Positions 1 through 64,000 of a stretch of 64,000 nucleotides of DNA are shown here, piece after piece. The notes under the pieces are model-generated. The model was not told the DNA's origin. It saw only the letters and a program-made list of their open reading frames with translations, and did not search any database. How positions within the stretch are numbered: position 1 is the first letter of the stretch; each line of letters starts with the position of its first letter. This DNA comes from Algibacter pacificus (GTDB lineage: Bacteria; Bacteroidota; Bacteroidia; Flavobacteriales; Flavobacteriaceae). Both the position numbers and the translations under genes were made by a program. The stretch covers positions 186,001 through 250,000 of the forward strand of contig NZ_VOGY01000005.1 in NCBI RefSeq assembly GCF_008033385.1, read 5' to 3'.

Positions 1-1
1 C

Positions 2-667
2 GATAATTATGAGGTGTTAGAGGGTTTGAGTATTGACGATGAGATAGTAACAAATGGAACGTTTACTGTTGATGGAGCAGCGCAATTACAAGGTAAAAAA
101 TCAATGATGAATAAAAAAGGTGGTAAAGTTATGACTGGTCATGAAGGACATCTTGGAATGGAAAAGGATCCTTCAGCAAATAATGAGAATCATTCTAATA
201 TGAATGAGAGGATAAAAGTGTCTAAGGACTTTCAGAATCAGATTAAAGTTGTTTTTAATGATTATATCAAATTAAAAGATGCTTTGCTTAAAGATGAATC
301 TAATAATGTAATAACAGAATCAAAAAGACTATTGGGTAATTTATCTAAGGTTGATATGAAGCTATTAAAAGATAAAGAGGCTCATGGTCATTGGATGTCA
401 TTAGAAAAAGAAATAAAAGCATCGGCACTATCAATTTCAAACACATCAAATATTGAATCACAACGAAATCATTTTAAGCACCTCTCATCACATTTAATTA
501 GTACAATTCAAACCTTTGGTATCAATGAAAAAGTCTTTGTTGAGTTTTGCCCTATGGTAGACGATAACAATGGTGCATACTGGTTGAGCAGGGAAGAAAA
601 AGTAATCAACCCATATTTTGGTGGTGCGATGCTAACCTGTGGAGAAGTAAAACAAGTAATAGAATAA
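2..667 (+). CDS. Efflux RND periplasmic adaptor (CusB-like), C-terminal part with DUF3347
   Basis: The frame is open from base 2, so this is the 3' end of a longer gene that starts before the window. The first roughly 40 residues (YEVLEGLSIDDEIVTNG and following) match the end of CusB/CzcB membrane-fusion adaptors. A Met/His-rich linker follows, then a DUF3347 domain with the typical FCPM, GAYWLS and NPYFGGAMLTCG blocks. DUF3347 is a common tail on flavobacterial copper adaptors and probably binds metal through its Met, His and Cys residues. The protein would bridge an inner-membrane RND pump and an outer-membrane channel. The GTG at 14 is in frame but internal, not the real start. The next gene, 21 bp downstream, is a metal-binding lipoprotein, which supports a copper role. 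Confidence 0.85.
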   Translation, partial: DNYEVLEGLSIDDEIVTNGTFTVDGAAQLQGKKSMMNKKGGKVMTGHEGHLGMEKDPSANNENHSNMNERIKVSKDFQNQIKVVFNDYIKLKDALLKDESNNVITESKRLLGNLSKVDMKLLKDKEAHGHWMSLEKEIKASALSISNTSNIESQRNHFKHLSSHLISTIQTFGINEKVFVEFCPMVDDNNGAYWLSREEKVINPYFGGAMLTCGEVKQVIE

Positions 668-688
668 TAACAATTAATTTTTAAAACA

Positions 689-1158
<470 letters not shown>

Positions 1159-1161
1159 TAT

Positions 1162-1195
1162 AGAAGAGCCTTGTTAATTAAGGCTCTTCTATTAT
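1162..1195 (+). terminator. Rho-independent terminator
   Basis: A perfect 11-bp stem (AGAAGAGCCTT, 1162-1172, with AAGGCTCTTCT, 1180-1190) closes a 7-base loop and is followed by an AT-rich tail. It separates the copper-type adaptor/HMA transcript from the next efflux operon. Confidence 0.8.
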
Positions 1196-1216
1196 AAAAG
1201 TTACATGCCTACGTTA

Positions 1217-1253
1217 TTTGCAACACCATTGCATTAAATAATGCATATCTTTG
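1217..1253 (+). promoter_or_regulatory. Candidate promoter with overlapping palindrome
   Basis: TATCTTTG at 1246-1253 fits the Bacteroidetes -7 consensus TAnnTTTG, and TTTG at 1217-1220 could be the -33 element, with a rather long spacer of 25. A perfect 7-2-7 palindrome, TGCATTA-AA-TAATGCA (1230-1245), fills the spacer and abuts the -7 box. That is where a Fur-family repressor could block transcription. The box ends 5 bases before the ATG at 1259, so the transcript may be leaderless. Assignment to the Fur-type gene at 7241 is inference. Confidence 0.5.
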
Positions 1254-1258
1254 CTACG

Positions 1259-1570
1259 ATGAAATTTTTAGCCTTTATATTATCAATTTATATTTTCGCG
1301 CTTAATTTAGCGCCTTGCGAAGATAATGCTACGCTTGATAATGAGGTGCAAACTGAGATTTCACAAGGCATGGACAATGACCATCAGCACCAAGATTCAG
1401 ATTTATGTTCGCCTTTTTGTATTTGCCAATGTTGCCATATAAATGCAACATATTTTCAATTTGCAGATTTAAAATTTAATTTTCCTTATATATCTACTCA
1501 AGATTTTCTTTACTTAAACGGTACAGAAAAAGATTTTACTACTTCCATTTTACAGCCACCTAGGGCTTAA
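1259..1570 (+). CDS. DUF6660-type small periplasmic protein
   Basis: About 103 residues from the ATG at 1259, with an N-terminal hydrophobic signal (MKFLAFILSIYIFALNLAPC). The middle is acidic and His-rich, followed by a cluster of Cys and His (CSPFCICQCCH) that could bind metal. Proteins of this size and pattern, called DUF6660, commonly stand just before CusA/CzcA pumps in Flavobacteriia. An in-frame ATG at 1241 exists, but it overlaps the palindrome and -7 box, so 1259 is the better start. The function is unknown; a periplasmic metal sensor or buffer is plausible. Confidence 0.7.
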   Translation: MKFLAFILSIYIFALNLAPCEDNATLDNEVQTEISQGMDNDHQHQDSDLCSPFCICQCCHINATYFQFADLKFNFPYISTQDFLYLNGTEKDFTTSILQPPRA

Positions 1571-1693
1571 TTCAGTTTTTTTAAGGATAACTATATCCAA
1601 TTTCAAGCCTATTATGGCTCTTTTCATTTCGAGTAATTCTAATTTTCATTTTAGAATTATATCGAGAAGTTTAACTGAATTAATACATTTTCT

Positions 1694-4600
1694 ATGATTA
1701 ATAAAATCATTGATTTTTCAATCAATAACAAATTCATTATTGGTTTGCTTACGCTTACCATTGTTGGAGCAGGTATTTGGAGTATGACTCAAGTACCAAT
1801 CGATGCTGTTCCAGATATTACCAACAACCAAGTACAAGTCATTACACAAGCACCAAATTTAGGAACAGAGGATATTGAGCAAATTATTACTTATCCAGTA
1901 GAGGTTGCAATGAGCAATCTGCCTAATGTTCAAGAAATTCGTTCCATTTCTCGTTTTGGCTTATCAGTTGTTACCATTGTTTTTGACGATGATATGGGAA
2001 CGTATCTGCCACGTCAATTAGTCGCTGAAAAACTCAACGACATAAAAGGACAAATTCCCGAGGGATTCGGAGAACCTTCAATGGGTCCTATTTCATCTGG
2101 TCTAGGGGAAATCTATCAATACACACTTAAAGTCAAACCAGAATATAAAGACAAATATTCGGTTACTGATTTGCGCACCATGCAAGATTGGATAGTTCAA
2201 CGTCAAATGGCAATGGTAGAAGGTGTTGTTGAAGTTAATGCTATTGGCGGAAAAATTAAACAATATGAAGTAGCAGTCGACCCAAATGAGTTGCGTGCAA
2301 TAGGATTAACAATAACAGACATATTTGATGCACTTGAAGCCAACAATCAAAATACAGGTGGTGCATATATCGAAAAAAACCATCAAGCTAATTTTATTCG
2401 TGGCGAAGGCTTAGTACGTAGTTTGGATGATATTAAAAAAATCACAGTAAAAAACACCAATAATATTCCTATAACTATTGGCGACATTGCCAAAGTACAA
2501 TTTGGGTCAGCTATTCGTTATGGCGCATTAACACAAGATGGCGAAGGAGAAGTTGTAGGTGGTTTGGTAATGATGCTTAAAGGAGCAAACTCAAACGATG
2601 TTATTGAGAATGTAAAAGAGCGAATGGCTCAAATAGAAAAGTCATTACCAGAAGGTGTGATTATTGAACCTTTATTAGACCGAAGTAAGTTAATAGCAGA
2701 AACTACATCAACTGTAGCAACAAACCTTATTGAAGGTGCATTAATAGTAATATTTGTACTCATCTTTTTATTAGGAAATTGGAGAGGTGGTTTAATAGTG
2801 GCATCCACTATTCCGTTATCGTTGTTGTTTGCATTTATCCTTATGAATGTGTTTGATGTTTGGGCTAATTTAATGAGCTTAGGAGCAATAGATTTTGGTA
2901 TTATTGTAGATGGTGCTGTAATTATTGTAGAAAGCACCGTTTTTCTTATAGCATCACAAGTATTAAAGAAAAGAAAACTGACATCTAAAGAACGTGATGG
3001 TGTTGCATCAGATGCTTCAAAAAAAATGATGAATGCTGCCTTTTTTGGTCAGCTAATTATTCTAATTGTTTTCCTTCCTATTTTGGCATTAGAAGGCATT
3101 GAAGGGAAAATGTTCAAACCAATGGCATTGACTTTCATTTTTGCAATGATTGGTGCAATGGTTCTTTGTTTGACGTATGTGCCAATGATGTCTGCTTTGA
3201 TTTTAAGAGCACCAAAGTCAGACAAAAAATCTTATGGCGACAAATTTGTACATTGGGTAGAACGTAAATACCAACCTTTATTAGAAAAAGCCTTAAAAAA
3301 AGGAAAACTAATAATAGGTGTTTCTGTTGTTCTATTCGGTATTGCAGTCTTTATGTTTACACGAATGGGTGGCGAATTTATACCACAACTCGATGAAGGC
3401 GATATTGCATTTCACGCTATTTTAAAACCTGGCAGTTCCCTTACTGAAACTATTGAAACGACTACAAAAATCGAACAAATTGTAAAAGCAAAATTTCCAG
3501 AAGTAGAGAAAATTGTAAGTCGAATTGGTGTTGCCGAAATTCCAACAGATCCAATGCCAATGGATTTGGCTGATGTTTTTGTAATTCTGAAGCCAAAAAG
3601 CGAATGGACAACGGCCACTACAAAAGATGAATTGATAGAGAAGATGAAAGAAGCGGTTGAAATCGTTCCTGGTGTTAACTATGAATTTACACAACCTATC
3701 GAAATGCGCTTCAACGAATTACTAGAAGGTGTTAGAGAGGACATTGCTATAAAACTTTATGGAGAAGATATAAATGTACTGTCTCAAAAAGCAGAAGAAA
3801 TATCTCAAATTATTGCAGGTACAGAAGGTATTGGAGATATGAAAGCCGAAGCCACAACAGGCTTACCACAAATGACCATTACCTACAATAGAAATAAATT
3901 AGCACAATACGGACTGCAAATAAACACCTTAAATCAAATTGTTCAATCGGCTTTTGCAGGTGGTACAGCAGGAATTATTTTTGAAGGCGAAAAGCGATTC
4001 GATTTAGTGGTAAGATTAAATTCTCAAAACCGAAAGGATATCTCAGATGTTCAAAATTTATATATCAATTTACCCTCTGGTACTCAAATTCCACTTCGTG
4101 AAGTTGCTGATATAAGCTACAAAGCAGGCCCAATGCAAATAAGCAGGGATAATACAAACAGAAGGACCTATGTTGGTATTAATGTAAGAGGCCGTGATGT
4201 AAAATCTTTAGTAACCGAGATTAAATCAAAGTTAGATGCTAAACTTGAATTACCAACTGGCTATTTTATTAGGTATGGTGGTGCATTTGAAAACTTAGAA
4301 CGTGCAAGTAACAGATTGCAAACTGTAGTTCCAATTGCGTTATTACTCATTTTTGTACTTATTTATTTTGCTTTAAAATCGTTGCCACAAACCTTAATGA
4401 TTTACATCGCGATTCCTATGGCAACCATTGGTGGTGTAGTAGCATTGTGGTTAAGGGATATGCCATTTAGTATTTCAGCAGGTGTAGGTTTTATTGTTTT
4501 GTTTGGCGTCGCTGTTCTTAACGGTCTGGTAATGATAAGCGGGCTGAATGAGTTGAAAGAAGAAGGCGTTACCAATCTTAAGGATAGAATCATAGAAGGA

Positions 4601-6028
4601 ACAAAACGAAGAATTAGACCTATAATGTTAACTGCTTTTACAGATGTTTTAGGCTTCTTACCTATGGCAATTTCGGCATCAGCTGGTGCAGAAGTGCAGC
4701 GACCATTAGCAACTGTCGTTATTGGTGGATTATTAACTTCTACATTACTTACGTTGTTCGTGTTACCCATTTTGTACCATTGGGTAGAAAACAAATCTTT
4801 TAAGTTTAAACCGAATAGAAAGTTGGTTACAACAACAGCAGTTTTACTGTTAATGTTTGGCTTTTCAGCACAAAGTAATGCACAACAGATAAGCGACACA
4901 CTTCCCGAAATAACATTACAGGAATCTGTAAAACTCTCAAAAAGTAATTATCCAATTTTAAAGCAAAAGCAATTGGAAATCACAAAACAAGAGCAGTTAA
5001 AAAGTACAGCTTATGATTTTGGTACGACCCAAATATTTACAGGAGGCGAAGAAGTTAATAATGGAAATGGTATTTATACTACTATAGGAATTGGTCAAAG
5101 CAATATTGATGTGTTTGGTATTTCTGCAAAAAAGCGATTGCAAGAACAACGCATTCAATTAGCTCAAAAGGCTTTTCAGCTTTCAGAATTAGATTTAGAA
5201 TTGGAAGTGAAAAAGGCGTGGGCAAATGCCTTGCAGAGTAAAAGAAATTATAATTTATACAAAGAGTTAGATTCTATATATACCAATTTTGAAAAAGCTG
5301 TAGCATTGAATTTTGAAGTAGAAGCTATTTCAAGGTTAGAATATTCAGCAGCTAAAAATCAAGCCTTACAGATTCAAAATAGATTTATGCAATCAAAAAG
5401 TGACTATGCTATTGCATTACAACAGTTAAATCTATGGCTGGTTTCTGATACATTCTATACGGTTCCTAATGATTTTGAAATTACTAGCGACATTGATGTT
5501 AATACGTTTAACCTAGAAGAACATCCCTTAAATAGCATAGCACAATTACAGGTAACAGAAGCAGAAGCAACATATAAGGCTGCCAAAGCAGATAATTTAC
5601 CCAAGTTAAATCTTCAAGGTGGATTACAAAACGTAAATGGAAATTCAGGGTTTTACACCTATCAAGCAGGTATTTCAATTCCTTTTTTGTCAGGTACTAA
5701 TAAAGCGAAAGTTAAAACCGCAAAAATCGATAAGGAAATTGCAGAAACGAACATTCAGTTCAAAAAACAAGACCTACAATCCAAGTTTCTACAATCAAAA
5801 GAGAATTATCAAAAATGGAAGACGTCTTGGTTTTTCTATAAAAATGAAGTGTTACCACTTGTGAAAGAACAAAAAGTGGGTGCTTTATTTGCCTATAAAG
5901 AAGGAGAGATAGATTATACAGGGTTTACACAACTCATAAAAGAAGCTATTCAATCTGAATTACAAGCTCAAGAAGCACTAATAAATTATTTAGGAAGTAC
6001 ATTTCAACTACAATATTTTAATAAATAA
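1694..6028 (+). CDS. CzcA/CusA heavy-metal RND pump fused to a TolC-type outer-membrane channel
   Basis: This 1444-residue protein joins two normally separate parts. Residues 1 to about 1035 are a heavy-metal RND proton antiporter: an N-terminal membrane helix, the VPIDAVPDITNNQVQV signature, and a TM4 segment DFGIIVDGAVIIVE with the proton-relay acidic residues near 398-408. Residues from about 1064 to 1444 look like an outer-membrane efflux (TolC) protein with long amphipathic helices. Between them, about 1044-1063, is a hydrophobic stretch ending SAQSNA|QQ that looks like an internal signal peptide. An RND pump ends in the cytoplasm, so such a signal would be needed to export the channel domain, perhaps with cleavage. 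Fusions of this type occur in Flavobacteriia. The periplasmic adaptor gene follows 4 bp downstream. Confidence 0.9.
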   Translation: MINKIIDFSINNKFIIGLLTLTIVGAGIWSMTQVPIDAVPDITNNQVQVITQAPNLGTEDIEQIITYPVEVAMSNLPNVQEIRSISRFGLSVVTIVFDDDMGTYLPRQLVAEKLNDIKGQIPEGFGEPSMGPISSGLGEIYQYTLKVKPEYKDKYSVTDLRTMQDWIVQRQMAMVEGVVEVNAIGGKIKQYEVAVDPNELRAIGLTITDIFDALEANNQNTGGAYIEKNHQANFIRGEGLVRSLDDIKKITVKNTNNIPITIGDIAKVQFGSAIRYGALTQDGEGEVVGGLVMMLKGANSNDVIENVKERMAQIEKSLPEGVIIEPLLDRSKLIAETTSTVATNLIEGALIVIFVLIFLLGNWRGGLIVASTIPLSLLFAFILMNVFDVWANLMSLGAIDFGIIVDGAVIIVESTVFLIASQVLKKRKLTSKERDGVASDASKKMMNAAFFGQLIILIVFLPILALEGIEGKMFKPMALTFIFAMIGAMVLCLTYVPMMSALILRAPKSDKKSYGDKFVHWVERKYQPLLEKALKKGKLIIGVSVVLFGIAVFMFTRMGGEFIPQLDEGDIAFHAILKPGSSLTETIETTTKIEQIVKAKFPEVEKIVSRIGVAEIPTDPMPMDLADVFVILKPKSEWTTATTKDELIEKMKEAVEIVPGVNYEFTQPIEMRFNELLEGVREDIAIKLYGEDINVLSQKAEEISQIIAGTEGIGDMKAEATTGLPQMTITYNRNKLAQYGLQINTLNQIVQSAFAGGTAGIIFEGEKRFDLVVRLNSQNRKDISDVQNLYINLPSGTQIPLREVADISYKAGPMQISRDNTNRRTYVGINVRGRDVKSLVTEIKSKLDAKLELPTGYFIRYGGAFENLERASNRLQTVVPIALLLIFVLIYFALKSLPQTLMIYIAIPMATIGGVVALWLRDMPFSISAGVGFIVLFGVAVLNGLVMISGLNELKEEGVTNLKDRIIEGTKRRIRPIMLTAFTDVLGFLPMAISASAGAEVQRPLATVVIGGLLTSTLLTLFVLPILYHWVENKSFKFKPNRKLVTTTAVLLLMFGFSAQSNAQQISDTLPEITLQESVKLSKSNYPILKQKQLEITKQEQLKSTAYDFGTTQIFTGGEEVNNGNGIYTTIGIGQSNIDVFGISAKKRLQEQRIQLAQKAFQLSELDLELEVKKAWANALQSKRNYNLYKELDSIYTNFEKAVALNFEVEAISRLEYSAAKNQALQIQNRFMQSKSDYAIALQQLNLWLVSDTFYTVPNDFEITSDIDVNTFNLEEHPLNSIAQLQVTEAEATYKAAKADNLPKLNLQGGLQNVNGNSGFYTYQAGISIPFLSGTNKAKVKTAKIDKEIAETNIQFKKQDLQSKFLQSKENYQKWKTSWFFYKNEVLPLVKEQKVGALFAYKEGEIDYTGFTQLIKEAIQSELQAQEALINYLGSTFQLQYFNK

Positions 6029-6032
6029 GAAA

Positions 6033-7238
6033 ATGAAAAACACACGATATATAATCTTAGCACTACTAACAGTTACACTTTTAGTTGTTGCTTGTGGAAA
6101 TAAAGAAAGCCACAAAGAAGGCGATGGTCATGCTCACAATGAAGATGCAAAGCCAGAAGCTGAAGAAGCTCATAGTGATGAAGAAGAAGTGATGCTATCA
6201 CAGAAACAGTTTGATGCCTTAAAAATGAAAACAGACACCTTAGCATTGCGTAATATGAGCGGTTATGTAGAAGCTAATGGCACATTGGAAGTACCACCAC
6301 AAAACGAAGCGGCTATTACGTCTGTAGTTGGTGCAAATGTGGTATCTATAAAAGTAATTGAAGGCGATAAAGTTAATAAAGATCAAGTAGTTGCCTATTT
6401 ATCGCACCCTAATATTATAAAAATGCAGACTGATTATTTGAATGCTTTTAGCAACAGTAATTTTTTAAAGAAGAACTATGAGCGTCAACAAAAATTATAT
6501 GATGCAGGAGTTGGCTCTGGTGCAAATTTTCAAAAAGCAGAAGCGGAATATGATGCCTCTAAAGCGATGGTAAATGGATTGGAAGCGCAATTAAGACTAT
6601 TAAACATAAACACGTCATCAGTACGAAATGGAACAATTGCTCAAAGCATATCATTAAGAAGTCCAATAGAAGGTTTTGTACAAAAAGTTGAAGTTAAAAT
6701 AGGACAATATGTAGAACCACAAACTGAACTTTTTGAAATTGTAAACACGCATCACGTTCACGCAGATTTAATGGTGTTCGAAAAAGACGTTTATAAAGTT
6801 AAAAAAGGTCAAAAAGTGATATTCAATTTACAATCTAATACAGACGAAGAGCTCACAGCAGAAATCTACTCGGTAAGTAAAACTTTTGAAGATAACCCTA
6901 AAGCACTTCACGTACACGCTGAAATTGAAAACAAAAAAGGTAATTTAATTCCAGGAATGTATATACAAGGTAAAATTCAAGTTGAGAATGCAGAAACAAA
7001 TGCACTACCAGAAAGTGCTATTATAAAAGAAGGCGATAGATTTTATGTTTTTTCCGTAGAAAGAGAAAATGAAGCTTGGAGTTTTAAACCTATTGAAGTG
7101 CTTTTAGGGGCAAAAGATGGCGATTGGATTGCTGTTCAATTTACTGAAGAGCAAGATAAAACCATGAAATTTGCTTATAATAATGCATATTATTTAATTG
7201 CTGAAATGAAAAAGGGCGAAGCAGAACACGCACATTAA
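6033..7238 (+). CDS. Efflux RND periplasmic adaptor subunit (CzcB/CusB family)
   Basis: 401 residues with a lipoprotein signal (lipobox VVAC, Cys21). A His/Glu-rich segment at about 30-52 (GHAHN, HSDEEE) probably gathers metal ions. After it comes the standard adaptor plan: beta-barrel and lipoyl halves around a coiled-coil hairpin (about 130-195), then a membrane-proximal domain, and a short His-containing end (EAEHAH). It would connect the RND pump to the channel encoded by the preceding fused gene. Its stop is 2 bp from the start of the Fur-type regulator, so the three genes are very likely cotranscribed. Confidence 0.9.
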   Translation: MKNTRYIILALLTVTLLVVACGNKESHKEGDGHAHNEDAKPEAEEAHSDEEEVMLSQKQFDALKMKTDTLALRNMSGYVEANGTLEVPPQNEAAITSVVGANVVSIKVIEGDKVNKDQVVAYLSHPNIIKMQTDYLNAFSNSNFLKKNYERQQKLYDAGVGSGANFQKAEAEYDASKAMVNGLEAQLRLLNINTSSVRNGTIAQSISLRSPIEGFVQKVEVKIGQYVEPQTELFEIVNTHHVHADLMVFEKDVYKVKKGQKVIFNLQSNTDEELTAEIYSVSKTFEDNPKALHVHAEIENKKGNLIPGMYIQGKIQVENAETNALPESAIIKEGDRFYVFSVERENEAWSFKPIEVLLGAKDGDWIAVQFTEEQDKTMKFAYNNAYYLIAEMKKGEAEHAH

Positions 7239-7240
7239 TT

Positions 7241-7657
7241 ATGGAAACAATAGAACAATTTTTAGAGTCAAAAAACATACGAGTAACGGCAATGCGTTTA
7301 TTGATTTATAAGTTCCTTGCAGAGAACCAAGTAGCTGTCACGTTGAGTGATATTGAAAATGCTTTTGAAAAAGCAGATAGAACAACTTTATACAGAACAA
7401 TAAAAACGTTTGAAGAAAATGATATTGTACATCAAATAGACGATGGTACAGGAATTACAAAATATGCTTTATGTGAAAAGGGATGTAATTGCGAGATTGA
7501 AACCGATTTGCATTTGCATTTTCATTGTAATAACTGTAATGAAACCATTTGTTTAACAGAACATAAAATCCCTCAAATTAAAGTGCCTGACGGTTTTGTT
7601 TCAGAAAATGTAAACTTGGTAGTAAAAGGGATTTGTGATAAGTGTAGTGGTCAATAA
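7241..7657 (+). CDS. Fur-family transcriptional regulator (Zur/PerR-like)
   Basis: 138 residues. The N-terminal winged helix (RVTAMRLLIYKFLAEN, then DRTTLYRTIKTFEEND) is typical of the Fur superfamily. The C-terminal half has the regulatory HLHFHCNNC segment and further Cys pairs (CEKGCNC, CDKC) fit for structural zinc and sensing metal. It is the last gene of the RND efflux operon and probably controls it in response to zinc or a related ion. Palindromes built from TGCAT/ATGCA half-sites lie before the operon (1230-1245) and right after this gene (7658-7674). The exact metal cannot be told from sequence. Confidence 0.88.
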   Translation: METIEQFLESKNIRVTAMRLLIYKFLAENQVAVTLSDIENAFEKADRTTLYRTIKTFEENDIVHQIDDGTGITKYALCEKGCNCEIETDLHLHFHCNNCNETICLTEHKIPQIKVPDGFVSENVNLVVKGICDKCSGQ

Positions 7658-7674
7658 ATGCACTTCCATTGCAT
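7658..7674 (+). promoter_or_regulatory. Candidate operator for the Fur-family regulator
   Basis: The inverted repeat ATGCA-N7-TGCAT begins at the end of the Fur-type gene and precedes the methyltransferase-like and P-ATPase genes. The nonamer CCATTGCAT here also occurs at 1226-1234 in the palindrome region before the RND operon. Common control of both transcription units is inferred. Confidence 0.4.
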
Positions 7675-7720
7675 AGATATTTAAAGCATTTTTGTTGTAA
7701 ATAATCAAAATAAAAAATCG

Positions 7721-8305
7721 ATGTTGCTATTTAGTTTTCAAGTCGTTTACTTTTTGCTCGTATTTGTCGTAAGGTCATTGTTGTTAAAAAGTAAAACAGG
7801 CATTAATCCATTGACCTTTAATAAAGCTGATGATGCTCATGGTTTTAATGGAAAGGTATTTACTGCTATAACGTTTATTGAGTTGATTATTGTTGGTATT
7901 TACGCTTTTAAGATTGAGTGGTATAAATACTTACTTCCTTTTTGGTATATAGAAAATGAAATTTTATCTATAATTGGTTGGGGATTTTTAATTATTTCTC
8001 TAATCGTAGTTTGGATTGCTCAATCACATATGGCTAATTCGTGGAGAATTGGAATTGATGAAAAAAATAAGACAAAACTTGTAACTAAAGGATTATTTTC
8101 AATTTCCAGAAACCCAATCTTTCTAGGAATTATGATTGCGAATATGGGATTGTTTTTGGTCATTCCAAATGCTTTTACACTATTGATAATTTCATTATCA
8201 ACTATAAGTATAAATACACAAATTAGGTTAGAAGAAGAATTTTTGAAAAGAGAGTTTGGAAAGGATTATTTTGAGTATGCAAAAAAAGTGAGAAGGTGGA
8301 TATAA
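7721..8305 (+). CDS. Isoprenylcysteine carboxyl methyltransferase-like integral membrane protein
   Basis: 194 residues with about five hydrophobic membrane segments. The C-terminal region carries the ICMT/phospholipid methyltransferase hallmark: ISRNPIFLGIM for cofactor binding and an EEEFLKREFGKDYFEYAKKVRRW end. Such small ICMT-like proteins often stand beside metal efflux genes in Bacteroidetes and proteobacteria, where their substrate is unknown. The next gene is a metal P-type ATPase 28 bp downstream, so the two probably form one transcript. Methylation of a lipid or membrane protein is the family expectation. Confidence 0.8.
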   Translation: MLLFSFQVVYFLLVFVVRSLLLKSKTGINPLTFNKADDAHGFNGKVFTAITFIELIIVGIYAFKIEWYKYLLPFWYIENEILSIIGWGFLIISLIVVWIAQSHMANSWRIGIDEKNKTKLVTKGLFSISRNPIFLGIMIANMGLFLVIPNAFTLLIISLSTISINTQIRLEEEFLKREFGKDYFEYAKKVRRWI

Positions 8306-8333
8306 ACAATTTTAAATTTGAAGTATTAAATTA

Positions 8334-10292
8334 ATGATGAAAAAAAAGAAACTTAACTTAAAAGATATCAAACCAAATTCTGAAAAAGAACACAGTCACG
8401 ATGATGGTCACGACCATAGTGGTCAAACCAATATTTTTAAAGCGTATATACCTGCTATAATTAGTTTTACAATGCTAATTATTGGCATTGCTTTAGATTA
8501 TTTTAATGTTGCATTTTTTAATGATTGGTTACGAATTGGATGGTATGGTATAGCATATTTACCAGTAGGATTCCCTGTTGTAAAAGAAGGCTGGGAAAGT
8601 ATCAAAAAAGGCGACGTTTTCACAGAATTTTTCTTGATGTCGATAGCCACAATTGGTGCATTTATTATTGGCGAATATCCTGAAGGCGTTGCAGTAATGT
8701 TGTTTTATGCAGTTGGCGAATTATTTCAAAACGCAGCAGTCAACAGAGCGAAATCTAACATTAAGGCATTGCTCGACGTAAGACCAAATGAGGCTTTAGT
8801 TTATCGCAATGATGATTACACTTCTGTAAGTCCAGAAATGGTTGAAATTGGAGAAAAAGTTCAAGTACGCGTGGGAGAAAAAGTTCCCTTGGATGGTATT
8901 CTACTTTCCGAAAAAGGTTCATTTAACACAGCGGCTTTGACAGGAGAAAGCAAACCTGATACGATTGCAAAAGGCGAAAAAGTATTTGCAGGCAGTATTA
9001 ATATGGATGGTGTTATAGAAATTGAAACCACAAAAGAATTTAAGGATAGTTCAATTGCTCGAATTCTCGATATGGTACAGAATGCCACAGCGAGAAAATC
9101 TAAAACCGAATTGTTCATTAGAAAATTTGCACGAGTTTATACACCTATCGTAGTGTTTTTGGCTATTGCTGTTACATTTTTACCATACTTTTTTATAGAT
9201 GATTATGTGTTTAGAGATTGGTTGTATCGTGCCTTAATATTTTTGGTTATATCCTGTCCTTGTGCTTTGGTAATATCCATTCCGTTGGGTTACTTCGGCG
9301 GATTAGGAGCAGCTTCAAAAAATGGAATTTTGTCCAAAGGAGCTTCGTTTTTAGATGCAATGACCAAAATTAACACGTTGGTAATGGATAAAACTGGAAC
9401 TGTTACCAAAGGCGTTTTTAAAATCAAAGAAGTAAAGGCTATTGGTTGGAAAGAATCTGATTTTATGAAGTACTTAATGGCTATGGAAGAGCAATCCACA
9501 CATCCTATCGCAAAAGCCATAATGGAGTATAAGGAAGACGGAGAAGATTTTGAAGCTAAAGACGTTTCTGAAATCGCAGGTAAAGGTTTAAAAGGGATTG
9601 TAAATGGTAAAACAATTTTAGTTGGAAACAAAGCCTTAATGCTTGCCAATAATATAGATGTTCCAACTGAAACTGATTCTATTGTAGAATCCATAGTATT
9701 AGTAGCAATAGATAATAAGTTCGCTGGTTATGTTGTGATAGCAGACGAATTAAAAGAGGATGCAAAAGAAACAATTACAACATTGCACAAAGTAGGTATT
9801 AAAAACATTATGATGCTCTCTGGCGATAAAGATTCCATCACTCAACAAGTAGCAAGAGAATTAGGAATTGAAAATGCCAAAGGAGGTTTGCTACCAGAAG
9901 ATAAATTAAATGAAGTTGAAATTTTAAAACAGAACCCTAATAATAAGATTGCTTTTATTGGAGATGGGATTAATGACGCACCAGTTTTAGCAGCAAGCGA
10001 TGTAGGAATCGCAATGGGCGGATTAGGTAGTGATGTAGCGATTGAAACAGCAGATGTTATTATTCAAACTGACCAACCTTCAAAAGTAGTCAGAGCAATT
10101 AAAATAGGTCGTTCCACCCGAAAAATAGTTTGGCAAAACATTGTTTTAGCATTTGGAGTAAAAGTAATAGTTCTGATTTTGGGCGCAGGTGGTTTGGCTA
10201 CAATGTGGGAAGCGGTTTTTGCGGATGTAGGTGTAGCTTTATTAGCAATATTAAATGCTGTAAGATTGCAGCGCATGAAATGGGCTGATTAA
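8334..10292 (+). CDS. Heavy-metal P1B-type ATPase, Zn/Cd/Pb class
   Basis: 652 residues. The N terminus has a His-rich segment (HSHDDGHDHSG) instead of an HMA domain. The P1B core is complete: TGES actuator loop (about 204), the CPC transmembrane motif in SCPCALVISIPLGYFGG (CPC about 307-309), phosphorylation motif DKTGTVTKG (Asp about 352), the HP locus in STHPIA, and GDGINDAP. The residues around CPC and the later membrane motif FADVGVALLAILNA (DxG) match the ZntA/CadA subgroup that exports Zn, Cd, Pb or Co from the cytoplasm. Together with the RND operon this gives two-step export across both membranes. A long terminator-like hairpin follows. Confidence 0.92.
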   Translation: MMKKKKLNLKDIKPNSEKEHSHDDGHDHSGQTNIFKAYIPAIISFTMLIIGIALDYFNVAFFNDWLRIGWYGIAYLPVGFPVVKEGWESIKKGDVFTEFFLMSIATIGAFIIGEYPEGVAVMLFYAVGELFQNAAVNRAKSNIKALLDVRPNEALVYRNDDYTSVSPEMVEIGEKVQVRVGEKVPLDGILLSEKGSFNTAALTGESKPDTIAKGEKVFAGSINMDGVIEIETTKEFKDSSIARILDMVQNATARKSKTELFIRKFARVYTPIVVFLAIAVTFLPYFFIDDYVFRDWLYRALIFLVISCPCALVISIPLGYFGGLGAASKNGILSKGASFLDAMTKINTLVMDKTGTVTKGVFKIKEVKAIGWKESDFMKYLMAMEEQSTHPIAKAIMEYKEDGEDFEAKDVSEIAGKGLKGIVNGKTILVGNKALMLANNIDVPTETDSIVESIVLVAIDNKFAGYVVIADELKEDAKETITTLHKVGIKNIMMLSGDKDSITQQVARELGIENAKGGLLPEDKLNEVEILKQNPNNKIAFIGDGINDAPVLAASDVGIAMGGLGSDVAIETADVIIQTDQPSKVVRAIKIGRSTRKIVWQNIVLAFGVKVIVLILGAGGLATMWEAVFADVGVALLAILNAVRLQRMKWAD

Positions 10293-10310
10293 AAGAATTA
10301 AAGCGATAAA

Positions 10311-10354
10311 TAGTATAAGATTAATTTTTATAAATTAATCTTATACTATTGTTT
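10311..10354 (+). terminator. Long AT-rich inverted repeat, probable terminator
   Basis: A perfect 17-bp stem (10311-10327 with 10332-10348) around the loop TTAT lies 18 bases after the P-ATPase stop and is followed by TTGTTT. It most likely ends the metal operon. It is symmetric and could also act as an operator for the next gene. Confidence 0.65.
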
Positions 10355-10377
10355 AACTTGTAGAGCTAATATCTTTT
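10349..10377 (+). promoter_or_regulatory. Candidate promoter of the KAP NTPase gene
   Basis: TTG at 10349-10351 and TATCTTTT at 10370-10377 are separated by 18 bases, close to the TTG-N17-23-TAnnTTTG pattern of Bacteroidetes housekeeping promoters. The box ends 4 bases before the ATG at 10382, suggesting a leaderless transcript. Confidence 0.45.
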
Positions 10378-10381
10378 TTAA

Positions 10382-12250
10382 ATGAATTCCGAAAATATAG
10401 CTTCAATAGTTGTAGAGTATATAGAAACGCAAAACACCCAATATGCCTTACTTCTAAATGGTGGTTGGGGAACAGGAAAAACATTTTTCTGGAAAGACAC
10501 ATTATTACCATTAATTCAAAAAAAGAATCTTGATACCATCTACATATCTCTTAATGGAATAAAAACCATAGATGCGTTACAAAAACAACTTTTCTTTAAA
10601 CTCATACCGTATTTTGATAAAGCACAAAACAAAACATTAAAAATGTTAGCAACAATTAGTGGTAATCTTATAAAATCCGCTAGTAAAGCTTTTATCAAGG
10701 TTGACCCATCTGATTTGTTTCAAGGCATTGGTGTAGATAATTTTGATTTCTCTAAGAAATTCATCTGTTTCGATGATTTAGAACGTTGTAGAATACCAAT
10801 GAAAGAGCTACTAGGTTTTATTAATGGCTTTGTAGAACACAAAAATCTTAAATGCTTAATCCTAGCGGATGAAGACAAAATTTTTGAGACAGATGAAAAT
10901 CAAAAAACTAATTACTATAGCATTAAAGAAAAAGTTATAGGAAGAGTATTAAATTATAAGCCTGAACTTAAAAGTGTACTTCCGCAGCTCTTTAATAAAT
11001 ATGAAAATGATAACGCTTTTTTATTATTTTTAAAGAAGAACGAAAACTATATATTCCGAATATTTGATGAGCAAGAAGAAGATAATATTAGGATTATTTC
11101 ATTCTTCTTAGATAGCCTTCAAAATATTTTCAAAAGCACTATTGATATTGAACAAGAACTAAAAAAAGAACTACTGTTCTTAACAGCTATTCTTTCTGTT
11201 GAATTTAAAAGAGGCTTTTTGAAATCTAACGAATCTGAAGACTATAAAGCACTCGGTAATACAACACATTTCTGGTATCAAGAATTGGAGTCAGATAGAC
11301 TAGTGGTCAATATTTTAAGCGAGAAGAAAGAGAAAGAGCCCGAAAAGGAAAAAACTTATGCGGAAACATTTTATCTAAAGTATGTAAGTAACAGATTAGA
11401 AGATTATCATTTCTATGAGAGTGTTTACACTTATGTGCTATCAGGTTATTTAAATGTGGATAAGCTATCTAAAGAATTGGAAAAAAGAAAACCAGAACAA
11501 CCGACAAAGGAACAAGATGCTTTTAGCAATCTTATGAGTTACAATTTTAGGAAATTTACAGACGATGAGTTTACAACCTATACCACAGATGTATTAAAGT
11601 ATTTAGAAGAAGGAGCTTACAGTATGTATTCTTATGAGCAGTTATCTGGCTTCTATCATTTCTTTGCAGAGAAAGGTCTAATAGATTATACTAATGATGA
11701 GATAGAAAAAAAGCTATTCACAGGTATTGAGATTGCTTCTAAAAAAAAGGAAATAGACCGTAGATTTTACGATAACATGATTCACTTTGAAGTAAGTAAT
11801 CCAATTGTACAACCTATAAGAGATAAAATTATAGAGCTTCATACAGCACTTGATAAAGAGTTAATTATAGAGGAAAGTAATCAACTTATTGAGGTGCTTG
11901 CTCAAGAGGAATATGAAAAACTAAATGAGCTTTTTAAAGATAAAAAATTCAACAAAGATTTTATAGCTCATTTAGATGGTCAGGTTTTATTTGAAGCTTT
12001 AAAGAAAAATACAAATCAGTACATAACATTATTTAGTAATGAAATTAAAGAAAGATATAAGCATAATAATGTTACAATGTTCTACCCTAATGACTACGAA
12101 TGTTTGCACCAATTACGTCTTTCTATTCAAAAGCATTTAAAGGAAGATGAAATTCCTACTCTACGTAAATTTTTATGGTTGGAGTTAGAAACTTTACTAA
12201 ATGGTACATGTGAAGTGCTAAAAAAAGATGATGCGAAATTAGGTATCTAA
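10382..12250 (+). CDS. KAP-type P-loop NTPase, possible defence protein
   Basis: 622 residues. Near the N terminus is Walker A GGWGTGKTFF (about 26-35) and at about 127-136 Walker B FICFDDLERC, followed by LILADEDKIF. This is the layout of the KAP/P-loop-fold NTPase family. No clear membrane helix is visible, although many KAP proteins have them. The remaining 400 residues are charged and mostly helical, with no recognised domain. It stands alone between the metal operon and the ParB region, with its own promoter and a terminator upstream. KAP NTPases are found in several anti-phage loci, so a defence role is possible, but nothing in the sequence proves it. Confidence 0.65.
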   Translation: MNSENIASIVVEYIETQNTQYALLLNGGWGTGKTFFWKDTLLPLIQKKNLDTIYISLNGIKTIDALQKQLFFKLIPYFDKAQNKTLKMLATISGNLIKSASKAFIKVDPSDLFQGIGVDNFDFSKKFICFDDLERCRIPMKELLGFINGFVEHKNLKCLILADEDKIFETDENQKTNYYSIKEKVIGRVLNYKPELKSVLPQLFNKYENDNAFLLFLKKNENYIFRIFDEQEEDNIRIISFFLDSLQNIFKSTIDIEQELKKELLFLTAILSVEFKRGFLKSNESEDYKALGNTTHFWYQELESDRLVVNILSEKKEKEPEKEKTYAETFYLKYVSNRLEDYHFYESVYTYVLSGYLNVDKLSKELEKRKPEQPTKEQDAFSNLMSYNFRKFTDDEFTTYTTDVLKYLEEGAYSMYSYEQLSGFYHFFAEKGLIDYTNDEIEKKLFTGIEIASKKKEIDRRFYDNMIHFEVSNPIVQPIRDKIIELHTALDKELIIEESNQLIEVLAQEEYEKLNELFKDKKFNKDFIAHLDGQVLFEALKKNTNQYITLFSNEIKERYKHNNVTMFYPNDYECLHQLRLSIQKHLKEDEIPTLRKFLWLELETLLNGTCEVLKKDDAKLGI

Positions 12251-12264
12251 CCTAAAAGTTAACC

Positions 12265-12430
12265 AGCCACTCAGCAGATTTCCCTACATTTCGTTGCTCT
12301 ACATTTCAAGAAAAGAGCTTCACTATCAAAGGTCATGGACACAATTCCAAAGTTTTAGATTTCCACTTCGCTTGATCCTGCCAAATCCTGAAACTTCGGG
12401 AGCAGGAAAACTACATTCCCAATATAAAAC
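12265..12430 (+). repeat. Noncoding repeat family A, copy 1
   Basis: This stretch resembles 15458-15615 over roughly 150 bases (shared blocks AAAAGAGCTTCA, GGAC, TTTCCA, ATCC, CATTCC). At the same place both copies form a hairpin of different sequence: here TCCTGC (12376-12381) pairs with GCAGGA (12402-12407) and encloses a second stem, CCTGA/TTCGGG. Conservation of pairing rather than sequence suggests a structured RNA or a cruciform site. No open frame covers it. Together with B copy 1 it fills the 388-bp gap between the KAP gene and parB. Confidence 0.55.
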
Positions 12431-12469
12431 CTTGAAATAGCGTACGCTTAAAAAAGAAGGAGAGATTTC

Positions 12470-12638
12470 TATATCAATATTGGTACAAAGATAAACTCGC
12501 AAAATATTATCATCAAAAGACTACGGCATAAAGCCATTTCTTCAGCCCCAACTTATTTATTCCGTTTCCTTTTGAGCAGAAATTTTGTCTTCCGTTTGGG
12601 TTCTGCAAAAATATTGTTTAATCTAAAATTTAAGTATT
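12470..12638 (+). repeat. Noncoding repeat family B, copy 1 (parB leader)
   Basis: About 165 bases that recur at 14529-14693 with near-identical blocks, including ATCAAAAGACTACGGCATAA, TTATTTATTCCGTTTCCTTT and AATATTGTTTAATC. The first two blocks form an imperfect inverted repeat (12513-12532 against 12556-12575, 16 of 20 positions paired). A short hairpin, GCAGAA with TTCTGC, follows. Both copies end directly at a start codon, so the element is a 5' leader/promoter or a binding site for the ParB made from here. Confidence 0.6.
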
Positions 12639-14435
12639 ATGACAACAACAGCAAGTACTACAAGTAAAAACGGAAAGGCAAAAACCACCGTTAAAAATGA
12701 GGTCAAAAAGAAATTGACACAAAGAGCCATTGGACTTCAAGTTCAAGAGCTAAGTATTGGAAGGATTATCCCAGACCCAATGCAACCAAGAAAATCCTTT
12801 AACGAGGAAGCACTTAAGCAACTATCTGAAAGCATTGAAGAACACGGTGTCCTACAACCAATTACAGTCCGAAAATCTGGAAAAGATTACATCATTGTAA
12901 TGGGAGAACGTAGGTATCGTGCAAGCAAATTAGCGAAAAAGAAAACAATTCCGAGTATCGTAAGGGAATATGATAATAATGATGTTTTGGAAATTCAAAT
13001 TATTGAAAATCTGCAAAGACAAGATGTTGAGCCTACCGAAGAAGCCGAGGCGGTAGCATTCCTAAGTGAAAAATATTCGCCAACGGAGATTTCAAAACGG
13101 TTGGGAAGAACAGAAAACTTTGTAAGACAACGTTTAAAATTAGCAGGTCTAATTGAAGGTTTTAAAGTGTTTGTTCGTAATGGCGAAATGACTATTTCGT
13201 TAGGAGCAGGTGTTGCACTTTTCGAGCCAGAAGAACAGCAAATGATGCTGGAAACAATGGGAGAAGAATTTAATGCACATCAAATTAATCAGATGATTAA
13301 AAACCAGACCTATGATTTAGAGAATGCACCTTTTGATGTAGTCGATGAAAAATTGATTACTAAAGTTGGTGCTTGTACAACATGTCCGTTCAACGCAGCA
13401 AATCAAGGCAATTTGTTCGGCGATGGTAAAATGGTGTGTACAAAATCAGCTTGTTATGAAACGAAGAAAAGTAAGTCGTTTTTGAACTTGATTGATAAAT
13501 CGAAGACAGAGAATGTGTTGTTGATTCCTGAAATTCGCAAATACTGGGCAAATGACGAAAGTAACCAACTCATTATATCGCAATTGGAAAAAAATGGATT
13601 GAAAGTTTACCTTCTGGATGATGTTGAAATAATCGAAGAGCCAATTGAGCCTACAATAGAAGCAATTAAGACAGAATACCAACATTACGACTATTCTGAA
13701 GACGAACTGAAAGCTGAACTTGAAGAAGCGGTTGATAATTACAAGGAAGAAATGGAAACACACAATTCCGCAAAAGAAAATGGATTTGTAAATGGCATCA
13801 TGTTTCATCCAAAAACGTATGTACACAAAGTAGTTTTTGTGAAGATAAAAGAAGATTCAAAAACTGAAAATTCTACATATTCTGAACCAATGGCCAATAG
13901 AAAAATGGCGGATTGTACACCTGAAGAACAAATTGTAAAAATCAATGAAAGAGAAATTCGTAAAAGACACATTGAGCATAACAAGCAGTTTGAGGATATG
14001 GTTCAGATGATTCGCCAAACCGATTATATTGAAAAGAAGAAAGCACTTTCAACAGATGAAATGGTGGCTTTCTCATTAACGGTATTTGAAAACAATGTGG
14101 ATTATGTAGGTCGACAAAAACACTTTTCGAAATTATTGGGCAACACATCTAAGAAGACTGATGTGGAAACTGTCGAGAACTTCAAAAAGAATTTCAAAAA
14201 AGAAACCTTTTATAAGTTGATTCGGTACATTCTTGCCAAGCAAGTACATTTTGGCGAAAGCAATCACGTTAATAACTTAACGAACATTTCATTCTATAAT
14301 GCGATGCAAGGGTATTATAAAACCAAAATTGCCAATATTGAAAAGGAATATGTAGAAGAGAGAAACAAGCGTGAAACACGTTTGAAAGAGCGAATAGGAA
14401 ATCTTGAAAAGAAAATTCAGGAATTAAACGATTAG
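12639..14435 (+). CDS. ParB/RepB/Spo0J family partition protein
   Basis: 598 residues. The ParB N-terminal nuclease-like domain spans about 35-130, with IIPDPMQPRKSF, HGVLQPITVRK, the GERRYRA box and ENLQRQDVEP. A helix-turn-helix follows (YSPTEISKRLGRTENFVRQRLKLA, about 147-170). The long C-terminal part is charged, has four Cys in two pairs (CTTC and CTKSAC, about 246-276) that could bind a metal, and ends in a coiled coil. It is much longer than chromosomal ParB, as is usual for proteins of Bacteroidetes conjugative elements. No ParA is encoded nearby. It may bind sites on the element for maintenance or gene control. A UUCG-loop terminator follows. Confidence 0.88.
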   Translation: MTTTASTTSKNGKAKTTVKNEVKKKLTQRAIGLQVQELSIGRIIPDPMQPRKSFNEEALKQLSESIEEHGVLQPITVRKSGKDYIIVMGERRYRASKLAKKKTIPSIVREYDNNDVLEIQIIENLQRQDVEPTEEAEAVAFLSEKYSPTEISKRLGRTENFVRQRLKLAGLIEGFKVFVRNGEMTISLGAGVALFEPEEQQMMLETMGEEFNAHQINQMIKNQTYDLENAPFDVVDEKLITKVGACTTCPFNAANQGNLFGDGKMVCTKSACYETKKSKSFLNLIDKSKTENVLLIPEIRKYWANDESNQLIISQLEKNGLKVYLLDDVEIIEEPIEPTIEAIKTEYQHYDYSEDELKAELEEAVDNYKEEMETHNSAKENGFVNGIMFHPKTYVHKVVFVKIKEDSKTENSTYSEPMANRKMADCTPEEQIVKINEREIRKRHIEHNKQFEDMVQMIRQTDYIEKKKALSTDEMVAFSLTVFENNVDYVGRQKHFSKLLGNTSKKTDVETVENFKKNFKKETFYKLIRYILAKQVHFGESNHVNNLTNISFYNAMQGYYKTKIANIEKEYVEERNKRETRLKERIGNLEKKIQELND

Positions 14436-14454
14436 CTTTTGTTGTTGGAAGTAA

Positions 14455-14487
14455 GGGTCAGCATTCGTGCTGGCTCTTATTTTTTTA
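14455..14487 (+). terminator. Rho-independent terminator after parB
   Basis: A 9-bp stem with two G-T pairs (14455-14463 with 14468-14476) is capped by a TTCG tetraloop and followed by TTATTTTTTTA. Confidence 0.85.
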
Positions 14488-14528
14488 TATAGTCGTTCAT
14501 GAAAATGGGTAAGTAGAAAGTATTCAAT

Positions 14529-14693
14529 CAATATCAGCGCAAAGGTAAACTCGTAAAATACACCCATCAAAAGACTACGGCATAAAGCCTACCCATCATC
14601 CAACGCTTATTTATTCCGTTTCCTTTTGAGCTGTGATTTTAGCTTCCGTTTAGGTACTGCTCAAATATTGTTTAATCAAAAAATCTTAGAATT
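14529..14693 (+). repeat. Noncoding repeat family B, copy 2
   Basis: Second copy of the parB-leader element. The inverted-repeat arms are at 14567-14586 and 14610-14629, identical in sequence to those of copy 1, while the loop between them differs. The following hairpin has changed from GCAGAA/TTCTGC to GAGC/GCTC at the same place. It ends directly at the ATG of a 53-residue gene. Confidence 0.6.
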
Positions 14694-14855
14694 ATGAAAC
14701 AAGTATCCGAAAAACCCGACATGACATTACAAGAAGCAGAAGAACATTATCAATTAAGTAGTGAAAATTACGATGTCGATAGTGGAGAAAGTCATTTAGC
14801 TTATTACAGAGAAAAGCATCCTGTGAATTATCAAGTATTATTAGATAGCGTTTAA
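14694..14855 (+). CDS. Small acidic protein of unknown function
   Basis: A 53-codon frame starts directly after the B element, at the same distance as parB from copy 1, which argues that it is really expressed. The product (MKQVSEKPDMTLQEAEEHYQ and onward) is acidic, has no membrane segment and no recognised domain. The next gene begins 16 bp downstream, so the two are probably cotranscribed. Confidence 0.6.
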   Translation: MKQVSEKPDMTLQEAEEHYQLSSENYDVDSGESHLAYYREKHPVNYQVLLDSV

Positions 14856-14871
14856 TTTAAAATCTTACATC

Positions 14872-15417
14872 ATGGAAAATTTAAAAGTAGTTCAGTTCGA
14901 TTTCGGTTTTGAATGTAAGCCGATATCAGCAAAAGAAAAAGTAGTAAAACCAACTAAAAAGGATAAGAGTGATTTCGTTTTCGATTTTATGGATTGCCTT
15001 ACCAGTCCAATCATTGTTTTTAAATCCGCATGGCAAGATACCATACCAAAAGACATTCTCGGTAGAATCAAATTATCACGAATAATTTGCTCAATAACAG
15101 GAGATAAAATCGCATCGCTTACAGAGACTTTAGCCTATATGATGCCAAGAACTTATGAAGCACCTATGCAAACAGAATGGGTAAATATTTATACATGGCT
15201 AGGGCTTCAATATGCAATGCAGTCTACAAACAATGGACAATTAGAAGTTATGACTGAAATAGCACCAAAAGAACTGTCTGATTATGAAAAAGGACTCTTA
15301 AAAAATCTGAGACTATGGATTTATGATAAACGAAGAAAAGCTCTAAAGGGTATTTTGAAAAAGAATAAAGTTTCAAAAGAAGATGGTATTTTAGATATTC
15401 AAGAGAAGCTGTTTTAA
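14872..15417 (+). CDS. Conserved-looking ICE protein of unknown function
   Basis: 181 residues, soluble, with no signal peptide. A Lys-rich N-terminal region is followed by a hydrophobic and aromatic core (FDFMDCLTSPIIVF, WVNIYTWLGLQYAM) and a basic C terminus (LWIYDKRRKALKGILKKNK). I do not recognise a domain. Its position beside ParB and SSB genes suggests an element-maintenance or DNA-handling role, which is inference from neighbours only. Confidence 0.7.
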   Translation: MENLKVVQFDFGFECKPISAKEKVVKPTKKDKSDFVFDFMDCLTSPIIVFKSAWQDTIPKDILGRIKLSRIICSITGDKIASLTETLAYMMPRTYEAPMQTEWVNIYTWLGLQYAMQSTNNGQLEVMTEIAPKELSDYEKGLLKNLRLWIYDKRRKALKGILKKNKVSKEDGILDIQEKLF

Positions 15418-15457
15418 AAATAAATATTCAATTTACGAGGGGAATTTATTTTACTAT

Positions 15458-15615
15458 CCCATTCAGCACATTTCCTTCCATTCCGTAAAAACTACATTCC
15501 AGAAAAAGAGCTTCATTAACAAAAGTCTTGGACCTAATCCACACTTTTGACTTTCCATTCCGTTAATCCTTTCCGCTTCTCTGGAAAGGAACACTTCATT
15601 CCTAGTAAAAAGCGT
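15458..15615 (+). repeat. Noncoding repeat family A, copy 2
   Basis: Diverged second copy of the element at 12265-12430. The conserved-position hairpin is here TCCTTTCC (15567-15574) with GGAAAGGA (15583-15590), an 8-bp perfect stem whose sequence differs from copy 1. No T-run follows, so it is not a standard terminator. It occupies the first part of the 626-bp gap between the 181-residue gene and ssb. Confidence 0.55.
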
Positions 15616-15751
15616 GAATCAAGTCCGCCAATTAAGGAAAAATGTATTTGCATTTTGTTCCACTTCCTATGATATTGTATTTCACAGCGACTTTAGAATC
15701 ACTTCCGTAATCCAACACCGTCATACCTTTTTTTGACAGCAAAATAACAAC

Positions 15752-15821
15752 ATTCAGCTTTGAACGACAGCATAACCAGGCTCGTGCCTCGCACTTTTTA
15801 TATGTCTAAACAAAGCTGAAT
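15752..15821 (+). other. Long-range stem-loop, candidate small RNA or structured site
   Basis: A perfect 11-bp inverted repeat, ATTCAGCTTTG (15752-15762) with CAAAGCTGAAT (15811-15821), encloses 48 bases that hold a GC-rich inner hairpin (AGGC TCGT GCCT). This stretch is more GC-rich than its surroundings. Possible roles are a small RNA, a replication or transfer origin component, or a site for ParB or SSB-associated proteins; none can be chosen from sequence alone. Confidence 0.45.
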
Positions 15822-15866
15822 ATCGAAAGCACTAAGCAACAAAAAGAAGGTAACAGCGTCGGCTCT

Positions 15867-16001
15867 ATGGGAAGTAAATCTAAAATGAATCTTATGAAAT
15901 CTTACAAAATCAATAAAAAGGAAGCGGAACAAAAGTTAAAAAAACAAAAAAAGGAAAACGCTCTGGATATAATAAGTAAATCAATAACAAAGCCTTTCTG
16001 A
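15867..16001 (+). CDS. Possible very small basic protein
   Basis: A 44-codon frame from ATG 15867 encodes a Lys-rich peptide (INKKEAEQKLKKQKKENALD in the centre). It lies 42 bp before ssb on the same strand. The composition is plausible for a small nucleic-acid-binding protein, but the length is short and no family is recognised. In-frame ATGs at 15885 and 15894 would give shorter versions. Confidence 0.35.
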   Translation: MGSKSKMNLMKSYKINKKEAEQKLKKQKKENALDIISKSITKPF

Positions 16002-16043
16002 ATGGTTCAGATTGGTAAATTTTAATCTTTAAATTTTTTAATT

Positions 16044-16397
16044 ATGAGTACTCTAAGAAACAAAGTACAGTTAATTGGCAACGTAGGGAACGAGCCAGAA
16101 ATCACAAACCTTGAAAGCGGAAAGAAAGTTGCAAAATTTTCAATCGCAACCAATGAATCTTACAAAGATTCTAATGGAGAAAAAGTGACAAACACCCAAT
16201 GGCACAATATTGTAGCATGGGGAAAAATTGCCGAAATCGTAGAAAAGTATGTAGGCAAGGGAAAAGAAGTAGCACTAGAGGGAAAATTGACTTCACGCTC
16301 TTATGAAACCAAAGAGGGAGAAAAAAGATACGTTACCGAAGTGGTCGTAGATGAAATCTTGCTTTTAGGAATTAAAGGCGATAACGCTACGGAATAA
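16044..16397 (+). CDS. ssb: Single-stranded DNA-binding protein
   Basis: 117 residues forming one OB-fold. The family blocks are clear: LRNKVQLIGNVGNEPEI at the N terminus, KVAKFSIATNESY, TQWHNIVAWGKIAEIVEKYV, and GKEVALEGKLTSRSYE. It lacks the long acidic tail of chromosomal SSB, as is common for SSB of mobile elements. It would coat the transferred single strand and protect it in the recipient. A strong terminator follows immediately, so it ends a transcript. Confidence 0.93.
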   Translation: MSTLRNKVQLIGNVGNEPEITNLESGKKVAKFSIATNESYKDSNGEKVTNTQWHNIVAWGKIAEIVEKYVGKGKEVALEGKLTSRSYETKEGEKRYVTEVVVDEILLLGIKGDNATE

Positions 16398-16406
16398 TTG
16401 AAAATT

Positions 16407-16446
16407 AAAAGAGAGCGTTCCTGTGGAAAGATGCGCTCTCTTTTTC
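16407..16446 (+). terminator. Rho-independent terminator after ssb
   Basis: An 11-bp stem (AAAAGAGAGCG, 16407-16417, with CGCTCTCTTTT, 16434-16444) is followed by more T residues. Confidence 0.85.
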
Positions 16447-16474
16447 ATTATTAATCTTATTAAATAGAATTACA

Positions 16475-16855
16475 ATGAATGATAAAGTTAACAAAATAAA
16501 AGCCGATTTGCAACATTTTTGTGGTACAGAAATGTTCTTTAAAATTCCATTAATTGGAACTCGTTTTACAGATGGATTAAAATATTTAGCCAACGAAGCG
16601 GAATGCTTTTGGTTGATTACAGATGTATCCGTAATTGCAAAAAGTTTATCGAACAGAAGTGAATTTATTACCATCGATTTTAAACGACTTTCTGAAAAGG
16701 AACAGTTTGAAAAGCAATGCGAAGCCATCATTAATTATAGCGATGGAAATGATAAAATTTTTGAAACGCACCGATATAATGTAACCGATTTTCCTTTGGA
16801 TGAATTGCGATTATTTTTTGTAGATAATACGCTGATGCTTCCAAGTGAATATTAA
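16475..16855 (+). CDS. DUF6876-like protein of unknown function
   Basis: 126 residues, soluble. The central pattern TDGLKYLANEAECFWLITDV resembles proteins called DUF6876, found on Bacteroidetes conjugative elements and plasmids. No catalytic motif is seen. The following 65-residue gene starts 11 bp downstream and is probably in the same operon, which a terminator closes at 17094. Confidence 0.65.
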   Translation: MNDKVNKIKADLQHFCGTEMFFKIPLIGTRFTDGLKYLANEAECFWLITDVSVIAKSLSNRSEFITIDFKRLSEKEQFEKQCEAIINYSDGNDKIFETHRYNVTDFPLDELRLFFVDNTLMLPSEY

Positions 16856-16866
16856 ATTTTTGAGAT

Positions 16867-17064
16867 ATGATTTATATTAAATTTCAAGATTTGAGTTCGG
16901 AAAAGCAAGAGGAACTTTTACAAGTTTCAAGAGAACACGTTACATATCTTTATGGAGATTCCATTAAAAAGTATGTTGACGAAACTGGCGCAGATTATGA
17001 TAGCCTGATAGACGAAGAAATGATTAAAAATTTATACACTTATAGTTATGTTTTTAACATTTAG
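16867..17064 (+). CDS. Small protein of unknown function
   Basis: 65 residues, acidic, with Tyr-rich ends (MIYIKFQDLSSEKQEELLQV at the start, LYTYSYVFNI at the end). No domain is recognised. It is the second gene of a two-gene unit that ends at a good terminator. Confidence 0.55.
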   Translation: MIYIKFQDLSSEKQEELLQVSREHVTYLYGDSIKKYVDETGADYDSLIDEEMIKNLYTYSYVFNI

Positions 17065-17093
17065 AAGATTTATAATTGAATTATTAACCCAGG

Positions 17094-17120
17094 ACCTCTA
17101 ATTATTTAGAGGTTTTTTTT
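17094..17120 (+). terminator. Rho-independent terminator
   Basis: An 8-bp perfect stem ACCTCTAA/TTAGAGGT (17094-17101, 17106-17113) with loop TTAT runs into eight T residues. Confidence 0.88.
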
Positions 17121-17254
17121 GTCATGTTATTTTATATTCTGCAACAAAAAGAGCCATTCCTTAAAGATACTTTTAAACTTCAAGAATAACACTCTTAAAA
17201 AATTGAATTACAATTAGCAATCGTTAAAAAGCCATTACATTTTTGGATGAAATG

Positions 17255-17325
17255 GTATTTTTTTTGTCCAGCGAGCTGGACGAAAAGGAATAGCAAGAGG
17301 GTAACGGGCTGCGCCGCGTTACTTA
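17255..17325 (+). other. Candidate origin of transfer (oriT)
   Basis: Within a 404-bp AT-rich gap before the mobilization genes stands a short GC-rich patch with two inverted repeats. GTCCAGC-GA-GCTGGAC (17266-17281) is perfect and flanked by T and A runs. GTAACG (17301-17306) pairs with CGTTAC (17317-17322) around a GC-rich centre (GGC, TGC, GCC). Between them is GGAATAGCAAGAGG. Paired hairpins just upstream of the mobA-like and relaxase genes are the usual oriT architecture. The nick site is not identifiable by eye. Confidence 0.55.
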
Positions 17326-17392
17326 TTCTATTTTCATTTTAATCTATTGATTTTTAAGCACTTAAAAATAAAGTAAATATAAAAAATCCATC

Positions 17393-17448
17393 GATTTGCG
17401 TCAAATGGTCTTGAAACACCAGTAAACAGGGATGGATTTACGTCAAAT
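17393..17448 (+). promoter_or_regulatory. Two direct copies of a palindromic operator-like site
   Basis: GATTTGCGTCAAAT (17393-17406) and GATTTACGTCAAAT (17435-17448) differ at one base and repeat at a 42-bp interval, four helical turns, so they lie on the same face of the DNA. Each is a near-palindrome (ATTTG-CGT-CAAAT). They end 20 bases before the mobilization gene, suggesting autoregulation by its product or relaxosome assembly. Confidence 0.5.
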
Positions 17449-17468
17449 CTTTAAAAAAGCGAAAGAAA

Positions 17469-17867
17469 ATGGACTCATTCATCACTATCAGGTTCAAACG
17501 GAAAACTGCAAAAAGGTTTCAGGGATTTTCCAAAAAGCACTTTAAAACGCACACCGAAGCGATGGAAAATATCCTTGATTTTTTCCTCTATAATGAGATA
17601 TCCCCAAAGGAAAAACTGGGACCAACAGGACGTACTATCGAAGCCAAGTTACTCAAAAGAATAAATGCAGTTATCGCCATAATGCGAGACGTGGAAAAGA
17701 CCCAAACCAAACCTACGGTTGCAATGTTGCAATCCCTTTTTGTAATGGACGAACCCAAAAAAAAGCCGCTCATTTTGGAAAAAAAATATGTTGAGGAAAA
17801 GAAGGAAGTACGCTTTCGCGAAATCGAGTCTGCGAGATTCACGACCAAAGGGAGAGCGAAGCGGTAA
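17469..17867 (+). CDS. BfmA/BtgA-family mobilization protein
   Basis: 132 residues, strongly basic. The N terminus (FITIRFKRKTAKRFQGFSKK) resembles a DNA-binding ribbon or helix unit. The blocks HTEAMENILDFFLYNEISP and GPTGRTIEAKLLKRINAVIA match the BfmA/BtgA accessory mobilization proteins of Bacteroides elements. It would bind oriT and help the relaxase. It precedes the relaxase by 38 bp, and two operator-like repeats lie just upstream. Confidence 0.85.
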   Translation: MDSFITIRFKRKTAKRFQGFSKKHFKTHTEAMENILDFFLYNEISPKEKLGPTGRTIEAKLLKRINAVIAIMRDVEKTQTKPTVAMLQSLFVMDEPKKKPLILEKKYVEEKKEVRFREIESARFTTKGRAKR

Positions 17868-17905
17868 AAGCGAAACACCAACAATGAACTTTAAAAATTT
17901 AGCTT

Positions 17906-18937
17906 ATGTACATCACAATCACACCTCAAAAAATGGGCGGTAACTTTTCCAAAAGTTCAGCAGATTTTGTTGGCTATTTAGAGAAGGAAAACCAAGGATT
18001 GGAACAACACGAAATGGAACATTTTTTCAATCCATATGGCGATGAAATTTCCGCTGAAGAAGTAGTCAAAGAAATAGATGGAAATACCGCAAAATTGGAA
18101 AAGCACGAGCCAAGATTCTATTCAATTACCGTGAGCCCTTCAAAATATGAATTGCGAAAACTTCAGAACAGTAGCGAAGATTTAAAAAGATATACTCGCG
18201 AGCTGATGAAAGATTATGTGGCTTCATTTAATAGAGAAATTAAAGGGCGACCTGTCATTATCGACGACATAAAATATTATGCGAAAGTCGAACACCAACG
18301 CACATTTAAAGGGACGGATTTTCAGGTAAAAAAGAACCAACCTTTTGCCACAAAAATACTTCAGCTAAAAACTGAAATTAGAAATATTCAAGAAGGACGA
18401 GCTGAAGGGAATATCAAAAAAATGAAAAAGGAAATCGCCAAACTGGAACGGCAAGCACCACATCAACAAAACGGAAAACGAATTGTCCAGGGAATGGCTA
18501 AAGATGGAAACCAAAGTCACATCCACATCATAGTGAGCCGAAAGGATGCATCAAACCGATTCAGTTTGTCACCCGGAAGCAAATACAAAGCTTCCGATGT
18601 GAAGTTGAATGGGGAAACCGTAAAACGAGGTTTTGACCGAGACAAATTTTTTGAAAGAGCAGAAAAGTCCTTCGATAAGAATTTTGGGTACAAACGCAAT
18701 TTTGCCGAGACTTACAAAGCACGAAAAGATTTTGTAAAAAATCCCAATCTCTATTTCGCTGCCTTGATGAAATTACCAGCAAATGAAAAGGCATTGGCTT
18801 TCAAAATGATTACAAAAACGGGATTGCCGATAGTGCCAAGTATTCCAGTTAGTCAAACACAAATCGCATTTCGGATTTTCAAACGGTTAAGACGTGGTGC
18901 AGAAATAGCAATTAAATCAAGTTCCATCGGAATATAA
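17906..18937 (+). CDS. Relaxase/mobilization nuclease (MobB, DUF5712 type)
   Basis: 343 residues. The start MYITITPQKMGGNFSKSSAD and the LVGYLEKEN-like block are those of Bacteroidetes DUF5712 relaxases. The metal-binding cluster is GNQSHIHIIVSRKD (about 196-209), with the HxH of relaxases, and a Tyr-rich central part (DDIKYYAKVEHQRTF) may contain the nicking Tyr. It would cut one strand at oriT and stay attached to the 5' end for transfer. The coupling protein gene starts 5 bp after its stop, as in other mobB-mobC pairs. Confidence 0.85.
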   Translation: MYITITPQKMGGNFSKSSADFVGYLEKENQGLEQHEMEHFFNPYGDEISAEEVVKEIDGNTAKLEKHEPRFYSITVSPSKYELRKLQNSSEDLKRYTRELMKDYVASFNREIKGRPVIIDDIKYYAKVEHQRTFKGTDFQVKKNQPFATKILQLKTEIRNIQEGRAEGNIKKMKKEIAKLERQAPHQQNGKRIVQGMAKDGNQSHIHIIVSRKDASNRFSLSPGSKYKASDVKLNGETVKRGFDRDKFFERAEKSFDKNFGYKRNFAETYKARKDFVKNPNLYFAALMKLPANEKALAFKMITKTGLPIVPSIPVSQTQIAFRIFKRLRRGAEIAIKSSSIGI

Positions 18938-18942
18938 GTAGT

Positions 18943-20523
18943 ATGCAGATAGATAATATCATAACGACACTTTCAATTATTGGTTTTACCATTACTGTTT
19001 TCTATGCGATGTTTCGGGTAAGTAAGTATGCGTTTCTTTTGAATATCGCAATACTGTCATTTCTCGTATTCTATGTTGCTGCTGGAAATGAATTAACATT
19101 CATTTTGTTGTATCTAGTTTGTCCGCTACTATTAATTAATACAGGACTATACGTTTTTCTGCATAAAACAGAAAGCTCGCAAAACGGAGATAGTAAATAC
19201 CAAGTCAACTTTGCGACCACCAAAGGAAATTTCAAATTAGATAATATTAAACGTGGCGCATCCGTCATCGGATCCGCTGGAAGCGGAAAAACCGAAAGTG
19301 TCGTTTACGGATTTCTTAAACACTTCCAAAAAGAAGGCTTTTGCGGAATCATTCACGATTACAAAGATTTTGAATTGACCGAAATGGCATATCCACTTTT
19401 CAAGGATAGCGATATTCCGTTTAAGGTCATTTCCTTCGATAAAATCATCCATAGGGTAAATCCTATTGCGCCACGTTATTTAGAGAACGAGGAAAGCGTT
19501 AATGAGGTTTCAAGGGTCTTAATCGAAAATCTATTAGAACAAAGAGAAAGCGGAACTACGGGAACAACAAAATTCTTCAACGATGCTGCGGAAGGTTTGA
19601 TTGGTGGATTGATTTGGAAATTAAAAACGGAATATCCAAAATACTGTACGTTACCCCATTTGATAGCTGTTTATCAATTTCTTGATACAAAAAGCCTAAT
19701 CCAGTTTCTGGAAACCAACACCACCTCAAGGGCGATGGCAGATGCTTTTATTAGTGGCAAAGATTCTGAAAGACAGACTGCTGGTGTAAAAAGCACCTTG
19801 GCCAATGCGCTCAAACGAATTAGTACACAACGTATTTTTATGGCATTGTCCGCAGATGAAGTGCCACTCGATATCAATAGCGAAGAAAATCCAGCAGTAA
19901 TTTCAATAGTCAACAACCCAAAATTTGAAACATCCTATTCACCAGTAATTGCTACAATAATTCACACTATTACCAAGCAAATGAGCGTGAGAAACTCAAA
20001 ACCATCATTTCTATTAATGGAAGAAGCACCTACAATTCGTTTATTGAATATGCACCGCATTCCGGCAACATTACGTAGTTATAACATCTCAACCATTTAC
20101 GTGATGCAGGATAAAATACAGAACGATATGATGTATGGGGATAAAGCAAGTAAGGCGATTTTGAGTAACCTATCCTATCAGTTTTTCGGAAAGGTCAATG
20201 ACCCGGACACCGCAAAATATTACGAACGCTTTTTTGAAATTATTAAAGACCCAACCAAGAGTATCAGTCGAGGATATAACCTTGATTTTGATACGCGCAT
20301 TACTACGGGCGAAAAGGAAATCCCAAAGATTCGGGCGGACTTATTTTTTAGGTTGAAACAGGGCGAGTTTATCACTTATGCCGATGGTAGGGATAAGATG
20401 GTACAGTTTAAATTAGCCGAAATTAAAAGGGAACTTACTAATGAAACTAAACAGTTTTCTAAAGCTGATTTAGAAGCTAATTTTGAACGGGTTTATGATG
20501 AGGCGCGGTCTATATTTAAGTAA
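18943..20523 (+). CDS. Type IV coupling protein (VirD4/TraG-like, MobC)
   Basis: 526 residues. Two or three N-terminal membrane helices (about 8-75) precede a cytoplasmic ATPase domain with Walker A GSAGSGKTE (about 109-117) and a Walker B-like FLLMEEAPT (about 353-361). Further conserved segments include NDAAEGLIGGLIWKL and LSYQFFGKVNDPDTAKYY. It is the motor that hands the relaxase-DNA complex to the mating pore and pumps DNA. It ends the mobilization operon, and a defence-like operon follows after 113 bp. Confidence 0.9.
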   Translation: MQIDNIITTLSIIGFTITVFYAMFRVSKYAFLLNIAILSFLVFYVAAGNELTFILLYLVCPLLLINTGLYVFLHKTESSQNGDSKYQVNFATTKGNFKLDNIKRGASVIGSAGSGKTESVVYGFLKHFQKEGFCGIIHDYKDFELTEMAYPLFKDSDIPFKVISFDKIIHRVNPIAPRYLENEESVNEVSRVLIENLLEQRESGTTGTTKFFNDAAEGLIGGLIWKLKTEYPKYCTLPHLIAVYQFLDTKSLIQFLETNTTSRAMADAFISGKDSERQTAGVKSTLANALKRISTQRIFMALSADEVPLDINSEENPAVISIVNNPKFETSYSPVIATIIHTITKQMSVRNSKPSFLLMEEAPTIRLLNMHRIPATLRSYNISTIYVMQDKIQNDMMYGDKASKAILSNLSYQFFGKVNDPDTAKYYERFFEIIKDPTKSISRGYNLDFDTRITTGEKEIPKIRADLFFRLKQGEFITYADGRDKMVQFKLAEIKRELTNETKQFSKADLEANFERVYDEARSIFK

Positions 20524-20570
20524 AACAATTCGCGCCTTGCCAATTATATATTATTCATATGATAATTTTA

Positions 20571-20615
20571 ATACTCATTTAGTGAGTATATTGAAAATGT
20601 TCTTTACTTTAGTGA
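20571..20615 (+). promoter_or_regulatory. Operator-like repeats before the HTH/type III RM operon
   Basis: A perfect inverted repeat ATACTCA-N5-TGAGTAT (20571-20589) overlaps the first of two direct TTTAGTGA copies (20578-20585 and 20608-20615), spaced 30 bp. The arrangement resembles controller-protein (C-box) operators of restriction systems and lies 21 bp before the HTH gene. Autoregulation by that HTH protein is inferred. Confidence 0.5.
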
Positions 20616-20636
20616 ACTGAATTAAAAAAATCCCAA

Positions 20637-20834
20637 ATGAACCGAATAAAAGAGGTTTTAGAACAAAAAGGAATAAAACAAATCTGGTTGGCTGAACAAT
20701 TGGGAAAGAGCTACAATATGGTGCACTCTTACGCTCAAAATAAAAGACAACCGAGATTGGAAACCTTAATGGACATTGCCAATATTTTAGATGTGGACGT
20801 GAAAGAATTGATAATATCAAATAAAGAAAAATAA
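20637..20834 (+). CDS. Cro/C1-type HTH regulator of the type III RM operon
   Basis: 65 residues forming one XRE-type helix-turn-helix: IKQIWLAEQLGKSYNMVHSY with the recognition helix, then RQPRLETLMDIANILDVDVKEL. The size and place are those of controller proteins that delay restriction until methylation is established. Its stop codon directly adjoins the start of the 5'-nucleotidase gene, so all five genes to 27556 are probably one transcript. Inverted and direct repeats upstream are likely its binding sites. Confidence 0.85.
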   Translation: MNRIKEVLEQKGIKQIWLAEQLGKSYNMVHSYAQNKRQPRLETLMDIANILDVDVKELIISNKEK

Positions 20835-21797
20835 ATGCCTGTAGACTTTTCAAAAATATTAGTAGTTGGTGTTTCTTCTAGAGCACTCTTCAATTTAGAG
20901 GAAGAAGAGCAAATTTTTAGAGAAAAAAATATTCGTGGCTTTCGAGATTTCCAATTAGCAAATGAAGACAAGTTACTTGAAAAAGGAACTGCGTTTCCAT
21001 TGGTTGAAGCTTTATTAAAACTCAACACACACGTAGACAAAAAGAGTCCAATTGTCGAGGTTGTTGTAATGTCAAGAAATAGTCCTGAAACAGGTGTAAG
21101 AGTATTAAAAGCAATCGAGCATTATGATTTACCAATAACACGATGGGCTTTTTCGGGTGGAGAACCACTTGCACCATTTATAGATGCTTTTGATATTGAC
21201 TTGTTTCTTTCACGTGACGAAAGTGATGTTCAAAAAATAGTGGATACAGCAAATTGTGCAACTGCATTAATTTACGACCCACCAGAAAACTTTGAACCTG
21301 AAACCGACAGAGTGAAATTTGCTTTTGATGCTGATGCGGTCGTTTTTTCTGAAGAGTCTGAAATAATTTATAAAACTAAAGATATAGAAGCTTTTCATAA
21401 ACACGAAAAAGAGAATGAGGATGTTCCATTAAACGATGGGCCTTTTGCGGTGCTTTTAAGGAAGTTGTCAGATATTCAAGACTTTCTTCCAATTGAAAAA
21501 GAACTTTCACCTTTAAGAATTGCAATAGTCACAGCACGTAACGCACCGAGTCATATGCGAGTGATTAAAACTTTGAGAAAATGGAATGTATATGTTGATG
21601 AAGCTTATTTTATGGGTGGTTTACCAAAAGAAAAAGTTTTAGAAGCTTTTGGTGCTCATATATTTTTTGATGACCAACATACACATTTAAGTGATTCAAG
21701 TAAAAAAATTCCTTGTGGTAGAGTTTTATATAAATCGAATTCCATTTTAAAGAATTACGAAAAGGAAATTATTGTAGAACAAAAAAAAGATAAATAA
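20835..21797 (+). CDS. Cytosolic 5'-nucleotidase (NT5C1-like, HAD fold) inside a type III RM operon
   Basis: 320 residues matching the cytosolic 5'-nucleotidase family (PF06189 type): VGVSSRALFNLEEEEQIF, GTAFPLVEALL, VVVMSRNSPETGVRVLKAIE, and FSGGEPLAPFIDAFDIDLFL. The HAD catalytic set looks intact: motif I FAFDADAVVFS (Asp165, Asp167), motif II VTARNA (Thr233), a motif III Lys (Lys265 or 267) and motif IV FFDDQ (Asp279, Asp280). The family hydrolyses nucleoside monophosphates. The gene touches the HTH gene and lies 7 bp before mod. A nucleotidase here could modulate or replace restriction by depleting nucleotides in infected cells; that is a hypothesis. Confidence 0.88.
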   Translation: MPVDFSKILVVGVSSRALFNLEEEEQIFREKNIRGFRDFQLANEDKLLEKGTAFPLVEALLKLNTHVDKKSPIVEVVVMSRNSPETGVRVLKAIEHYDLPITRWAFSGGEPLAPFIDAFDIDLFLSRDESDVQKIVDTANCATALIYDPPENFEPETDRVKFAFDADAVVFSEESEIIYKTKDIEAFHKHEKENEDVPLNDGPFAVLLRKLSDIQDFLPIEKELSPLRIAIVTARNAPSHMRVIKTLRKWNVYVDEAYFMGGLPKEKVLEAFGAHIFFDDQHTHLSDSSKKIPCGRVLYKSNSILKNYEKEIIVEQKKDK

Positions 21798-21804
21798 AAC
21801 TAAT

Positions 21805-23538
21805 ATGCCAACACTCAATTGGATAGGAAAAGATAAAGTTATAAGCCATCATCAAGAGGTGCCTTATAGAGTTTTGGAACACAAATATGGTTTTACTTCG
21901 GAAAAAGGAGAACAAGACAAACCAACCGAAAGCGGAAACAAAATTATACAAGGAGATAATTTAGAAGCTCTAAAAAGTTTATTACCTGAATACGAAGGAA
22001 AAATAAAATGCATTTATATTGACCCACCTTACAATACTGGTAAAGAAAATTGGACTTATAATGATAATGTAAATCATCCAAAAATAAAGAAATGGCTAAA
22101 CGCAACATTAAAAGCCAAAGAAAATGACAAAGTCGCATCAATTGGAGTGGACGATTTGACGAGACACGACAAATGGCTATGTATGATGTATCCAAGGTTA
22201 AAATTATTACATAAATTATTATCGGATGATGGTATAATTTTTATTTCAATTGATGAAAACGAAGTACACAATTTGAGACTAATGCTAGATGAAATATTTG
22301 GTATAAATAATTTCATTGAACAACTAATTTGGAACAAAAGAGTGCCAAAAAATGACAAAGGCATTGGTAATATTCACGAATATGTATTACTCTACTCGAA
22401 AGAAAAGTCAAGCCAGCACAGGTTTGTACAATTAAAAGAAGGTTTAGATGATGTATTGGACTTAGTTTCAAAACACAAAAAAAAGAAATCTGATATATTA
22501 GAAACAAAAAGGGAACTAAATAAACTTTTCAAAAAAAATGGATATGACAGAGGTATAACTTTGTACAATAACCTAGATTCAAATTATGATTTATTTGGCA
22601 AGATAAATTTAAGTTGGCCAAATGGACAAACTTATGGACCAACATTCGATATTCTTCATCCTGTTACAAAGAAACCCTGTAAAGTACCAGACAGAGGTTG
22701 GCGTTGGAAAAAAGAAACCTTTGACGAGTATTTAGACTATGAAAGCATAGAAGAACTAGCTGATGGCTCTTATAAATGTGGAAAAATATGGTTTGCTAAA
22801 GATGAAAATACTCAACCAAGTTCCATAAAATATCTTTATGAAGTAAAGGATTTTTTACTTCGGTCAATTATTAGCTTAAAAAGTTCTGGGAGTATAGATT
22901 TAGAAAACATATTTGGAAAAGGAAAATTTGACTATCCCAAACCAGTAAATTTATTAGAACTTCTCATTAATTCTTTTGAAGACAAAAATGCAATCATACT
23001 AGATTCTTTTGCGGGTTCTGGTACAACAGCACACGCTGTTTTAAACCTTAATAAACAAGATGATGGTAATAGGAAGTTCATTTTGGTAGAAATGGAAGAT
23101 TATGCAAATGATATAACTGCCGAAAGAGTAAAACGAGTTACCAAAGGTTATGGAAAAGACAGTAAAAAAGTTGAAGGTACTGATGGCGCATTTGACTTTT
23201 ACGAATTAGGTTTACCTCTTTTTGACAACAACCATAACCTAAACGAACAAGTTGGTATAGAAAAAATTCGTGAATACATTTGGTTTTCAGAAACTAGAAC
23301 ACCTTTTACAGAAACAAGCGAAACTAATTACTTTTTAGGTAAAAAAGACGATTCGGTCTATTACTTTATCTACCAAAAAAACAAGCTAACCACTTTAGAT
23401 TTTGACGCTTTAGAACTTATAAAAATGAAAGGAGAACAATATGTTGTTTACGCAGATAATTGTTTGCTACCAAAAGACTTTATGGCAAAAAACAACATAA
23501 TTTTCAAAAAAATACCAAGAGACATTACAAGATTTTAA
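21805..23538 (+). CDS. mod: Type III restriction-modification methyltransferase (Mod)
   Basis: 577 residues. The motif order is that of beta-class N6-adenine methyltransferases: catalytic DPPYNTG at about 73-79, then the target-recognition region in the middle, then the SAM-binding LDSFAGSGTT at about 398-408. ISIDENEVHNLR is another family block after motif IV. It would recognise a short asymmetric site and methylate one strand; the specificity cannot be read by eye. The res gene begins 3 bp after its stop. No simple-sequence repeat is seen near the start, so phase variation by slippage is unlikely. Confidence 0.92.
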   Translation: MPTLNWIGKDKVISHHQEVPYRVLEHKYGFTSEKGEQDKPTESGNKIIQGDNLEALKSLLPEYEGKIKCIYIDPPYNTGKENWTYNDNVNHPKIKKWLNATLKAKENDKVASIGVDDLTRHDKWLCMMYPRLKLLHKLLSDDGIIFISIDENEVHNLRLMLDEIFGINNFIEQLIWNKRVPKNDKGIGNIHEYVLLYSKEKSSQHRFVQLKEGLDDVLDLVSKHKKKKSDILETKRELNKLFKKNGYDRGITLYNNLDSNYDLFGKINLSWPNGQTYGPTFDILHPVTKKPCKVPDRGWRWKKETFDEYLDYESIEELADGSYKCGKIWFAKDENTQPSSIKYLYEVKDFLLRSIISLKSSGSIDLENIFGKGKFDYPKPVNLLELLINSFEDKNAIILDSFAGSGTTAHAVLNLNKQDDGNRKFILVEMEDYANDITAERVKRVTKGYGKDSKKVEGTDGAFDFYELGLPLFDNNHNLNEQVGIEKIREYIWFSETRTPFTETSETNYFLGKKDDSVYYFIYQKNKLTTLDFDALELIKMKGEQYVVYADNCLLPKDFMAKNNIIFKKIPRDITRF

Positions 23539-23541
23539 ATT

Positions 23542-26181
23542 ATGGAACTAAAAAGCTACCAACAAAAAGTAATAGAAAATCTTGAAGAATATTTGGAATA
23601 TGTTCAAGAACATAAAAATGTTTCAACTGCATTCAATCAGTATTGGGAAGATAAAATTGGACCATATAATCCTTTAGATAATACAGGAATGCAACCTTAT
23701 AAAAATAACATTCCAAAATCAGCCCACGTTTGTATAAAAGTACCAACTGCTGGCGGAAAAACCTTTATTGCTGTAAATGCTTTGCATTCCATTTTTTCAG
23801 CCTACGACACAGGCAAAACAAAAGCAGTTATTTGGTTAGTTCCTTGGAGTAATTTATTACAACAAACCGTAAATGCTTTATCAAGTCCAGAACATCCATA
23901 TCGCCAAAAGTTAAATGCACTTTTCAATCACAAAGTTGAGATTTACCAAAAAGAAGATTTGCTACAAGGTTCAAATTTCAATCCAACAGTTGTAAAAGAA
24001 CAGTTGAGCATTTTTGTTTTAAGTTTTGCCAGTTTACGAGCAAAAAATAAGGAAGACAGAAAGGTTTACCAAGAAAACGGGCAATTAGAATCTTTTGTTC
24101 CTCAATATGCAAACAGAAAGCACCTTTTGGAAGATGTTGACGACACAGCTCTAATAAATGTAATAAGAAGTTTACATCCAGTTTTGGTAGTTGATGAAAG
24201 CCACAATGCAGAAAGTGATTTAAGCATAGAAATGCTCAAAAACTTAAACCCATCTTTTATTTTAGATTTAACAGCAACACCAAAAGACAATAGCAATATT
24301 GTGAGTTTAGTTCCTGCTATAGAATTAAAAAAGGAACATATGGTTAAACTTCCTGTTATCGTTTACAACAATCACGATAAGACAGAGGTTATAAATAATG
24401 CTTTGCATCTACAACGAAAATTGGAAATTCTCGCAAAAAAGGAAGAAGCTGATGGAGGAAAATACATTCGACCAATCGTTTTGTTTCAAGCACAACCTAA
24501 AACAAAAGACGACAACACTACTTTTGAAAAATTAAAAGAACAATTATTGGGTTTAGGCATTCCAGAAAATCAAATCAAAATAAAAACTGCCAATATTGAC
24601 GAACTTAAAAATATACCAGATTTACAAAGTAAAGATTGCGAAGTTCGTTATATCATAACAATTAACGCTTTAAAAGAAGGTTGGGATTGTCCATTTGCAT
24701 ACATTTTAGCGTCATTAGCTGATAAGTCAAGTGCAGTAGATGTTGAGCAAATTTTAGGTCGAGTATTACGCCAACCATACGTTCAAAGACATAAAGCGTT
24801 TCAATTAAACCTTTCATATGTACTTACAGCTTCGGTAAAATTCAATGAAACTTTACAAAGTATTGTTGAAGGTTTAAAAGCATCTGGATTTAGTGGAAAT
24901 GAACACAGAGTTTCGGATAAAATGACAGAAGAAGAAAAACAAACAGAGGTTGTAAATCCTGTTGAATCCTTTCTATTTCCAGAACAACAAAAAGAAACCG
25001 AAGAAGAAACGATTGATAAAAAGCGAATATCATTTGACCCAAATGCAAGTGAAGAAGAAATTGAAAATAATCCTTTCAATCAAGAAATGGAATCAATTTC
25101 TAAAGAAGAAAATAATGAATTAGAACAACAAATAAAGGAACAGGGAAAACAACCTGTTGACGAAAATATTTTTCAAGAAATGGGAGATAAAGTAAAACGT
25201 TATCGTGTAAAAGAAACAAATAAGGAAATTATTGATAAAATAGATTTTCCTCAATTTTTTCTAAAAGTAACAGCAAGCGACATCTTTGGAACAGACGAAG
25301 AATTATTAAACAGAGAATCTTTATTAAAGGATTTTAAACTTTCTGATGAAGATATTAAAATAGATTTTGACAAAATATCGTCCGATTTATACAAAGTAGA
25401 TTTAACAGAAACTGTAAAAGATAATTACACACCAGATTGGGTAAAAATTGAAGAAAGTCAAGTAAAAGACCCAATTGCAGAATACATTTTGGCAAAACCA
25501 AAAGATGCCCAAATAAGCGATATAACGCATCAAATAATGCAGATTATTGGAAATATGTATCCTATTCCAGACCAAGAAATAAAAGTTTATGTTGGTAGAA
25601 TATTAAACGGAATGAACGCAGAACAAATGCGTGATATTTTAGTTAGAAAATGGAGTTATACAGACAAAATAAAAGCTAAAATTAGACAACTTTCTGACAA
25701 TTACGCAGAAACCCGATTTATGGATTTGATTAAATCAAAGCGTATAACTGCAAAAGAAAACTGGAAATTAGGAAAGGAAATCGTTCCTGGAAAAGTTGGT
25801 TCTTCAATCGGTAATTCATTGTATGAAAAAGAAGGAACAATGAACAATTTTGAGGAAAAAGTGATAATGGAAATTGGAACTTCTTCAAATATTGAGTTTT
25901 GGCATAGAAATTTAGAAAGAGGAAAAGGATTTTACATTAACGGATTTAAAGCCAATCATTATCCTGACTTTATTTTGAGAACTAAATCTGGAAAAACAAT
26001 TTTGATAGAAACGAAAGGAGACCATTTGGATGGTTCTGATAGCGAAGGAAAATGCAGACTCGGAAACGAATGGGAAAGACAAGCTGGACACGACTTTGCT
26101 TATTTTATGGTTTTTGACAAGAATGATGTTAAGGGAGCATTTACGTTGGACAAGGCGAAGGAATTAATAAGCGGAATGTAA
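23542..26181 (+). CDS. res: Type III restriction enzyme (Res), helicase-nuclease
   Basis: 879 residues. SF2 helicase motifs: Walker A PTAGGKTF (about 69-76), DESH box LVVDESHNAE (about 214-223), LTATP, and motif VI QILGRVLRQP (about 402-411). The C terminus carries a PD-(D/E)xK nuclease: YPDFILRTKSGKTILIETKG, with Asp about 807 and ETK about 823. Both halves look complete, so the enzyme should be active. It acts with the preceding Mod, translocating or sliding between sites and cleaving unmethylated DNA. An AlbA_2-type gene starts 4 bp downstream. Confidence 0.92.
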   Translation: MELKSYQQKVIENLEEYLEYVQEHKNVSTAFNQYWEDKIGPYNPLDNTGMQPYKNNIPKSAHVCIKVPTAGGKTFIAVNALHSIFSAYDTGKTKAVIWLVPWSNLLQQTVNALSSPEHPYRQKLNALFNHKVEIYQKEDLLQGSNFNPTVVKEQLSIFVLSFASLRAKNKEDRKVYQENGQLESFVPQYANRKHLLEDVDDTALINVIRSLHPVLVVDESHNAESDLSIEMLKNLNPSFILDLTATPKDNSNIVSLVPAIELKKEHMVKLPVIVYNNHDKTEVINNALHLQRKLEILAKKEEADGGKYIRPIVLFQAQPKTKDDNTTFEKLKEQLLGLGIPENQIKIKTANIDELKNIPDLQSKDCEVRYIITINALKEGWDCPFAYILASLADKSSAVDVEQILGRVLRQPYVQRHKAFQLNLSYVLTASVKFNETLQSIVEGLKASGFSGNEHRVSDKMTEEEKQTEVVNPVESFLFPEQQKETEEETIDKKRISFDPNASEEEIENNPFNQEMESISKEENNELEQQIKEQGKQPVDENIFQEMGDKVKRYRVKETNKEIIDKIDFPQFFLKVTASDIFGTDEELLNRESLLKDFKLSDEDIKIDFDKISSDLYKVDLTETVKDNYTPDWVKIEESQVKDPIAEYILAKPKDAQISDITHQIMQIIGNMYPIPDQEIKVYVGRILNGMNAEQMRDILVRKWSYTDKIKAKIRQLSDNYAETRFMDLIKSKRITAKENWKLGKEIVPGKVGSSIGNSLYEKEGTMNNFEEKVIMEIGTSSNIEFWHRNLERGKGFYINGFKANHYPDFILRTKSGKTILIETKGDHLDGSDSEGKCRLGNEWERQAGHDFAYFMVFDKNDVKGAFTLDKAKELISGM

Positions 26182-26185
26182 AAAA

Positions 26186-27556
26186 ATGACCGAAACAAAC
26201 CGCATAGAATACAAACGAGAATTGTCCGATGGACTCGAAAAAGAGGTCATTGCTTTCTTGAACTATCGTGAAGGTGGCATTATTCATATTGGCATCGATA
26301 AGGATGGAAATACTTACGGATTGGCAGATGCAGATGGCGACCAGCTGAAGATTAAGGATAGATTAAAGAACAATATTCGACCTTCCGCACTTGGTTTGTT
26401 TGATATTGTTAGTGAAGAACGAGATGGAAAAAACATCCTAAAAATCATTTTGGCGAGTGGTCCAGAAAAACCATATCATCTTAAAAAATATGGGATGAGC
26501 GAAAAGGGTTGTTTTATTCGTTTGGGTTCAGCAGCTGAACCGATGCCACAAAAAATGATTGACGAGCTCTTTGCCAAGCGTACTAGAAATTCCATAAGCA
26601 AGATTAAAGCTGGTCGGCAGGATTTAAGCTTTAGCCAGTTGAAAATCTACTACGAAGAATCTGGGTACACCCTTGGTAAAGCTTTTGCAAAGAACTTGGA
26701 ACTACTTACGGAAGATGGTGCTTTTAATTATGCCGGCTATCTTTTGGCAGACAAAAATAACACTTCAATTAAAGTCGCCAAATATTCAGGCATAACCAGA
26801 ACAGACTTAATAGAAAGCAACGAATATGGTCACGAATGTTTAGTTAAGGCTACTAAACAAGTGATAGATAAAATTGCGGTCGAGAACAGAACAACCACAA
26901 AAATCACATCAAAAGAAAGACAACAAGCCAACCTTTGGCATCCCATCGCCTTGCGAGAAGCCATCATTAATGCGTTTGTGCATAATGACTATACCAATGA
27001 GATTACCCCAAAGTTTGAGATTTTTACCGATAGAATCGAAATCACATCAGCTGGTGGTCTTCCGGAAGGATTGAGCAAGCAAGAATTTTTTGAAGGCTTT
27101 TCAGTTCCACGAAATAAGGAACTGATGCGAATTTTTAAAGATTTAGAACTGGTTGAACAATTAGGTTCTGGCATTCCTCGTATTTTAGAACACTATGGAA
27201 AAGAGAGTTTTAGTTTTTCCGATAACTTTCTTAGAATGACTTTTATTGCTAAAGAAGTTGCTGATGAATCCACTATTAGAGAAGATGATAAAGAAGTTGG
27301 TCAAAAAGGTGGTGTAACAGGTGGTGCAATGGGTGGTGTAACAGGTGGTGCAATAGATGCTATAGACGCACTTACTAAAAGACAAAAAGAAGTACTTAAA
27401 CTTATTGCAACCAATACTACTATTACTTATACTGAAATAGCTGAAACTTTAGGCATCAATGAATCCCCTGTGGGCAAACATATAAATGCGCTCAAAACCA
27501 AAGGGTTTATAAAACGCCACGGTGGCACACAAGGCTATTGGGAAATTAATCTCTAA
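26186..27556 (+). CDS. AlbA_2 (Schlafen-like) and GHKL ATPase-like protein with C-terminal wHTH
   Basis: 456 residues in three parts. The N-terminal AlbA_2/Schlafen-like domain (about 1-130) opens with TNRIEYKRELSDGLEKEVIA and has FLNYREGGIIHIGIDKDGN. The middle (about 230-360) resembles HATPase_c_4, with LREAIINAFVHNDYT and EQLGSGIPRIL. After a Gly-rich linker (GGVTGGAMGGVTGGA) the C-terminal winged helix is TYTEIAETLGINESPVGKHI. Such proteins are often called transcriptional regulators or RNA-binding proteins and occur in many defence islands. It lies 4 bp after res and may be the fifth gene of that operon; alternatively it is an independent regulator. Confidence 0.8.
   Translation: MTETNRIEYKRELSDGLEKEVIAFLNYREGGIIHIGIDKDGNTYGLADADGDQLKIKDRLKNNIRPSALGLFDIVSEERDGKNILKIILASGPEKPYHLKKYGMSEKGCFIRLGSAAEPMPQKMIDELFAKRTRNSISKIKAGRQDLSFSQLKIYYEESGYTLGKAFAKNLELLTEDGAFNYAGYLLADKNNTSIKVAKYSGITRTDLIESNEYGHECLVKATKQVIDKIAVENRTTTKITSKERQQANLWHPIALREAIINAFVHNDYTNEITPKFEIFTDRIEITSAGGLPEGLSKQEFFEGFSVPRNKELMRIFKDLELVEQLGSGIPRILEHYGKESFSFSDNFLRMTFIAKEVADESTIREDDKEVGQKGGVTGGAMGGVTGGAIDAIDALTKRQKEVLKLIATNTTITYTEIAETLGINESPVGKHINALKTKGFIKRHGGTQGYWEINL
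27308..27355 (+). repeat. Two 24-bp tandem repeats encoding a Gly-rich linker
   Basis: Two consecutive 24-bp units (27308-27331 and 27332-27355), identical except for the last base, encode GGVTGGAM and GGVTGGAI. Unit length is a multiple of three, so copy changes would lengthen or shorten the linker without a frameshift. Confidence 0.8.
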
Positions 27557-27576
27557 AAAAATCAGTAAGTATCCTT

Positions 27577-27942
27577 TTAAAAAGGCGATTTATCTTTTGA
27601 ACCTCTGGCATCTGCCAGCCACTTACCATTTTGTTTAACTAGTTTAAAAAGTCCTGGTGCCTTATCGTAGGCGGTGGTATATTTTACCCAAGCCACATTT
27701 CCCATAATCGTATCCCGCAAAACGGAAAAGTTGGAATCATCCTTTACCGTAACGTTGAACATATTTATAGTATTTATATAGTTGGAATATGCCTGTGGTG
27801 TCGAGTTGGCTTTCAAAGCTTTCTCATCCTTTTCATAAAAGCTTTCGATAACAATTTTAGCTGTGGCACTTGGTCCTGAAATCTTAGTTTCGGCACAAGA
27901 AAGGAACAGCAATACGAGTAAGCAAATAACGATTTTTTTCAT
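27577..27942 (-). CDS. DUF4878-like lipoprotein at the end of the tra operon
   Basis: 121 residues with a lipoprotein signal (LLFLSC, Cys16) and one small domain with the pattern TAKIVIESFYEKDEKAL and LFKLVKQNGKWLAD, as in DUF4878/NTF2-like lipoproteins. It starts 7 bp after the traN stop, so it is probably the last gene of the mating-pore operon. Its role in transfer is unknown; surface or entry exclusion is one possibility for a lipoprotein in this place. Confidence 0.7.
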   Translation of the reverse strand: MKKIVICLLVLLFLSCAETKISGPSATAKIVIESFYEKDEKALKANSTPQAYSNYINTINMFNVTVKDDSNFSVLRDTIMGNVAWVKYTTAYDKAPGLFKLVKQNGKWLADARGSKDKSPF

Positions 27943-27949
27943 AATATTA

Positions 27950-28780
27950 TTAATTTGGGTTATTGATATATTTATGTGATATTTTCAGTTCAATATTTCG
28001 TTCGCCAGCTTTCTCGTTCAGTTCTAAAATTACTCTTCGGTCATTGGATAATGAAAATTTTGGCATGACATAAATAAATCTTACCGTTTCATTTACCGCG
28101 ATTTTAGAAGGCAGATGATGTTTAAAAATAGGTTCTTGATACAACCGTTGTAAAGATTTCTTTTTTCCTTTTTGTCGAGTTTCGATGGAAAGATTCAAGA
28201 AATTCAAATCGTAATCCAAAGTAGAATTATTCCTAATTTGAATAACGAAATAGAGCTCTTCTTTATCAAAAACGATATTCTCAAGTCTTAAAATGACACC
28301 ATCATTTCGCCTTGTAAATCTTCCAAGGTATTGTCTTCTGTCAAGAAGATAAGAGCAGAATTTTTGATAATAATACGTGTCATTATCAATACTTTTTTCA
28401 GAAGTTTCAGTCTGAATAGAGTCTGCCAATTTTGGCTTTTCATTCCCAATACTGTTAGATAATGGGACAAAATAATTGAGTTTTGAAAGCTGCGCTTTAT
28501 ACCTTACAATATACGAAAAAATTGAGCCATTTCTATTGATTACCAGCAGATTACTTTCTTTTCCTGGTTGGGCTTGCAGTAATCCGAAATATTGCTCTTT
28601 TTCACGATTGTAAGTGAATACAAAATTTTCTGAGCCAGTAATGCCTTGTCGTATAGGCTCTGGAAAAAAGAGTGCGACATTTTTGCTGTCGTTAGCATAA
28701 ATAGTATCAAGGATTTCTGTTGTTTGTGCTTCCAAAAAAGTGGAAATCAACACAATTAATGTAAATAGTATCTGTTTCAT
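27950..28780 (-). CDS. traN: Conjugative transposon protein TraN
   Basis: 276 residues with a signal peptide (about 1-18, ending LEAQ). The body has beta-rich blocks typical of TraN/DUF4138 of Bacteroidetes elements (NDSKNVALFFPEPI, FGLLQAQPGKESNLLVINRN). It is thought to be the outer, VirB9-like part of the mating channel. Its start overlaps the end of traM by 4 bases, showing translational coupling. Confidence 0.82.
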   Translation of the reverse strand: MKQILFTLIVLISTFLEAQTTEILDTIYANDSKNVALFFPEPIRQGITGSENFVFTYNREKEQYFGLLQAQPGKESNLLVINRNGSIFSYIVRYKAQLSKLNYFVPLSNSIGNEKPKLADSIQTETSEKSIDNDTYYYQKFCSYLLDRRQYLGRFTRRNDGVILRLENIVFDKEELYFVIQIRNNSTLDYDLNFLNLSIETRQKGKKKSLQRLYQEPIFKHHLPSKIAVNETVRFIYVMPKFSLSNDRRVILELNEKAGERNIELKISHKYINNPN

Positions 28781-29709
28781 AATTTAGGTTTTAAAATAAG
28801 TTTATAATTGTTCAGCACAGTAACCTTTACATTTCGGTTACTACGTCTTAATACTTTTGTAATGCCACCAACTTGCGGAACAGTTGGTATATTGATATCG
28901 CCTATTACGTCGTCCAAAACCTCGCTTGTAGCTTCAGCTCGAAAATTGTTTTCTACATAAATGCCTTCACTACCATCCTGTAAATCGAAAGCTTTAAGCT
29001 TTGTTGGATGATGCCTAATGTTTTCTATGGAAATTAAAGCACGATTAGGTTGAAAACTAATAAAACCAAAAACAGGTGTGTTCTTTTGCATCAGTTTACC
29101 ATTGATAGTTGCAGCTTTAGTAAGTCGCATTCTCAACCTGGTATTCGCTTTTACAACTTGGTCGCCATCAACAACCACATAAATGGTGGCATCTGTATTT
29201 CCAATAATTGCAAGCTCGTTGGGTTTTGGCGCAGCAGCAAAAAACAGTTGATGTTCAAGGCCCAATTCCTTAGCTTGGATTTTAAGTTCTCTTAGTATTT
29301 CTGTAGAATCAATTTCTACAGGTTGTTTCTTTTCGACTTTCTTTTGACCGAAGTTTGCATATCTCTCTTCTGAATATTGAATCTTACCAGCATCGTAAAT
29401 ACTATCGACAATGCGTTTCTTTTCACGTTCTGGTAGATCAGGATCGTAATAACCCATAGAATCGATTAATTTTTCATCATATATACTAGGTGCATTATTT
29501 TCACGTACTTCTTTCAGATCATTAAGAGCATCCAATTTAGAATCATACTCTTTTTGATTTTCTTCCAAATCTGGTATCAAGGTCTGTTCAAGATTGTCGT
29601 TTTCATTGTCATCATCGCCCATTACCATCACGGAATAGGAAATAAGGAATATGAAAACAATAGCTAAAACTGCTATAAAAACTATTTTATTCTTTTCTAT
29701 TTTCATCAC
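28777..29709 (-). CDS. traM: Conjugative transposon protein TraM
   Basis: 310 residues: a short cytoplasmic start, one membrane helix (about 9-30), an acidic coiled segment (about 33-110), and a C-terminal beta domain with AAAPKPNELAIIGNTDATIY and VKANTRLRMRLTKAATINGK. This is the layout of Bacteroidetes TraM, a VirB10-like component spanning the envelope. It overlaps the end of traK by 23 bases; the second Met is an equally possible start. Confidence 0.85.
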   Translation of the reverse strand: MMKIEKNKIVFIAVLAIVFIFLISYSVMVMGDDDNENDNLEQTLIPDLEENQKEYDSKLDALNDLKEVRENNAPSIYDEKLIDSMGYYDPDLPEREKKRIVDSIYDAGKIQYSEERYANFGQKKVEKKQPVEIDSTEILRELKIQAKELGLEHQLFFAAAPKPNELAIIGNTDATIYVVVDGDQVVKANTRLRMRLTKAATINGKLMQKNTPVFGFISFQPNRALISIENIRHHPTKLKAFDLQDGSEGIYVENNFRAEATSEVLDDVIGDINIPTVPQVGGITKVLRRSNRNVKVTVLNNYKLILKPKL

Positions 29710-30310
29710 TAAGTTTTTTTAAGGTGTTTTCGAAATAATTTGTAATTAAAAGTCCGTGTGGATTGTTAGGAAAATTTCTGTCAACTATAATTAGGTTTCC
29801 GGTGGAAACTAATTCATAAGTATCGATTATTGTTCCTCTATTGATTTCAAAAATGGTTGTAGCGGTAAAACTATATACACCATTATTGTCGTTTATTTTT
29901 GAATCGATGCTGAGTACTTTTTGAACTAAGGAAAATTGCAATAATCGATTATAAACACCATCTGCTTTTTTCTGGCGATAAAGATTATCCACAGAGCTAT
30001 TACCCAACCAAAGTGCCTTTTTCAAATTCTTCTCATAGTTGCTTGCATCGATGTTGTAGAAATAGGTGTGAAACAATTCTAAATGCGCCAAAGCTTCAAC
30101 TCTAAAATTTTCCTTTTGGCTCACTAGCTTTAATGGAATAATGCTACCATCTGTATTAATGGCAAATGCACTATTCATTGCATTTTTGTTAGTAGTAAAT
30201 GCCATCCAAACTGAAAAAATGCTAGATAACAATGCGCAAATGACAACTGCCAAAACAATAAATCGATTGAGTTTTAAAACGTTGTAGATATTTTTATATG
30301 GTGTTTTCAT
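29687..30310 (-). CDS. traK: Conjugative transposon protein TraK
   Basis: 207 residues, with a short cytoplasmic N terminus (MKTPYKNIYNVLKLNRFIVL), one membrane helix (about 18-37) and a periplasmic domain including the HLELFHTYFYNID block. TraK is the VirB8-like assembly factor of the Bacteroidetes mating apparatus. It follows traJ by 14 bp. Confidence 0.88.
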   Translation of the reverse strand: MKTPYKNIYNVLKLNRFIVLAVVICALLSSIFSVWMAFTTNKNAMNSAFAINTDGSIIPLKLVSQKENFRVEALAHLELFHTYFYNIDASNYEKNLKKALWLGNSSVDNLYRQKKADGVYNRLLQFSLVQKVLSIDSKINDNNGVYSFTATTIFEINRGTIIDTYELVSTGNLIIVDRNFPNNPHGLLITNYFENTLKKLSDENRKE

Positions 30311-30324
30311 ATTTTTAATCTGAC

Positions 30325-31167
30325 TTAGGCAGTAAATAATCTGAGTGTAAAAGATGTGGCTCGTTTATAAAGCTTGAATTTTAGAAACACGATAAATGCA
30401 ACAGAACCTAATTGAACAACAGGAGCGAAAAAGCCTTGACCTGTATCGGTCCCAAATAGGTTGACCCAAAAATTGGTATTGATTTCTGTATAAATTGCGT
30501 TCACAAATACATTGACGAGAAAGAAAGCTGGCACGAGCATATACACGGCTGCATACAGCTTGAAAAATGTATAAGCAAGAGAACGAAACTTTTCAAAAAC
30601 CGCCAAACTAATGACCAATGGGAAGAATGCTTGCATTATTCCTAAAAGAAAAAAACGTTCTGCTAAGAATAGTGGATAGATAAACAAATCCAATATCCAT
30701 AGTATCGTACTCAGGATAAACGCCAATATCTTGAAACCATATAATGGCGTTACCAATGCTTCATACAAAAGCGTCATTGCTGAACTTGCGGCATCAAAAA
30801 GACTTACATCTTCCTCTAAAGGTATGTCTTGCATTTGCAATGGTAATAGCGCAGGTGCAGTCCCTCGATATTGTCCTTCAATGGCTACTAAAATACCATC
30901 GAAAAACCCTAACACCTGCGTTGAAAAAATAACCAAAAGCACAACCGCAAAATTCTTTGCAAGTTCCCCAGGACTCAATCCCCAAGAATAACCATCCTTA
31001 TCTGCAATACCTTCGTTATATTTCTTCAGTATATTAACCAGAAAGAACAGAACAGCAAGTGTTTTCATTCCTGCTATGGTGTATTGCGAGAAACTACTGT
31101 TCTGTATCGTCTGGAACACCGTATCGATATACTCTAGCCCAATCCCTAAAAAGATGGTTGCGGTCAT
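30325..31167 (-). CDS. traJ: Conjugative transposon protein TraJ
   Basis: 280 residues, highly hydrophobic with about six membrane segments (for example ILAFILSTILWILDLFIYPLF and LYAAVYMLVPAFFLVNVFVN in part). TraJ corresponds to VirB6, the polytopic inner-membrane part of the channel. It lies 2 bp from traI and 14 bp from traK in one operon. Confidence 0.85.
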   Translation of the reverse strand: MTATIFLGIGLEYIDTVFQTIQNSSFSQYTIAGMKTLAVLFFLVNILKKYNEGIADKDGYSWGLSPGELAKNFAVVLLVIFSTQVLGFFDGILVAIEGQYRGTAPALLPLQMQDIPLEEDVSLFDAASSAMTLLYEALVTPLYGFKILAFILSTILWILDLFIYPLFLAERFFLLGIMQAFFPLVISLAVFEKFRSLAYTFFKLYAAVYMLVPAFFLVNVFVNAIYTEINTNFWVNLFGTDTGQGFFAPVVQLGSVAFIVFLKFKLYKRATSFTLRLFTA

Positions 31168-31169
31168 TT

Positions 31170-31751
31170 CTAATAATTTGTTTCGCGATTATTGACTTTA
31201 TCCTGCATTTTTCTGAAGGAAATAATATCCTTGTAGCGTTTCGTTTTTGTCTTGATATTGGAAACCATTTCCTTTGATTCCAATTCTTTTTCTTTTAGGA
31301 TTTCTGCACGTTCGGCATCACTCATTTTTAGATTATCGCTGGATAAGATTTCACTCATAAATTCAACGGTGTCCAATGAGTTTTGGACTATGGTATCGAA
31401 TGATTCTACAACCTTAGTAACTTCATCTGGTTTTATATAAGGCGAGTTCAAAATGTCTTGCAAATCATTTTGCATAACATTGATAAGACGCTGATTGTTT
31501 TGTGCAATTTCTTCAACCGCTCTAAGTTGTTGCACCACACTCGAAACTTTCTCTATCGCTTCTTTTGCATCCTTTAAAAATTTCACAGACTTAATCATTT
31601 GCGCTGTCTGTTTACCTGATTCTACAAGTTGTTTTACCAAACTGATAAAATTGGTGTTGTCATAAGTTGGCATTCCTTGGCTTGTTGCCTTTGATGGAAT
31701 TAATAGCATTAATGCTACTGCCATTACTAAAATTCTGATTTTGTTTTTCAT
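31170..31751 (-). CDS. traI: Conjugative transfer protein TraI (DUF4141)
   Basis: 193 residues with a signal peptide ending KATSQ at about 25, then an all-helical coiled-coil body (KQLVESGKQTAQMIKSVKFL and onward). This fits DUF4141/TraI proteins of Bacteroidetes elements, periplasmic and likely VirB5-like. The name traI here is the Bacteroides one and does not mean a relaxase. It follows traG by 4 bp. Confidence 0.8.
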   Translation of the reverse strand: MKNKIRILVMAVALMLLIPSKATSQGMPTYDNTNFISLVKQLVESGKQTAQMIKSVKFLKDAKEAIEKVSSVVQQLRAVEEIAQNNQRLINVMQNDLQDILNSPYIKPDEVTKVVESFDTIVQNSLDTVEFMSEILSSDNLKMSDAERAEILKEKELESKEMVSNIKTKTKRYKDIISFRKMQDKVNNRETNY

Positions 31752-31755
31752 AATA

Positions 31756-34158
31756 TTACGTTTTAGATGTGAATTGAATTATTGCTTTTTGCATGTCATG
31801 ATGTTCTTCATAGAACTTCATTATGTCTTCGTTTTCCTGTCCATCGGTTAAATAGGCTGCATAAACTTCTTTCGGAACTTCAAGGCGAAAAATGTTGCTT
31901 TCCTTACCTATTTTGATAAACATTTCGGTATACTTCCGAGGACCAGAAAGATTGTTTTTTATGGATTTTAATTGGTTCAGGTCGTGGCTAGATAGATTGA
32001 GTCTTTTGACTAATTCTTCATAGCCTTTTTCATTATTGAGACTGTAAATGACTTGGGTATTCTCTAGAATGCTGGCAGATGTTGAATTATTCGGAAGCTG
32101 ATTAATGGATTGTAGAATAATGCCAATTGCACCATTTTGTTTTCGTATGGCTTGGTAATAGAATTCGACACTTTCCAGTACGTTTTCAAACTTCAGTTGT
32201 TTGGCAAACTCATCGAAAAGGATAATGCCCTTTTCAGCACGGTTTTTCCAAATGGTTCTTTGAATGGCAGACTTAATGAGCTTCAACATTACGGATAAAA
32301 TTTCCTTATTGTCTTTTACCTCGTCTAGTTCAAAAACAATCAATCGTTTGTCCTCAATTTTATAGGTCTGATCTTCGCTGACTTCAAATAGAAAACTATA
32401 TAGACCATCGCCAACATACTCAGACATGACGTGTAAAAAACTCGTAACATTGAAGTAGTCGGGATGGATTTTAAGGGTAGTCAGAAGATCTTTCTGATGC
32501 CTTTCTATAAAGTTGTAGTAACCTTCCAAAGAATGATTTTCAGAAGTGCTATTGTAATAATGGCGCAGTATCTTTTTAACGGAAACCGATTGCGCTTTTG
32601 TTACTTTTAAATCTGAAGCAAATAATTCAAAAAGAAATACTGATAAATCCTCTAACCGTTCAGGTGTCAAATCTTTTACGTCACTAATGTAAAAAGGATT
32701 GATACCTAGGTTCTTTCCGCTTTCATATCGTAATACGGTATATTTTTCAGGATAGAGTTTGGCGAATTTGGTATAAGAACCACCTAAATCTATGATGACC
32801 AATCTTACACCACTTTCAAAATATTGGCGCAAAATATTGTTGGCTAAAAACGATTTGCCTTCGCCAGTTGGCGCAAATATGGCAAAGTTTCGTGCTTTAA
32901 TGCGTTTCTTTTTTTCATCCCAAACATCTTTTAATACCGGAATGTTATGTTCCCTGTCATTAAAGATGATTCCCGTTTTATCGGATTTGTAATTGGTGTT
33001 ATTGATAAACAGACAGAGCGCATGTTTTAAGTCGGTTACATACAAATCGTTATTTGAAAAATTAGAAGAAAAACAGCAGTAACTGTTAAGAATATAATTT
33101 TTGCGTTCTTCGCCACGCGGATAGTAAGGAATAATATCCAATTCCTTAAATTCCGTTTTAATTTTAGAAGTTATTTTGTCTAGTTCTTTAGCATCTTTCG
33201 ACCAATACACAATATTAAGATGACCGCGAATGATTCGTGAATTGTCATCTGCATTGATTTGGTCCAGAATGTGCTGAATTTTCCCAAGTACGACTTTGTT
33301 CTGTGAACCAAAATTGGAACTTTTGTTAAGCTCCTCTATTTTCTTATCGAGTAGCTTGCGCCACTTTTGTTTGTCGTCCAAATAAAGAATCTGGTTAACA
33401 ATATGGTTTTCATTAAGTGTAAGTCCTAAGCCATCAATAAACCCTTGATGAAACACAAAATCGTCTGATGTAAATTTCTCATTGGTTTTGCTACTTTGTA
33501 CGTTTTCGCCAAAGCATAATTCGCTGTTGATGGCAAGCGCATCAAAATGGTTTTCGCCAACATTGACGCTTTTCTTTTCTAGTAAAATATCGGTGTCAAA
33601 TCCTTCATTGAAACCATTGAAATAACTACTAGTTAATTGCTGAATATCTTCTGCGTTTAACGGAAGAAATTCTATTTTTCTACTATTATTTATAAAGGAA
33701 ACAGAATCGCTTACAGAGTTAGCAAAGCTCTTAATGTTATCATCTAATTCTTGTACAATTCCCTTTGAAATTTTCCTGAAGGGATTGACGTATTTCGGAT
33801 TGTTGAGTGCTTTGTTCTTAGTTAAAATGAAGAACAAATAACATTTATGTTCTATGTGTCCACGACCTTTAAAATGCTCGTGTGTGGCTTTTTCTAAAAA
33901 GGTGGTGTTTGGAAGTTGTTCTGAAGAATAAGATTTCTTAAGGTAAATGTCTTGTTTGTGAACTACAGTTCCAATAGGTAATGATTTTAAAGCTTGAAAC
34001 CATGCACTATGCATATCCTCAAAATCCTTTTCGGATAAGGAATAAATTTCTGGCAGATTACCTTCATAGCATAAAATCACATTGCCATTGTTGGCAAATA
34101 TGATATGGTCTTGAATATCTACAATGGGTTGATATGCTGAAATATTAATCTTGTTCAT
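31756..34158 (-). CDS. traG: Conjugation ATPase TraG (VirB4-like)
   Basis: 800 residues, of normal length for the family. The N-terminal half binds the membrane complex; the C-terminal ATPase has Walker A FAPTGEGKSFLANNIL (about 426-441), the block LVIIDLGGSYTKFAKLYPEK, and Walker B GIILFDEFAKQLKF. VirB4-type ATPases drive pilus or channel assembly and substrate transfer. It overlaps traF by 14 bases. Confidence 0.92.
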   Translation of the reverse strand: MNKINISAYQPIVDIQDHIIFANNGNVILCYEGNLPEIYSLSEKDFEDMHSAWFQALKSLPIGTVVHKQDIYLKKSYSSEQLPNTTFLEKATHEHFKGRGHIEHKCYLFFILTKNKALNNPKYVNPFRKISKGIVQELDDNIKSFANSVSDSVSFINNSRKIEFLPLNAEDIQQLTSSYFNGFNEGFDTDILLEKKSVNVGENHFDALAINSELCFGENVQSSKTNEKFTSDDFVFHQGFIDGLGLTLNENHIVNQILYLDDKQKWRKLLDKKIEELNKSSNFGSQNKVVLGKIQHILDQINADDNSRIIRGHLNIVYWSKDAKELDKITSKIKTEFKELDIIPYYPRGEERKNYILNSYCCFSSNFSNNDLYVTDLKHALCLFINNTNYKSDKTGIIFNDREHNIPVLKDVWDEKKKRIKARNFAIFAPTGEGKSFLANNILRQYFESGVRLVIIDLGGSYTKFAKLYPEKYTVLRYESGKNLGINPFYISDVKDLTPERLEDLSVFLFELFASDLKVTKAQSVSVKKILRHYYNSTSENHSLEGYYNFIERHQKDLLTTLKIHPDYFNVTSFLHVMSEYVGDGLYSFLFEVSEDQTYKIEDKRLIVFELDEVKDNKEILSVMLKLIKSAIQRTIWKNRAEKGIILFDEFAKQLKFENVLESVEFYYQAIRKQNGAIGIILQSINQLPNNSTSASILENTQVIYSLNNEKGYEELVKRLNLSSHDLNQLKSIKNNLSGPRKYTEMFIKIGKESNIFRLEVPKEVYAAYLTDGQENEDIMKFYEEHHDMQKAIIQFTSKT

Positions 34159-34429
34159 AATCGAAACCTGAATTTCTTTTGTTACTAATGATTTGCGGAA
34201 AAGCTTTTGCCATCTGAAAAAGTTGTGGATCGTTGGTTATGCGTGTCAAGGCAACATATAAAGCTGCATTGAAAATCAGAATGCTAATTATCATCACAAA
34301 GCTGAAAGAGAAAATGATGATTAATAATGACGCAAGAATAGAAACCATCATTAAGGCAAACAGGGAAATAGGCAATCCAAAAATGACTGCCCGTTTCCTA
34401 ATGTTTTTATATACTTCGTATTTCTTCAT
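34145..34429 (-). CDS. traF: Conjugative transfer protein TraF (DUF4133, VirB3-like)
   Basis: 94 residues with two adjacent hydrophobic segments (about 14-60) and a conserved-looking end (ITNDPQLFQMAKAFPQI). This matches DUF4133, the small VirB3-like membrane protein that precedes the VirB4 ATPase in Bacteroidetes elements. Confidence 0.83.
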   Translation of the reverse strand: MKKYEVYKNIRKRAVIFGLPISLFALMMVSILASLLIIIFSFSFVMIISILIFNAALYVALTRITNDPQLFQMAKAFPQIISNKRNSGFDYEQD

Positions 34430-34463
34430 ACAGCTGCTCTAATAAAGCCCTCGATGAGGGTCA

Positions 34464-34751
34464 TTATACTACGATAGTTATTAAGTAAGTGAAGATGCCT
34501 ACCACAGCACCAGCAATTAGAACAAATACTAAAACACGAGTAATACCTTTTTTAAGGTCTGCGTTCTCGCCAAAGAAATGACCAGCATTAAATAGGAATC
34601 CAACAAGAAAGATGACACCTAGAATGATTGGGAAAATGGTTCTAATGGTATCTGAAACATCGTTTACAGAATCTTCAATACCACCAATTTGTGCAAAGCT
34701 TGACGCTGATGTCATCAAGAATACAAGTAAGATAAAAATTGATTTTTTCAT
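34464..34751 (-). CDS. traE: Conjugative transfer protein TraE (DUF4134, VirB2-like)
   Basis: 95 residues: signal peptide (cleavage likely after SSFA at about 20) and two hydrophobic helices around a short polar loop (HFFGENADLKKGI). This is the pilin-like layout of DUF4134. It is the first gene of the minus-strand mating-pore operon, so the operon promoter must lie between 34752 and about 34926; no clear TAnnTTTG box was seen on that strand. Confidence 0.83.
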   Translation of the reverse strand: MKKSIFILLVFLMTSASSFAQIGGIEDSVNDVSDTIRTIFPIILGVIFLVGFLFNAGHFFGENADLKKGITRVLVFVLIAGAVVGIFTYLITIVV

Positions 34752-34926
34752 AATTATTTGGTTTAGCCTGTAGAGGCAGTTTCTAATTTTATTTTGTGAA
34801 ATCTATTATGAAATGAAGGTGAAGGAAGAAAATCTCTAAATTTTAACGCTAATTGGTGTTAAACTTTTGAAGATTATTAAGGAAGTGATTGATTTCTTGA
34901 ATATTGTGTAATCTAAAACGATTGTT

Positions 34927-35580
34927 ATGAGCACATTAAATCAAATTATAGTCTTACTATTCTGCCTAGTTTTTCTAAATCTATCTTATGCGCAGAATGG
35001 TAAAGACAAAGCAATAAATCCTATTGTAGTAATAGACCCTGGACATGGTGGAAAAGATGCGGGCGCAACAACCAGAAATGGCATTAAGGAAAAAGATATT
35101 GCTTTGAGTATCGCTTCTAAAATAGTGTTGCTTAATGATAAGCTGTTTGAAAATCTTTTGGAATTATTTCTCACTAGATATACGGACACATTAATATCGC
35201 TAGGCGATAGAACACAACTAGCCAAAAAACTAAAAGCTGATATATTTATTTCCATACATTGCAATCAAGCTATAAACAGAACAGCATCGGGAACAGAAGT
35301 TTTTATTCATCCTAAAAGCGAAGTGCAAGCTGAAGAATCTGCCTATTTAGGGTTTACTATTCAAAAAGGATTAACTGATATACTTGGTATTAATAACAGA
35401 GGTGTCAAATATGGCAATTTTCAGGTGTTGCGAGGTAACGACAATAGTAATGCAACGGTTCTTTTAGAACTTGGGTTCTTATCTCAAACGGATGAGGCTA
35501 TTTACTTAACTAAAGAAAAATCTCAGTATGCTATTGCTTTGGTCATACTTCAATCGATTATTAAATTTTTAGGATTATGA
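34927..35580 (+). CDS. N-acetylmuramoyl-L-alanine amidase (Amidase_3)
   Basis: 217 residues with a signal peptide ending SYAQ. The zinc amidase motifs are complete: VVIDPGHGGKDAG (first His about 39), the metal Glu in GIKEKDIALS, SIHCNQA (His about 110), and the catalytic Glu in LLELGFLSQ. It cuts the amide link between MurNAc and the peptide stem in peptidoglycan. It diverges from the mating-pore operon and probably opens the cell wall locally for channel assembly, taking the place of the lytic transglycosylases used by other conjugation systems. Confidence 0.9.
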   Translation: MSTLNQIIVLLFCLVFLNLSYAQNGKDKAINPIVVIDPGHGGKDAGATTRNGIKEKDIALSIASKIVLLNDKLFENLLELFLTRYTDTLISLGDRTQLAKKLKADIFISIHCNQAINRTASGTEVFIHPKSEVQAEESAYLGFTIQKGLTDILGINNRGVKYGNFQVLRGNDNSNATVLLELGFLSQTDEAIYLTKEKSQYAIALVILQSIIKFLGL

Positions 35581-35801
35581 GTGAATTTTTTATGGAAATT
35601 ACGGTGGTAATTAAAAGGGTTTTAATAGTGATATTGAAATCAATTAAAAGAAGATTATCGAACTAAGAATATAACTCACGTATTTATTTGAAATTAAAAT
35701 TGAACAAAATGTACTACTAAAAATTTGAGTAAAAGTAATATTATAGATTACGGAAAACCTCACTTAATAATATAAATAATTTCTTATTTTAGACAAAAAA
35801 T

Positions 35802-35840
35802 TATACTTGAATGTATTTAAGTTTTATTTTAAACTTAAAT
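35802..35840 (+). promoter_or_regulatory. Promoter-like box and hairpin before the Lamassu-like operon
   Basis: The 310-bp gap 35581-35890 is very AT-rich. It holds TATACTTG (35802-35809), one mismatch from TAnnTTTG, followed by a perfect 10-bp inverted repeat ATTTAAGTTT/AAACTTAAAT (35815-35840). The hairpin would sit in the 5' leader and may hold back expression. A 17-codon out-of-frame reading frame starts at 35845 and overlaps the next gene's start; nothing else is seen. Confidence 0.35.
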
Positions 35841-35890
35841 AAGTATGAGAATATCTGAAATTATAAAGCCAATAGGCTGTGTTGCAATAT

Positions 35891-37075
35891 ATGGCTGAAA
35901 ATAAAAGTGCTACTGAAAATCCAAAATTACATGAAGTAGTTCCAAGAGAGGTTGTGGGGAGAGATATTATTGCTAGATACCAGGGGCAATTTAGAGGGGC
36001 AGCTTATGAATGCTTAACTTTATTGGAAGGAGGCGAACTAGATAGAGTTTATTGTGATTATCAAGATGATTTTGTAACTCGACTAAATGTTGATGGACAA
36101 CAGATTTATAATTTTTATCAGGTAAAAACGAAAAATAAGCTTAATCACCAATGGGGCATTAATGAAATTTTTGGTTTATACAAAAAGAAGAAGCAAGCAT
36201 CAATTGATAAAATAGAACATAGCTTTGCTGGTAAATTATTGATACATACGGTTAAGTTTAATAATTCTTGTGGAAAGGTTATTTTTCTCACTAATATACA
36301 TTTTGATGACGATGTAGAATCATGCATGAAAGCGTGTTTAGACAATGATCAAGACAACAAACACTATGCATCATTGCTCGAAACTTTTAATACCGCTTTC
36401 TCAAAAGATGCCCCTCTTGATGAAATAGAGGTTTTAAAAGCAATAAAGAAACTTCAGCTTGAACCTAATAAATCATACTTGCTACCTTCAGATGAAAATT
36501 TTTATGCGATAGCAAGAGACACTATTTTTAAGTATAGTGAAATTGATTTAAAAAAAATAGAAAGTGAGGAGATTATTAATAACCTAGTTTCATTAGTTGA
36601 AAGAAAATCGTTCACTAAACTCGTATTAAATTGTGACGAGTCTGATCTTGATGAAATTGCAGGCATTTGTCTAGAAGATATGTTAGATATTCTTAGTATA
36701 TCTAGAGGAGCGTATAATCTTTTAAATGATGGAGGTGATGTTCAAGCTATTAAAAATGCTTCAATAATTCAAAGATTATTAAGTCAGGGTGGTGCCAGTA
36801 ACCAAATGATTGAATATGCTTCTAAATGCAAAGTAAATTGGGATATTTGGTATAGAGAAAAACGACATAATATTCCAGAGTTTGATTTAAATTTTATTAT
36901 GGATCGTGTAGCGTTAATTGCAAATCAGTGGGCAAATAAGAATCAATCACTTGAGGAATTAAGAAAAGAAATAGCAAACCTAAGTAACGATCTCAAGGAT
37001 GTTTCAAAAACTTTGACTAATGAACTTTTGCTCGGTGGAGTTTTTTCTGTAATCGTAAGAAATGAGTCACAATGA
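35891..37075 (+). CDS. DUF4297/Cap4-type dsDNA nuclease, Lamassu LmuA-like effector
   Basis: 394 residues from ATG 35891; the longer frame from GTG 35879 adds only four residues. The N-terminal nuclease domain shows the DUF4297 pattern: REVVGRDIIARYQGQFRGAA, the Glu of YECLTLL, YCDYQDDFVTR and FYQVKTKNK. Together these form the E, D, QVK core of a PD-(D/E)xK nuclease that cuts double-stranded DNA. The C-terminal 250 residues are helical and probably contact the partner proteins. The stop overlaps the next start (ATGA). Nuclease, small protein and SMC-like ATPase in this order match the Lamassu type with Cap4 effector, as in DdmABC. Confidence 0.82.
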   Translation: MAENKSATENPKLHEVVPREVVGRDIIARYQGQFRGAAYECLTLLEGGELDRVYCDYQDDFVTRLNVDGQQIYNFYQVKTKNKLNHQWGINEIFGLYKKKKQASIDKIEHSFAGKLLIHTVKFNNSCGKVIFLTNIHFDDDVESCMKACLDNDQDNKHYASLLETFNTAFSKDAPLDEIEVLKAIKKLQLEPNKSYLLPSDENFYAIARDTIFKYSEIDLKKIESEEIINNLVSLVERKSFTKLVLNCDESDLDEIAGICLEDMLDILSISRGAYNLLNDGGDVQAIKNASIIQRLLSQGGASNQMIEYASKCKVNWDIWYREKRHNIPEFDLNFIMDRVALIANQWANKNQSLEELRKEIANLSNDLKDVSKTLTNELLLGGVFSVIVRNESQ

Positions 37076-37551
37076 ATTATAAAGAATTTTTTAATGAGGC
37101 AGAGGAAAGAGATGTAACATTAACACTTGATAATCCGAAAACATCTATTTCTCATAGACTAAGTAATGAAGCGCTTTTTCATTTACCGTTGATAGCGATG
37201 ACTATTTTATTACTTTCAAAATCAAGAAGCAAACCCAAAAGTGATGAGATAGGGCAATTAATAGGAGAATGTTTTGAGAGAGCTTTCAAAGGATTTAAAG
37301 GTTCTTCTCAATATTTGGGATGGTCCGCAAATTTAAGAATGAGAACAGTTAAGGCCTTGACTTTTCTTGAAACAGCTAATTTAATTGAAGTTGATATTCA
37401 AGATTCTAGGATAAAGGTTACGGACATGGGAAAAAAGGTTATTTCTAAGGCAATAGATGATGATACTGACTTAGGATATAATTTACGAGTAATTGAACAA
37501 AAATACAGAGATATTAGAGCAGAAAAACAAATAGCGATAGGCATAGTATGA
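37072..37551 (+). CDS. Lamassu LmuC/DdmB-like middle component (ABC-3C)
   Basis: 159 residues. The central block NEALFHLPLIAMTILLLSKS and the winged-helix-like end (RTVKALTFLETANLIEVDIQ) resemble middle components of ABC three-component systems. It overlaps its neighbours by 4 bases at both ends, so all three proteins are made in a fixed ratio. By analogy it bridges the nuclease effector and the SMC-like ATPase. Confidence 0.7.
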   Translation: MNYKEFFNEAEERDVTLTLDNPKTSISHRLSNEALFHLPLIAMTILLLSKSRSKPKSDEIGQLIGECFERAFKGFKGSSQYLGWSANLRMRTVKALTFLETANLIEVDIQDSRIKVTDMGKKVISKAIDDDTDLGYNLRVIEQKYRDIRAEKQIAIGIV

Positions 37552-39347
37552 AATTATTAGAATTAAAAATAGAGCATGTTGAGTTAGACGGTTGGGAATC
37601 GGAGCAGCTAACGTTTGGGGACGACATTACACAGCTTTATGGGCCTAATGGATGTGGAAAGACACCTGTAATCCATTCAATAGCCTACGCAATGGGTTAT
37701 CCTGTAAAGTTTCGTGAGGATATTCTAAGAAATTGCAAATCTGTAGTATTAAAGGCTTCACATGAGGAAAATATCATAGTTTTCAAACGAGAATTGTCTT
37801 CGAGTTTTAATGTTGAATGTAATGTTTATGATGAAATTATAGGAGATGATTCTGAAAATAATAAAGTTTTTTATAGTGAGAAAGATTTATCCGTATATCT
37901 TTTCGATTTATTAGGGTTGTCAACCGCTGCCCTTACATCCTTAAAAAACCTTCCAACGTTCCCCTATGTTTCAACATTACTTCCTTTATTTTATGTAGAT
38001 CAAGATTCTGGCTACACTAGCGCATACAAAGCGCAATCTAACTTTATTAAAGACCAATATGCTGAAATGGTGCGCATGTCTATTGGAGTAATTGCAAAAA
38101 ACTCTTACGAAAAAAAGAAGGATTTAATAGAAAATAAAAAGGAACTAGGCTTAATTGATTCAGAAATTGTAAGTACAGAAAATTTTATTGAAACTTTAAT
38201 TCTTCAAAGAAAAGGTTCGTTGCTGTCCAAAATAGATGTAGAAGATCGTCTTCAAAAATTGAAAGATAGATTAGATGAGCTTAATTCTAATCAAGATACA
38301 TCTTATAGCACTAACTCAGCAATTCAAACTTTGATAAATGAGAAGTTGTCTGAAAAAAACAGTACAGATTCTAAAATTAGAGATTTAAGGGAAAGAATCA
38401 ATGGTTTTGGCAAAATCAAAGATGAAATTGAAATTGAAATAAATACACTTTCCTTGAACGAAGAGGCTAAACGTGTATTTAGTTCATTTGATGAAATATG
38501 TAGTAATAGAGGTTGCCAACTTTTTTTGAGCAGTTCTGAATCTTATGGTAAAAACCTGTTGTACCTGAAAGATCAAACTAAAGATTTAGACCGAAACCTG
38601 GGTTATCAAAAGGAACGTCTCGATGAGTTTTGCATAAACTTTGATAATATTGAAGGTGAAATAAAAAAACTAAAAATTAATTTATCTGAAGAGCAATCTG
38701 GAGGTACTGCTCAAAATTTAGTTAATACTATTAGTGAACTTACAAGATCAATTATTGATTTACAGAGAGAAAAGGAAATAGTAGGAAGGCTTGAGCTAGA
38801 AGAAAAAAAGTATAATAGATTTATAAGTAAAAGAGAGCAATTGCATAATACTATTGCCTCTTTAGATGATAGAAATTCTACCGTTGACTTAAAACAATTA
38901 AAGTTTAGAACGGATTTTAAAAAACAAATAACGGAATGGTTAGATGTTTTAAGTACCAAAAATGTATCGAGAAACATTAATATTGATTCAGACTTTAATA
39001 TCTTATTTGGAACAGAAAAATTATCCCAATTAAGTGGAAGCACGTTGCTACGAGTTATTTTAGCTATTAAAGCGGCGTTTTTTGATATCTATATCTCATC
39101 TGAATTGTCTGCCTTTGAATTTTTAATATTTGACACCCCAAAACAACACGATATAGAAACAGAGCATTTTGCAGCTTTTATAGATAAGCTTAAAACAACC
39201 GTATCCAATAAAAGAGCTCAAATAATTTTCTCAACGACGGAATACCATTATGAACCAAAAGAAAATGATGTTGAGTGGATTCCTAGCTTTCCGGGAACAG
39301 AACAGAACATGTTTTTAGGTATAATTCCTAAAATTAAAGTAAAATAA
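37548..39347 (+). CDS. SMC/Rad50-like ATPase, Lamassu LmuB/DdmC-like sensor
   Basis: 599 residues. The N terminus has an ABC-type Walker A, LYGPNGCGKTPVIHS (about 30-44), with Pro in place of the usual Ser/Thr after GKT. A coiled-coil middle (about 185-460) contains a Cys pair, CSNRGC, near 315. The C terminus has LSGSTLLRVILAIKAAFF, signature-like, and Walker B FLIFDTPKQHD (about 522-532). Such compact SMC-like proteins recognise foreign or replicating DNA and release the nuclease. It is the last gene of the operon. Confidence 0.78.
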   Translation: MKLLELKIEHVELDGWESEQLTFGDDITQLYGPNGCGKTPVIHSIAYAMGYPVKFREDILRNCKSVVLKASHEENIIVFKRELSSSFNVECNVYDEIIGDDSENNKVFYSEKDLSVYLFDLLGLSTAALTSLKNLPTFPYVSTLLPLFYVDQDSGYTSAYKAQSNFIKDQYAEMVRMSIGVIAKNSYEKKKDLIENKKELGLIDSEIVSTENFIETLILQRKGSLLSKIDVEDRLQKLKDRLDELNSNQDTSYSTNSAIQTLINEKLSEKNSTDSKIRDLRERINGFGKIKDEIEIEINTLSLNEEAKRVFSSFDEICSNRGCQLFLSSSESYGKNLLYLKDQTKDLDRNLGYQKERLDEFCINFDNIEGEIKKLKINLSEEQSGGTAQNLVNTISELTRSIIDLQREKEIVGRLELEEKKYNRFISKREQLHNTIASLDDRNSTVDLKQLKFRTDFKKQITEWLDVLSTKNVSRNINIDSDFNILFGTEKLSQLSGSTLLRVILAIKAAFFDIYISSELSAFEFLIFDTPKQHDIETEHFAAFIDKLKTTVSNKRAQIIFSTTEYHYEPKENDVEWIPSFPGTEQNMFLGIIPKIKVK

Positions 39348-39487
39348 ATATCATGCAAAAATTGTGGAAGGATCATTTTATGTAACATAAAAGACAAAGT
39401 GATGATGTGCGATTCTTGTGGTATGCCAAATGTGATTTCTGATTGAAATTGATTAATCAGATATTGCATTCTGTGTAATTATTGAGG

Positions 39488-39506
39488 AAGAATTAATTCT
39501 TTTTAT
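39488..39506 (+). terminator. Weak palindrome, possible terminator
   Basis: AAGAATTAATTCTT (39488-39501) is a perfect 14-bp palindrome followed by TTTTA, about 140 bp after the SMC-like gene. The rest of the 291-bp gap (39348-39638) shows nothing recognisable. Confidence 0.25.
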
Positions 39507-39638
39507 TTCATAAGCTTTATCAAAAGAAGTCAAATTAAAACAACTTATTCATACGCTTCCGAACGCTATTCCTTTACCTACCGGTATTGAGGTTTTTGGC
39601 TGTATAAATTGATAGTTTATAAAGAGAAATTCATCCCA

Positions 39639-40757
39639 TTACTTCTCAATCTTCCCCCAAACCAAAGGATGCTCACTAGCAGCAACATTTCTATTAGTAA
39701 CAGATTTGTAAATAGACCATTGTGGCTGTTTTTCTGGCCACATTGCTTTACGGTTTAATCCACTATCCTTCATTTTATTGAATAGAGCAGGAGAGAAGAG
39801 CATATAATCTTTCTGCTTAATATTTACACCCATTCTGTAAGCGCCTAATCTATAATAAGTAGAGTCATTTCCTTTGTCTATATCCACTTCAAACGATAGG
39901 TGTTTTGTGATGTCTTTTAGGTCTGTATTTTGAATTAAAGGCGATAAAGAATTACAATAAGATGGTGCGTTAAATGTACCTGCTATGATGACATTGACTT
40001 TACCTTCAGCTATCAGTTTGTTATAAACTTCAGCAATTTTGCAAACTTGTTTTTTTCTAATGTTATCCGATTGTGTTCTGTCTTTTGTTGGCTTTTTTAA
40101 ATATGCATTTAATAGCCAAATAATTTCTTTTGATGGTGTGCTAATTTCATATTCAATTAAATTTTTACCATCATCGTTAGAAATAGAATTTATGTTGTGA
40201 GTTCTAACAGCTTCTAGATTGTAGCCTTGTCGTAATGCTATTCCCATTTCTAAACTATGCATATCGTTACCTTGAATCACAAAAGAGTGGTTAAAAGGTT
40301 TGCAGTCAAATTCTGGTAGAATGAGTTGGTTAAAGTCCTCAAACGATGCTCTGTCCTCAATTTCTTGTAGCAGTAAAATATCTGGATTTACGTTGGCGAT
40401 AACTTGTGCTTTATGTTGTGTTGATTTGGGATGAATAGGAACGGTTTGAAGTTTTATCCATCCATTCCAATCTGTGATATTACCAGCTTTGTTATCAATA
40501 GAATGGCTTAAACCTTTCATAAACAGAAAACCTGCTTTTCGTCTCAAAACAGCATAAGGACGAGGACTTGATTTTTCAAAACCAATTAAAAATGATAATT
40601 CTCTAATTCGATCTTGTTGGCTTAATGATTTAGAAGGTTCAAGCATGAGTGTATCAAGCTCTATTGTCCAATCGGGAATTAAGTTTTCAATTGGTTTTTC
40701 TAGAAGACTTCTGTCTCTATGGAATAAGTTCTGGACATTAAAAGTTGCTATTTTCAT
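39639..40757 (-). CDS. Endonuclease/exonuclease/phosphatase-fold protein with altered active site
   Basis: 372 residues. EEP-fold landmarks are the start MKIATFNVQNLF, the metal Glu in LLLQEIEDR, and the end ASEHPLVWGKI, which corresponds to the SDHxP motif with Glu for Asp. The usual catalytic GDFND is GTFNA (VIIAGTFNAPSYC), so the Asp that helps the nucleophile is lost. Either this subfamily uses other residues or the protein binds rather than cuts. The block YYRLGAYRMGVNIKQKDYML is strongly patterned. It lies 14 bp after a DnaC-like gene, pointing to a role in element DNA processing. Confidence 0.75.
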   Translation of the reverse strand: MKIATFNVQNLFHRDRSLLEKPIENLIPDWTIELDTLMLEPSKSLSQQDRIRELSFLIGFEKSSPRPYAVLRRKAGFLFMKGLSHSIDNKAGNITDWNGWIKLQTVPIHPKSTQHKAQVIANVNPDILLLQEIEDRASFEDFNQLILPEFDCKPFNHSFVIQGNDMHSLEMGIALRQGYNLEAVRTHNINSISNDDGKNLIEYEISTPSKEIIWLLNAYLKKPTKDRTQSDNIRKKQVCKIAEVYNKLIAEGKVNVIIAGTFNAPSYCNSLSPLIQNTDLKDITKHLSFEVDIDKGNDSTYYRLGAYRMGVNIKQKDYMLFSPALFNKMKDSGLNRKAMWPEKQPQWSIYKSVTNRNVAASEHPLVWGKIEK

Positions 40758-40771
40758 AATTTCTTAGTTTT

Positions 40772-41428
40772 TTATTTTCTTTTATCGCAAGAGTCTTCAT
40801 CGAATGCTACCAGATTAAATAATTCTCGCATTCTGCTTCGTACTCTATTGCCATATAAATCTTCCAATTCTTCAGCATTTAGGTTTGTAGTTCCGTGTGT
40901 TTTTATATGATGGTTTATAAAAAGTTCATGACGTGAGAGTAAGATTTCGCCCATGACGTTACAGTCCTTTCCGTAGTGTCTTCCAATAGGTTCAACGCCT
41001 AAATCATCAAAACAGAAAAACTGCCTACAACCATAATCTTCAATGGTTTTATAACCAATGTGATTGAAACCAAATACAATGTTTCTGGAAGGAATCAGGA
41101 TGTATGGTTTTTGCAACGGAACGATGTTTTTAAGCAAAATCATTAAGCTTGTTTTGCCACACCCTACAGGTCCGGAAAGTAAAATGCCTTTATCTGGATC
41201 TATCTCGTTTTTCTCGCAGTTTGCTTTGTCTTTTATGAAATAATGACAGAGTTTTAAAATGATTGGATGGTCTTCTTCGTAGATTTTAAAACCGTTACCA
41301 AAGAGCATTTTTCCTTTGACATCGAGGTAAATTAAGATTTTTTCAAAATCGTACGTCACTTCTTTGCCATCAAACGTGCCAATGTCATACGTTTTGTGTT
41401 CTTCGACTATTTTACAAGGGTTGACCAT
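40772..41428 (-). CDS. DnaC/IstB-like AAA ATPase (helicase loader type)
   Basis: 218 residues. Walker A is GILLSGPVGCGKTSLMILL (about 81-99) and Walker B FFCFDDLGVEP; the arginine-finger region is NRVRSRMRELFNLVAF. This is the pattern of DnaC-like loaders found in conjugative elements and phages. Its start overlaps the preceding gene by 17 bases. It may load a host helicase for element replication after transfer. Confidence 0.82.
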   Translation of the reverse strand: MVNPCKIVEEHKTYDIGTFDGKEVTYDFEKILIYLDVKGKMLFGNGFKIYEEDHPIILKLCHYFIKDKANCEKNEIDPDKGILLSGPVGCGKTSLMILLKNIVPLQKPYILIPSRNIVFGFNHIGYKTIEDYGCRQFFCFDDLGVEPIGRHYGKDCNVMGEILLSRHELFINHHIKTHGTTNLNAEELEDLYGNRVRSRMRELFNLVAFDEDSCDKRK

Positions 41429-42059
41429 AATCTTTGTTTTTATTGGTTCTCAGGTTGTCCTTTTTTTGAGGAACTGCATCTGCAGTTTCAAATTCTTTGG
41501 CTTTTAGCATCCAATTACTTGCGGTAGCATGCCAATCTTCAATTTTTATTTTACCACCAATTTTCCAACCGATGCCTTGGTAATGGTTGTAGAATTTCTT
41601 TGCTTCATTATCAGGCCATTTTTTCTTTTTAAAAAAATCAATGACTTCAAATTCATTTTTTGGTAGCTTAGTTTTATTTATGTTTTCTATTTGTTTATTA
41701 ATGTTTGTATTACGTATCAATGCTTGTTCAGTACTTGTTTCAAACTCATTCACAACTTGTTCAGAGGTTGTACCGAAATTGAACAACTTGATTTTACTGC
41801 CTTTATATGGATTATGTGAAGGGAAATATTTTAGATAATCCCATGAATCCATCTGTTTTAAACAACGATGATAAGTTGCTGTTGAACCAATTTTTGAGAG
41901 TTCCATAACTTCTTGTCTGTCTATGTAAAATTCTTCTCGAAATCGGTTTAAATTCCAAAACTGAAACAAAGCCATATATAAGCTTACATGCGTTGTATTT
42001 AACCTTTTGTCTGCATAGAATTTTTGAAATACAGCATTGAGATGTTTTATATAATTCAT
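41412..42059 (-). CDS. wHTH replication-type protein of unknown family
   Basis: 215 residues. The N-terminal half looks like a winged helix (RLNTTHVSLYMALFQFWNLN, FYIDRQEVMELSKIGSTATY), as in RepA/DnaD-like proteins. The C-terminal block WPDNEAKKFYNHYQGIGWKI and DWHATASNWMLKA resembles the end of DnaD-type primosome proteins. It overlaps the DnaC-like gene and follows an Xis-like HTH gene, so a replication initiator or primosome role is likely. Confidence 0.65.
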   Translation of the reverse strand: MNYIKHLNAVFQKFYADKRLNTTHVSLYMALFQFWNLNRFREEFYIDRQEVMELSKIGSTATYHRCLKQMDSWDYLKYFPSHNPYKGSKIKLFNFGTTSEQVVNEFETSTEQALIRNTNINKQIENINKTKLPKNEFEVIDFFKKKKWPDNEAKKFYNHYQGIGWKIGGKIKIEDWHATASNWMLKAKEFETADAVPQKKDNLRTNKNKDYGQPL

Positions 42060-42065
42060 ACATAT

Positions 42066-42347
42066 TTATTCCGTTTTATGATGTACTCGATTATTGTCCA
42101 TAACCTTCTGAATTTCTTCGGAATCATAAAAAATGATGCCACCAACCTTTGTGTAGGGTAGTGTACCTTTAATTCGAAGATTCTGTAGAGTACCAGGACT
42201 AATTTGAAGTAAGTCCATGAGTTCTGAAGATTTTAGATATTTCTTCAGCTTACCTTGCGCTTGTTTATTTAAAAGTTTTTTGATGTCATCAAGTAGTTCA
42301 AGTTTGAAATCCATTAGATCATCTGTAGTAATAATTGTTGCTGGCAT
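42066..42347 (-). CDS. HTH_17/excisionase-like DNA-binding protein
   Basis: 93 residues. After a helical N terminus comes a MerR/Xis-type helix-turn-helix, YLKSSELMDLLQISPGTLQN, followed by the wing LRIKGTLPYTKVGGIIFYDS. Proteins of this type act as excisionases or local regulators on Bacteroidetes elements. It lies 6 bp before the wHTH gene in the same operon. Confidence 0.8.
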   Translation of the reverse strand: MPATIITTDDLMDFKLELLDDIKKLLNKQAQGKLKKYLKSSELMDLLQISPGTLQNLRIKGTLPYTKVGGIIFYDSEEIQKVMDNNRVHHKTE

Positions 42348-42365
42348 AGTAGAACTGTTTTTAGA

Positions 42366-42402
42366 AAAGAACTACCATTTTGCTTTTAACTAAAATGATA
42401 GT
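42366..42402 (-). terminator. Probable terminator after rteC
   Basis: ACTACCATTTT (42371-42381) and AAAATGATAGT (42392-42402) pair at 10 of 11 positions. On the minus strand the hairpin is followed by TCTTTTCT. It lies between the rteC-like gene and the Xis-like operon. The rest of the gap 42348-42621 holds no recognised feature. Confidence 0.4.
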
Positions 42403-42621
42403 CCTTGACCTGATTTGACTTTCGTTCTACAAATTTGAATAGTATTGTTGGCATTTAATCAGTAGTTAAACCGTAGTAGGGTCAAAATTTAACATCTTGA
42501 TAAATGGTGTTATTTGATGTGCTTTGGTACGGAAATTATTTATTTTAATATGAAGTAATTCCTTTTTTGGAGTATAAATTTAAAAGCGTAAGGTAAACCG
42601 AGTACGATGTTTTTCGAAGCG

Positions 42622-43458
42622 TTATTCTTCTGAGTTCTCTATATGAGAAAGTAAGCTTGCGGAAAGGACATCCAAGAACTTGGTGCGACTAATTTTTCGG
42701 GATTTTATATCAGCAAAGGTTTTATAGTAGTCGCCCAGTTTAAAATGAAATATGCTTTCAAAGGTAGATGCAATTTCTTTAATGTCAGATTTTCCGTTAT
42801 TAATGACCCTACTATGGTATAAAGCATAGACCAATTCTGTGAGGGCTGTTTTTGAAGATGTCCATTCTAGCTCTGTAAGATTGTTCAATTCTAATTCATT
42901 CTTGTATATTGATTTCTTAGCATCCAATAATCGGTTTTGTAAATAATTGATAAAACGCTTTGATGCTTTTAATTTACCTAGGAGTAAATCATAAGGTGTA
43001 CAGAAGTCTGGGTCTTGAAAGTAAAATTTTGAAGATGTTATAGGAACATTATCAAAATAATCTCTAGTGAAGAATTGCTTGTCTAGATGTGTCTGTTTGG
43101 ATTCAATATATTGTACAAAGTCCATGTTGTATAAAAAGAACCGATTTAGTTTGCTCAATTTCTTTTTAACATATTTTCTTTGTTGGCTGCTGCCCACTTT
43201 AGGGAATTGAATTTCAAAAGAGCGGATTTCTGAATAATAAATGAGTTGACTAAATGGAATTTGCTTTATTTTTTTAAAAAATTCTATTTCTTCTTCAGTA
43301 GATTTAAAACCATCGATGACTACTAATTTTCTATATGTGTTAAGAAGGTTTCGACATGCAATTATGGATTTATTTGAACGCTCAATAATTCCATTGGAAC
43401 TATATTTTATCTCATCCAAATCGAAAAGTAGATTCTTGTTTTTCTTTTTAAAATCCAT
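42622..43458 (-). CDS. RteC-domain regulator of excision/transfer
   Basis: 278 residues. The C-terminal segment LEWTSSKTALTELVYALYHS, NGKSDIKEIASTFESIFHFK, and LGDYYKTFADIKSRK is the RteC signature. In CTnDOT, RteC activates excision genes after a two-component cascade; no rteA or rteB is seen here. The N-terminal part has several aromatic and basic stretches without a known motif. It is flanked by noncoding gaps on both sides and so is probably transcribed alone. Confidence 0.85.
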   Translation of the reverse strand: MDFKKKNKNLLFDLDEIKYSSNGIIERSNKSIIACRNLLNTYRKLVVIDGFKSTEEEIEFFKKIKQIPFSQLIYYSEIRSFEIQFPKVGSSQQRKYVKKKLSKLNRFFLYNMDFVQYIESKQTHLDKQFFTRDYFDNVPITSSKFYFQDPDFCTPYDLLLGKLKASKRFINYLQNRLLDAKKSIYKNELELNNLTELEWTSSKTALTELVYALYHSRVINNGKSDIKEIASTFESIFHFKLGDYYKTFADIKSRKISRTKFLDVLSASLLSHIENSEE

Positions 43459-43675
43459 TCTTTCATTTTAATAAAGAAATAGTTGTTTCTAAGAAGAATG
43501 TAAAATTTAAAAGGATGATATGAAAGAAGTAAATGAGGGAAACTAGTAATAATCGATCATATTAATGCTTCTATTAATTTAGATTTTTTAAGGTTTACTA
43601 TTTCAATTTAATTCTAAGTTGTTTAAAATAATAATAGAATCAAAATTATACCTGTGTATTTTTTGCGTATTTCGT

Positions 43676-43695
43676 ATGTGAATTTTTGTTCACAT
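43676..43695. repeat. Short inverted repeat
   Basis: ATGTGAA-N6-TTCACAT is a perfect inverted repeat in the 255-bp gap between the rteC-like and LuxR-type genes, 18 bp past the end of the latter. No T-run accompanies it on the minus strand, so it is more like a protein-binding site than a terminator. Confidence 0.35.
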
Positions 43696-43713
43696 GTATT
43701 TTAGTGTTTATGT

Positions 43714-44631
43714 TTAACCTTTAAACTTTTTTACAAAGTCCTCTTTGTTGGAAACATTAGATTTTATAAAAATATTAGAAGCATGTTTCCTTACTGTTCC
43801 ATAGGAAATAAACATATTCTTGGATATTTTTTTATAACTATCTCCTTTGATAATTTGGATGGCAATTTCATTTTCTCTATTTGTGAAACTATATTCTTTT
43901 CCAATATTACGTTTTAATATGTAAGTGTTTTTTAACCTGTATGAATAGCTGTTAATTTCCATAATGGTAACTAAAAAGAATGCCATAGTTACTAGAGGCT
44001 GGGTAATCGGTTGAAAATCTCCAAAATATGTTAATAAAGGCAAAAGAATTACAGATAATATAGAAGTAAGACCTAAGTAAGTTTGAATTTTGAAGTAACG
44101 TTGTCTTTTAACTTCTTTTCTTATGGTCATAAAGAAATATATCAAAAATGTTATGGACATAAATATAGGTAATACCAAAAACAGACTTCTAGAAAAACTA
44201 AGCGAGTTTGTATAATAATATGGTATAATGAATAAAAACAGAAAGCACAGAGTTAGTATTATTGTTAGATTTTTGATTTTGAAAAAAGGGTTTGGTGTGA
44301 TAATATTAAACTCAATATATAAATACCAAATAAGGTAAATACACATAATAATGGAAATACTGTATGTTGTTATGTATTGCAAGAACAAAGGACCAGGTAG
44401 AGATGTATTAGGTAATAAGCCATTAAGTATATTATATAATAGAAAAAGAATAGCTAAAATCAAATATCTGTAAGAAGCTTTGATTGTTTTTTGTTTGCTA
44501 AATATTATTTTTAAAAGTTGAAGAACAATGATTATACTGATTACAATACATATAAATAATACTATCCAATGCATTGAAGATGAATAAACGTATTCAGGTG
44601 TGAAATGATATTTTTGCTCTTTGGGTAGCAT
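43714..44631 (-). CDS. Seven-transmembrane sensor with LuxR-type HTH
   Basis: 305 residues. Seven hydrophobic segments fill about 20-230. A LuxR/GerE helix-turn-helix closes the protein: SFTNRENEIAIQIIKGDSYK, then KISKNMFISYGTVRKHASNI. This is a membrane-bound one-component regulator, with sensing in the membrane or outside and DNA binding at the C terminus. It diverges from the D-cysteine desulfhydrase-like gene across 88 bp, so it probably controls that gene. The ligand is unknown. Confidence 0.82.
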   Translation of the reverse strand: MLPKEQKYHFTPEYVYSSSMHWIVLFICIVISIIIVLQLLKIIFSKQKTIKASYRYLILAILFLLYNILNGLLPNTSLPGPLFLQYITTYSISIIMCIYLIWYLYIEFNIITPNPFFKIKNLTIILTLCFLFLFIIPYYYTNSLSFSRSLFLVLPIFMSITFLIYFFMTIRKEVKRQRYFKIQTYLGLTSILSVILLPLLTYFGDFQPITQPLVTMAFFLVTIMEINSYSYRLKNTYILKRNIGKEYSFTNRENEIAIQIIKGDSYKKISKNMFISYGTVRKHASNIFIKSNVSNKEDFVKKFKG

Positions 44632-44719
44632 ATAAGTATTTGAATAACAAAATATTATATTTAATTTTCATTACTGTTAAAGATACTATATATTAGTGTT
44701 AATCAAAAATTAGCTTATA

Positions 44720-45700
44720 ATGTTATATAAAAAATACAGTTTAGGTGTTTTTCCAACACCACTTGAGCGATTAGATAATCTATCTAAAAAATATCCTGAT
44801 TTTGATTTATTTATTAAACGAGATGATAATTCTGGACTAGCATCAGGAGGAAACAAGGTTAGGAAGTTACAATACTTTATTTATGATGCTTTAGAAAAAG
44901 GATGTGATACCATAATTACTGCAGGAGCTCAACAGTCTAATCATTGCCGACAAACAGCAGCGGCTTGCGCTAAAGCTGGATTAAAATGCCATTTGTTGTT
45001 AGGAGGTATAGAACCTCAGAATTACAATGGTAATTTGTTGCTTTCCCATCTTTTAGGAGCTAAAATTTACTTTACTGGAGATAATAGAAAGGGGGAGGAT
45101 ATAATCAAATTAAAGCAAGATTTAGAAGCACAGAAAAGAAAAGTATATGAAATTCCTTATGGTGGCTCGAACTTACTAGGGGCTTACGGTTTTGTCGATG
45201 CAGTTAAAGAATTAAAGAAGCAACTTTCAGAAAAGAAATTAAAAATCGATTATATTTTCTTTGCTTCAAGCTCAGGAGGAACACAAGCAGGACTTAGACT
45301 TGGAGTGGATTTATTTGGTATTGATATTAAGTTAATGCCAATCAGTATTGATAAAATTGGTTTAGGAGATAAAGCATTAGACGATGCTGTTTTAGAGATA
45401 CTACATCAAGGTCAAAAAGAATTGAGTATTCAAAAAACGTACTCAATTAAAGAGGCAACACTTATTAGAGGTTACGACAAACCTGGTTATGGAGTAATTA
45501 CTCAAAATGAAAAGATGGCCATAAAACAATTGGCTCAAAGTGAAGGTATATTGTTAGATCCTGTTTATTCTGGTAGAGCTTTTTACGGAATGATAGATCA
45601 TCTGAAAAGTAATAAGGTAGAAAAAAACTCCAATGTGCTCTTTTGGCATACAGGTGGCTTACCGGCAAATTTTTATTATTCCGAAGAGCTTTTAAAATAA
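44720..45700 (+). CDS. D-cysteine desulfhydrase / ACC deaminase family PLP enzyme
   Basis: 326 residues of the tryptophan-synthase-beta PLP fold. FIKRDDNSGLASGGNKVRKL holds the PLP Lys (Lys46). ITAGAQQSNHCRQTAAACAK is the substrate-binding block, and the end has FWHTGGLPANF. Members either deaminate 1-aminocyclopropane-1-carboxylate or release sulfide, ammonia and pyruvate from D-cysteine; sequence alone does not separate them, and outside plant-associated bacteria the latter is more common. It is cargo beside the integrase, with a divergent 7TM-LuxR gene. Its stop is 1 bp from the convergent integrase stop. Confidence 0.88.
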   Translation: MLYKKYSLGVFPTPLERLDNLSKKYPDFDLFIKRDDNSGLASGGNKVRKLQYFIYDALEKGCDTIITAGAQQSNHCRQTAAACAKAGLKCHLLLGGIEPQNYNGNLLLSHLLGAKIYFTGDNRKGEDIIKLKQDLEAQKRKVYEIPYGGSNLLGAYGFVDAVKELKKQLSEKKLKIDYIFFASSSGGTQAGLRLGVDLFGIDIKLMPISIDKIGLGDKALDDAVLEILHQGQKELSIQKTYSIKEATLIRGYDKPGYGVITQNEKMAIKQLAQSEGILLDPVYSGRAFYGMIDHLKSNKVEKNSNVLFWHTGGLPANFYYSEELLK

Positions 45701-45701
45701 C

Positions 45702-46916
45702 TTAAAAGTTAATTACTTCTTCTAAAGCGTCATCTGCTTCTTGATGGATAAAGTTAGTTTGATAATTTAAGGTCGTTTTTAAATCACTATGTCTATATAA
45801 TTTTTGAAGTATTCTAGGATGAATTTTGTCTCCAGCGATATTCCCAAAACTGTGTCGAGCAATATGCATGGTAACCTTCTTTTTAATTCCAGCTTTTATA
45901 GTAATCGATTTAAGACAGTCATTTAATTTTTTGTTAGCAGTTTTTAGTTTATTAAAAACATCTTTAGGGTTATTCAAATCAGCTTTTTTTAGTTCAGGAA
46001 AAATGAAATCATCATCACTTTTTTTATCCATTTTGTAACTTTCTAAGACAACTGATATTTTATCTGGAATTTTTAATGATAACAATTTAGAATTTTTACC
46101 CATTCTGTAGTGAAATCTTTGGTCATAAATATCAGACCAACGAGTTCTTAAAATATCTGAGACTCTCATGCCTGCAAAATTAAAACTAAAAAGCCATATG
46201 TTCCGTGCATGGATTTCTCTAAAAGTCAAATTCTCTAACGATTGTAGCTTTTTTATCTCTGAAATAGTAAGCCCAATTTTTGTTGTCTCTGGAAATTTGA
46301 TTCGTATTTTATCTGAGCCAAAAGGATAGAGTTCTTTACTAATAATTTTTTGTTTTATTGCTCGATTATATAGTAAACGCAAAAGAACAAGTATATTCAT
46401 AATCGATGTGTCAGATAAAGAATGTATTGACTTTAAAGTAATCATTAGCTTCTTCAAGAAACGTTCATCAATTTCCTGAAAAGTAAGTTGTTTTGATTTA
46501 TGGAATTTTAATATGAAGCCGACCCAAGCTTTATCACATGATAAACGATTTAGTTTATTCGATAATTTTAAATCATCTAAATGTTCATTTGCAAGTTCAA
46601 AAAATGTAGAGTTTTTACCTAAATTGTATAATTCGTTCTTAATTTGATTTGCTGAAGCATCTTTATTTTTTACTTGTAAAGCAATTAAAGATTTGTTTAC
46701 TTCTGAAATTTCTTGAGATAATAAACTATTTAAACTGACAGAATTTGGATGAGATTTTTTTACACGTATATTCTTTTTATCCCAATCTTCAATATCTATG
46801 TAATGACCTATATATTGATAAGTTGAGCGACGATTTTTGGTAATTCGAATAGCAAGAGGATATAGACCTTTCCTATTCGGTTTTTTACGAAGTACTATTT
46901 TTGCGTTTGATGACAT
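45702..46916 (-). CDS. int: Tyrosine-type integrase of the ICE
   Basis: 404 residues. The N-terminal arm-binding domain (VLRKKPNRKGLYPLAIRITK) and SAM-like core-binding domain (about 103-205) are of the Bacteroidetes phage-integrase type. The catalytic set is complete: Arg251 in FAGMRVSD, Lys274 or Lys277 in RMGKNSK, His351 and Arg354 in HIARHSF, His376 in YRHSDLKTT, and the nucleophile Tyr385 in LNYQ. It stands about 200 bp from a truncated tRNA-Leu, so it very likely integrates the element there. Confidence 0.93.
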   Translation of the reverse strand: MSSNAKIVLRKKPNRKGLYPLAIRITKNRRSTYQYIGHYIDIEDWDKKNIRVKKSHPNSVSLNSLLSQEISEVNKSLIALQVKNKDASANQIKNELYNLGKNSTFFELANEHLDDLKLSNKLNRLSCDKAWVGFILKFHKSKQLTFQEIDERFLKKLMITLKSIHSLSDTSIMNILVLLRLLYNRAIKQKIISKELYPFGSDKIRIKFPETTKIGLTISEIKKLQSLENLTFREIHARNIWLFSFNFAGMRVSDILRTRWSDIYDQRFHYRMGKNSKLLSLKIPDKISVVLESYKMDKKSDDDFIFPELKKADLNNPKDVFNKLKTANKKLNDCLKSITIKAGIKKKVTMHIARHSFGNIAGDKIHPRILQKLYRHSDLKTTLNYQTNFIHQEADDALEEVINF

Positions 46917-46947
46917 AATTGACCTGTTTTAGCACGAAAGTCAAATC

Positions 46948-47058
46948 AGGTACAACATTTGGTTTTAAAACCTATGCAAAGATACACTTTTATTAGTTTC
47001 TCTAGGTACAACATAGGTACAACAAATACTGAAATTAATTGATATTAGATGATATCAA
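46948..47058. repeat. Integrase arm-type site candidates
   Basis: AGGTACAACA occurs three times in one direction, at 46948-46957, 47004-47013 and 47015-47024, the last two one base apart. A perfect inverted repeat TTGATAT-N6-ATATCAA follows at 47039-47058. All lie between the int start and the tRNA-Leu remnant, where arm-type integrase and accessory-factor sites are expected. Confidence 0.6.
46977..46984 (-). promoter_or_regulatory. Candidate -7 box of the integrase promoter
   Basis: Read on the minus strand this is TATCTTTG, a full match to TAnnTTTG, about 60 bp before the int start codon. The AGGTACAACA repeats flank it on both sides, so integrase binding may repress its own gene. Confidence 0.5.
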
Positions 47059-47122
47059 ATAAAATTACAAACACCCTAAGTAATTGTAAATGAATGACTT
47101 TGTTCTTATTTGGTCAAATATA

Positions 47123-47179
47123 CGCTAGACTTAGGATCTAGTGCCGCGAGGTGTGGGAGTTCGAGTCTCCCCGCCCGCA
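47123..47179 (+). tRNA. 3' part of tRNA-Leu(UAG), truncated; ICE attachment site
   Basis: The sequence reads as the anticodon arm (CTAGA-CTTAGGA-TCTAG, 47125-47141, anticodon TAG at 47132-47134), the long variable arm, the T arm (GGGAG-TTCGAGT-CTCCC, 47155-47171), the 3' acceptor strand CGCCCGC (47172-47178) and discriminator A (47179). The D arm and 5' acceptor strand are missing; the bases before 47123 do not resemble tRNA. The fragment is therefore the displaced 3' end of the target tRNA, with the functional copy expected at the other end of the element. CCA is not encoded. Confidence 0.88.
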
Positions 47180-47190
47180 CAACCTAAAGG

Positions 47191-47231
47191 AAAAGCCTTA
47201 ATACTATTTGTATTGAGGCTTTTTTATTTTT
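47191..47231 (+). terminator. Terminator of the former tRNA-Leu gene
   Basis: AAAAGCCTTAATAC (47191-47204) pairs with GTATTGAGGCTTTT (47210-47223) with one mismatch and is followed by a T-rich tail. It originally ended the tRNA-Leu transcript and may also serve tamL from the other side. Confidence 0.8.
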
Positions 47232-47244
47232 TAAGTATGATTTC

Positions 47245-49533
47245 TTAAAATGGGTATCCAATAGCTAAATTGAATATTAAGTTTTCATTTCTCCAAGTAC
47301 TATCTCCAAAGTTAATACCATCAATAACCCATCGGTTTCCTTCTGGGAGATAAGGTTTTCTTATAGGGAATGCTAAATCGGTTCTTAGAATTAAGAAATT
47401 AAAATCGAAACGTAACCCTATACCTGTACCTACAGCTAATTCTTTTAAAAAATCTCCAGAAAACTGAGCTCTTGACTTTTCATTATTTTTATTTATTAAC
47501 CAAATATTTCCTGCGTCTACAAAAACGGCACCTTTTACAAAATGGTACAATTTGGTACGTAATTCCGTGTTTAGCTCTAGTTTTAAATCGCCAGATTGAT
47601 CTGGTAAAAAAGCAGAACTCGTTGCGGTACCATTATAAGATCCGGGGCCAATAGATCTTGCCTGAAAGGCTCTTATACTACTTGTTCCACCAATAAAAAA
47701 CTGTTTAATAAACGGCAAGTCTTTAGAGTTTCCGTAAGGCATTCCTGCGCCTACAATAATTCTATTTGCCAAAGTAGTTTCTTTATCAAAATTATAATAA
47801 TACCTAAATTCGGCTTCTACTTTTGCATATTGACTAAAAGGAACGCCTAAAATTGATTTTGGATTGTCGCTATCATTTGCTCCTAAAATTAAACTGGATA
47901 AATTTCCAGATAGATCTAAACTACCCTTAAAATAGGTGTTTGTTTTTCTGTTTTTCAACATGGTATTGCTGTATGTATAAGCGTAGGTACTCCCTAAAAT
48001 AAACTGCTTATCTATAATTTTTTGCAGTGAAGGACTTTCGGTAATTTGAGATTTATATAAACTGGAAATATTACTAGATGATGTATAAGCCATATTTAGA
48101 ACATTAAGATTGTGTTCTTTACGTTCGTTTTCTTTCCAAGTATATCCAAACAAACCATTAAATGTTTGTAATGCATATAATTTTGTTCTTTTTTGATGCT
48201 CATAGCCTAAGCTTGCCGTAGTGTTAGGAACAAAAGCGCTACCTGAAGACATTCTGAAAGGTGAAATAAAACGAGGCCAAATTAAGTTAGCATTGCCTCC
48301 AAAACGATAGACATTGAATCCCTTATTTTGTCCAGAAACTTGAACTTCTAACCCGGAAAAAGCAGATATTTTTAATAATTCGGCGCCTTTAAAAGTGTTT
48401 CGATTACTCCAATTAATATTTAATTCGCCTCCAGAATAATTGGCAGAATTTGTTTTTGCTAGTGTTTCAATTTGAATTGATTTTTTTTGTGAAGGTGTTA
48501 AATAGTAATAAGCATCTAGTTGCTGGTTGGTAGAGTTTGTTACTTTAAATTCGTTTTTAACAAATTTAAATGTTCCTAAAGTTATTAGTCTATTTAATGA
48601 TAAGTTGTGGGTTGTTCTATTATATAGATCGCCTTTGTTGAATAACAAGGTTTTTTTAAAAATGAAGGGTTTAAAAACGGTTTTATTATCAATGATAGTT
48701 AAATCTTGGTAGTTCAGCGTATCTGCTTTTCGATTGGCAATGGTATCTTTTTTAAGATTAAAACTTGGGTATACAAAAACATCGTTAATTTTGTATTGTT
48801 TTTTTGCTTTTTGAGGGGTTTCTTTTTTAATTTTCAAAAGTAAATTCACTTCGTGTTTTGCAACGGTACTATCTACTTGCGTTAAAATATAATCTTCATT
48901 AAAATAGTAAAAACCACGTTCTTTTAATTTTGAGTCAATGCGATTTCGTTCCTTCTTAATGAGATCTAGATTGTAAGGTTTTCCTATTTTTAAAAAACTA
49001 TTTTCCTTTAGTTTATTTATTTCTTTAGCAAGAACCGAAGTATCTTTCGGGAAAACAACTGCTTTTATTTTGTATTGGTTGTTTAATTTAACGTTGTATT
49101 CGGCTTCTGCTTTTTTGCCTTTTCTTAAGGAATCTGCTTTAGAGCCTGCATTGAAAAAGCCATTGTTTTCAACGTAATTTTGAATGACTTGCCTGTTGTA
49201 TTCCAAATCGACCTTACTCATTAAAACTGGAGCTCTACCAAGTTTGTATTTTACCCAATGTTTAAAGCCTTTATCTTTTTTAACGTTATTGAAAATATTG
49301 TAAAAAAAAAGACTTGGCCGCATGCCTAAAAAGGATTTATTTGGAATTGGCCGAATTAAATCATCTAAATTAGAGGCTATTTTTTTTCTGGTTTTTTTCG
49401 ATTCATTCCCTTTTTCCACTTTTATAGTATGCCCTATATACAATAAATCGCCTTCTGGAATGTGACGTGTTCCGCTGCATCCATAAAAAAGAGCTATTAA
49501 AAAAAGTAATGGTGTTGGGTTGTTAATTTTCAT
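47245..49533 (-). CDS. tamL: TamL: BamA/TamA-family outer-membrane lipoprotein
   Basis: 762 residues with a lipoprotein signal (FLIALFYGCSG, Cys19) and the start RHIPEGDLLYIGHTIKVE typical of flavobacterial TamL. POTRA-like repeats occupy about 40-360; the rest is an Omp85 beta-barrel with the lid-loop-like block GGTSSIRAFQARSIGPGSY and the end NLIFNLAIGYPF ending in Phe. It would work with TamB in lipid transport or outer-membrane protein insertion. It overlaps the end of tamB by 11 bases. This is the first chromosomal gene beyond the ICE border. Confidence 0.87.
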   Translation of the reverse strand: MKINNPTPLLFLIALFYGCSGTRHIPEGDLLYIGHTIKVEKGNESKKTRKKIASNLDDLIRPIPNKSFLGMRPSLFFYNIFNNVKKDKGFKHWVKYKLGRAPVLMSKVDLEYNRQVIQNYVENNGFFNAGSKADSLRKGKKAEAEYNVKLNNQYKIKAVVFPKDTSVLAKEINKLKENSFLKIGKPYNLDLIKKERNRIDSKLKERGFYYFNEDYILTQVDSTVAKHEVNLLLKIKKETPQKAKKQYKINDVFVYPSFNLKKDTIANRKADTLNYQDLTIIDNKTVFKPFIFKKTLLFNKGDLYNRTTHNLSLNRLITLGTFKFVKNEFKVTNSTNQQLDAYYYLTPSQKKSIQIETLAKTNSANYSGGELNINWSNRNTFKGAELLKISAFSGLEVQVSGQNKGFNVYRFGGNANLIWPRFISPFRMSSGSAFVPNTTASLGYEHQKRTKLYALQTFNGLFGYTWKENERKEHNLNVLNMAYTSSSNISSLYKSQITESPSLQKIIDKQFILGSTYAYTYSNTMLKNRKTNTYFKGSLDLSGNLSSLILGANDSDNPKSILGVPFSQYAKVEAEFRYYYNFDKETTLANRIIVGAGMPYGNSKDLPFIKQFFIGGTSSIRAFQARSIGPGSYNGTATSSAFLPDQSGDLKLELNTELRTKLYHFVKGAVFVDAGNIWLINKNNEKSRAQFSGDFLKELAVGTGIGLRFDFNFLILRTDLAFPIRKPYLPEGNRWVIDGINFGDSTWRNENLIFNLAIGYPF

Positions 49534-52500
49534 TGTTCTTTCTCTTTTTGCGACCTGTATTTGTCTTTTTCTGAAATAACGCTTTAAATTTATTATAACT
49601 CATTGTAATTATAAAAGCAACACCTGTTTCTATAACTTGACCTTGCAGTGCTACTTGATAGTTGTTTTTTCGATATGTTCTTAGTTTATACCGACCATCT
49701 TTTGTAATTAAATAATCTATAGTAACATCTTCAGCAAGATTTGTAGTTTGTTCGTTTTTTAATTGTTCACCTTCTATACCAAAACTGCTTCCTACAGAAA
49801 CTTTTAAGCGGTCGTTTAACAATTGTTTTGAAAGCCCCACGTTTAGATCGGTTCTTTCTTGGCGTTCTCCTGTTGAGTAATTTTCTGTGGCTTCGAGGTC
49901 GAAATCTAGCTCGAAACCTGAAATTAAATCACCAGCTAAATTATTGAGCTGTTGGGATAAAATTTTACTAACACTTTGTTTGGCTAAAAAAGCACTACTT
50001 GTACTGCCTGTTTCACTTTCAAAGGGATTTTCTCCTATAAATCTATTTAATAACAAAAGTGCAAAAACCTGTTTGTTAAGGGCGTCTTCATCACGTCTTA
50101 TTTGTTCTAATTTTGCTTTGGTGGTATTAATTATTTCTGTCGAAATGTTGTTGTTTCCATCAGGTAGAATAATATCGAATGTAATTTGGGGTTGTAATAG
50201 TTCCCCTTTCATGATTAATTTCGTTTCAAAAGGGATTTTTTGTTTGTAAGTGTTTCTTGTTTCGGTAGTAACTCCAATTAATTGATCATCCACCAAATCT
50301 AGCGGCGCAGTTTTTACATTGTAAATAGCGTTTATATTTATGTTTGCCGTGGTGGGTTCTCCGGTCCATAGAATATAACTTCCCGATTCTATTTCAAATT
50401 TTCGCTTAATTAAATTAAAACTCATTTCATAAGCACCATCTGTAAACTCATATTTACCGGTTAAGGTTGTTTTTCCTGAGGGGTCGATACCACCAGTTAA
50501 ATCTGCTTCACCTTGAAGTTTTAAATAATCTCCATTTAATTGATCTATGATAATTGAAATTTCGGCCTCTTTATCTACGGTAATATTTACAGAGGCATCA
50601 ATACCTTTAATTTCCGTTTGCGTAATTTGTTTTGTAGGATCTTCCATGGATATTAATGTAGGCTGATCCTGATCTACAAACTCTACAATACCAGCTCTGT
50701 CTGCAATAGAAGGATCTTCTTGTGGCAGCACAATATTAAATTTTGTTTCCGCATTTATTTTAATGTTTCCATCTATAATTGGGTTGTTAAAAGTGCCTTT
50801 TATCCCTAAATTGTTGTCTAAAAAGAGTTCGCCATAGAATAAATCGTTGTCTTGGGCTTTAGAGTTAATAGCTCTAAAATTATTGGCAACTACATTTAAA
50901 TCGAATCCTAAATTAGTGTAATCTTTACTGTTTATCAATCCATTTATTTTTAATAGATTATCGTTTTCATCTTTTAATTTAAAGTTGTCAAAAATTATTT
51001 TGTTAGATTTAAAAGTAATAGCATCATTAATTAATTTGAATCTTGAATTTAAGGAGGTCACTACAAAACCAACCGCATTAAATTTTAGGTTACCAATAAC
51101 TTCGGGGTTTGAAGCTTTCCCTGTAACGCCTATTTTTCCACTTAAAAAACCAACACTTTCCTCTAAATTATTAAGGCTAAAAGGTTGTAAAGATTTCATT
51201 TTTAGTTTTTTAATATCGGCAGTAAAGTCTAAACTTTCTTTACTAATATTATAATCTCCATCAATATTTACTTGATTATCAAACCCGGTTAAAGCTAGCT
51301 TTGCCTTATATAAATTAGTGGTTTTATTATTAATTTCAATATTTATAGTGCCAACGGTGTCGTTTTTAATTTTGAAATTTTCAATAGCTACATCGGCACT
51401 AAATAAAGGGTTTGTGTTTATATTACTAATGGTGGTTTCTCCATTGATTGTGCCTCCAAAATCGAAATTAGATTTAACGATATTGGTTAATGATTTTAAT
51501 CTGAAATCTTTAAAATCGACAACAATTGGTGCGTTTGTTTGGTTGTTTTTTGATTGAATGGAGAAGGATTGTTTGTTGTTTTGGATACTAAAATTAGACA
51601 CTAAAATATCTTGTCCTTTTAAACGAATTAAATTATCGTTATCAATAGTCCACTTGCTATAATTAAGAATCAGTTTATCCGCATTAAAATTAATAATAGA
51701 AGCGCCTAAACTGTCTTTAACCGTTCCGGAAATCAAATAAGCCTCTTTGTTTTTTAAATCTTTTATATTGAGTTCATAATCAATAATATGATCCTTTAAT
51801 TGCCCTGAAATATTTGTCTTTGGAATTGAAAATTGTGGGTTTTTAAGGCTTCCTAAAGAGAGGTTGTATGTTAAAGTGTTATCGCGCGTATTTATGGTTA
51901 ATCCTCCGTTTGAAATTTCATTATTTGCATAATTTAAACTTGGAATTGAGACGTTCACGTTTAAAGAATCATTAACCGAATAATAGGCGCCACTAAGTTT
52001 AATTTCTGATAGATTTTTAAGATTGGGAATTAATTGCTGAATTACTGGATCATTGTTTAAAATAAAGTCAAAATCCAATTGCTGTGGCTCGCTATTTTTG
52101 GCGTATGCGGTGTTTGTTTTGTAATATTTTGAAACAGAGTTTATTAGTTGGTTGCTTAGTGAAGAAAGTTTATAATTTCCCGTAATTTTTCCGTTTGCAA
52201 ATTGAGATTTTAGTGTGATGGAATCTTTTTCTGTTCTAGAACCGGCATTAATAGTAATGGTTTCTATCGGGAATTGTTCATCTTTTAAGGCAACTAAAAA
52301 ATTAGAAGCTTCTATAGTTCCGTTTAAATTATCTGGATTTAAATTGTTGAAATTAGCCGAAACCGTACCGCGCATTTTTAAAGAATCGGTATAAAAATTG
52401 AGTTTATTTACATCAACAATTTCTATGTTTAACTTAGCGTTTAGTGTTGGTTTTATAGAATCTAAAGCGCCTTTTGCATCAAGATTAAACGTTAAATTGG

Positions 52501-54505
52501 GATCTTTAGAGTGAGCATTGGCTTTATATAATCCATTTTCAAAGGTGCCGTTAATTCCAATATTTTTATAATCGTAGTTGTTCAAATTGGTTTTAACAAT
52601 GGTTGATTTTAAAGTAGCTATAGCGGTTGCAGGGTTTAAACTAGTTCCGTTTATATCAGCGTTTGCAGTAATTTTACCCAGTTGGTTGTTTTTTATAAGT
52701 TGTCCAACATCAAAGTTTTCTAAACTCGCATTTACTTTATAGGTTTCGTTGTTTTTAATGGCGCTATTAAAAGTGGCATTGACGAGTGCATTACCAAGAG
52801 AACTTTTGAAAGCTAAATCTGTTTTAAAAGCATTGATACCTCCTTTTAAAGTTCCTTTAATGTTAAAGGTTTCGGGTAGTTGAATGGTTTCAGGAATGGT
52901 GTTTTTAGGTGTGAAAGCATAAATACTCTTTGCTGTACTTTCAAAGTTTAAAACGGTAAGATTAAAAACACTACTATCTATATCTGGCAAACCTTTAATT
53001 GTGCCATGCATAGCTATTTTAGTCGAAGCCATAATGCGCGCTTTAAAAGTTTCAATATTTAAGTTGCTTAGCTTTCCTTTTAATTTAGCATTAAAATTAA
53101 CAATGGTATTGGGCTTGTTTTTAAAAATGGGGTTGGCACTAAGTTGAGGAGCGAGCAACATAACATCTTTAAAACTAAGTTTGCTGTTTAGTAAGTTAAC
53201 GTTAATACCTACATTTTCTGGGTTTTTACTTATCGATTCTATAGAAGAATAACTTACCGAAATAGCATTTTGTATTGTTGTTTGAGGCGTTTTTAAATAC
53301 AGGTTTTTAAGAGAAACTCCGGTAGTTGTGTAATTAAATTTGGTGGTAAACGCGTCTAACTGTAAGCCGCTTTTTTCTTTAAAAGTAAGTGCCTTTATGT
53401 TTCCGCTGTAGGTATTTTTATGGATTGCAAAAGTATCTCCTTTAAAAGCAAGATCTTTAAAATCTAAATGATTAAAGTCCATGCCTTTTTTAGTTTCAAT
53501 GTTATTGTTATTATCAAAAGCAAAATTAAGGTCGGTTATATTTATTGCGTTAACATCTATTTTCCAGGGTAAACCTGAAGAGTTTTTAGAGGTCTCCGTT
53601 TCTATTTCGGTTTCTACTTTTTCCGATTTTGTTAAAGTAATTTGTCCGTTTGTATTATTTAATTCTATAGCATTTAAAGCTACAAGTTGTTGCTCTAAAT
53701 CGATAGTGTTTACAGTAGTTTTTAAATTTTTAAACTGAATTTTAGCGTCTAGATTTGAAATAGCATCTTTATAATTTATATCAATATTTTCAAGATTAAT
53801 ATTTTTTAAATTAAGTTTTAAAGCATTTGGTTTAGTGTCGTTTTTAACAGTTGTTACTGCTGTTTTTGAAGCTTCTACAAAACCTTGATTTAAGTTTAAT
53901 TTTAACCCATTTAAATTAATATCGGGAACATTAAACGCTAAATGATCTAGATTAAATGTGCTTATAGTGGTGTCAAAATGATTTATAAATAAATGAACAT
54001 TGTTGTTTGAAATCGCATCTGCGTATCTAAATTTTATGGTATTTAGTTCTATTTTTTTAATAGAAATCTGCATGCTTTCTTCATCTCCTTTTTTAGTATT
54101 AGACTTTGGAGTTTCAAAAGCATTAATAATGTAATCAAAATTATAAACGGAGTCTTTGTTTACCTGAATATTTGCTGTAAAATCTTCTAAGTAAATAGAA
54201 TTAATCTCGGCTTTATTCTTTAGTAATTGCAATAAATCAACATCAACTTTTAAAGTTTTTCCTGCAAGCAAAGTGTCTTTAGCTTGATCCTCAAAGTAAA
54301 AATCCCGAAGAATAATTTTTTTTGGTAATCCAATTTCTATAGTGCCAATTTCAACTTTAGTATTTATTTTTTTTTGTAAATAAAACACCGTTTTGTGCTT
54401 TACGACGTTTTGAATAAAGGGAATTTGTAAAGTAAGCACTATTAATAAAAAAAGTGCTACAAATGCGACTATTATCTTTAAAAAAAACTTAGCTACTTTT
54501 TTCAA
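49523..54505 (-). CDS. tamB: Translocation and assembly module protein TamB
   Basis: 1660 residues: one N-terminal membrane helix (about 7-28), a very long beta-rich periplasmic region of repeated AsmA/TamB-like strands, and a C-terminal TamB (DUF490) domain from about 1200 on (GELFLDNNLGIKGTFNNPII, then EGEQLKNEQTTNLAEDVTID near the end). A Lys-rich tail, KKTNTGRKKRKNNEN, closes it. TamB-type proteins form hydrophobic grooves that span the periplasm and bring lipids to the outer membrane, with TamA/TamL as partner. Confidence 0.9.
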   Translation of the reverse strand: MKKVAKFFLKIIVAFVALFLLIVLTLQIPFIQNVVKHKTVFYLQKKINTKVEIGTIEIGLPKKIILRDFYFEDQAKDTLLAGKTLKVDVDLLQLLKNKAEINSIYLEDFTANIQVNKDSVYNFDYIINAFETPKSNTKKGDEESMQISIKKIELNTIKFRYADAISNNNVHLFINHFDTTISTFNLDHLAFNVPDINLNGLKLNLNQGFVEASKTAVTTVKNDTKPNALKLNLKNINLENIDINYKDAISNLDAKIQFKNLKTTVNTIDLEQQLVALNAIELNNTNGQITLTKSEKVETEIETETSKNSSGLPWKIDVNAINITDLNFAFDNNNNIETKKGMDFNHLDFKDLAFKGDTFAIHKNTYSGNIKALTFKEKSGLQLDAFTTKFNYTTTGVSLKNLYLKTPQTTIQNAISVSYSSIESISKNPENVGINVNLLNSKLSFKDVMLLAPQLSANPIFKNKPNTIVNFNAKLKGKLSNLNIETFKARIMASTKIAMHGTIKGLPDIDSSVFNLTVLNFESTAKSIYAFTPKNTIPETIQLPETFNIKGTLKGGINAFKTDLAFKSSLGNALVNATFNSAIKNNETYKVNASLENFDVGQLIKNNQLGKITANADINGTSLNPATAIATLKSTIVKTNLNNYDYKNIGINGTFENGLYKANAHSKDPNLTFNLDAKGALDSIKPTLNAKLNIEIVDVNKLNFYTDSLKMRGTVSANFNNLNPDNLNGTIEASNFLVALKDEQFPIETITINAGSRTEKDSITLKSQFANGKITGNYKLSSLSNQLINSVSKYYKTNTAYAKNSEPQQLDFDFILNNDPVIQQLIPNLKNLSEIKLSGAYYSVNDSLNVNVSIPSLNYANNEISNGGLTINTRDNTLTYNLSLGSLKNPQFSIPKTNISGQLKDHIIDYELNIKDLKNKEAYLISGTVKDSLGASIINFNADKLILNYSKWTIDNDNLIRLKGQDILVSNFSIQNNKQSFSIQSKNNQTNAPIVVDFKDFRLKSLTNIVKSNFDFGGTINGETTISNINTNPLFSADVAIENFKIKNDTVGTINIEINNKTTNLYKAKLALTGFDNQVNIDGDYNISKESLDFTADIKKLKMKSLQPFSLNNLEESVGFLSGKIGVTGKASNPEVIGNLKFNAVGFVVTSLNSRFKLINDAITFKSNKIIFDNFKLKDENDNLLKINGLINSKDYTNLGFDLNVVANNFRAINSKAQDNDLFYGELFLDNNLGIKGTFNNPIIDGNIKINAETKFNIVLPQEDPSIADRAGIVEFVDQDQPTLISMEDPTKQITQTEIKGIDASVNITVDKEAEISIIIDQLNGDYLKLQGEADLTGGIDPSGKTTLTGKYEFTDGAYEMSFNLIKRKFEIESGSYILWTGEPTTANININAIYNVKTAPLDLVDDQLIGVTTETRNTYKQKIPFETKLIMKGELLQPQITFDIILPDGNNNISTEIINTTKAKLEQIRRDEDALNKQVFALLLLNRFIGENPFESETGSTSSAFLAKQSVSKILSQQLNNLAGDLISGFELDFDLEATENYSTGERQERTDLNVGLSKQLLNDRLKVSVGSSFGIEGEQLKNEQTTNLAEDVTIDYLITKDGRYKLRTYRKNNYQVALQGQVIETGVAFIITMSYNKFKALFQKKTNTGRKKRKNNEN

Positions 54506-54822
54506 ATTACGGTTTTATAGTTAGTTATAATTTATTTTAAAATAATACCTCTATGATACTTCGGTGTATCAAATTAAGGTTTTTTTTAAAATTAAAAACG
54601 GACTTAATAGGTTTACAAAGATATTTTAAACCCTATTTATAATGTTATATAATTAGAGGGTTTTCTTTTAATATTATAAGATTTTTATTTGTGTTAACTA
54701 TAACTTTTTTAGCGTTAATGCATGGTGTTTAAAATAATTACTATTGTAAGTAGTAGTATACAAGTATTATAAAATTTGTTTACTAAATAAACCGAATTAT
54801 TAATTTAAAAATAAAAAATGTA
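54506..54822. other. AT-rich intergenic region between tamB and a small gene
   Basis: This 317-bp gap separates the divergent tamB and the small frame at 54823, so it must hold promoters for both directions. No full TAnnTTTG box, tRNA or clear hairpin was seen. Confidence 0.4.
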
Positions 54823-54963
54823 ATGGGAGAAATTGAAAAAAACAGAAAATTTAAAAGACAAGTTGAACAGAAAAACCCTAGTAATCCTAAAATAAATAAC
54901 ACCAAAGTAGATGAATTCGATCTAGATAATAGCACGATTAAGGAGCAACAAAGTAAAAAATAA
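54823..54963 (+). CDS. Possible small hydrophilic protein
   Basis: A 46-codon frame encodes a charged, probably disordered peptide (MGEIEKNRKFKRQVEQKNPS at the start). It has purine-rich sequence upstream but no recognised family. It precedes the stress-gene cluster on the same strand. Confidence 0.4.
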   Translation: MGEIEKNRKFKRQVEQKNPSNPKINNTKVDEFDLDNSTIKEQQSKK

Positions 54964-55184
54964 TTTTGTAATTTTTATCTTATTCTTTAAGACTCTCTTG
55001 TTGAGAATTTTTTTTAAATGCGAGGCGCGTTAATCGATATGTAACAATGGATGGAATACGTTAGGTTTTTAGTCCAAATTATTTCGTGTAGAACGCTATA
55101 AAATAATGTTTTAGCGTCAGCTATTTACAGCAATCAGCATCATAACTTTAAAATAAGCTTAATTAAAAAATATAACATTCAAGT

Positions 55185-55679
55185 ATGAAAACATTGGACG
55201 ATTTATTTAAACATCAAATAAAAGATTTATTTAGTGCAGAAACGCAATTAATTTCTGCGCTTCCGTTTATAGCCGATAACGTTAACAATAAGAAATTAAC
55301 AAAAGTCTTTGAGGATCAGTTAATAGAATCTAAAAAACAAAAAAGTAGATTGGAAACCATTTGTAGGGAGATTAATGTATCTCCATCTGGTAAAAATAGT
55401 TATGCCGTAAAAGAAATTATAAAAGACATAAAAAAGCTAACAAAAAAAGCAGCAAACCACGAAGTTTTAGATGTTGGAATAATAGCAAAAGTACAACGTA
55501 TAGAGCATTATGAAATAGCAGGTTATGGAACAGCTATTAGATTTGCAAAAGAATTAGGCCACACAGAAATTGCCGATAAATTGCAAGAAACCTTAAGAGA
55601 AGTCTATGATGTGGATAATATTTTAAACGAAATAGCAGAGGATAGAATTAATAGAAAGGCTATAGAAAATCTAACATGA
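55185..55679 (+). CDS. DUF892 (YciE/YciF) ferritin-like protein
   Basis: 164 residues, all helical, starting MKTLDDLFKHQIKDLFSAET, the usual YciF start. Carboxylate and His positions of a ferritin-like di-iron site appear as E in LFSAETQLI, E in QLIESKKQ, RIEHYEIAGYGTAI (Glu and His), and REVYDVDNILNEIAE. These proteins are induced by osmotic, oxidative or general stress in many bacteria. A TGTAACA box lies at about 55040, 145 bp upstream. Confidence 0.88.
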   Translation: MKTLDDLFKHQIKDLFSAETQLISALPFIADNVNNKKLTKVFEDQLIESKKQKSRLETICREINVSPSGKNSYAVKEIIKDIKKLTKKAANHEVLDVGIIAKVQRIEHYEIAGYGTAIRFAKELGHTEIADKLQETLREVYDVDNILNEIAEDRINRKAIENLT

Positions 55680-55844
55680 CCACATTGTAGCATCTATTTG
55701 ATAAAATCTAAAAATATTTTTTAAGTCAATCTTTTCACGCATTGAATTAACCAGAACATTATAAATTTATCAATTTTGGAGTGTAAGGATTTGTAAAACA
55801 GTTCCTTTCAATAAAATAACATGAACCTTTAAAAACTTAAAACA

Positions 55845-56177
55845 ATGAATAACAACACATCAAACACCATTTTCGGAATTTTTGCAGGAGCTATTGCAGG
55901 AGCAGCTTTAGGTATTTTATATGCGCCAGATAAAGGGGCCAACACGAGAAAAAAGATAGCAACTGGAGCTGTAGAAGCTAAAGACAATTTAGTAGAAAAA
56001 GCTTCTGAAATAAAAGATACTGTAGTCAATTCTGCTCATAGTAAAAAAGTAACATTAGACGAGCAAGTAGAATCTATTGTTTCAGATGTAAGTCACAAAA
56101 CAGAAGATGTAATAAGTACCTTAGAAAATAAATTAGCAGATTTAAAAAAACAAAATAAAAAATATCAAAAAGCCTAA
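55845..56177 (+). CDS. YtxH-domain protein
   Basis: 110 residues. A Gly/Ala-rich hydrophobic helix (GIFAGAIAGAALGILYAPDK) opens the YtxH domain, followed by TRKKIATGAVEAKDNLVEKA and an amphipathic coiled tail. Such proteins are general-stress membrane-linked proteins of unknown mechanism. The stop overlaps the start of the next gene by one base, so they are cotranscribed. Confidence 0.85.
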   Translation: MNNNTSNTIFGIFAGAIAGAALGILYAPDKGANTRKKIATGAVEAKDNLVEKASEIKDTVVNSAHSKKVTLDEQVESIVSDVSHKTEDVISTLENKLADLKKQNKKYQKA

Positions 56178-56524
56178 TGAATATTTTTGAATCCATAAAT
56201 AAATCAACATCGAATGCTATTAAATCTAGTGAGAACTATATTAAAAGTACAGAGGAATATTTAAAGCTTAAAATATTTCAGCAACTAGCGCTTTCTTTTA
56301 GTGTATTAATTAAACTAGCGCTGGTTGGTGGATTTATTTTTTTAGGATTTATTTTCTTAGCTATTGCTGGAGCTATTGCCTTGGGGGAACTCTTAAATAG
56401 TATGTCTTTAGGGCTCTTGATAGTAGGAGGCTTGTTGTTATTAATTGGTGTTATAACTTATGCTTTTAGGAAGTATGTGGATAAAAAAATATTGAGAAAA
56501 ATGTCTAAATCGTTTTTCGATTAA
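56177..56524 (+). CDS. Holin-family-like (DUF1469 type) membrane protein
   Basis: 115 residues: an amphipathic start (SSENYIKSTEEYLKLKIFQQ), two adjacent hydrophobic helices (about 47-68 and 77-96) and a basic end. The pattern is that of the actinobacterial-type phage holin III/DUF1469 proteins often found next to YtxH genes; despite the name it is not evidence of a prophage. It is probably an envelope-stress membrane protein. Confidence 0.7.
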   Translation: MNIFESINKSTSNAIKSSENYIKSTEEYLKLKIFQQLALSFSVLIKLALVGGFIFLGFIFLAIAGAIALGELLNSMSLGLLIVGGLLLLIGVITYAFRKYVDKKILRKMSKSFFD

Positions 56525-56538
56525 CAAAATTAAAAACA

Positions 56539-56742
56539 ATGAGAACTTATAATTCTTTTACAGAAATAGAACTTGAAATAAAACGATTAAGCCTTGAGCG
56601 TAAAATAGCATATGAAGAAATTAAACACTCTGCCCACTCCGCCCAAGAGAGCCTAACACCTAATAATTGGATAATGCCAGCGGTGGACGCCTTTAAAAGG
56701 TTTGGAATACTCTTTTTACTTAAAAAAATTTTTAAAAAATAA
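56539..56742 (+). CDS. Small stress-cluster protein (possibly DUF6327)
   Basis: 67 residues with an amphipathic helix (FTEIELEIKRLSLERKIAYE) and a hydrophobic, basic C-terminal helix (FGILFLLKKIFKK). It starts 14 bp after the holin-like gene, so it belongs to the same operon. Resemblance to DUF6327 is from memory and uncertain. Confidence 0.6.
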   Translation: MRTYNSFTEIELEIKRLSLERKIAYEEIKHSAHSAQESLTPNNWIMPAVDAFKRFGILFLLKKIFKK

Positions 56743-56855
56743 GGTAAAAAGCAGAGGTTTGAATCATATCCATATTATTGGGATTTAAACTTAAAAAATG
56801 TTTAGGATTAAAAAAGTGAACAAAAGTTATAATAAATAAATGAAACCCAATACTA

Positions 56856-57182
56856 ATGAAAAAAAGTGAAAAATACTATATAGACCAATATCAAAGCAAA
56901 GGATATACATCAAGTTTTCAAGTTAAAGATGAAAAGTTGATAGATTTAAACTCTAAAAAAGGGTTTTCTCCAAATGCAATTTCTATTGTTGCAGAGCATA
57001 GATTTGAAGGTATGACAAACCCTTCAGACATGTCTATTTTATACGTTATTGAAGCTGGCAACCATTCTAAAGGTACGGTTTTAGTGCCCTACGGTCCCGC
57101 AAACGTAACAGCCGTAGCAGAGTTTTTTACAAAAGTACCTAAAGCACAAAGTTCTAACGCAGAGAATATTAATAATAAATAA
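56856..57182 (+). CDS. Small conserved protein of the stress cluster
   Basis: 108 residues. The patterns QYQSKGYTSSFQVKDEKLID, EHRFEGMTNPSDMSILYVIE and KGTVLVPYGP match a small Bacteroidetes family that is sometimes mislabelled phosphoribosylpyrophosphate synthetase. It is far too short for that enzyme and has no PRPP-binding loop. Its function is unknown. Confidence 0.65.
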   Translation: MKKSEKYYIDQYQSKGYTSSFQVKDEKLIDLNSKKGFSPNAISIVAEHRFEGMTNPSDMSILYVIEAGNHSKGTVLVPYGPANVTAVAEFFTKVPKAQSSNAENINNK

Positions 57183-57222
57183 AAATGGCGTAACTTACAA
57201 TTCTAGTTTTTAACTAAAACTT

Positions 57223-58644
57223 ATGCTAACTATTTTTATTGCAATTTATATCATTACTGTATTAGCTACAGTAGTTAGCATAGTATTATACGGTTCGGAT
57301 CCTTCACGATCTTTAGGCTGGATACTAGTTGTAGTTTTTATACCTTATGCAGGGGGTATCTCTTATTTGCTATTTGGTATTAACCGACGAGAGTTTAAAA
57401 TATTTACCTTAAAACGTATTTTAGAACGCCGGTTATATGACCAGAAATTTTTAAAACAGAATTCTATCGATAACAAAGTGGTTTTTAAATCTTCTAAAAA
57501 AACAAAACTAGCTTTATTACTCGAAAAAACCTCTCAATTTCCAGTAGTCGAAGGTAATGCTATTACCATTTTAAATAGTGGCGCAAACACTTATAAAACT
57601 ATTTTTGATAAGTTAGAACTTGCTAAAAAGTTTATCCATATCCAATTTTACATACTAGAAGAAGGTGTTATTTTAGATAGATTATACGATATCTTTAAAC
57701 GTAAAAAAGAAGAAGGTGTCGAAATTAGAATAATTTATGACGCCCTTGGTAGTTTTTGGTTAAAGCGAAAAATAATTAAAAGGTTTAAAGCTTTAGGGAT
57801 AGAGGTTTTTCCTGTAATGCCTTTAAAGTTTGGAACTATTCTTTTTTCAATTAATTTTAGAAATCATCGAAAAATAATAATTATAGATGGTAAAATTGGT
57901 TTTACCGGAGGTGTAAATATTAGTGATAAATATATTAGTTCTCAACCAGAACTTGGGATTTGGGATGATAAGCACATTTGTATAGAAGGTCCTGCCGTAG
58001 ATAGTTTACATAAGGTGTTTATAAAAGATTATTATTTTGCTTCCAATAGTGAACATTTATTTCAAGATAAATACCATCCAAAAATTAAAAAATCAGGACA
58101 CGCCAAAACTCAAATTGTTGCTAGCGAACCCGATTTTGATCACGCTACTATTTTATACCAATACCTAAGTTTAATTAACATTGCCAATACTTATATTTAT
58201 ATTGCAAACCCGTATTTTATGCCTAGTAAACCTTTGCTAGAAGGGATAAAAATAGCTGCTTTAGGGGGTGTTAAAATAAAATTATTAGTCCCAGAAAAAT
58301 CAGATTCCGTATTAGCAGCATATAGTATGCAATCTTATTTTAAAGAACTGTTAGAAGTCGGTATAGAAATTTACAAAAGCAGTAATTTTTTACACAGTAA
58401 AATTATTATAGTAGATAATGAAATTGTTTCTATAGGTTCTGGTAATTTTGACTACAGAAGTTTTGAACAAAATTTTGAGACCAACGCTCTTATTTACGAT
58501 AAAGAAGTCGCCATAAAAGCTTCTAATAGTTTCTTAAAAAATTGCGAAAAAGGCAATTTACTTACTTTAGAGGCACACAACGCTCGTCTGTTTTACAATA
58601 AATTTTTAGAAGGATTAGCAAGGCTTTTTACGCCTTTACTGTAA
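57223..58644 (+). CDS. cls: Cardiolipin synthase
   Basis: 473 residues. Two N-terminal membrane helices (about 2-20 and 33-50) are followed by two phospholipase-D domains with HKD-type motifs: FRNHRKIIIIDGKIGFTGG (His about 216) and FLHSKIIIVDNEIVSIGSG (His about 391). In the first motif the order is HRK, as usual for this family. The enzyme joins two phosphatidylglycerol molecules into cardiolipin at the inner membrane. A small hairpin (CGCTATTTAAATAGTG) and T-rich tail directly after the stop may be its terminator. Confidence 0.92.
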   Translation: MLTIFIAIYIITVLATVVSIVLYGSDPSRSLGWILVVVFIPYAGGISYLLFGINRREFKIFTLKRILERRLYDQKFLKQNSIDNKVVFKSSKKTKLALLLEKTSQFPVVEGNAITILNSGANTYKTIFDKLELAKKFIHIQFYILEEGVILDRLYDIFKRKKEEGVEIRIIYDALGSFWLKRKIIKRFKALGIEVFPVMPLKFGTILFSINFRNHRKIIIIDGKIGFTGGVNISDKYISSQPELGIWDDKHICIEGPAVDSLHKVFIKDYYFASNSEHLFQDKYHPKIKKSGHAKTQIVASEPDFDHATILYQYLSLINIANTYIYIANPYFMPSKPLLEGIKIAALGGVKIKLLVPEKSDSVLAAYSMQSYFKELLEVGIEIYKSSNFLHSKIIIVDNEIVSIGSGNFDYRSFEQNFETNALIYDKEVAIKASNSFLKNCEKGNLLTLEAHNARLFYNKFLEGLARLFTPLL

Positions 58645-58823
58645 TCGCTATTTAAATAGTGTTTTATTTGAGTTAATAAAGCACGTGTTGCAGCACAATG
58701 GTAACCCTTAAAATATTTATTTTTATATATATCTAAGGATTTGGATAGATAAGATAAACCATTGAATTAAAACCAATGATTCATCTCTACAACATAACTT
58801 TATAAGTTTTAAAATACGACAAT

Positions 58824-60353
58824 ATGGCAATTTTAGGCAATGTAATTAAGGGGGTAATCCAGGTTACCGATAAATTAACACCAGATTATAATCCCGTTGA
58901 GGCACAAAAAAAGGTGTTACAAGAATTATTGGAAAAAGCGAAAGATACAGAGTTTGGTAAGTATTATCATTTCACTAAAATTTTAAATTCGGAAACGGCA
59001 GCTGAAGATTTTGCAAAAAACATTCCTTTTTTTGATTACAATAAAATGAATACCGAATGGTGGTACAAACTACACGAGGGTAAAGACAATGTAACCTGGC
59101 CAGGTACTCCAAATTATTTTGCTTTGAGTTCTGGAACCACAGGGAAAACAAGTAAAAAAATTCCTGTTACCAATGCCATGTTAGAAGCCATCCGGCAAAC
59201 AGGAATCGATCAAGTTTTGGCTTTAAATAACTTTGATTTACCAGCAGATTTTTTTGAAAAAGAAATAATGATGCTTGGCAGTTCTACCGAATTACAAGAA
59301 AACAAAGGTTATTTAGAAGGCGAGATTAGCGGCATTAGCGCAAGCCATATTCCGTTTTGGTTTAAGCCTTATTATAAGCCTGGAGATAAAATAGCTAAAA
59401 TAGACGATTGGGATTTACGTGTAAAAGAAATAGCCAAAAATGCTAAAAATTGGGATATTGGTGCGTTAAGTGGTATCCCTTCTTGGATGGAGCTCATGCT
59501 ACAAGAAGTGATAAATTATCATAAAGTTGAACATATTCACGAAATCTGGCCTAATCTACAAGTTTATACTTCTGGGGGTGTCGCTTTCGATTCTTATGAA
59601 AAAAGTTTTAATGCTCTTTTAGGACAACCAATAACCATTATAGATACCTATTTGGCTTCCGAAGGATTTTTGGCGTTTCAAGCTCGACCAGAAACTTCGG
59701 CCATGCAATTAGCAACCAATGAAGGTGTTTATTATGAGTTTGTACCATTTCAACCAGAATATATTCAAGAAGACGGTTCTTTAGTACCAAATGCTAAAGT
59801 GAAAACGCTTGCGGACGTGAAATTAAATCAGGATTATGTACTTATAATTAGTACCGTATCTGGAGCGTGGCGCTATTTAATTGGTGATACCATTGAATTT
59901 ACTAATATTGAACGCGCCGAAATAAAAATTACAGGACGTACAAAATTCTTTTTGAATGTAGTAGGTTCTCAATTATCGGTCAATAAAATGAATGTAGCCG
60001 TAAAAGAACTCGAAGATTTTTTTAAAATTAAAATTACAGAATACACCATTTCTGCTAAACGTTTCGATGACAATTATTATCATTCTTGGTATTTGGGAAC
60101 AGAAAATACAACATTAGACACGGTTGAAATTGCTAACAAGTTAGATAACGCTTTAAAAAGTGCCAATAACAATTATGAAGTTGCTCGGGCTAAGGCACTA
60201 AAAGGTGTAAAAGTAAAACTTATAAAACCTGCTGTTTTTCATGAATGGAGTAACCATAATAAAAAAAAGGGCGGACAAGTAAAAATGGAGCGTGTTATGG
60301 GTGAAGATAAATTTGAAACTTGGGAAACTTTTGTAAAACAACAGCAGAAGTAA
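58824..60353 (+). CDS. GH3-family acyl-adenylating protein
   Basis: 509 residues, normal for the family. The AMP-binding P-loop is ALSSGTTGKTSKKIPVT (about 104-120), and further GH3 blocks are YTSGGVAFDSYEKSF, DTYLASEGFLAFQARPET and the ITGRTKFFLNVVGSQLSVNK hinge region. GH3 enzymes activate carboxylic acids and join them to amino acids; the plant members act on auxin and jasmonate, while the substrate of the bacterial ones is unknown. It is a single-gene unit with about 180 bp of upstream noncoding DNA. Confidence 0.88.
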   Translation: MAILGNVIKGVIQVTDKLTPDYNPVEAQKKVLQELLEKAKDTEFGKYYHFTKILNSETAAEDFAKNIPFFDYNKMNTEWWYKLHEGKDNVTWPGTPNYFALSSGTTGKTSKKIPVTNAMLEAIRQTGIDQVLALNNFDLPADFFEKEIMMLGSSTELQENKGYLEGEISGISASHIPFWFKPYYKPGDKIAKIDDWDLRVKEIAKNAKNWDIGALSGIPSWMELMLQEVINYHKVEHIHEIWPNLQVYTSGGVAFDSYEKSFNALLGQPITIIDTYLASEGFLAFQARPETSAMQLATNEGVYYEFVPFQPEYIQEDGSLVPNAKVKTLADVKLNQDYVLIISTVSGAWRYLIGDTIEFTNIERAEIKITGRTKFFLNVVGSQLSVNKMNVAVKELEDFFKIKITEYTISAKRFDDNYYHSWYLGTENTTLDTVEIANKLDNALKSANNNYEVARAKALKGVKVKLIKPAVFHEWSNHNKKKGGQVKMERVMGEDKFETWETFVKQQQK

Positions 60354-60420
60354 GCTTTTTTATAAAAGCCTTATTACTCAAATAATTATCAATACTAATT
60401 CTTTTTTTTTAAAATTAGCG

Positions 60421-60993
60421 CTATGGTTTTTGTTCTACTAACTCCATAATTTCCTCTGGAGACAGGTAGTATTTTATAATTCTATTTTTATATTTTTTAG
60501 AAATTGAGGCGTTATTAAGTATAAAATTTTTGGTTGCTAAAATATAGCTTCTCATACCTTGTGCAACAGCAAAAGTATCTGCTGTGCGTTCTGCATGTTT
60601 AATAGATTTTTGAGAAAACAAGTAGGTTATTCCAAACCAAATTAAGCTTAGTTTTCCTCTATTTTCATAATCCATAATGTGTCCTAATTCGTGTCCAATC
60701 CACCCAATAAAAACTTCAGTTGGAATATCTAAAGTATTAAATTGTTTTCCTTCAATTTTAAACGTATTACTAATTAAAATAATATACGATCGGTTTTTTC
60801 TAGATTTCCATAAAAAATCCCATTTAGGTTGTGCTTGCATTGTGGACTTTTTTATGTTTTTTTTAATCTTAAACTCAATTGAAACGGCCTTTAAATTTGG
60901 GTAATAAGATAGCGCCTTATTTACACGGTTTGCTATAATATTTGGTATCGTTTTATTCATATATTTTATTTCAATCACAATATAATTGTTCAA
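60421..60993 (-). CDS. HELGH zinc-metallopeptidase-like protein
   Basis: 190 residues. The zincin motif is in FIGWIGHELGHIMDYENRGK, with a candidate third ligand downstream in SIKHAERTADTFAVAQGM (Glu of AERTAD). The fold would be like M48 or SprT-like peptidases; no membrane signal is seen except one hydrophobic stretch, LSLIWFGITYLFSQ. A Met 11 residues in (MNKTIPNIIA) is an alternative start. The substrate is unknown. Confidence 0.72.
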   Translation of the reverse strand: MNNYIVIEIKYMNKTIPNIIANRVNKALSYYPNLKAVSIEFKIKKNIKKSTMQAQPKWDFLWKSRKNRSYIILISNTFKIEGKQFNTLDIPTEVFIGWIGHELGHIMDYENRGKLSLIWFGITYLFSQKSIKHAERTADTFAVAQGMRSYILATKNFILNNASISKKYKNRIIKYYLSPEEIMELVEQKP

Positions 60994-61099
60994 ACTAACA
61001 AATAAAAAAGATTACCGCTAATGGACTAACTATTATTGCTTTTGAGTTACAAAAAGTTAAAATTTTAATAGAATTTGTAATTCATAAAAAAATATTAGC

Positions 61100-62647
61100 A
61101 TGCGCAGATTAAAGATAATTATTGGAATACTTATAGGCTGTATTATTATTGGTTTTTTCTTTCTTCAGAATAGATTTAAAAATGAAATTGTTAACGGCAT
61201 AGAGACAAAATTACCACCCAATATTAAGCTGGATTATGCAAAAATAAACACCTCTATTTTAGCGGGAAATATTCAGCTGTATCGGGTTTCTATTCAATTA
61301 TTTAATTCAAATAAAGATTTAATTTCTCAAATTAAGATGGATAAATTTATGGTTTCTGGCTTAAGTTTTTGGCATTTTTTAATGTATGATACAATTGCTT
61401 TGGATGCGATAGTATTAGAAAACCCAAACCTTCAGCACTATCGAAACCTCTTAAAACAATTACAACAAAAAAATGTTACAGATAATAATCAATTTGATAA
61501 AAATATTGTTGTAGATAAAATTTCCATAATAAATGGCTCATTTAAATTGTATCAAAATAACGGTTCCATGGTGTCTACAAGCCTAGACGGCATCCATTTT
61601 ACATTAAACAAGTGTAAAACAAACCCTGTTCAATTAAAAGAGAAAATACCATTTCATTATGATGGTTTTAAGATAAAAGCTAAAGAATTTTTTACAAATT
61701 TAAGCAACTTTGAAACTTTAGAAATTCAGGATTTAAATATCGAAGACAATCAATTAAGTTTAAAAAATCTCTGTATAAATCCAAAATTCACCAGGGAGGT
61801 GTTATCAACAAAACTAAATGTTGAGCGGGATTATTTTGAACTTCATATTCCCGAAATAGCAATATATAAACTTGATTTTGGCTTTAATAACAATACCTTT
61901 TTTGTAGCAGCCGATTCTAGCAACATTAGCAAACCTAATTTAGTGGTTTATAGAGATAAAAGAGTAGCAGATGATTTAAGAATAAAAAGAATGTATAGTA
62001 AAATGCTTAGGGCATTAGATTTCGATTTCGCTTTTTCTAAAATAAATATTAATGATGCTTATATGAGTTATGCCGAGCGAATTGAAGATACAGATAAAGC
62101 TGGGAAAATATTTTTTGATAGTATAAATGCTTGTTTAAGTCAACTATCAAACACTTATAAAAAAGGCGGTAAAACGGTATTGTTAGTAGATTCTAAATTT
62201 ATGGGACAAACGCCCATGCATTTAGATGTTCGTTTTGATATAAATAACAAGCAAGATACGTTTTTGGCATCCGGAGCATTAAAAAACTTTAATGCAGAAA
62301 TTGCCAATGCATTTTTCAAATCGAATTTAAATGTTAAAGCAGATGGTGAAATTGAGCAAATTTATTTCACCTTTAGTGGAAATAATTTGGAATCTCAAGG
62401 CGATTTAAAAATGAAATACGACAATTTTAAATTTGAGATTATAAACGATAAAAACCAAGTGAATAAACTGTTTACCACTATTGGTAATCTATTTGTAAAT
62501 GATGGCTCTAAAACCGATGGAGAAGGCTACAGACATGGTAAAATTGAGGTTGGGCGGCAAACAACTAAATCTTTCTTTAATTATTTATGGATTAATGTTG
62601 AAAGTGGTTTGATAAGTACTTTAACAGGAAATGGAAAGAAAGCGTAA
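61100..62647 (+). CDS. AsmA/DUF748-like periplasmic protein
   Basis: 515 residues with one N-terminal membrane helix (about 5-23) and then beta-rich sequence. Blocks such as LAGNIQLYRVSIQLF, KFMVSGLSFWHFL and VVDKISIINGSFKLYQNNGS recall the AsmA-like repeats of lipid-transport proteins. It is much shorter than tamB. A role in envelope lipid homeostasis is possible. Confidence 0.6.
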   Translation: MRRLKIIIGILIGCIIIGFFFLQNRFKNEIVNGIETKLPPNIKLDYAKINTSILAGNIQLYRVSIQLFNSNKDLISQIKMDKFMVSGLSFWHFLMYDTIALDAIVLENPNLQHYRNLLKQLQQKNVTDNNQFDKNIVVDKISIINGSFKLYQNNGSMVSTSLDGIHFTLNKCKTNPVQLKEKIPFHYDGFKIKAKEFFTNLSNFETLEIQDLNIEDNQLSLKNLCINPKFTREVLSTKLNVERDYFELHIPEIAIYKLDFGFNNNTFFVAADSSNISKPNLVVYRDKRVADDLRIKRMYSKMLRALDFDFAFSKININDAYMSYAERIEDTDKAGKIFFDSINACLSQLSNTYKKGGKTVLLVDSKFMGQTPMHLDVRFDINNKQDTFLASGALKNFNAEIANAFFKSNLNVKADGEIEQIYFTFSGNNLESQGDLKMKYDNFKFEIINDKNQVNKLFTTIGNLFVNDGSKTDGEGYRHGKIEVGRQTTKSFFNYLWINVESGLISTLTGNGKKA

Positions 62648-62743
62648 ATACATGCCATACCCTTGTTTTAAAACAAGCTTGAAACCAAGAATAAACAAGT
62701 TTTATACCTAATATGGGAATATTATAAACATATTGAAAAATGC

Positions 62744-62778
62744 TGTAACATGAAACCCTAGCAAGGGTTGCATCTTTG
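62744..62778 (+). promoter_or_regulatory. Candidate promoter with inverted repeat
   Basis: TGTAACA (62744-62750), the inverted repeat AACCCT-AGCA-AGGGTT (62754-62769) and CATCTTTG (62771-62778) are packed together before the lipoprotein gene. CATCTTTG is one base from TAnnTTTG. TGTAACA is also found near 55037, before the DUF892 gene, hinting at a shared, possibly ECF-sigma, stress promoter. Confidence 0.4.
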
Positions 62779-62805
62779 TAGTATAGAAATTAATATTAAT
62801 TAAAA

Positions 62806-63486
62806 ATGAAAATGATGAAAATGATGAAACCTTTAAATTATTTAATACCCGGAGTTTTAGTAGGAACTCTTTTCCTAGCATCTTGTGCTAAGAATAATTC
62901 TAAAGCAGAAAAAATGACCGCTAATTTAGTAAACTATGTCGATTCTATTAATAATGTTCAAACAGAAAATGCAATGGAAAGCTGGAGCGCCATAGAAGAT
63001 GAATTTAAAATGGTGCAAAATAAGGCCACAAACGAGATTGATAAGCTTGAAGATAAAATAGATTTTGAAGAGAAAATAAAGAACGCAGAACTTAAGTATG
63101 AAACTCTGAGACAAAATATTATGGCTCAAAAAGAAAAACTTGAAGCTCAAAATCAGAAGAATAAAATAAAGAAAACCTTATTAGGCTCTAACTATGTAGA
63201 TGGCGACATGACCTTTAAATGGATTAATAAAGATAATATTTTGAGTGTTTATGAAAACTTTGTAAACACCGTTCAAAAAAATAAAGATTCATATTCTAGA
63301 GAAGATTGGGATGAAATAAAATTATTATATGAAGCTATAGATTCTAGAAAAAACACCGTAGAAAATGAAGGCTTATCAAGCGCAGATAATATAAAAATTG
63401 CGGGTCTCAAATTAAAGTTTGCTCCGCTATATACTGTAAACAGAATGAGTGCAAAATCTGAAGAAAACGCTAAAGCAAAACAGTAA
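62806..63486 (+). CDS. Stress-cluster lipoprotein of unknown function
   Basis: 226 residues with an unusual repeated start (MKMMKMMK), lipobox FLASC (Cys27) and a coiled-coil, highly charged body (about 70-125). It may belong to the family called DUF6565, seen beside CsbD genes in Flavobacteriia; this is from memory. The next gene, csbD-like, starts 66 bp downstream. Confidence 0.7.
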   Translation: MKMMKMMKPLNYLIPGVLVGTLFLASCAKNNSKAEKMTANLVNYVDSINNVQTENAMESWSAIEDEFKMVQNKATNEIDKLEDKIDFEEKIKNAELKYETLRQNIMAQKEKLEAQNQKNKIKKTLLGSNYVDGDMTFKWINKDNILSVYENFVNTVQKNKDSYSREDWDEIKLLYEAIDSRKNTVENEGLSSADNIKIAGLKLKFAPLYTVNRMSAKSEENAKAKQ

Positions 63487-63552
63487 TTTTTAAGCGTAAG
63501 AATAGAGTATAAATTAAAACAAGAAATCGTTAGTAAATAAAATACCAGTATT

Positions 63553-63738
63553 ATGAATACAGAACAATTAAAAGGAAAATGGAACAAAGCTAAAGGAAGT
63601 TTAAAACAAAAATATGGAGCATTAGTAGATGATGATCTTACATATGCCGAAGGTAAGTTTGACGAAATGCTTGGTAAACTTCAAGAGAAAACAGGAAAAA
63701 CTAAAGAGGAATTAAAAAAAGAAATCGATAAGTATTAA
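63553..63738 (+). CDS. CsbD-family general stress protein
   Basis: 61 residues with the family pattern MNTEQLKGKWNKAKGSLKQK, then DDLTYAEGKFDEMLGKLQEK. CsbD proteins are small, soluble and strongly induced by general stress in many bacteria. Two hairpins follow, the second a good terminator. Confidence 0.9.
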   Translation: MNTEQLKGKWNKAKGSLKQKYGALVDDDLTYAEGKFDEMLGKLQEKTGKTKEELKKEIDKY

Positions 63739-63757
63739 GTAAGTTTAGTTAATAGCA

Positions 63758-63815
63758 TGCAGATATTATATATCTGCAAATCTCAGGTTAAAAATTAATC
63801 TGAGATTTTTTTTTT
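63758..63815 (+). terminator. Tandem hairpins ending the csbD transcript
   Basis: The first stem, TGCAGATA/TATCTGCA (63758-63778), is followed at once by AAATCTCAG/CTGAGATTT (63778-63786 with 63800-63808) and a run of about ten T. The second is a standard Rho-independent terminator. Confidence 0.88.
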
Positions 63816-63873
63816 CGAATGTATCCAAAATTTTGTGTTTTTTGAAATTAGTATTTTACAATCTCTTATCTAA

Positions 63874-63916
63874 AAATACACCTGTCCAAAAACTAGTTGT
63901 TGGACAGGTGTATTTT
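63874..63916. terminator. Strong bidirectional-looking hairpin
   Basis: AAATACACCTGTCCAA (63874-63889) pairs perfectly with TTGGACAGGTGTATTT (63900-63915) around a 10-base loop, with A/T flanks on both sides. It probably terminates the minus-strand gene entering from the right edge. Confidence 0.75.
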
Positions 63917-63935
63917 AAGTTTTAAGTTCAATTAA

Positions 63936-64000
63936 TTAATAAATTATATTGTATAATACAGCAATTATTGCAAGACCGAATAGTGTGTGAATTAGACGTC
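63936..64000 (-). CDS. C-terminal end of a small membrane protein (partial)
   Basis: On the minus strand the last 20 residues before a TAA stop read RLIHTLFGLAIIAVLYNIIY, a single hydrophobic helix. This looks like the end of a very small membrane protein, perhaps of the lmo0937 type common near CsbD genes. The hairpin at 63874-63916 lies just past its stop. Too little is visible for a firm name. Confidence 0.35.
   Translation of the reverse strand, partial: RLIHTLFGLAIIAVLYNIIY

Follow-up and report, generated by a model that had tools for sequence, protein, structure and literature searches.

The 64,000-nt window (the whole stretch of DNA analysed, G000:C5:186001-250000, from a 4.17-Mb draft genome) contains the right end of an integrative conjugative element (ICE) whose host tRNA-Leu(UAG) gene lies in two pieces, one at each end of the element, and whose left end carries a complete tRNA-Leu(UAG) of its own. 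This arrangement is very probably explained as a whole by an ICE that crosses over in the anticodon loop, splits the host tRNA gene and brings a complete replacement read from the host promoter. According to the proposed mechanism, the tyrosine integrase would target tRNA-Leu(UAG) and recombine inside its 7-nt anticodon loop. Because attL and attR share only 15 bp, integration leaves the host tRNA gene as two dead halves, which would then sit at the two ends of the element, and the element-carried tRNA-Leu(UAG) with its terminator-like hairpin, 34 nt inside attL, would make integration survivable. The host tRNA promoter, upstream of the dead 5' half, would read through this half and the spacer into the replacement, and RNase P would trim the leader of the resulting transcript.

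The two ends of the element

The first-pass annotation had proposed an ICE right end in the window, and this was borne out: the region has a split tRNA-Leu(UAG) next to arm-type repeats and the gene of a tyrosine integrase, and a second end exists. The features of the window were as follows:

1..47129, no strand: portion of the ICE within the window, the remainder lying to the left (G000:C5 from about 171638)
18943..20523, + strand: T4SS coupling protein (T4SS-DNA_transf/TraG-D_C)
27950..28780, - strand: DUF4138 protein, TraN-like
28777..29709, - strand: conjugative transposon TraM
31756..34158, - strand: conjugation ATPase (P-loop_TraG)
42622..43458, - strand: RteC
45702..46916, - strand: tyrosine integrase, 404 aa (Pfam Arm-DNA-bind_5, Phage_int_SAM_5, Phage_integrase)
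46948..46957, + strand: repeat AGGTACAACA, putative arm-type site
47004..47013, + strand: repeat AGGTACAACA, putative arm-type site
47015..47024, + strand: repeat AGGTACAACA, putative arm-type site, 11 nt from the copy at 47004
47039..47058, no strand: palindrome TTGATATTAGATGATATCAA, 20 nt, possible accessory site
47122..47136, + strand: attR core ACGCTAGACTTAGGA, 15 bp, common to attL (L015:3630-3644)
47130..47136, + strand: anticodon loop CTTAGGA, taken as the overlap region
47130..47179, + strand: original 3' half of the host tRNA-Leu(UAG); its partner, the 5' half at attL, pairs with it in the acceptor (7/7) and the anticodon stem (5/5)
47189..47225, + strand: terminator-like hairpin of the host tRNA gene, orphaned

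The integrase, with its arm-binding domain, had matches in 74 of 299 family genomes (E<=1e-40). Together with the conjugation machinery (coupling protein, TraG ATPase and TraM) and the direct-repeat attL and attR with an empty site in relatives, it identified the element, by its sequence, as a Bacteroidota ICE. The DUF4138 protein at 27950..28780 resembles TraN, and RteC, encoded at 42622..43458, is a regulator of Bacteroides conjugative transposons. The conjugation genes, and a scan of viral contigs that returned no relative, ruled out a phage origin.

Three repeats had been claimed between the integrase gene and the tRNA fragment, and these were found at 46948, 47004 and 47015, with a fourth copy of AGGTACAACA at 38557 on the - strand. 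The four copies in the window compared with 0.04 expected (100 shuffles), which ruled out a chance origin, and the repeats were present in relatives too. The palindrome was likewise found between the integrase gene and the fragment, but its perfect form occurred in 7 of 25 loci, the window's own included, which leaves a role as a general accessory site unsupported. The palindrome stretch (47035-47074) also had a 40-nt match of 83% at G000:C1:298953-298992. The fragment at 47122-47179 is, as the first reading had it, the 3' part of a tRNA-Leu(UAG) without the D arm or the 5' strand of the acceptor stem, and it has kept its original terminator, now orphaned, as the hairpin at 47189-47225. ARAGORN detected no tRNA gene over the whole window.

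The left end was located 14.4 kb outside the window, where a search of the same genome found a second tRNA-Leu(UAG) region about 61.4 kb upstream on the same contig, and the element measured 61,492 bp from loop to loop. The second tRNA copy and the matching direct repeat that had been expected there were both present, the repeat being 15 bp long, but the tRNA was not restored from the 3' half: the host gene remains in two pieces and the element brings a complete second gene, so that no carried fragment restores the split target and canonical restoration at this end was ruled out. In left-to-right order, the left end comprised:

first, ahead of the host 5' half: promoter-like TATATTTG
L015:3606-3644: host tRNA-Leu 5' half, ending in the loop CTTAGGA
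between the host 5' half and the complete tRNA: AT-rich spacer, 34 nt
L015:3679-3761: complete element-borne tRNA-Leu(UAG) (ARAGORN, tRNA-Leu(TAG))
L015:3786-3813: terminator-like hairpin after the replacement tRNA
from L015:3821: AGGTACAACATAGGTACAACAT, two further arm-type repeats, the same 11-nt pair as at the right end

The host halves from the two ends paired with each other in the acceptor stem (GCGGGCG/CGCCCGC, 7/7) and the anticodon stem (CTAGA/TCTAG, 5/5), and the element tRNA was fully paired by itself (GCGGGAG/CTCCCGC and CCAGA/TCTGG). When the flanks were joined, the resulting 84 nt were identical to the intact tRNA of one genome of the same genus (84/84) and matched those of three others at 81/84. 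All four of these genomes, the only others of the genus in the set analysed, had an empty site, with an intact tRNA and the same left neighbour, and their 3-kb empty-site loci held no arm repeats. A search of the carrier genome for the UAG anticodon region (at most 3 mismatches) returned two matches only, the fragment and the replacement. Apart from the element-borne tRNA, the assembly thus yielded no complete UAG tRNA; the other leucine tRNAs at the loci checked, a non-exhaustive list, were CAA, TAA and GAG. The replacement is presumably essential, and in carrier hosts a probably essential translation gene would then belong to a mobile element.

The crossover had been placed in or just after the anticodon stem. 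A position within the 7-nt loop CTTAGGA, between the stem arms, is more likely. At 9 of 25 loci, the left arm of attR was CCAGA opposite the host TCTAG, a mismatched stem. Most likely the element supplied the left arm and the host the right one, which places the exchange in the loop. The attP-derived arm of attR was CTAGA or CCAGA in all 24 genomes with the tandem arrangement described below, and in none of them did it match the stem of the tRNA that the element carries.

Recurrence among related elements

Adjoining tRNA halves were looked for at the family's top 30 integrase loci (63-100% identical). A UAG 3' half matching the search pattern lay beside the integrase at 25 of them, and the other five had an altered UAG half (L043) or Leu(CAA) halves (L044-L047). 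The tandem check covered only the 25 genomes with a UAG half beside a related integrase. A split half and a complete tRNA, 73-76 nt apart, were found in 24 of the 25, and in all 24 the host halves at both ends paired 7/7 and 5/5, G-T pairs allowed. The one exception, G030, had an intact tRNA followed directly by the element hairpin and arms, without a split half. This locus (L058, G030:C7:109756), with its intact tRNA-Leu(UAG), hairpin and arm pair, may be a canonical-looking exception or a draft-assembly artefact.

When GTDB species genomes were scanned for the tandem, at least 119 stretches came back, of which at least 80 could be read as loci; most of these carry titles naming Flavobacteriaceae or genera of that family. 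This set probably overlaps in part with the 25 chosen genomes, and its loci are related elements, not independent trials. Among the matches listed, the loops of the split half and the complete tRNA were identical in 79 of 80 loci (61 UAG, 17 CAA and 1 UAA), and arm repeats followed downstream in at least 73 of the 80 (57 Leu(UAG), 15 Leu(CAA) and 1 Leu(UAA), the last, L163, being weak with a single arm match). Seven loci had no arm repeat in the first 300 nt (L173, L188, L190, L202, L220, L233 and L237) and were left out of the position-by-position, pairing and promoter-box counts. Among the matches listed, the gap between the dead half and the replacement was 19-38 nt at the 72 loci where it was measured.

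More distant integrases, about 40-63% identical, were sampled at 40 of the next 44 rows (four skipped). At 31 of these 40 a tRNA half adjoined at the anticodon loop, and 9 had no tRNA half; a further set of integrase relatives had a tRNA 3' part at 12 of 12 loci, one of which (L311) repeats a locus of the 40-locus set and another of which (L313) looks like a complete tRNA. The targets among the distant integrases included Leu(UAG), Leu(CAA), Leu(UAA) and Met. In the 12 genomes of tRNA-Met relatives that were inspected, tRNA-Met was intact, and in 11 of them the preceding 140 nt held no split half; the same arm motif stood just after the tRNA-Met in 7 of the 12. These results indicate that anticodon-loop targeting is common in the integrase family and that whole-gene replacement, which was seen in its leucine branches, is not a property of the whole family. 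At one locus (L301, G284:C13:224573), an intact tRNA-Met followed by arm repeats had a decayed tRNA-Met-like copy just before it, and a class-level integrase relative (L319) had an adjoining tRNA 3' half with the loop CTGAAAA, perhaps of a tRNA-Ser.

The replacement tRNA and its anticodon stem

TAnnTTTG is the consensus of the Bacteroidota-type -7 box. Within 60 nt upstream of the split half it was present at 57 of 72 loci compared with 4.7 in shuffles, among the matches listed, which supports the host promoter. It was found in none of the 73 spacers among the matches listed, and this absence says little because shuffles gave only 1.35. Transcription most likely proceeds from the host promoter through the dead half, as the placing of the boxes suggests.

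With a crossover in the anticodon loop, a 3' half can rescue the gene only if it pairs with the two strands left by the host, the 5' strand of the acceptor and the stem arm. Among the matches listed, a chimera of the host 5' half and the element 3' half would leave the acceptor unpaired at 37 of 57 UAG, 15 of 15 CAA and 0 of 1 UAA loci, and would leave something unpaired at 50 of 57 UAG and 15 of 15 CAA loci. For the window's own element, the defect of the chimera would be slight, with 6/7 pairs in the acceptor and 5/5 in the stem, a G-T pair included. Judged by this pairing, the suggested worth of a whole tRNA over a 3' half would be twofold: rescue would be independent of the host acceptor-stem sequence, which a 3' half must match, and both strands of the anticodon stem could change together, so that the anticodon would be kept and the stem of the split gene abandoned.

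Such compensatory stem differences were observed. Among the matches listed, the anticodon stem of the complete tRNA differed from that of the split gene in 71 of 73 loci, the same stem occurring in both at L221 and L227 only, and the replacements were paired 5/5 in the anticodon stem in all 73 and fully paired in the acceptor in 72 of 73. Nucleotide 27 (in the usual tRNA numbering) was C in all 57 split UAG halves and T in 37 of the 57 replacements, and the D arm was nearly invariant in the UAG loci, again among the matches listed. Several paired stems recurred among these matches (TCAGA, CCAGA, CTTGA and TTAGA for UAG; ATGGA, CCGGA, AAGGA and TCGGA for CAA). TNAGA/TCTNA stems gave 34 matches in 33 of 397 family genomes. 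For 31 such tRNAs taken in (G220, G021 (covered in the tandem set) and G325 were left out), element signatures, meaning a split half or arm repeats, lay beside 28, of which 26 were tandem and 2 had arms only; the three with neither signature were G214 (at a contig end), G022 and G089.

Two readings of these differences were weighed. The first, with a chance only a little short of even, holds that the stem differs only through pick-up of the tRNA from another lineage and that its changes are neutral. Several observations fit such a pick-up: host and element diverge at acceptor positions 3, 5 and 6 as well (0.33, 0.23 and 0.40), CAA replacements differ at several other places, the same stem is inherited by related elements, and the TTAGA stems of G022 and G089 occur without any element signature. 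Against it stand the constancy of nucleotide 27 in the split UAG halves beside its frequent T in the replacements, the occurrence of TNAGA/TCTNA stems in 33 of 397 family genomes, with element signatures beside 28 of the 31 such tRNAs inspected, and the recurrence of several different paired stems for both UAG and CAA.

The second reading, which we put forward tentatively and as the less probable of the two, is that the rescue gene is target-edited, the loop, where a match is required, being kept and the stem recoded by compensatory pairs so that the element's own integrase recognises the replacement poorly, and the gene being on only via the captured host promoter. If true, the recoded stem would make it rarer for the rescue gene to be self-deleted or for further copies to stack; the stem changes may protect the replacement from the integrase. 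Among the matches listed, T27 halves numbered 0 of the 61 UAG halves adjoining a complete tRNA, which against 33 of 397 genomes gives 0.005, the trials not being independent. The TCAGA half of L221 falls outside this count because the scan records only the half adjoining the complete tRNA.

Strict immunity by stem recoding as a general rule was ruled out by L221 and by split CCAGA replacements. Element-borne tRNAs were themselves split at five loci (L221, L195, L227, L230 and G073). At L221 (Galbibacter sp. EGI 63066), two split halves, the first TCAGA and the second CTTGA, form a chain with a complete CTTGA tRNA near 6505, and the spacer and 5' half are exactly repeated, which suggests repeated insertion or a duplication made by the integrase. 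CCAGA replacements were split by later elements, giving stacked elements, at L195, L227, L230 and the left end of G073 (L064). The halves of L227 and L230 were judged to be element-borne from the spacer-like sequence before them, and these two loci showed apparent attP-like junctions. The window's own replacement is of the CCAGA type. Split and complete replacements numbered 3 and 15 for CCAGA and 2 and 45 for other stems among the matches listed, a difference that was not significant (p = 0.13). In G101 and G263 the host gene that was split itself had a CCAGA stem.

Two further explanations concern why a whole tRNA is present. Anticodon nucleases cut in the loop, and the anticodon loop of the replacement is left unchanged. 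It is very improbable that the replacement serves translation of the element or counters a tRNA-cleaving defence, with its position at attL incidental: passages of PMC10865867 do report a proposal that phage tRNAs counter anticodon nucleases, but at 79 of 80 loci the loop of the replacement is that of the split gene, and the tRNA keeps its short distance from the dead half in 72, both among the matches listed. Scarcely credible, finally, is an ordinary tRNA island in which the 3' part from attP restores a working chimera at attL and the extra 5' half is a chance duplication; restoration is the usual plan for tRNA islands in passages of PMC4383910, and the tRNA-Met relatives, perhaps G030 too, look like such islands, but in the 24 tandem genomes the host 5' half always paired perfectly with the attR 3' half and its stem was imperfect with the element's 3' half in 22, the joined flanks reproduced the empty site in full, and the plan was repeated with arm repeats in at least 73 loci.

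Relation to known systems, and cargo

NBU1 and the CTnDOT family are mobile elements of Bacteroidota, and NBU1 also targets a leucine tRNA; RteC and the Tra genes are common in kind to this Bacteroides family and to the element described here. NBU1 uses the 3' end of tRNA-Leu, according to a passage of PMC10865867, whereas the present element uses the anticodon loop.

The closest likeness in mechanism is to tRNA-dependent lysogeny, described for actinobacteriophages such as Fionnbharth, LeBron and Gaia, with a Lactobacillus prophage mentioned as a further candidate, in passages of PMC10865867. In the same passages, mutants established the principle of a short core, no restoration and a required phage tRNA, and the attP/attB core measures 8-17 bp in the non-restoring rows of Table 2. 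A tyrosine integrase, arm-type sites, a core in the anticodon region and an unrestored host tRNA are common to those phages, as these passages describe them (PMC10865867), and to the present element, in which a common core of 15 bp at attL and attR goes without restoration and the element tRNA is of the same isotype. The carriers differ, being temperate phages of Actinobacteria there (passages of PMC10865867) and a Bacteroidota element with conjugation genes instead here. The Fionnbharth tRNA overlaps another gene and has a demonstrated promoter of its own, as passages of PMC10865867 report; here, unlike Fionnbharth, the tRNA is fixed beside attL and no box was recognised in the spacer. Paired anticodon-stem changes, present here, are not discussed in the passages of PMC10865867 on tRNA-dependent lysogeny. 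By analogy, the element would work like tRNA-dependent lysogeny without being a lysogeny system.

Islander-type islands, in passages of PMC4383910, likewise have a tRNA target, a tyrosine integrase and a displaced fragment at one end, and an anticodon-centred crossover, as in our element, is a class counted among them. In those islands the fragment restores the target, whereas here the target is left broken and a whole gene is added (passages of PMC4383910). A disrupted tRNA-Thr(GGU) of Caldiarchaeum, in which a tRNA fragment and a full tRNA lie close together around a recombinase gene, is described in passages of PMC3293823, whose authors suggest that a tRNA change brought by an element may keep out later invaders. 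That system is archaeal and its change is an intron (PMC3293823, in the passages concerned), in contrast to the paired stem substitutions here.

In the literature searched, largely titles and the openings of abstracts with few subscription papers, we met no ICE with a replacement tRNA. With the present element, tRNA replacement as practised by actinobacteriophages would reach conjugative elements in a different phylum, and annotation that looks for a restored tRNA could put the ends of such elements in the wrong place. The many paired stem variants beside an unchanged loop amount to a natural experiment on which features of its tRNA target a tyrosine integrase reads.

The cargo (window 1694-10292 and L015:8955-18667) included two RND-type efflux sets as well as two P-type ATPases, and one of the ATPases bears heavy-metal domains. 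A methylase/ResIII pair at 21805-26181 resembles a type III restriction system. A KAP-family P-loop NTPase, a Schlafen AlbA_2 protein and a DUF4238 protein (window 10382-12250 and 26186-27556, and L015:7247-8350) are possible candidates for defence genes on the element.
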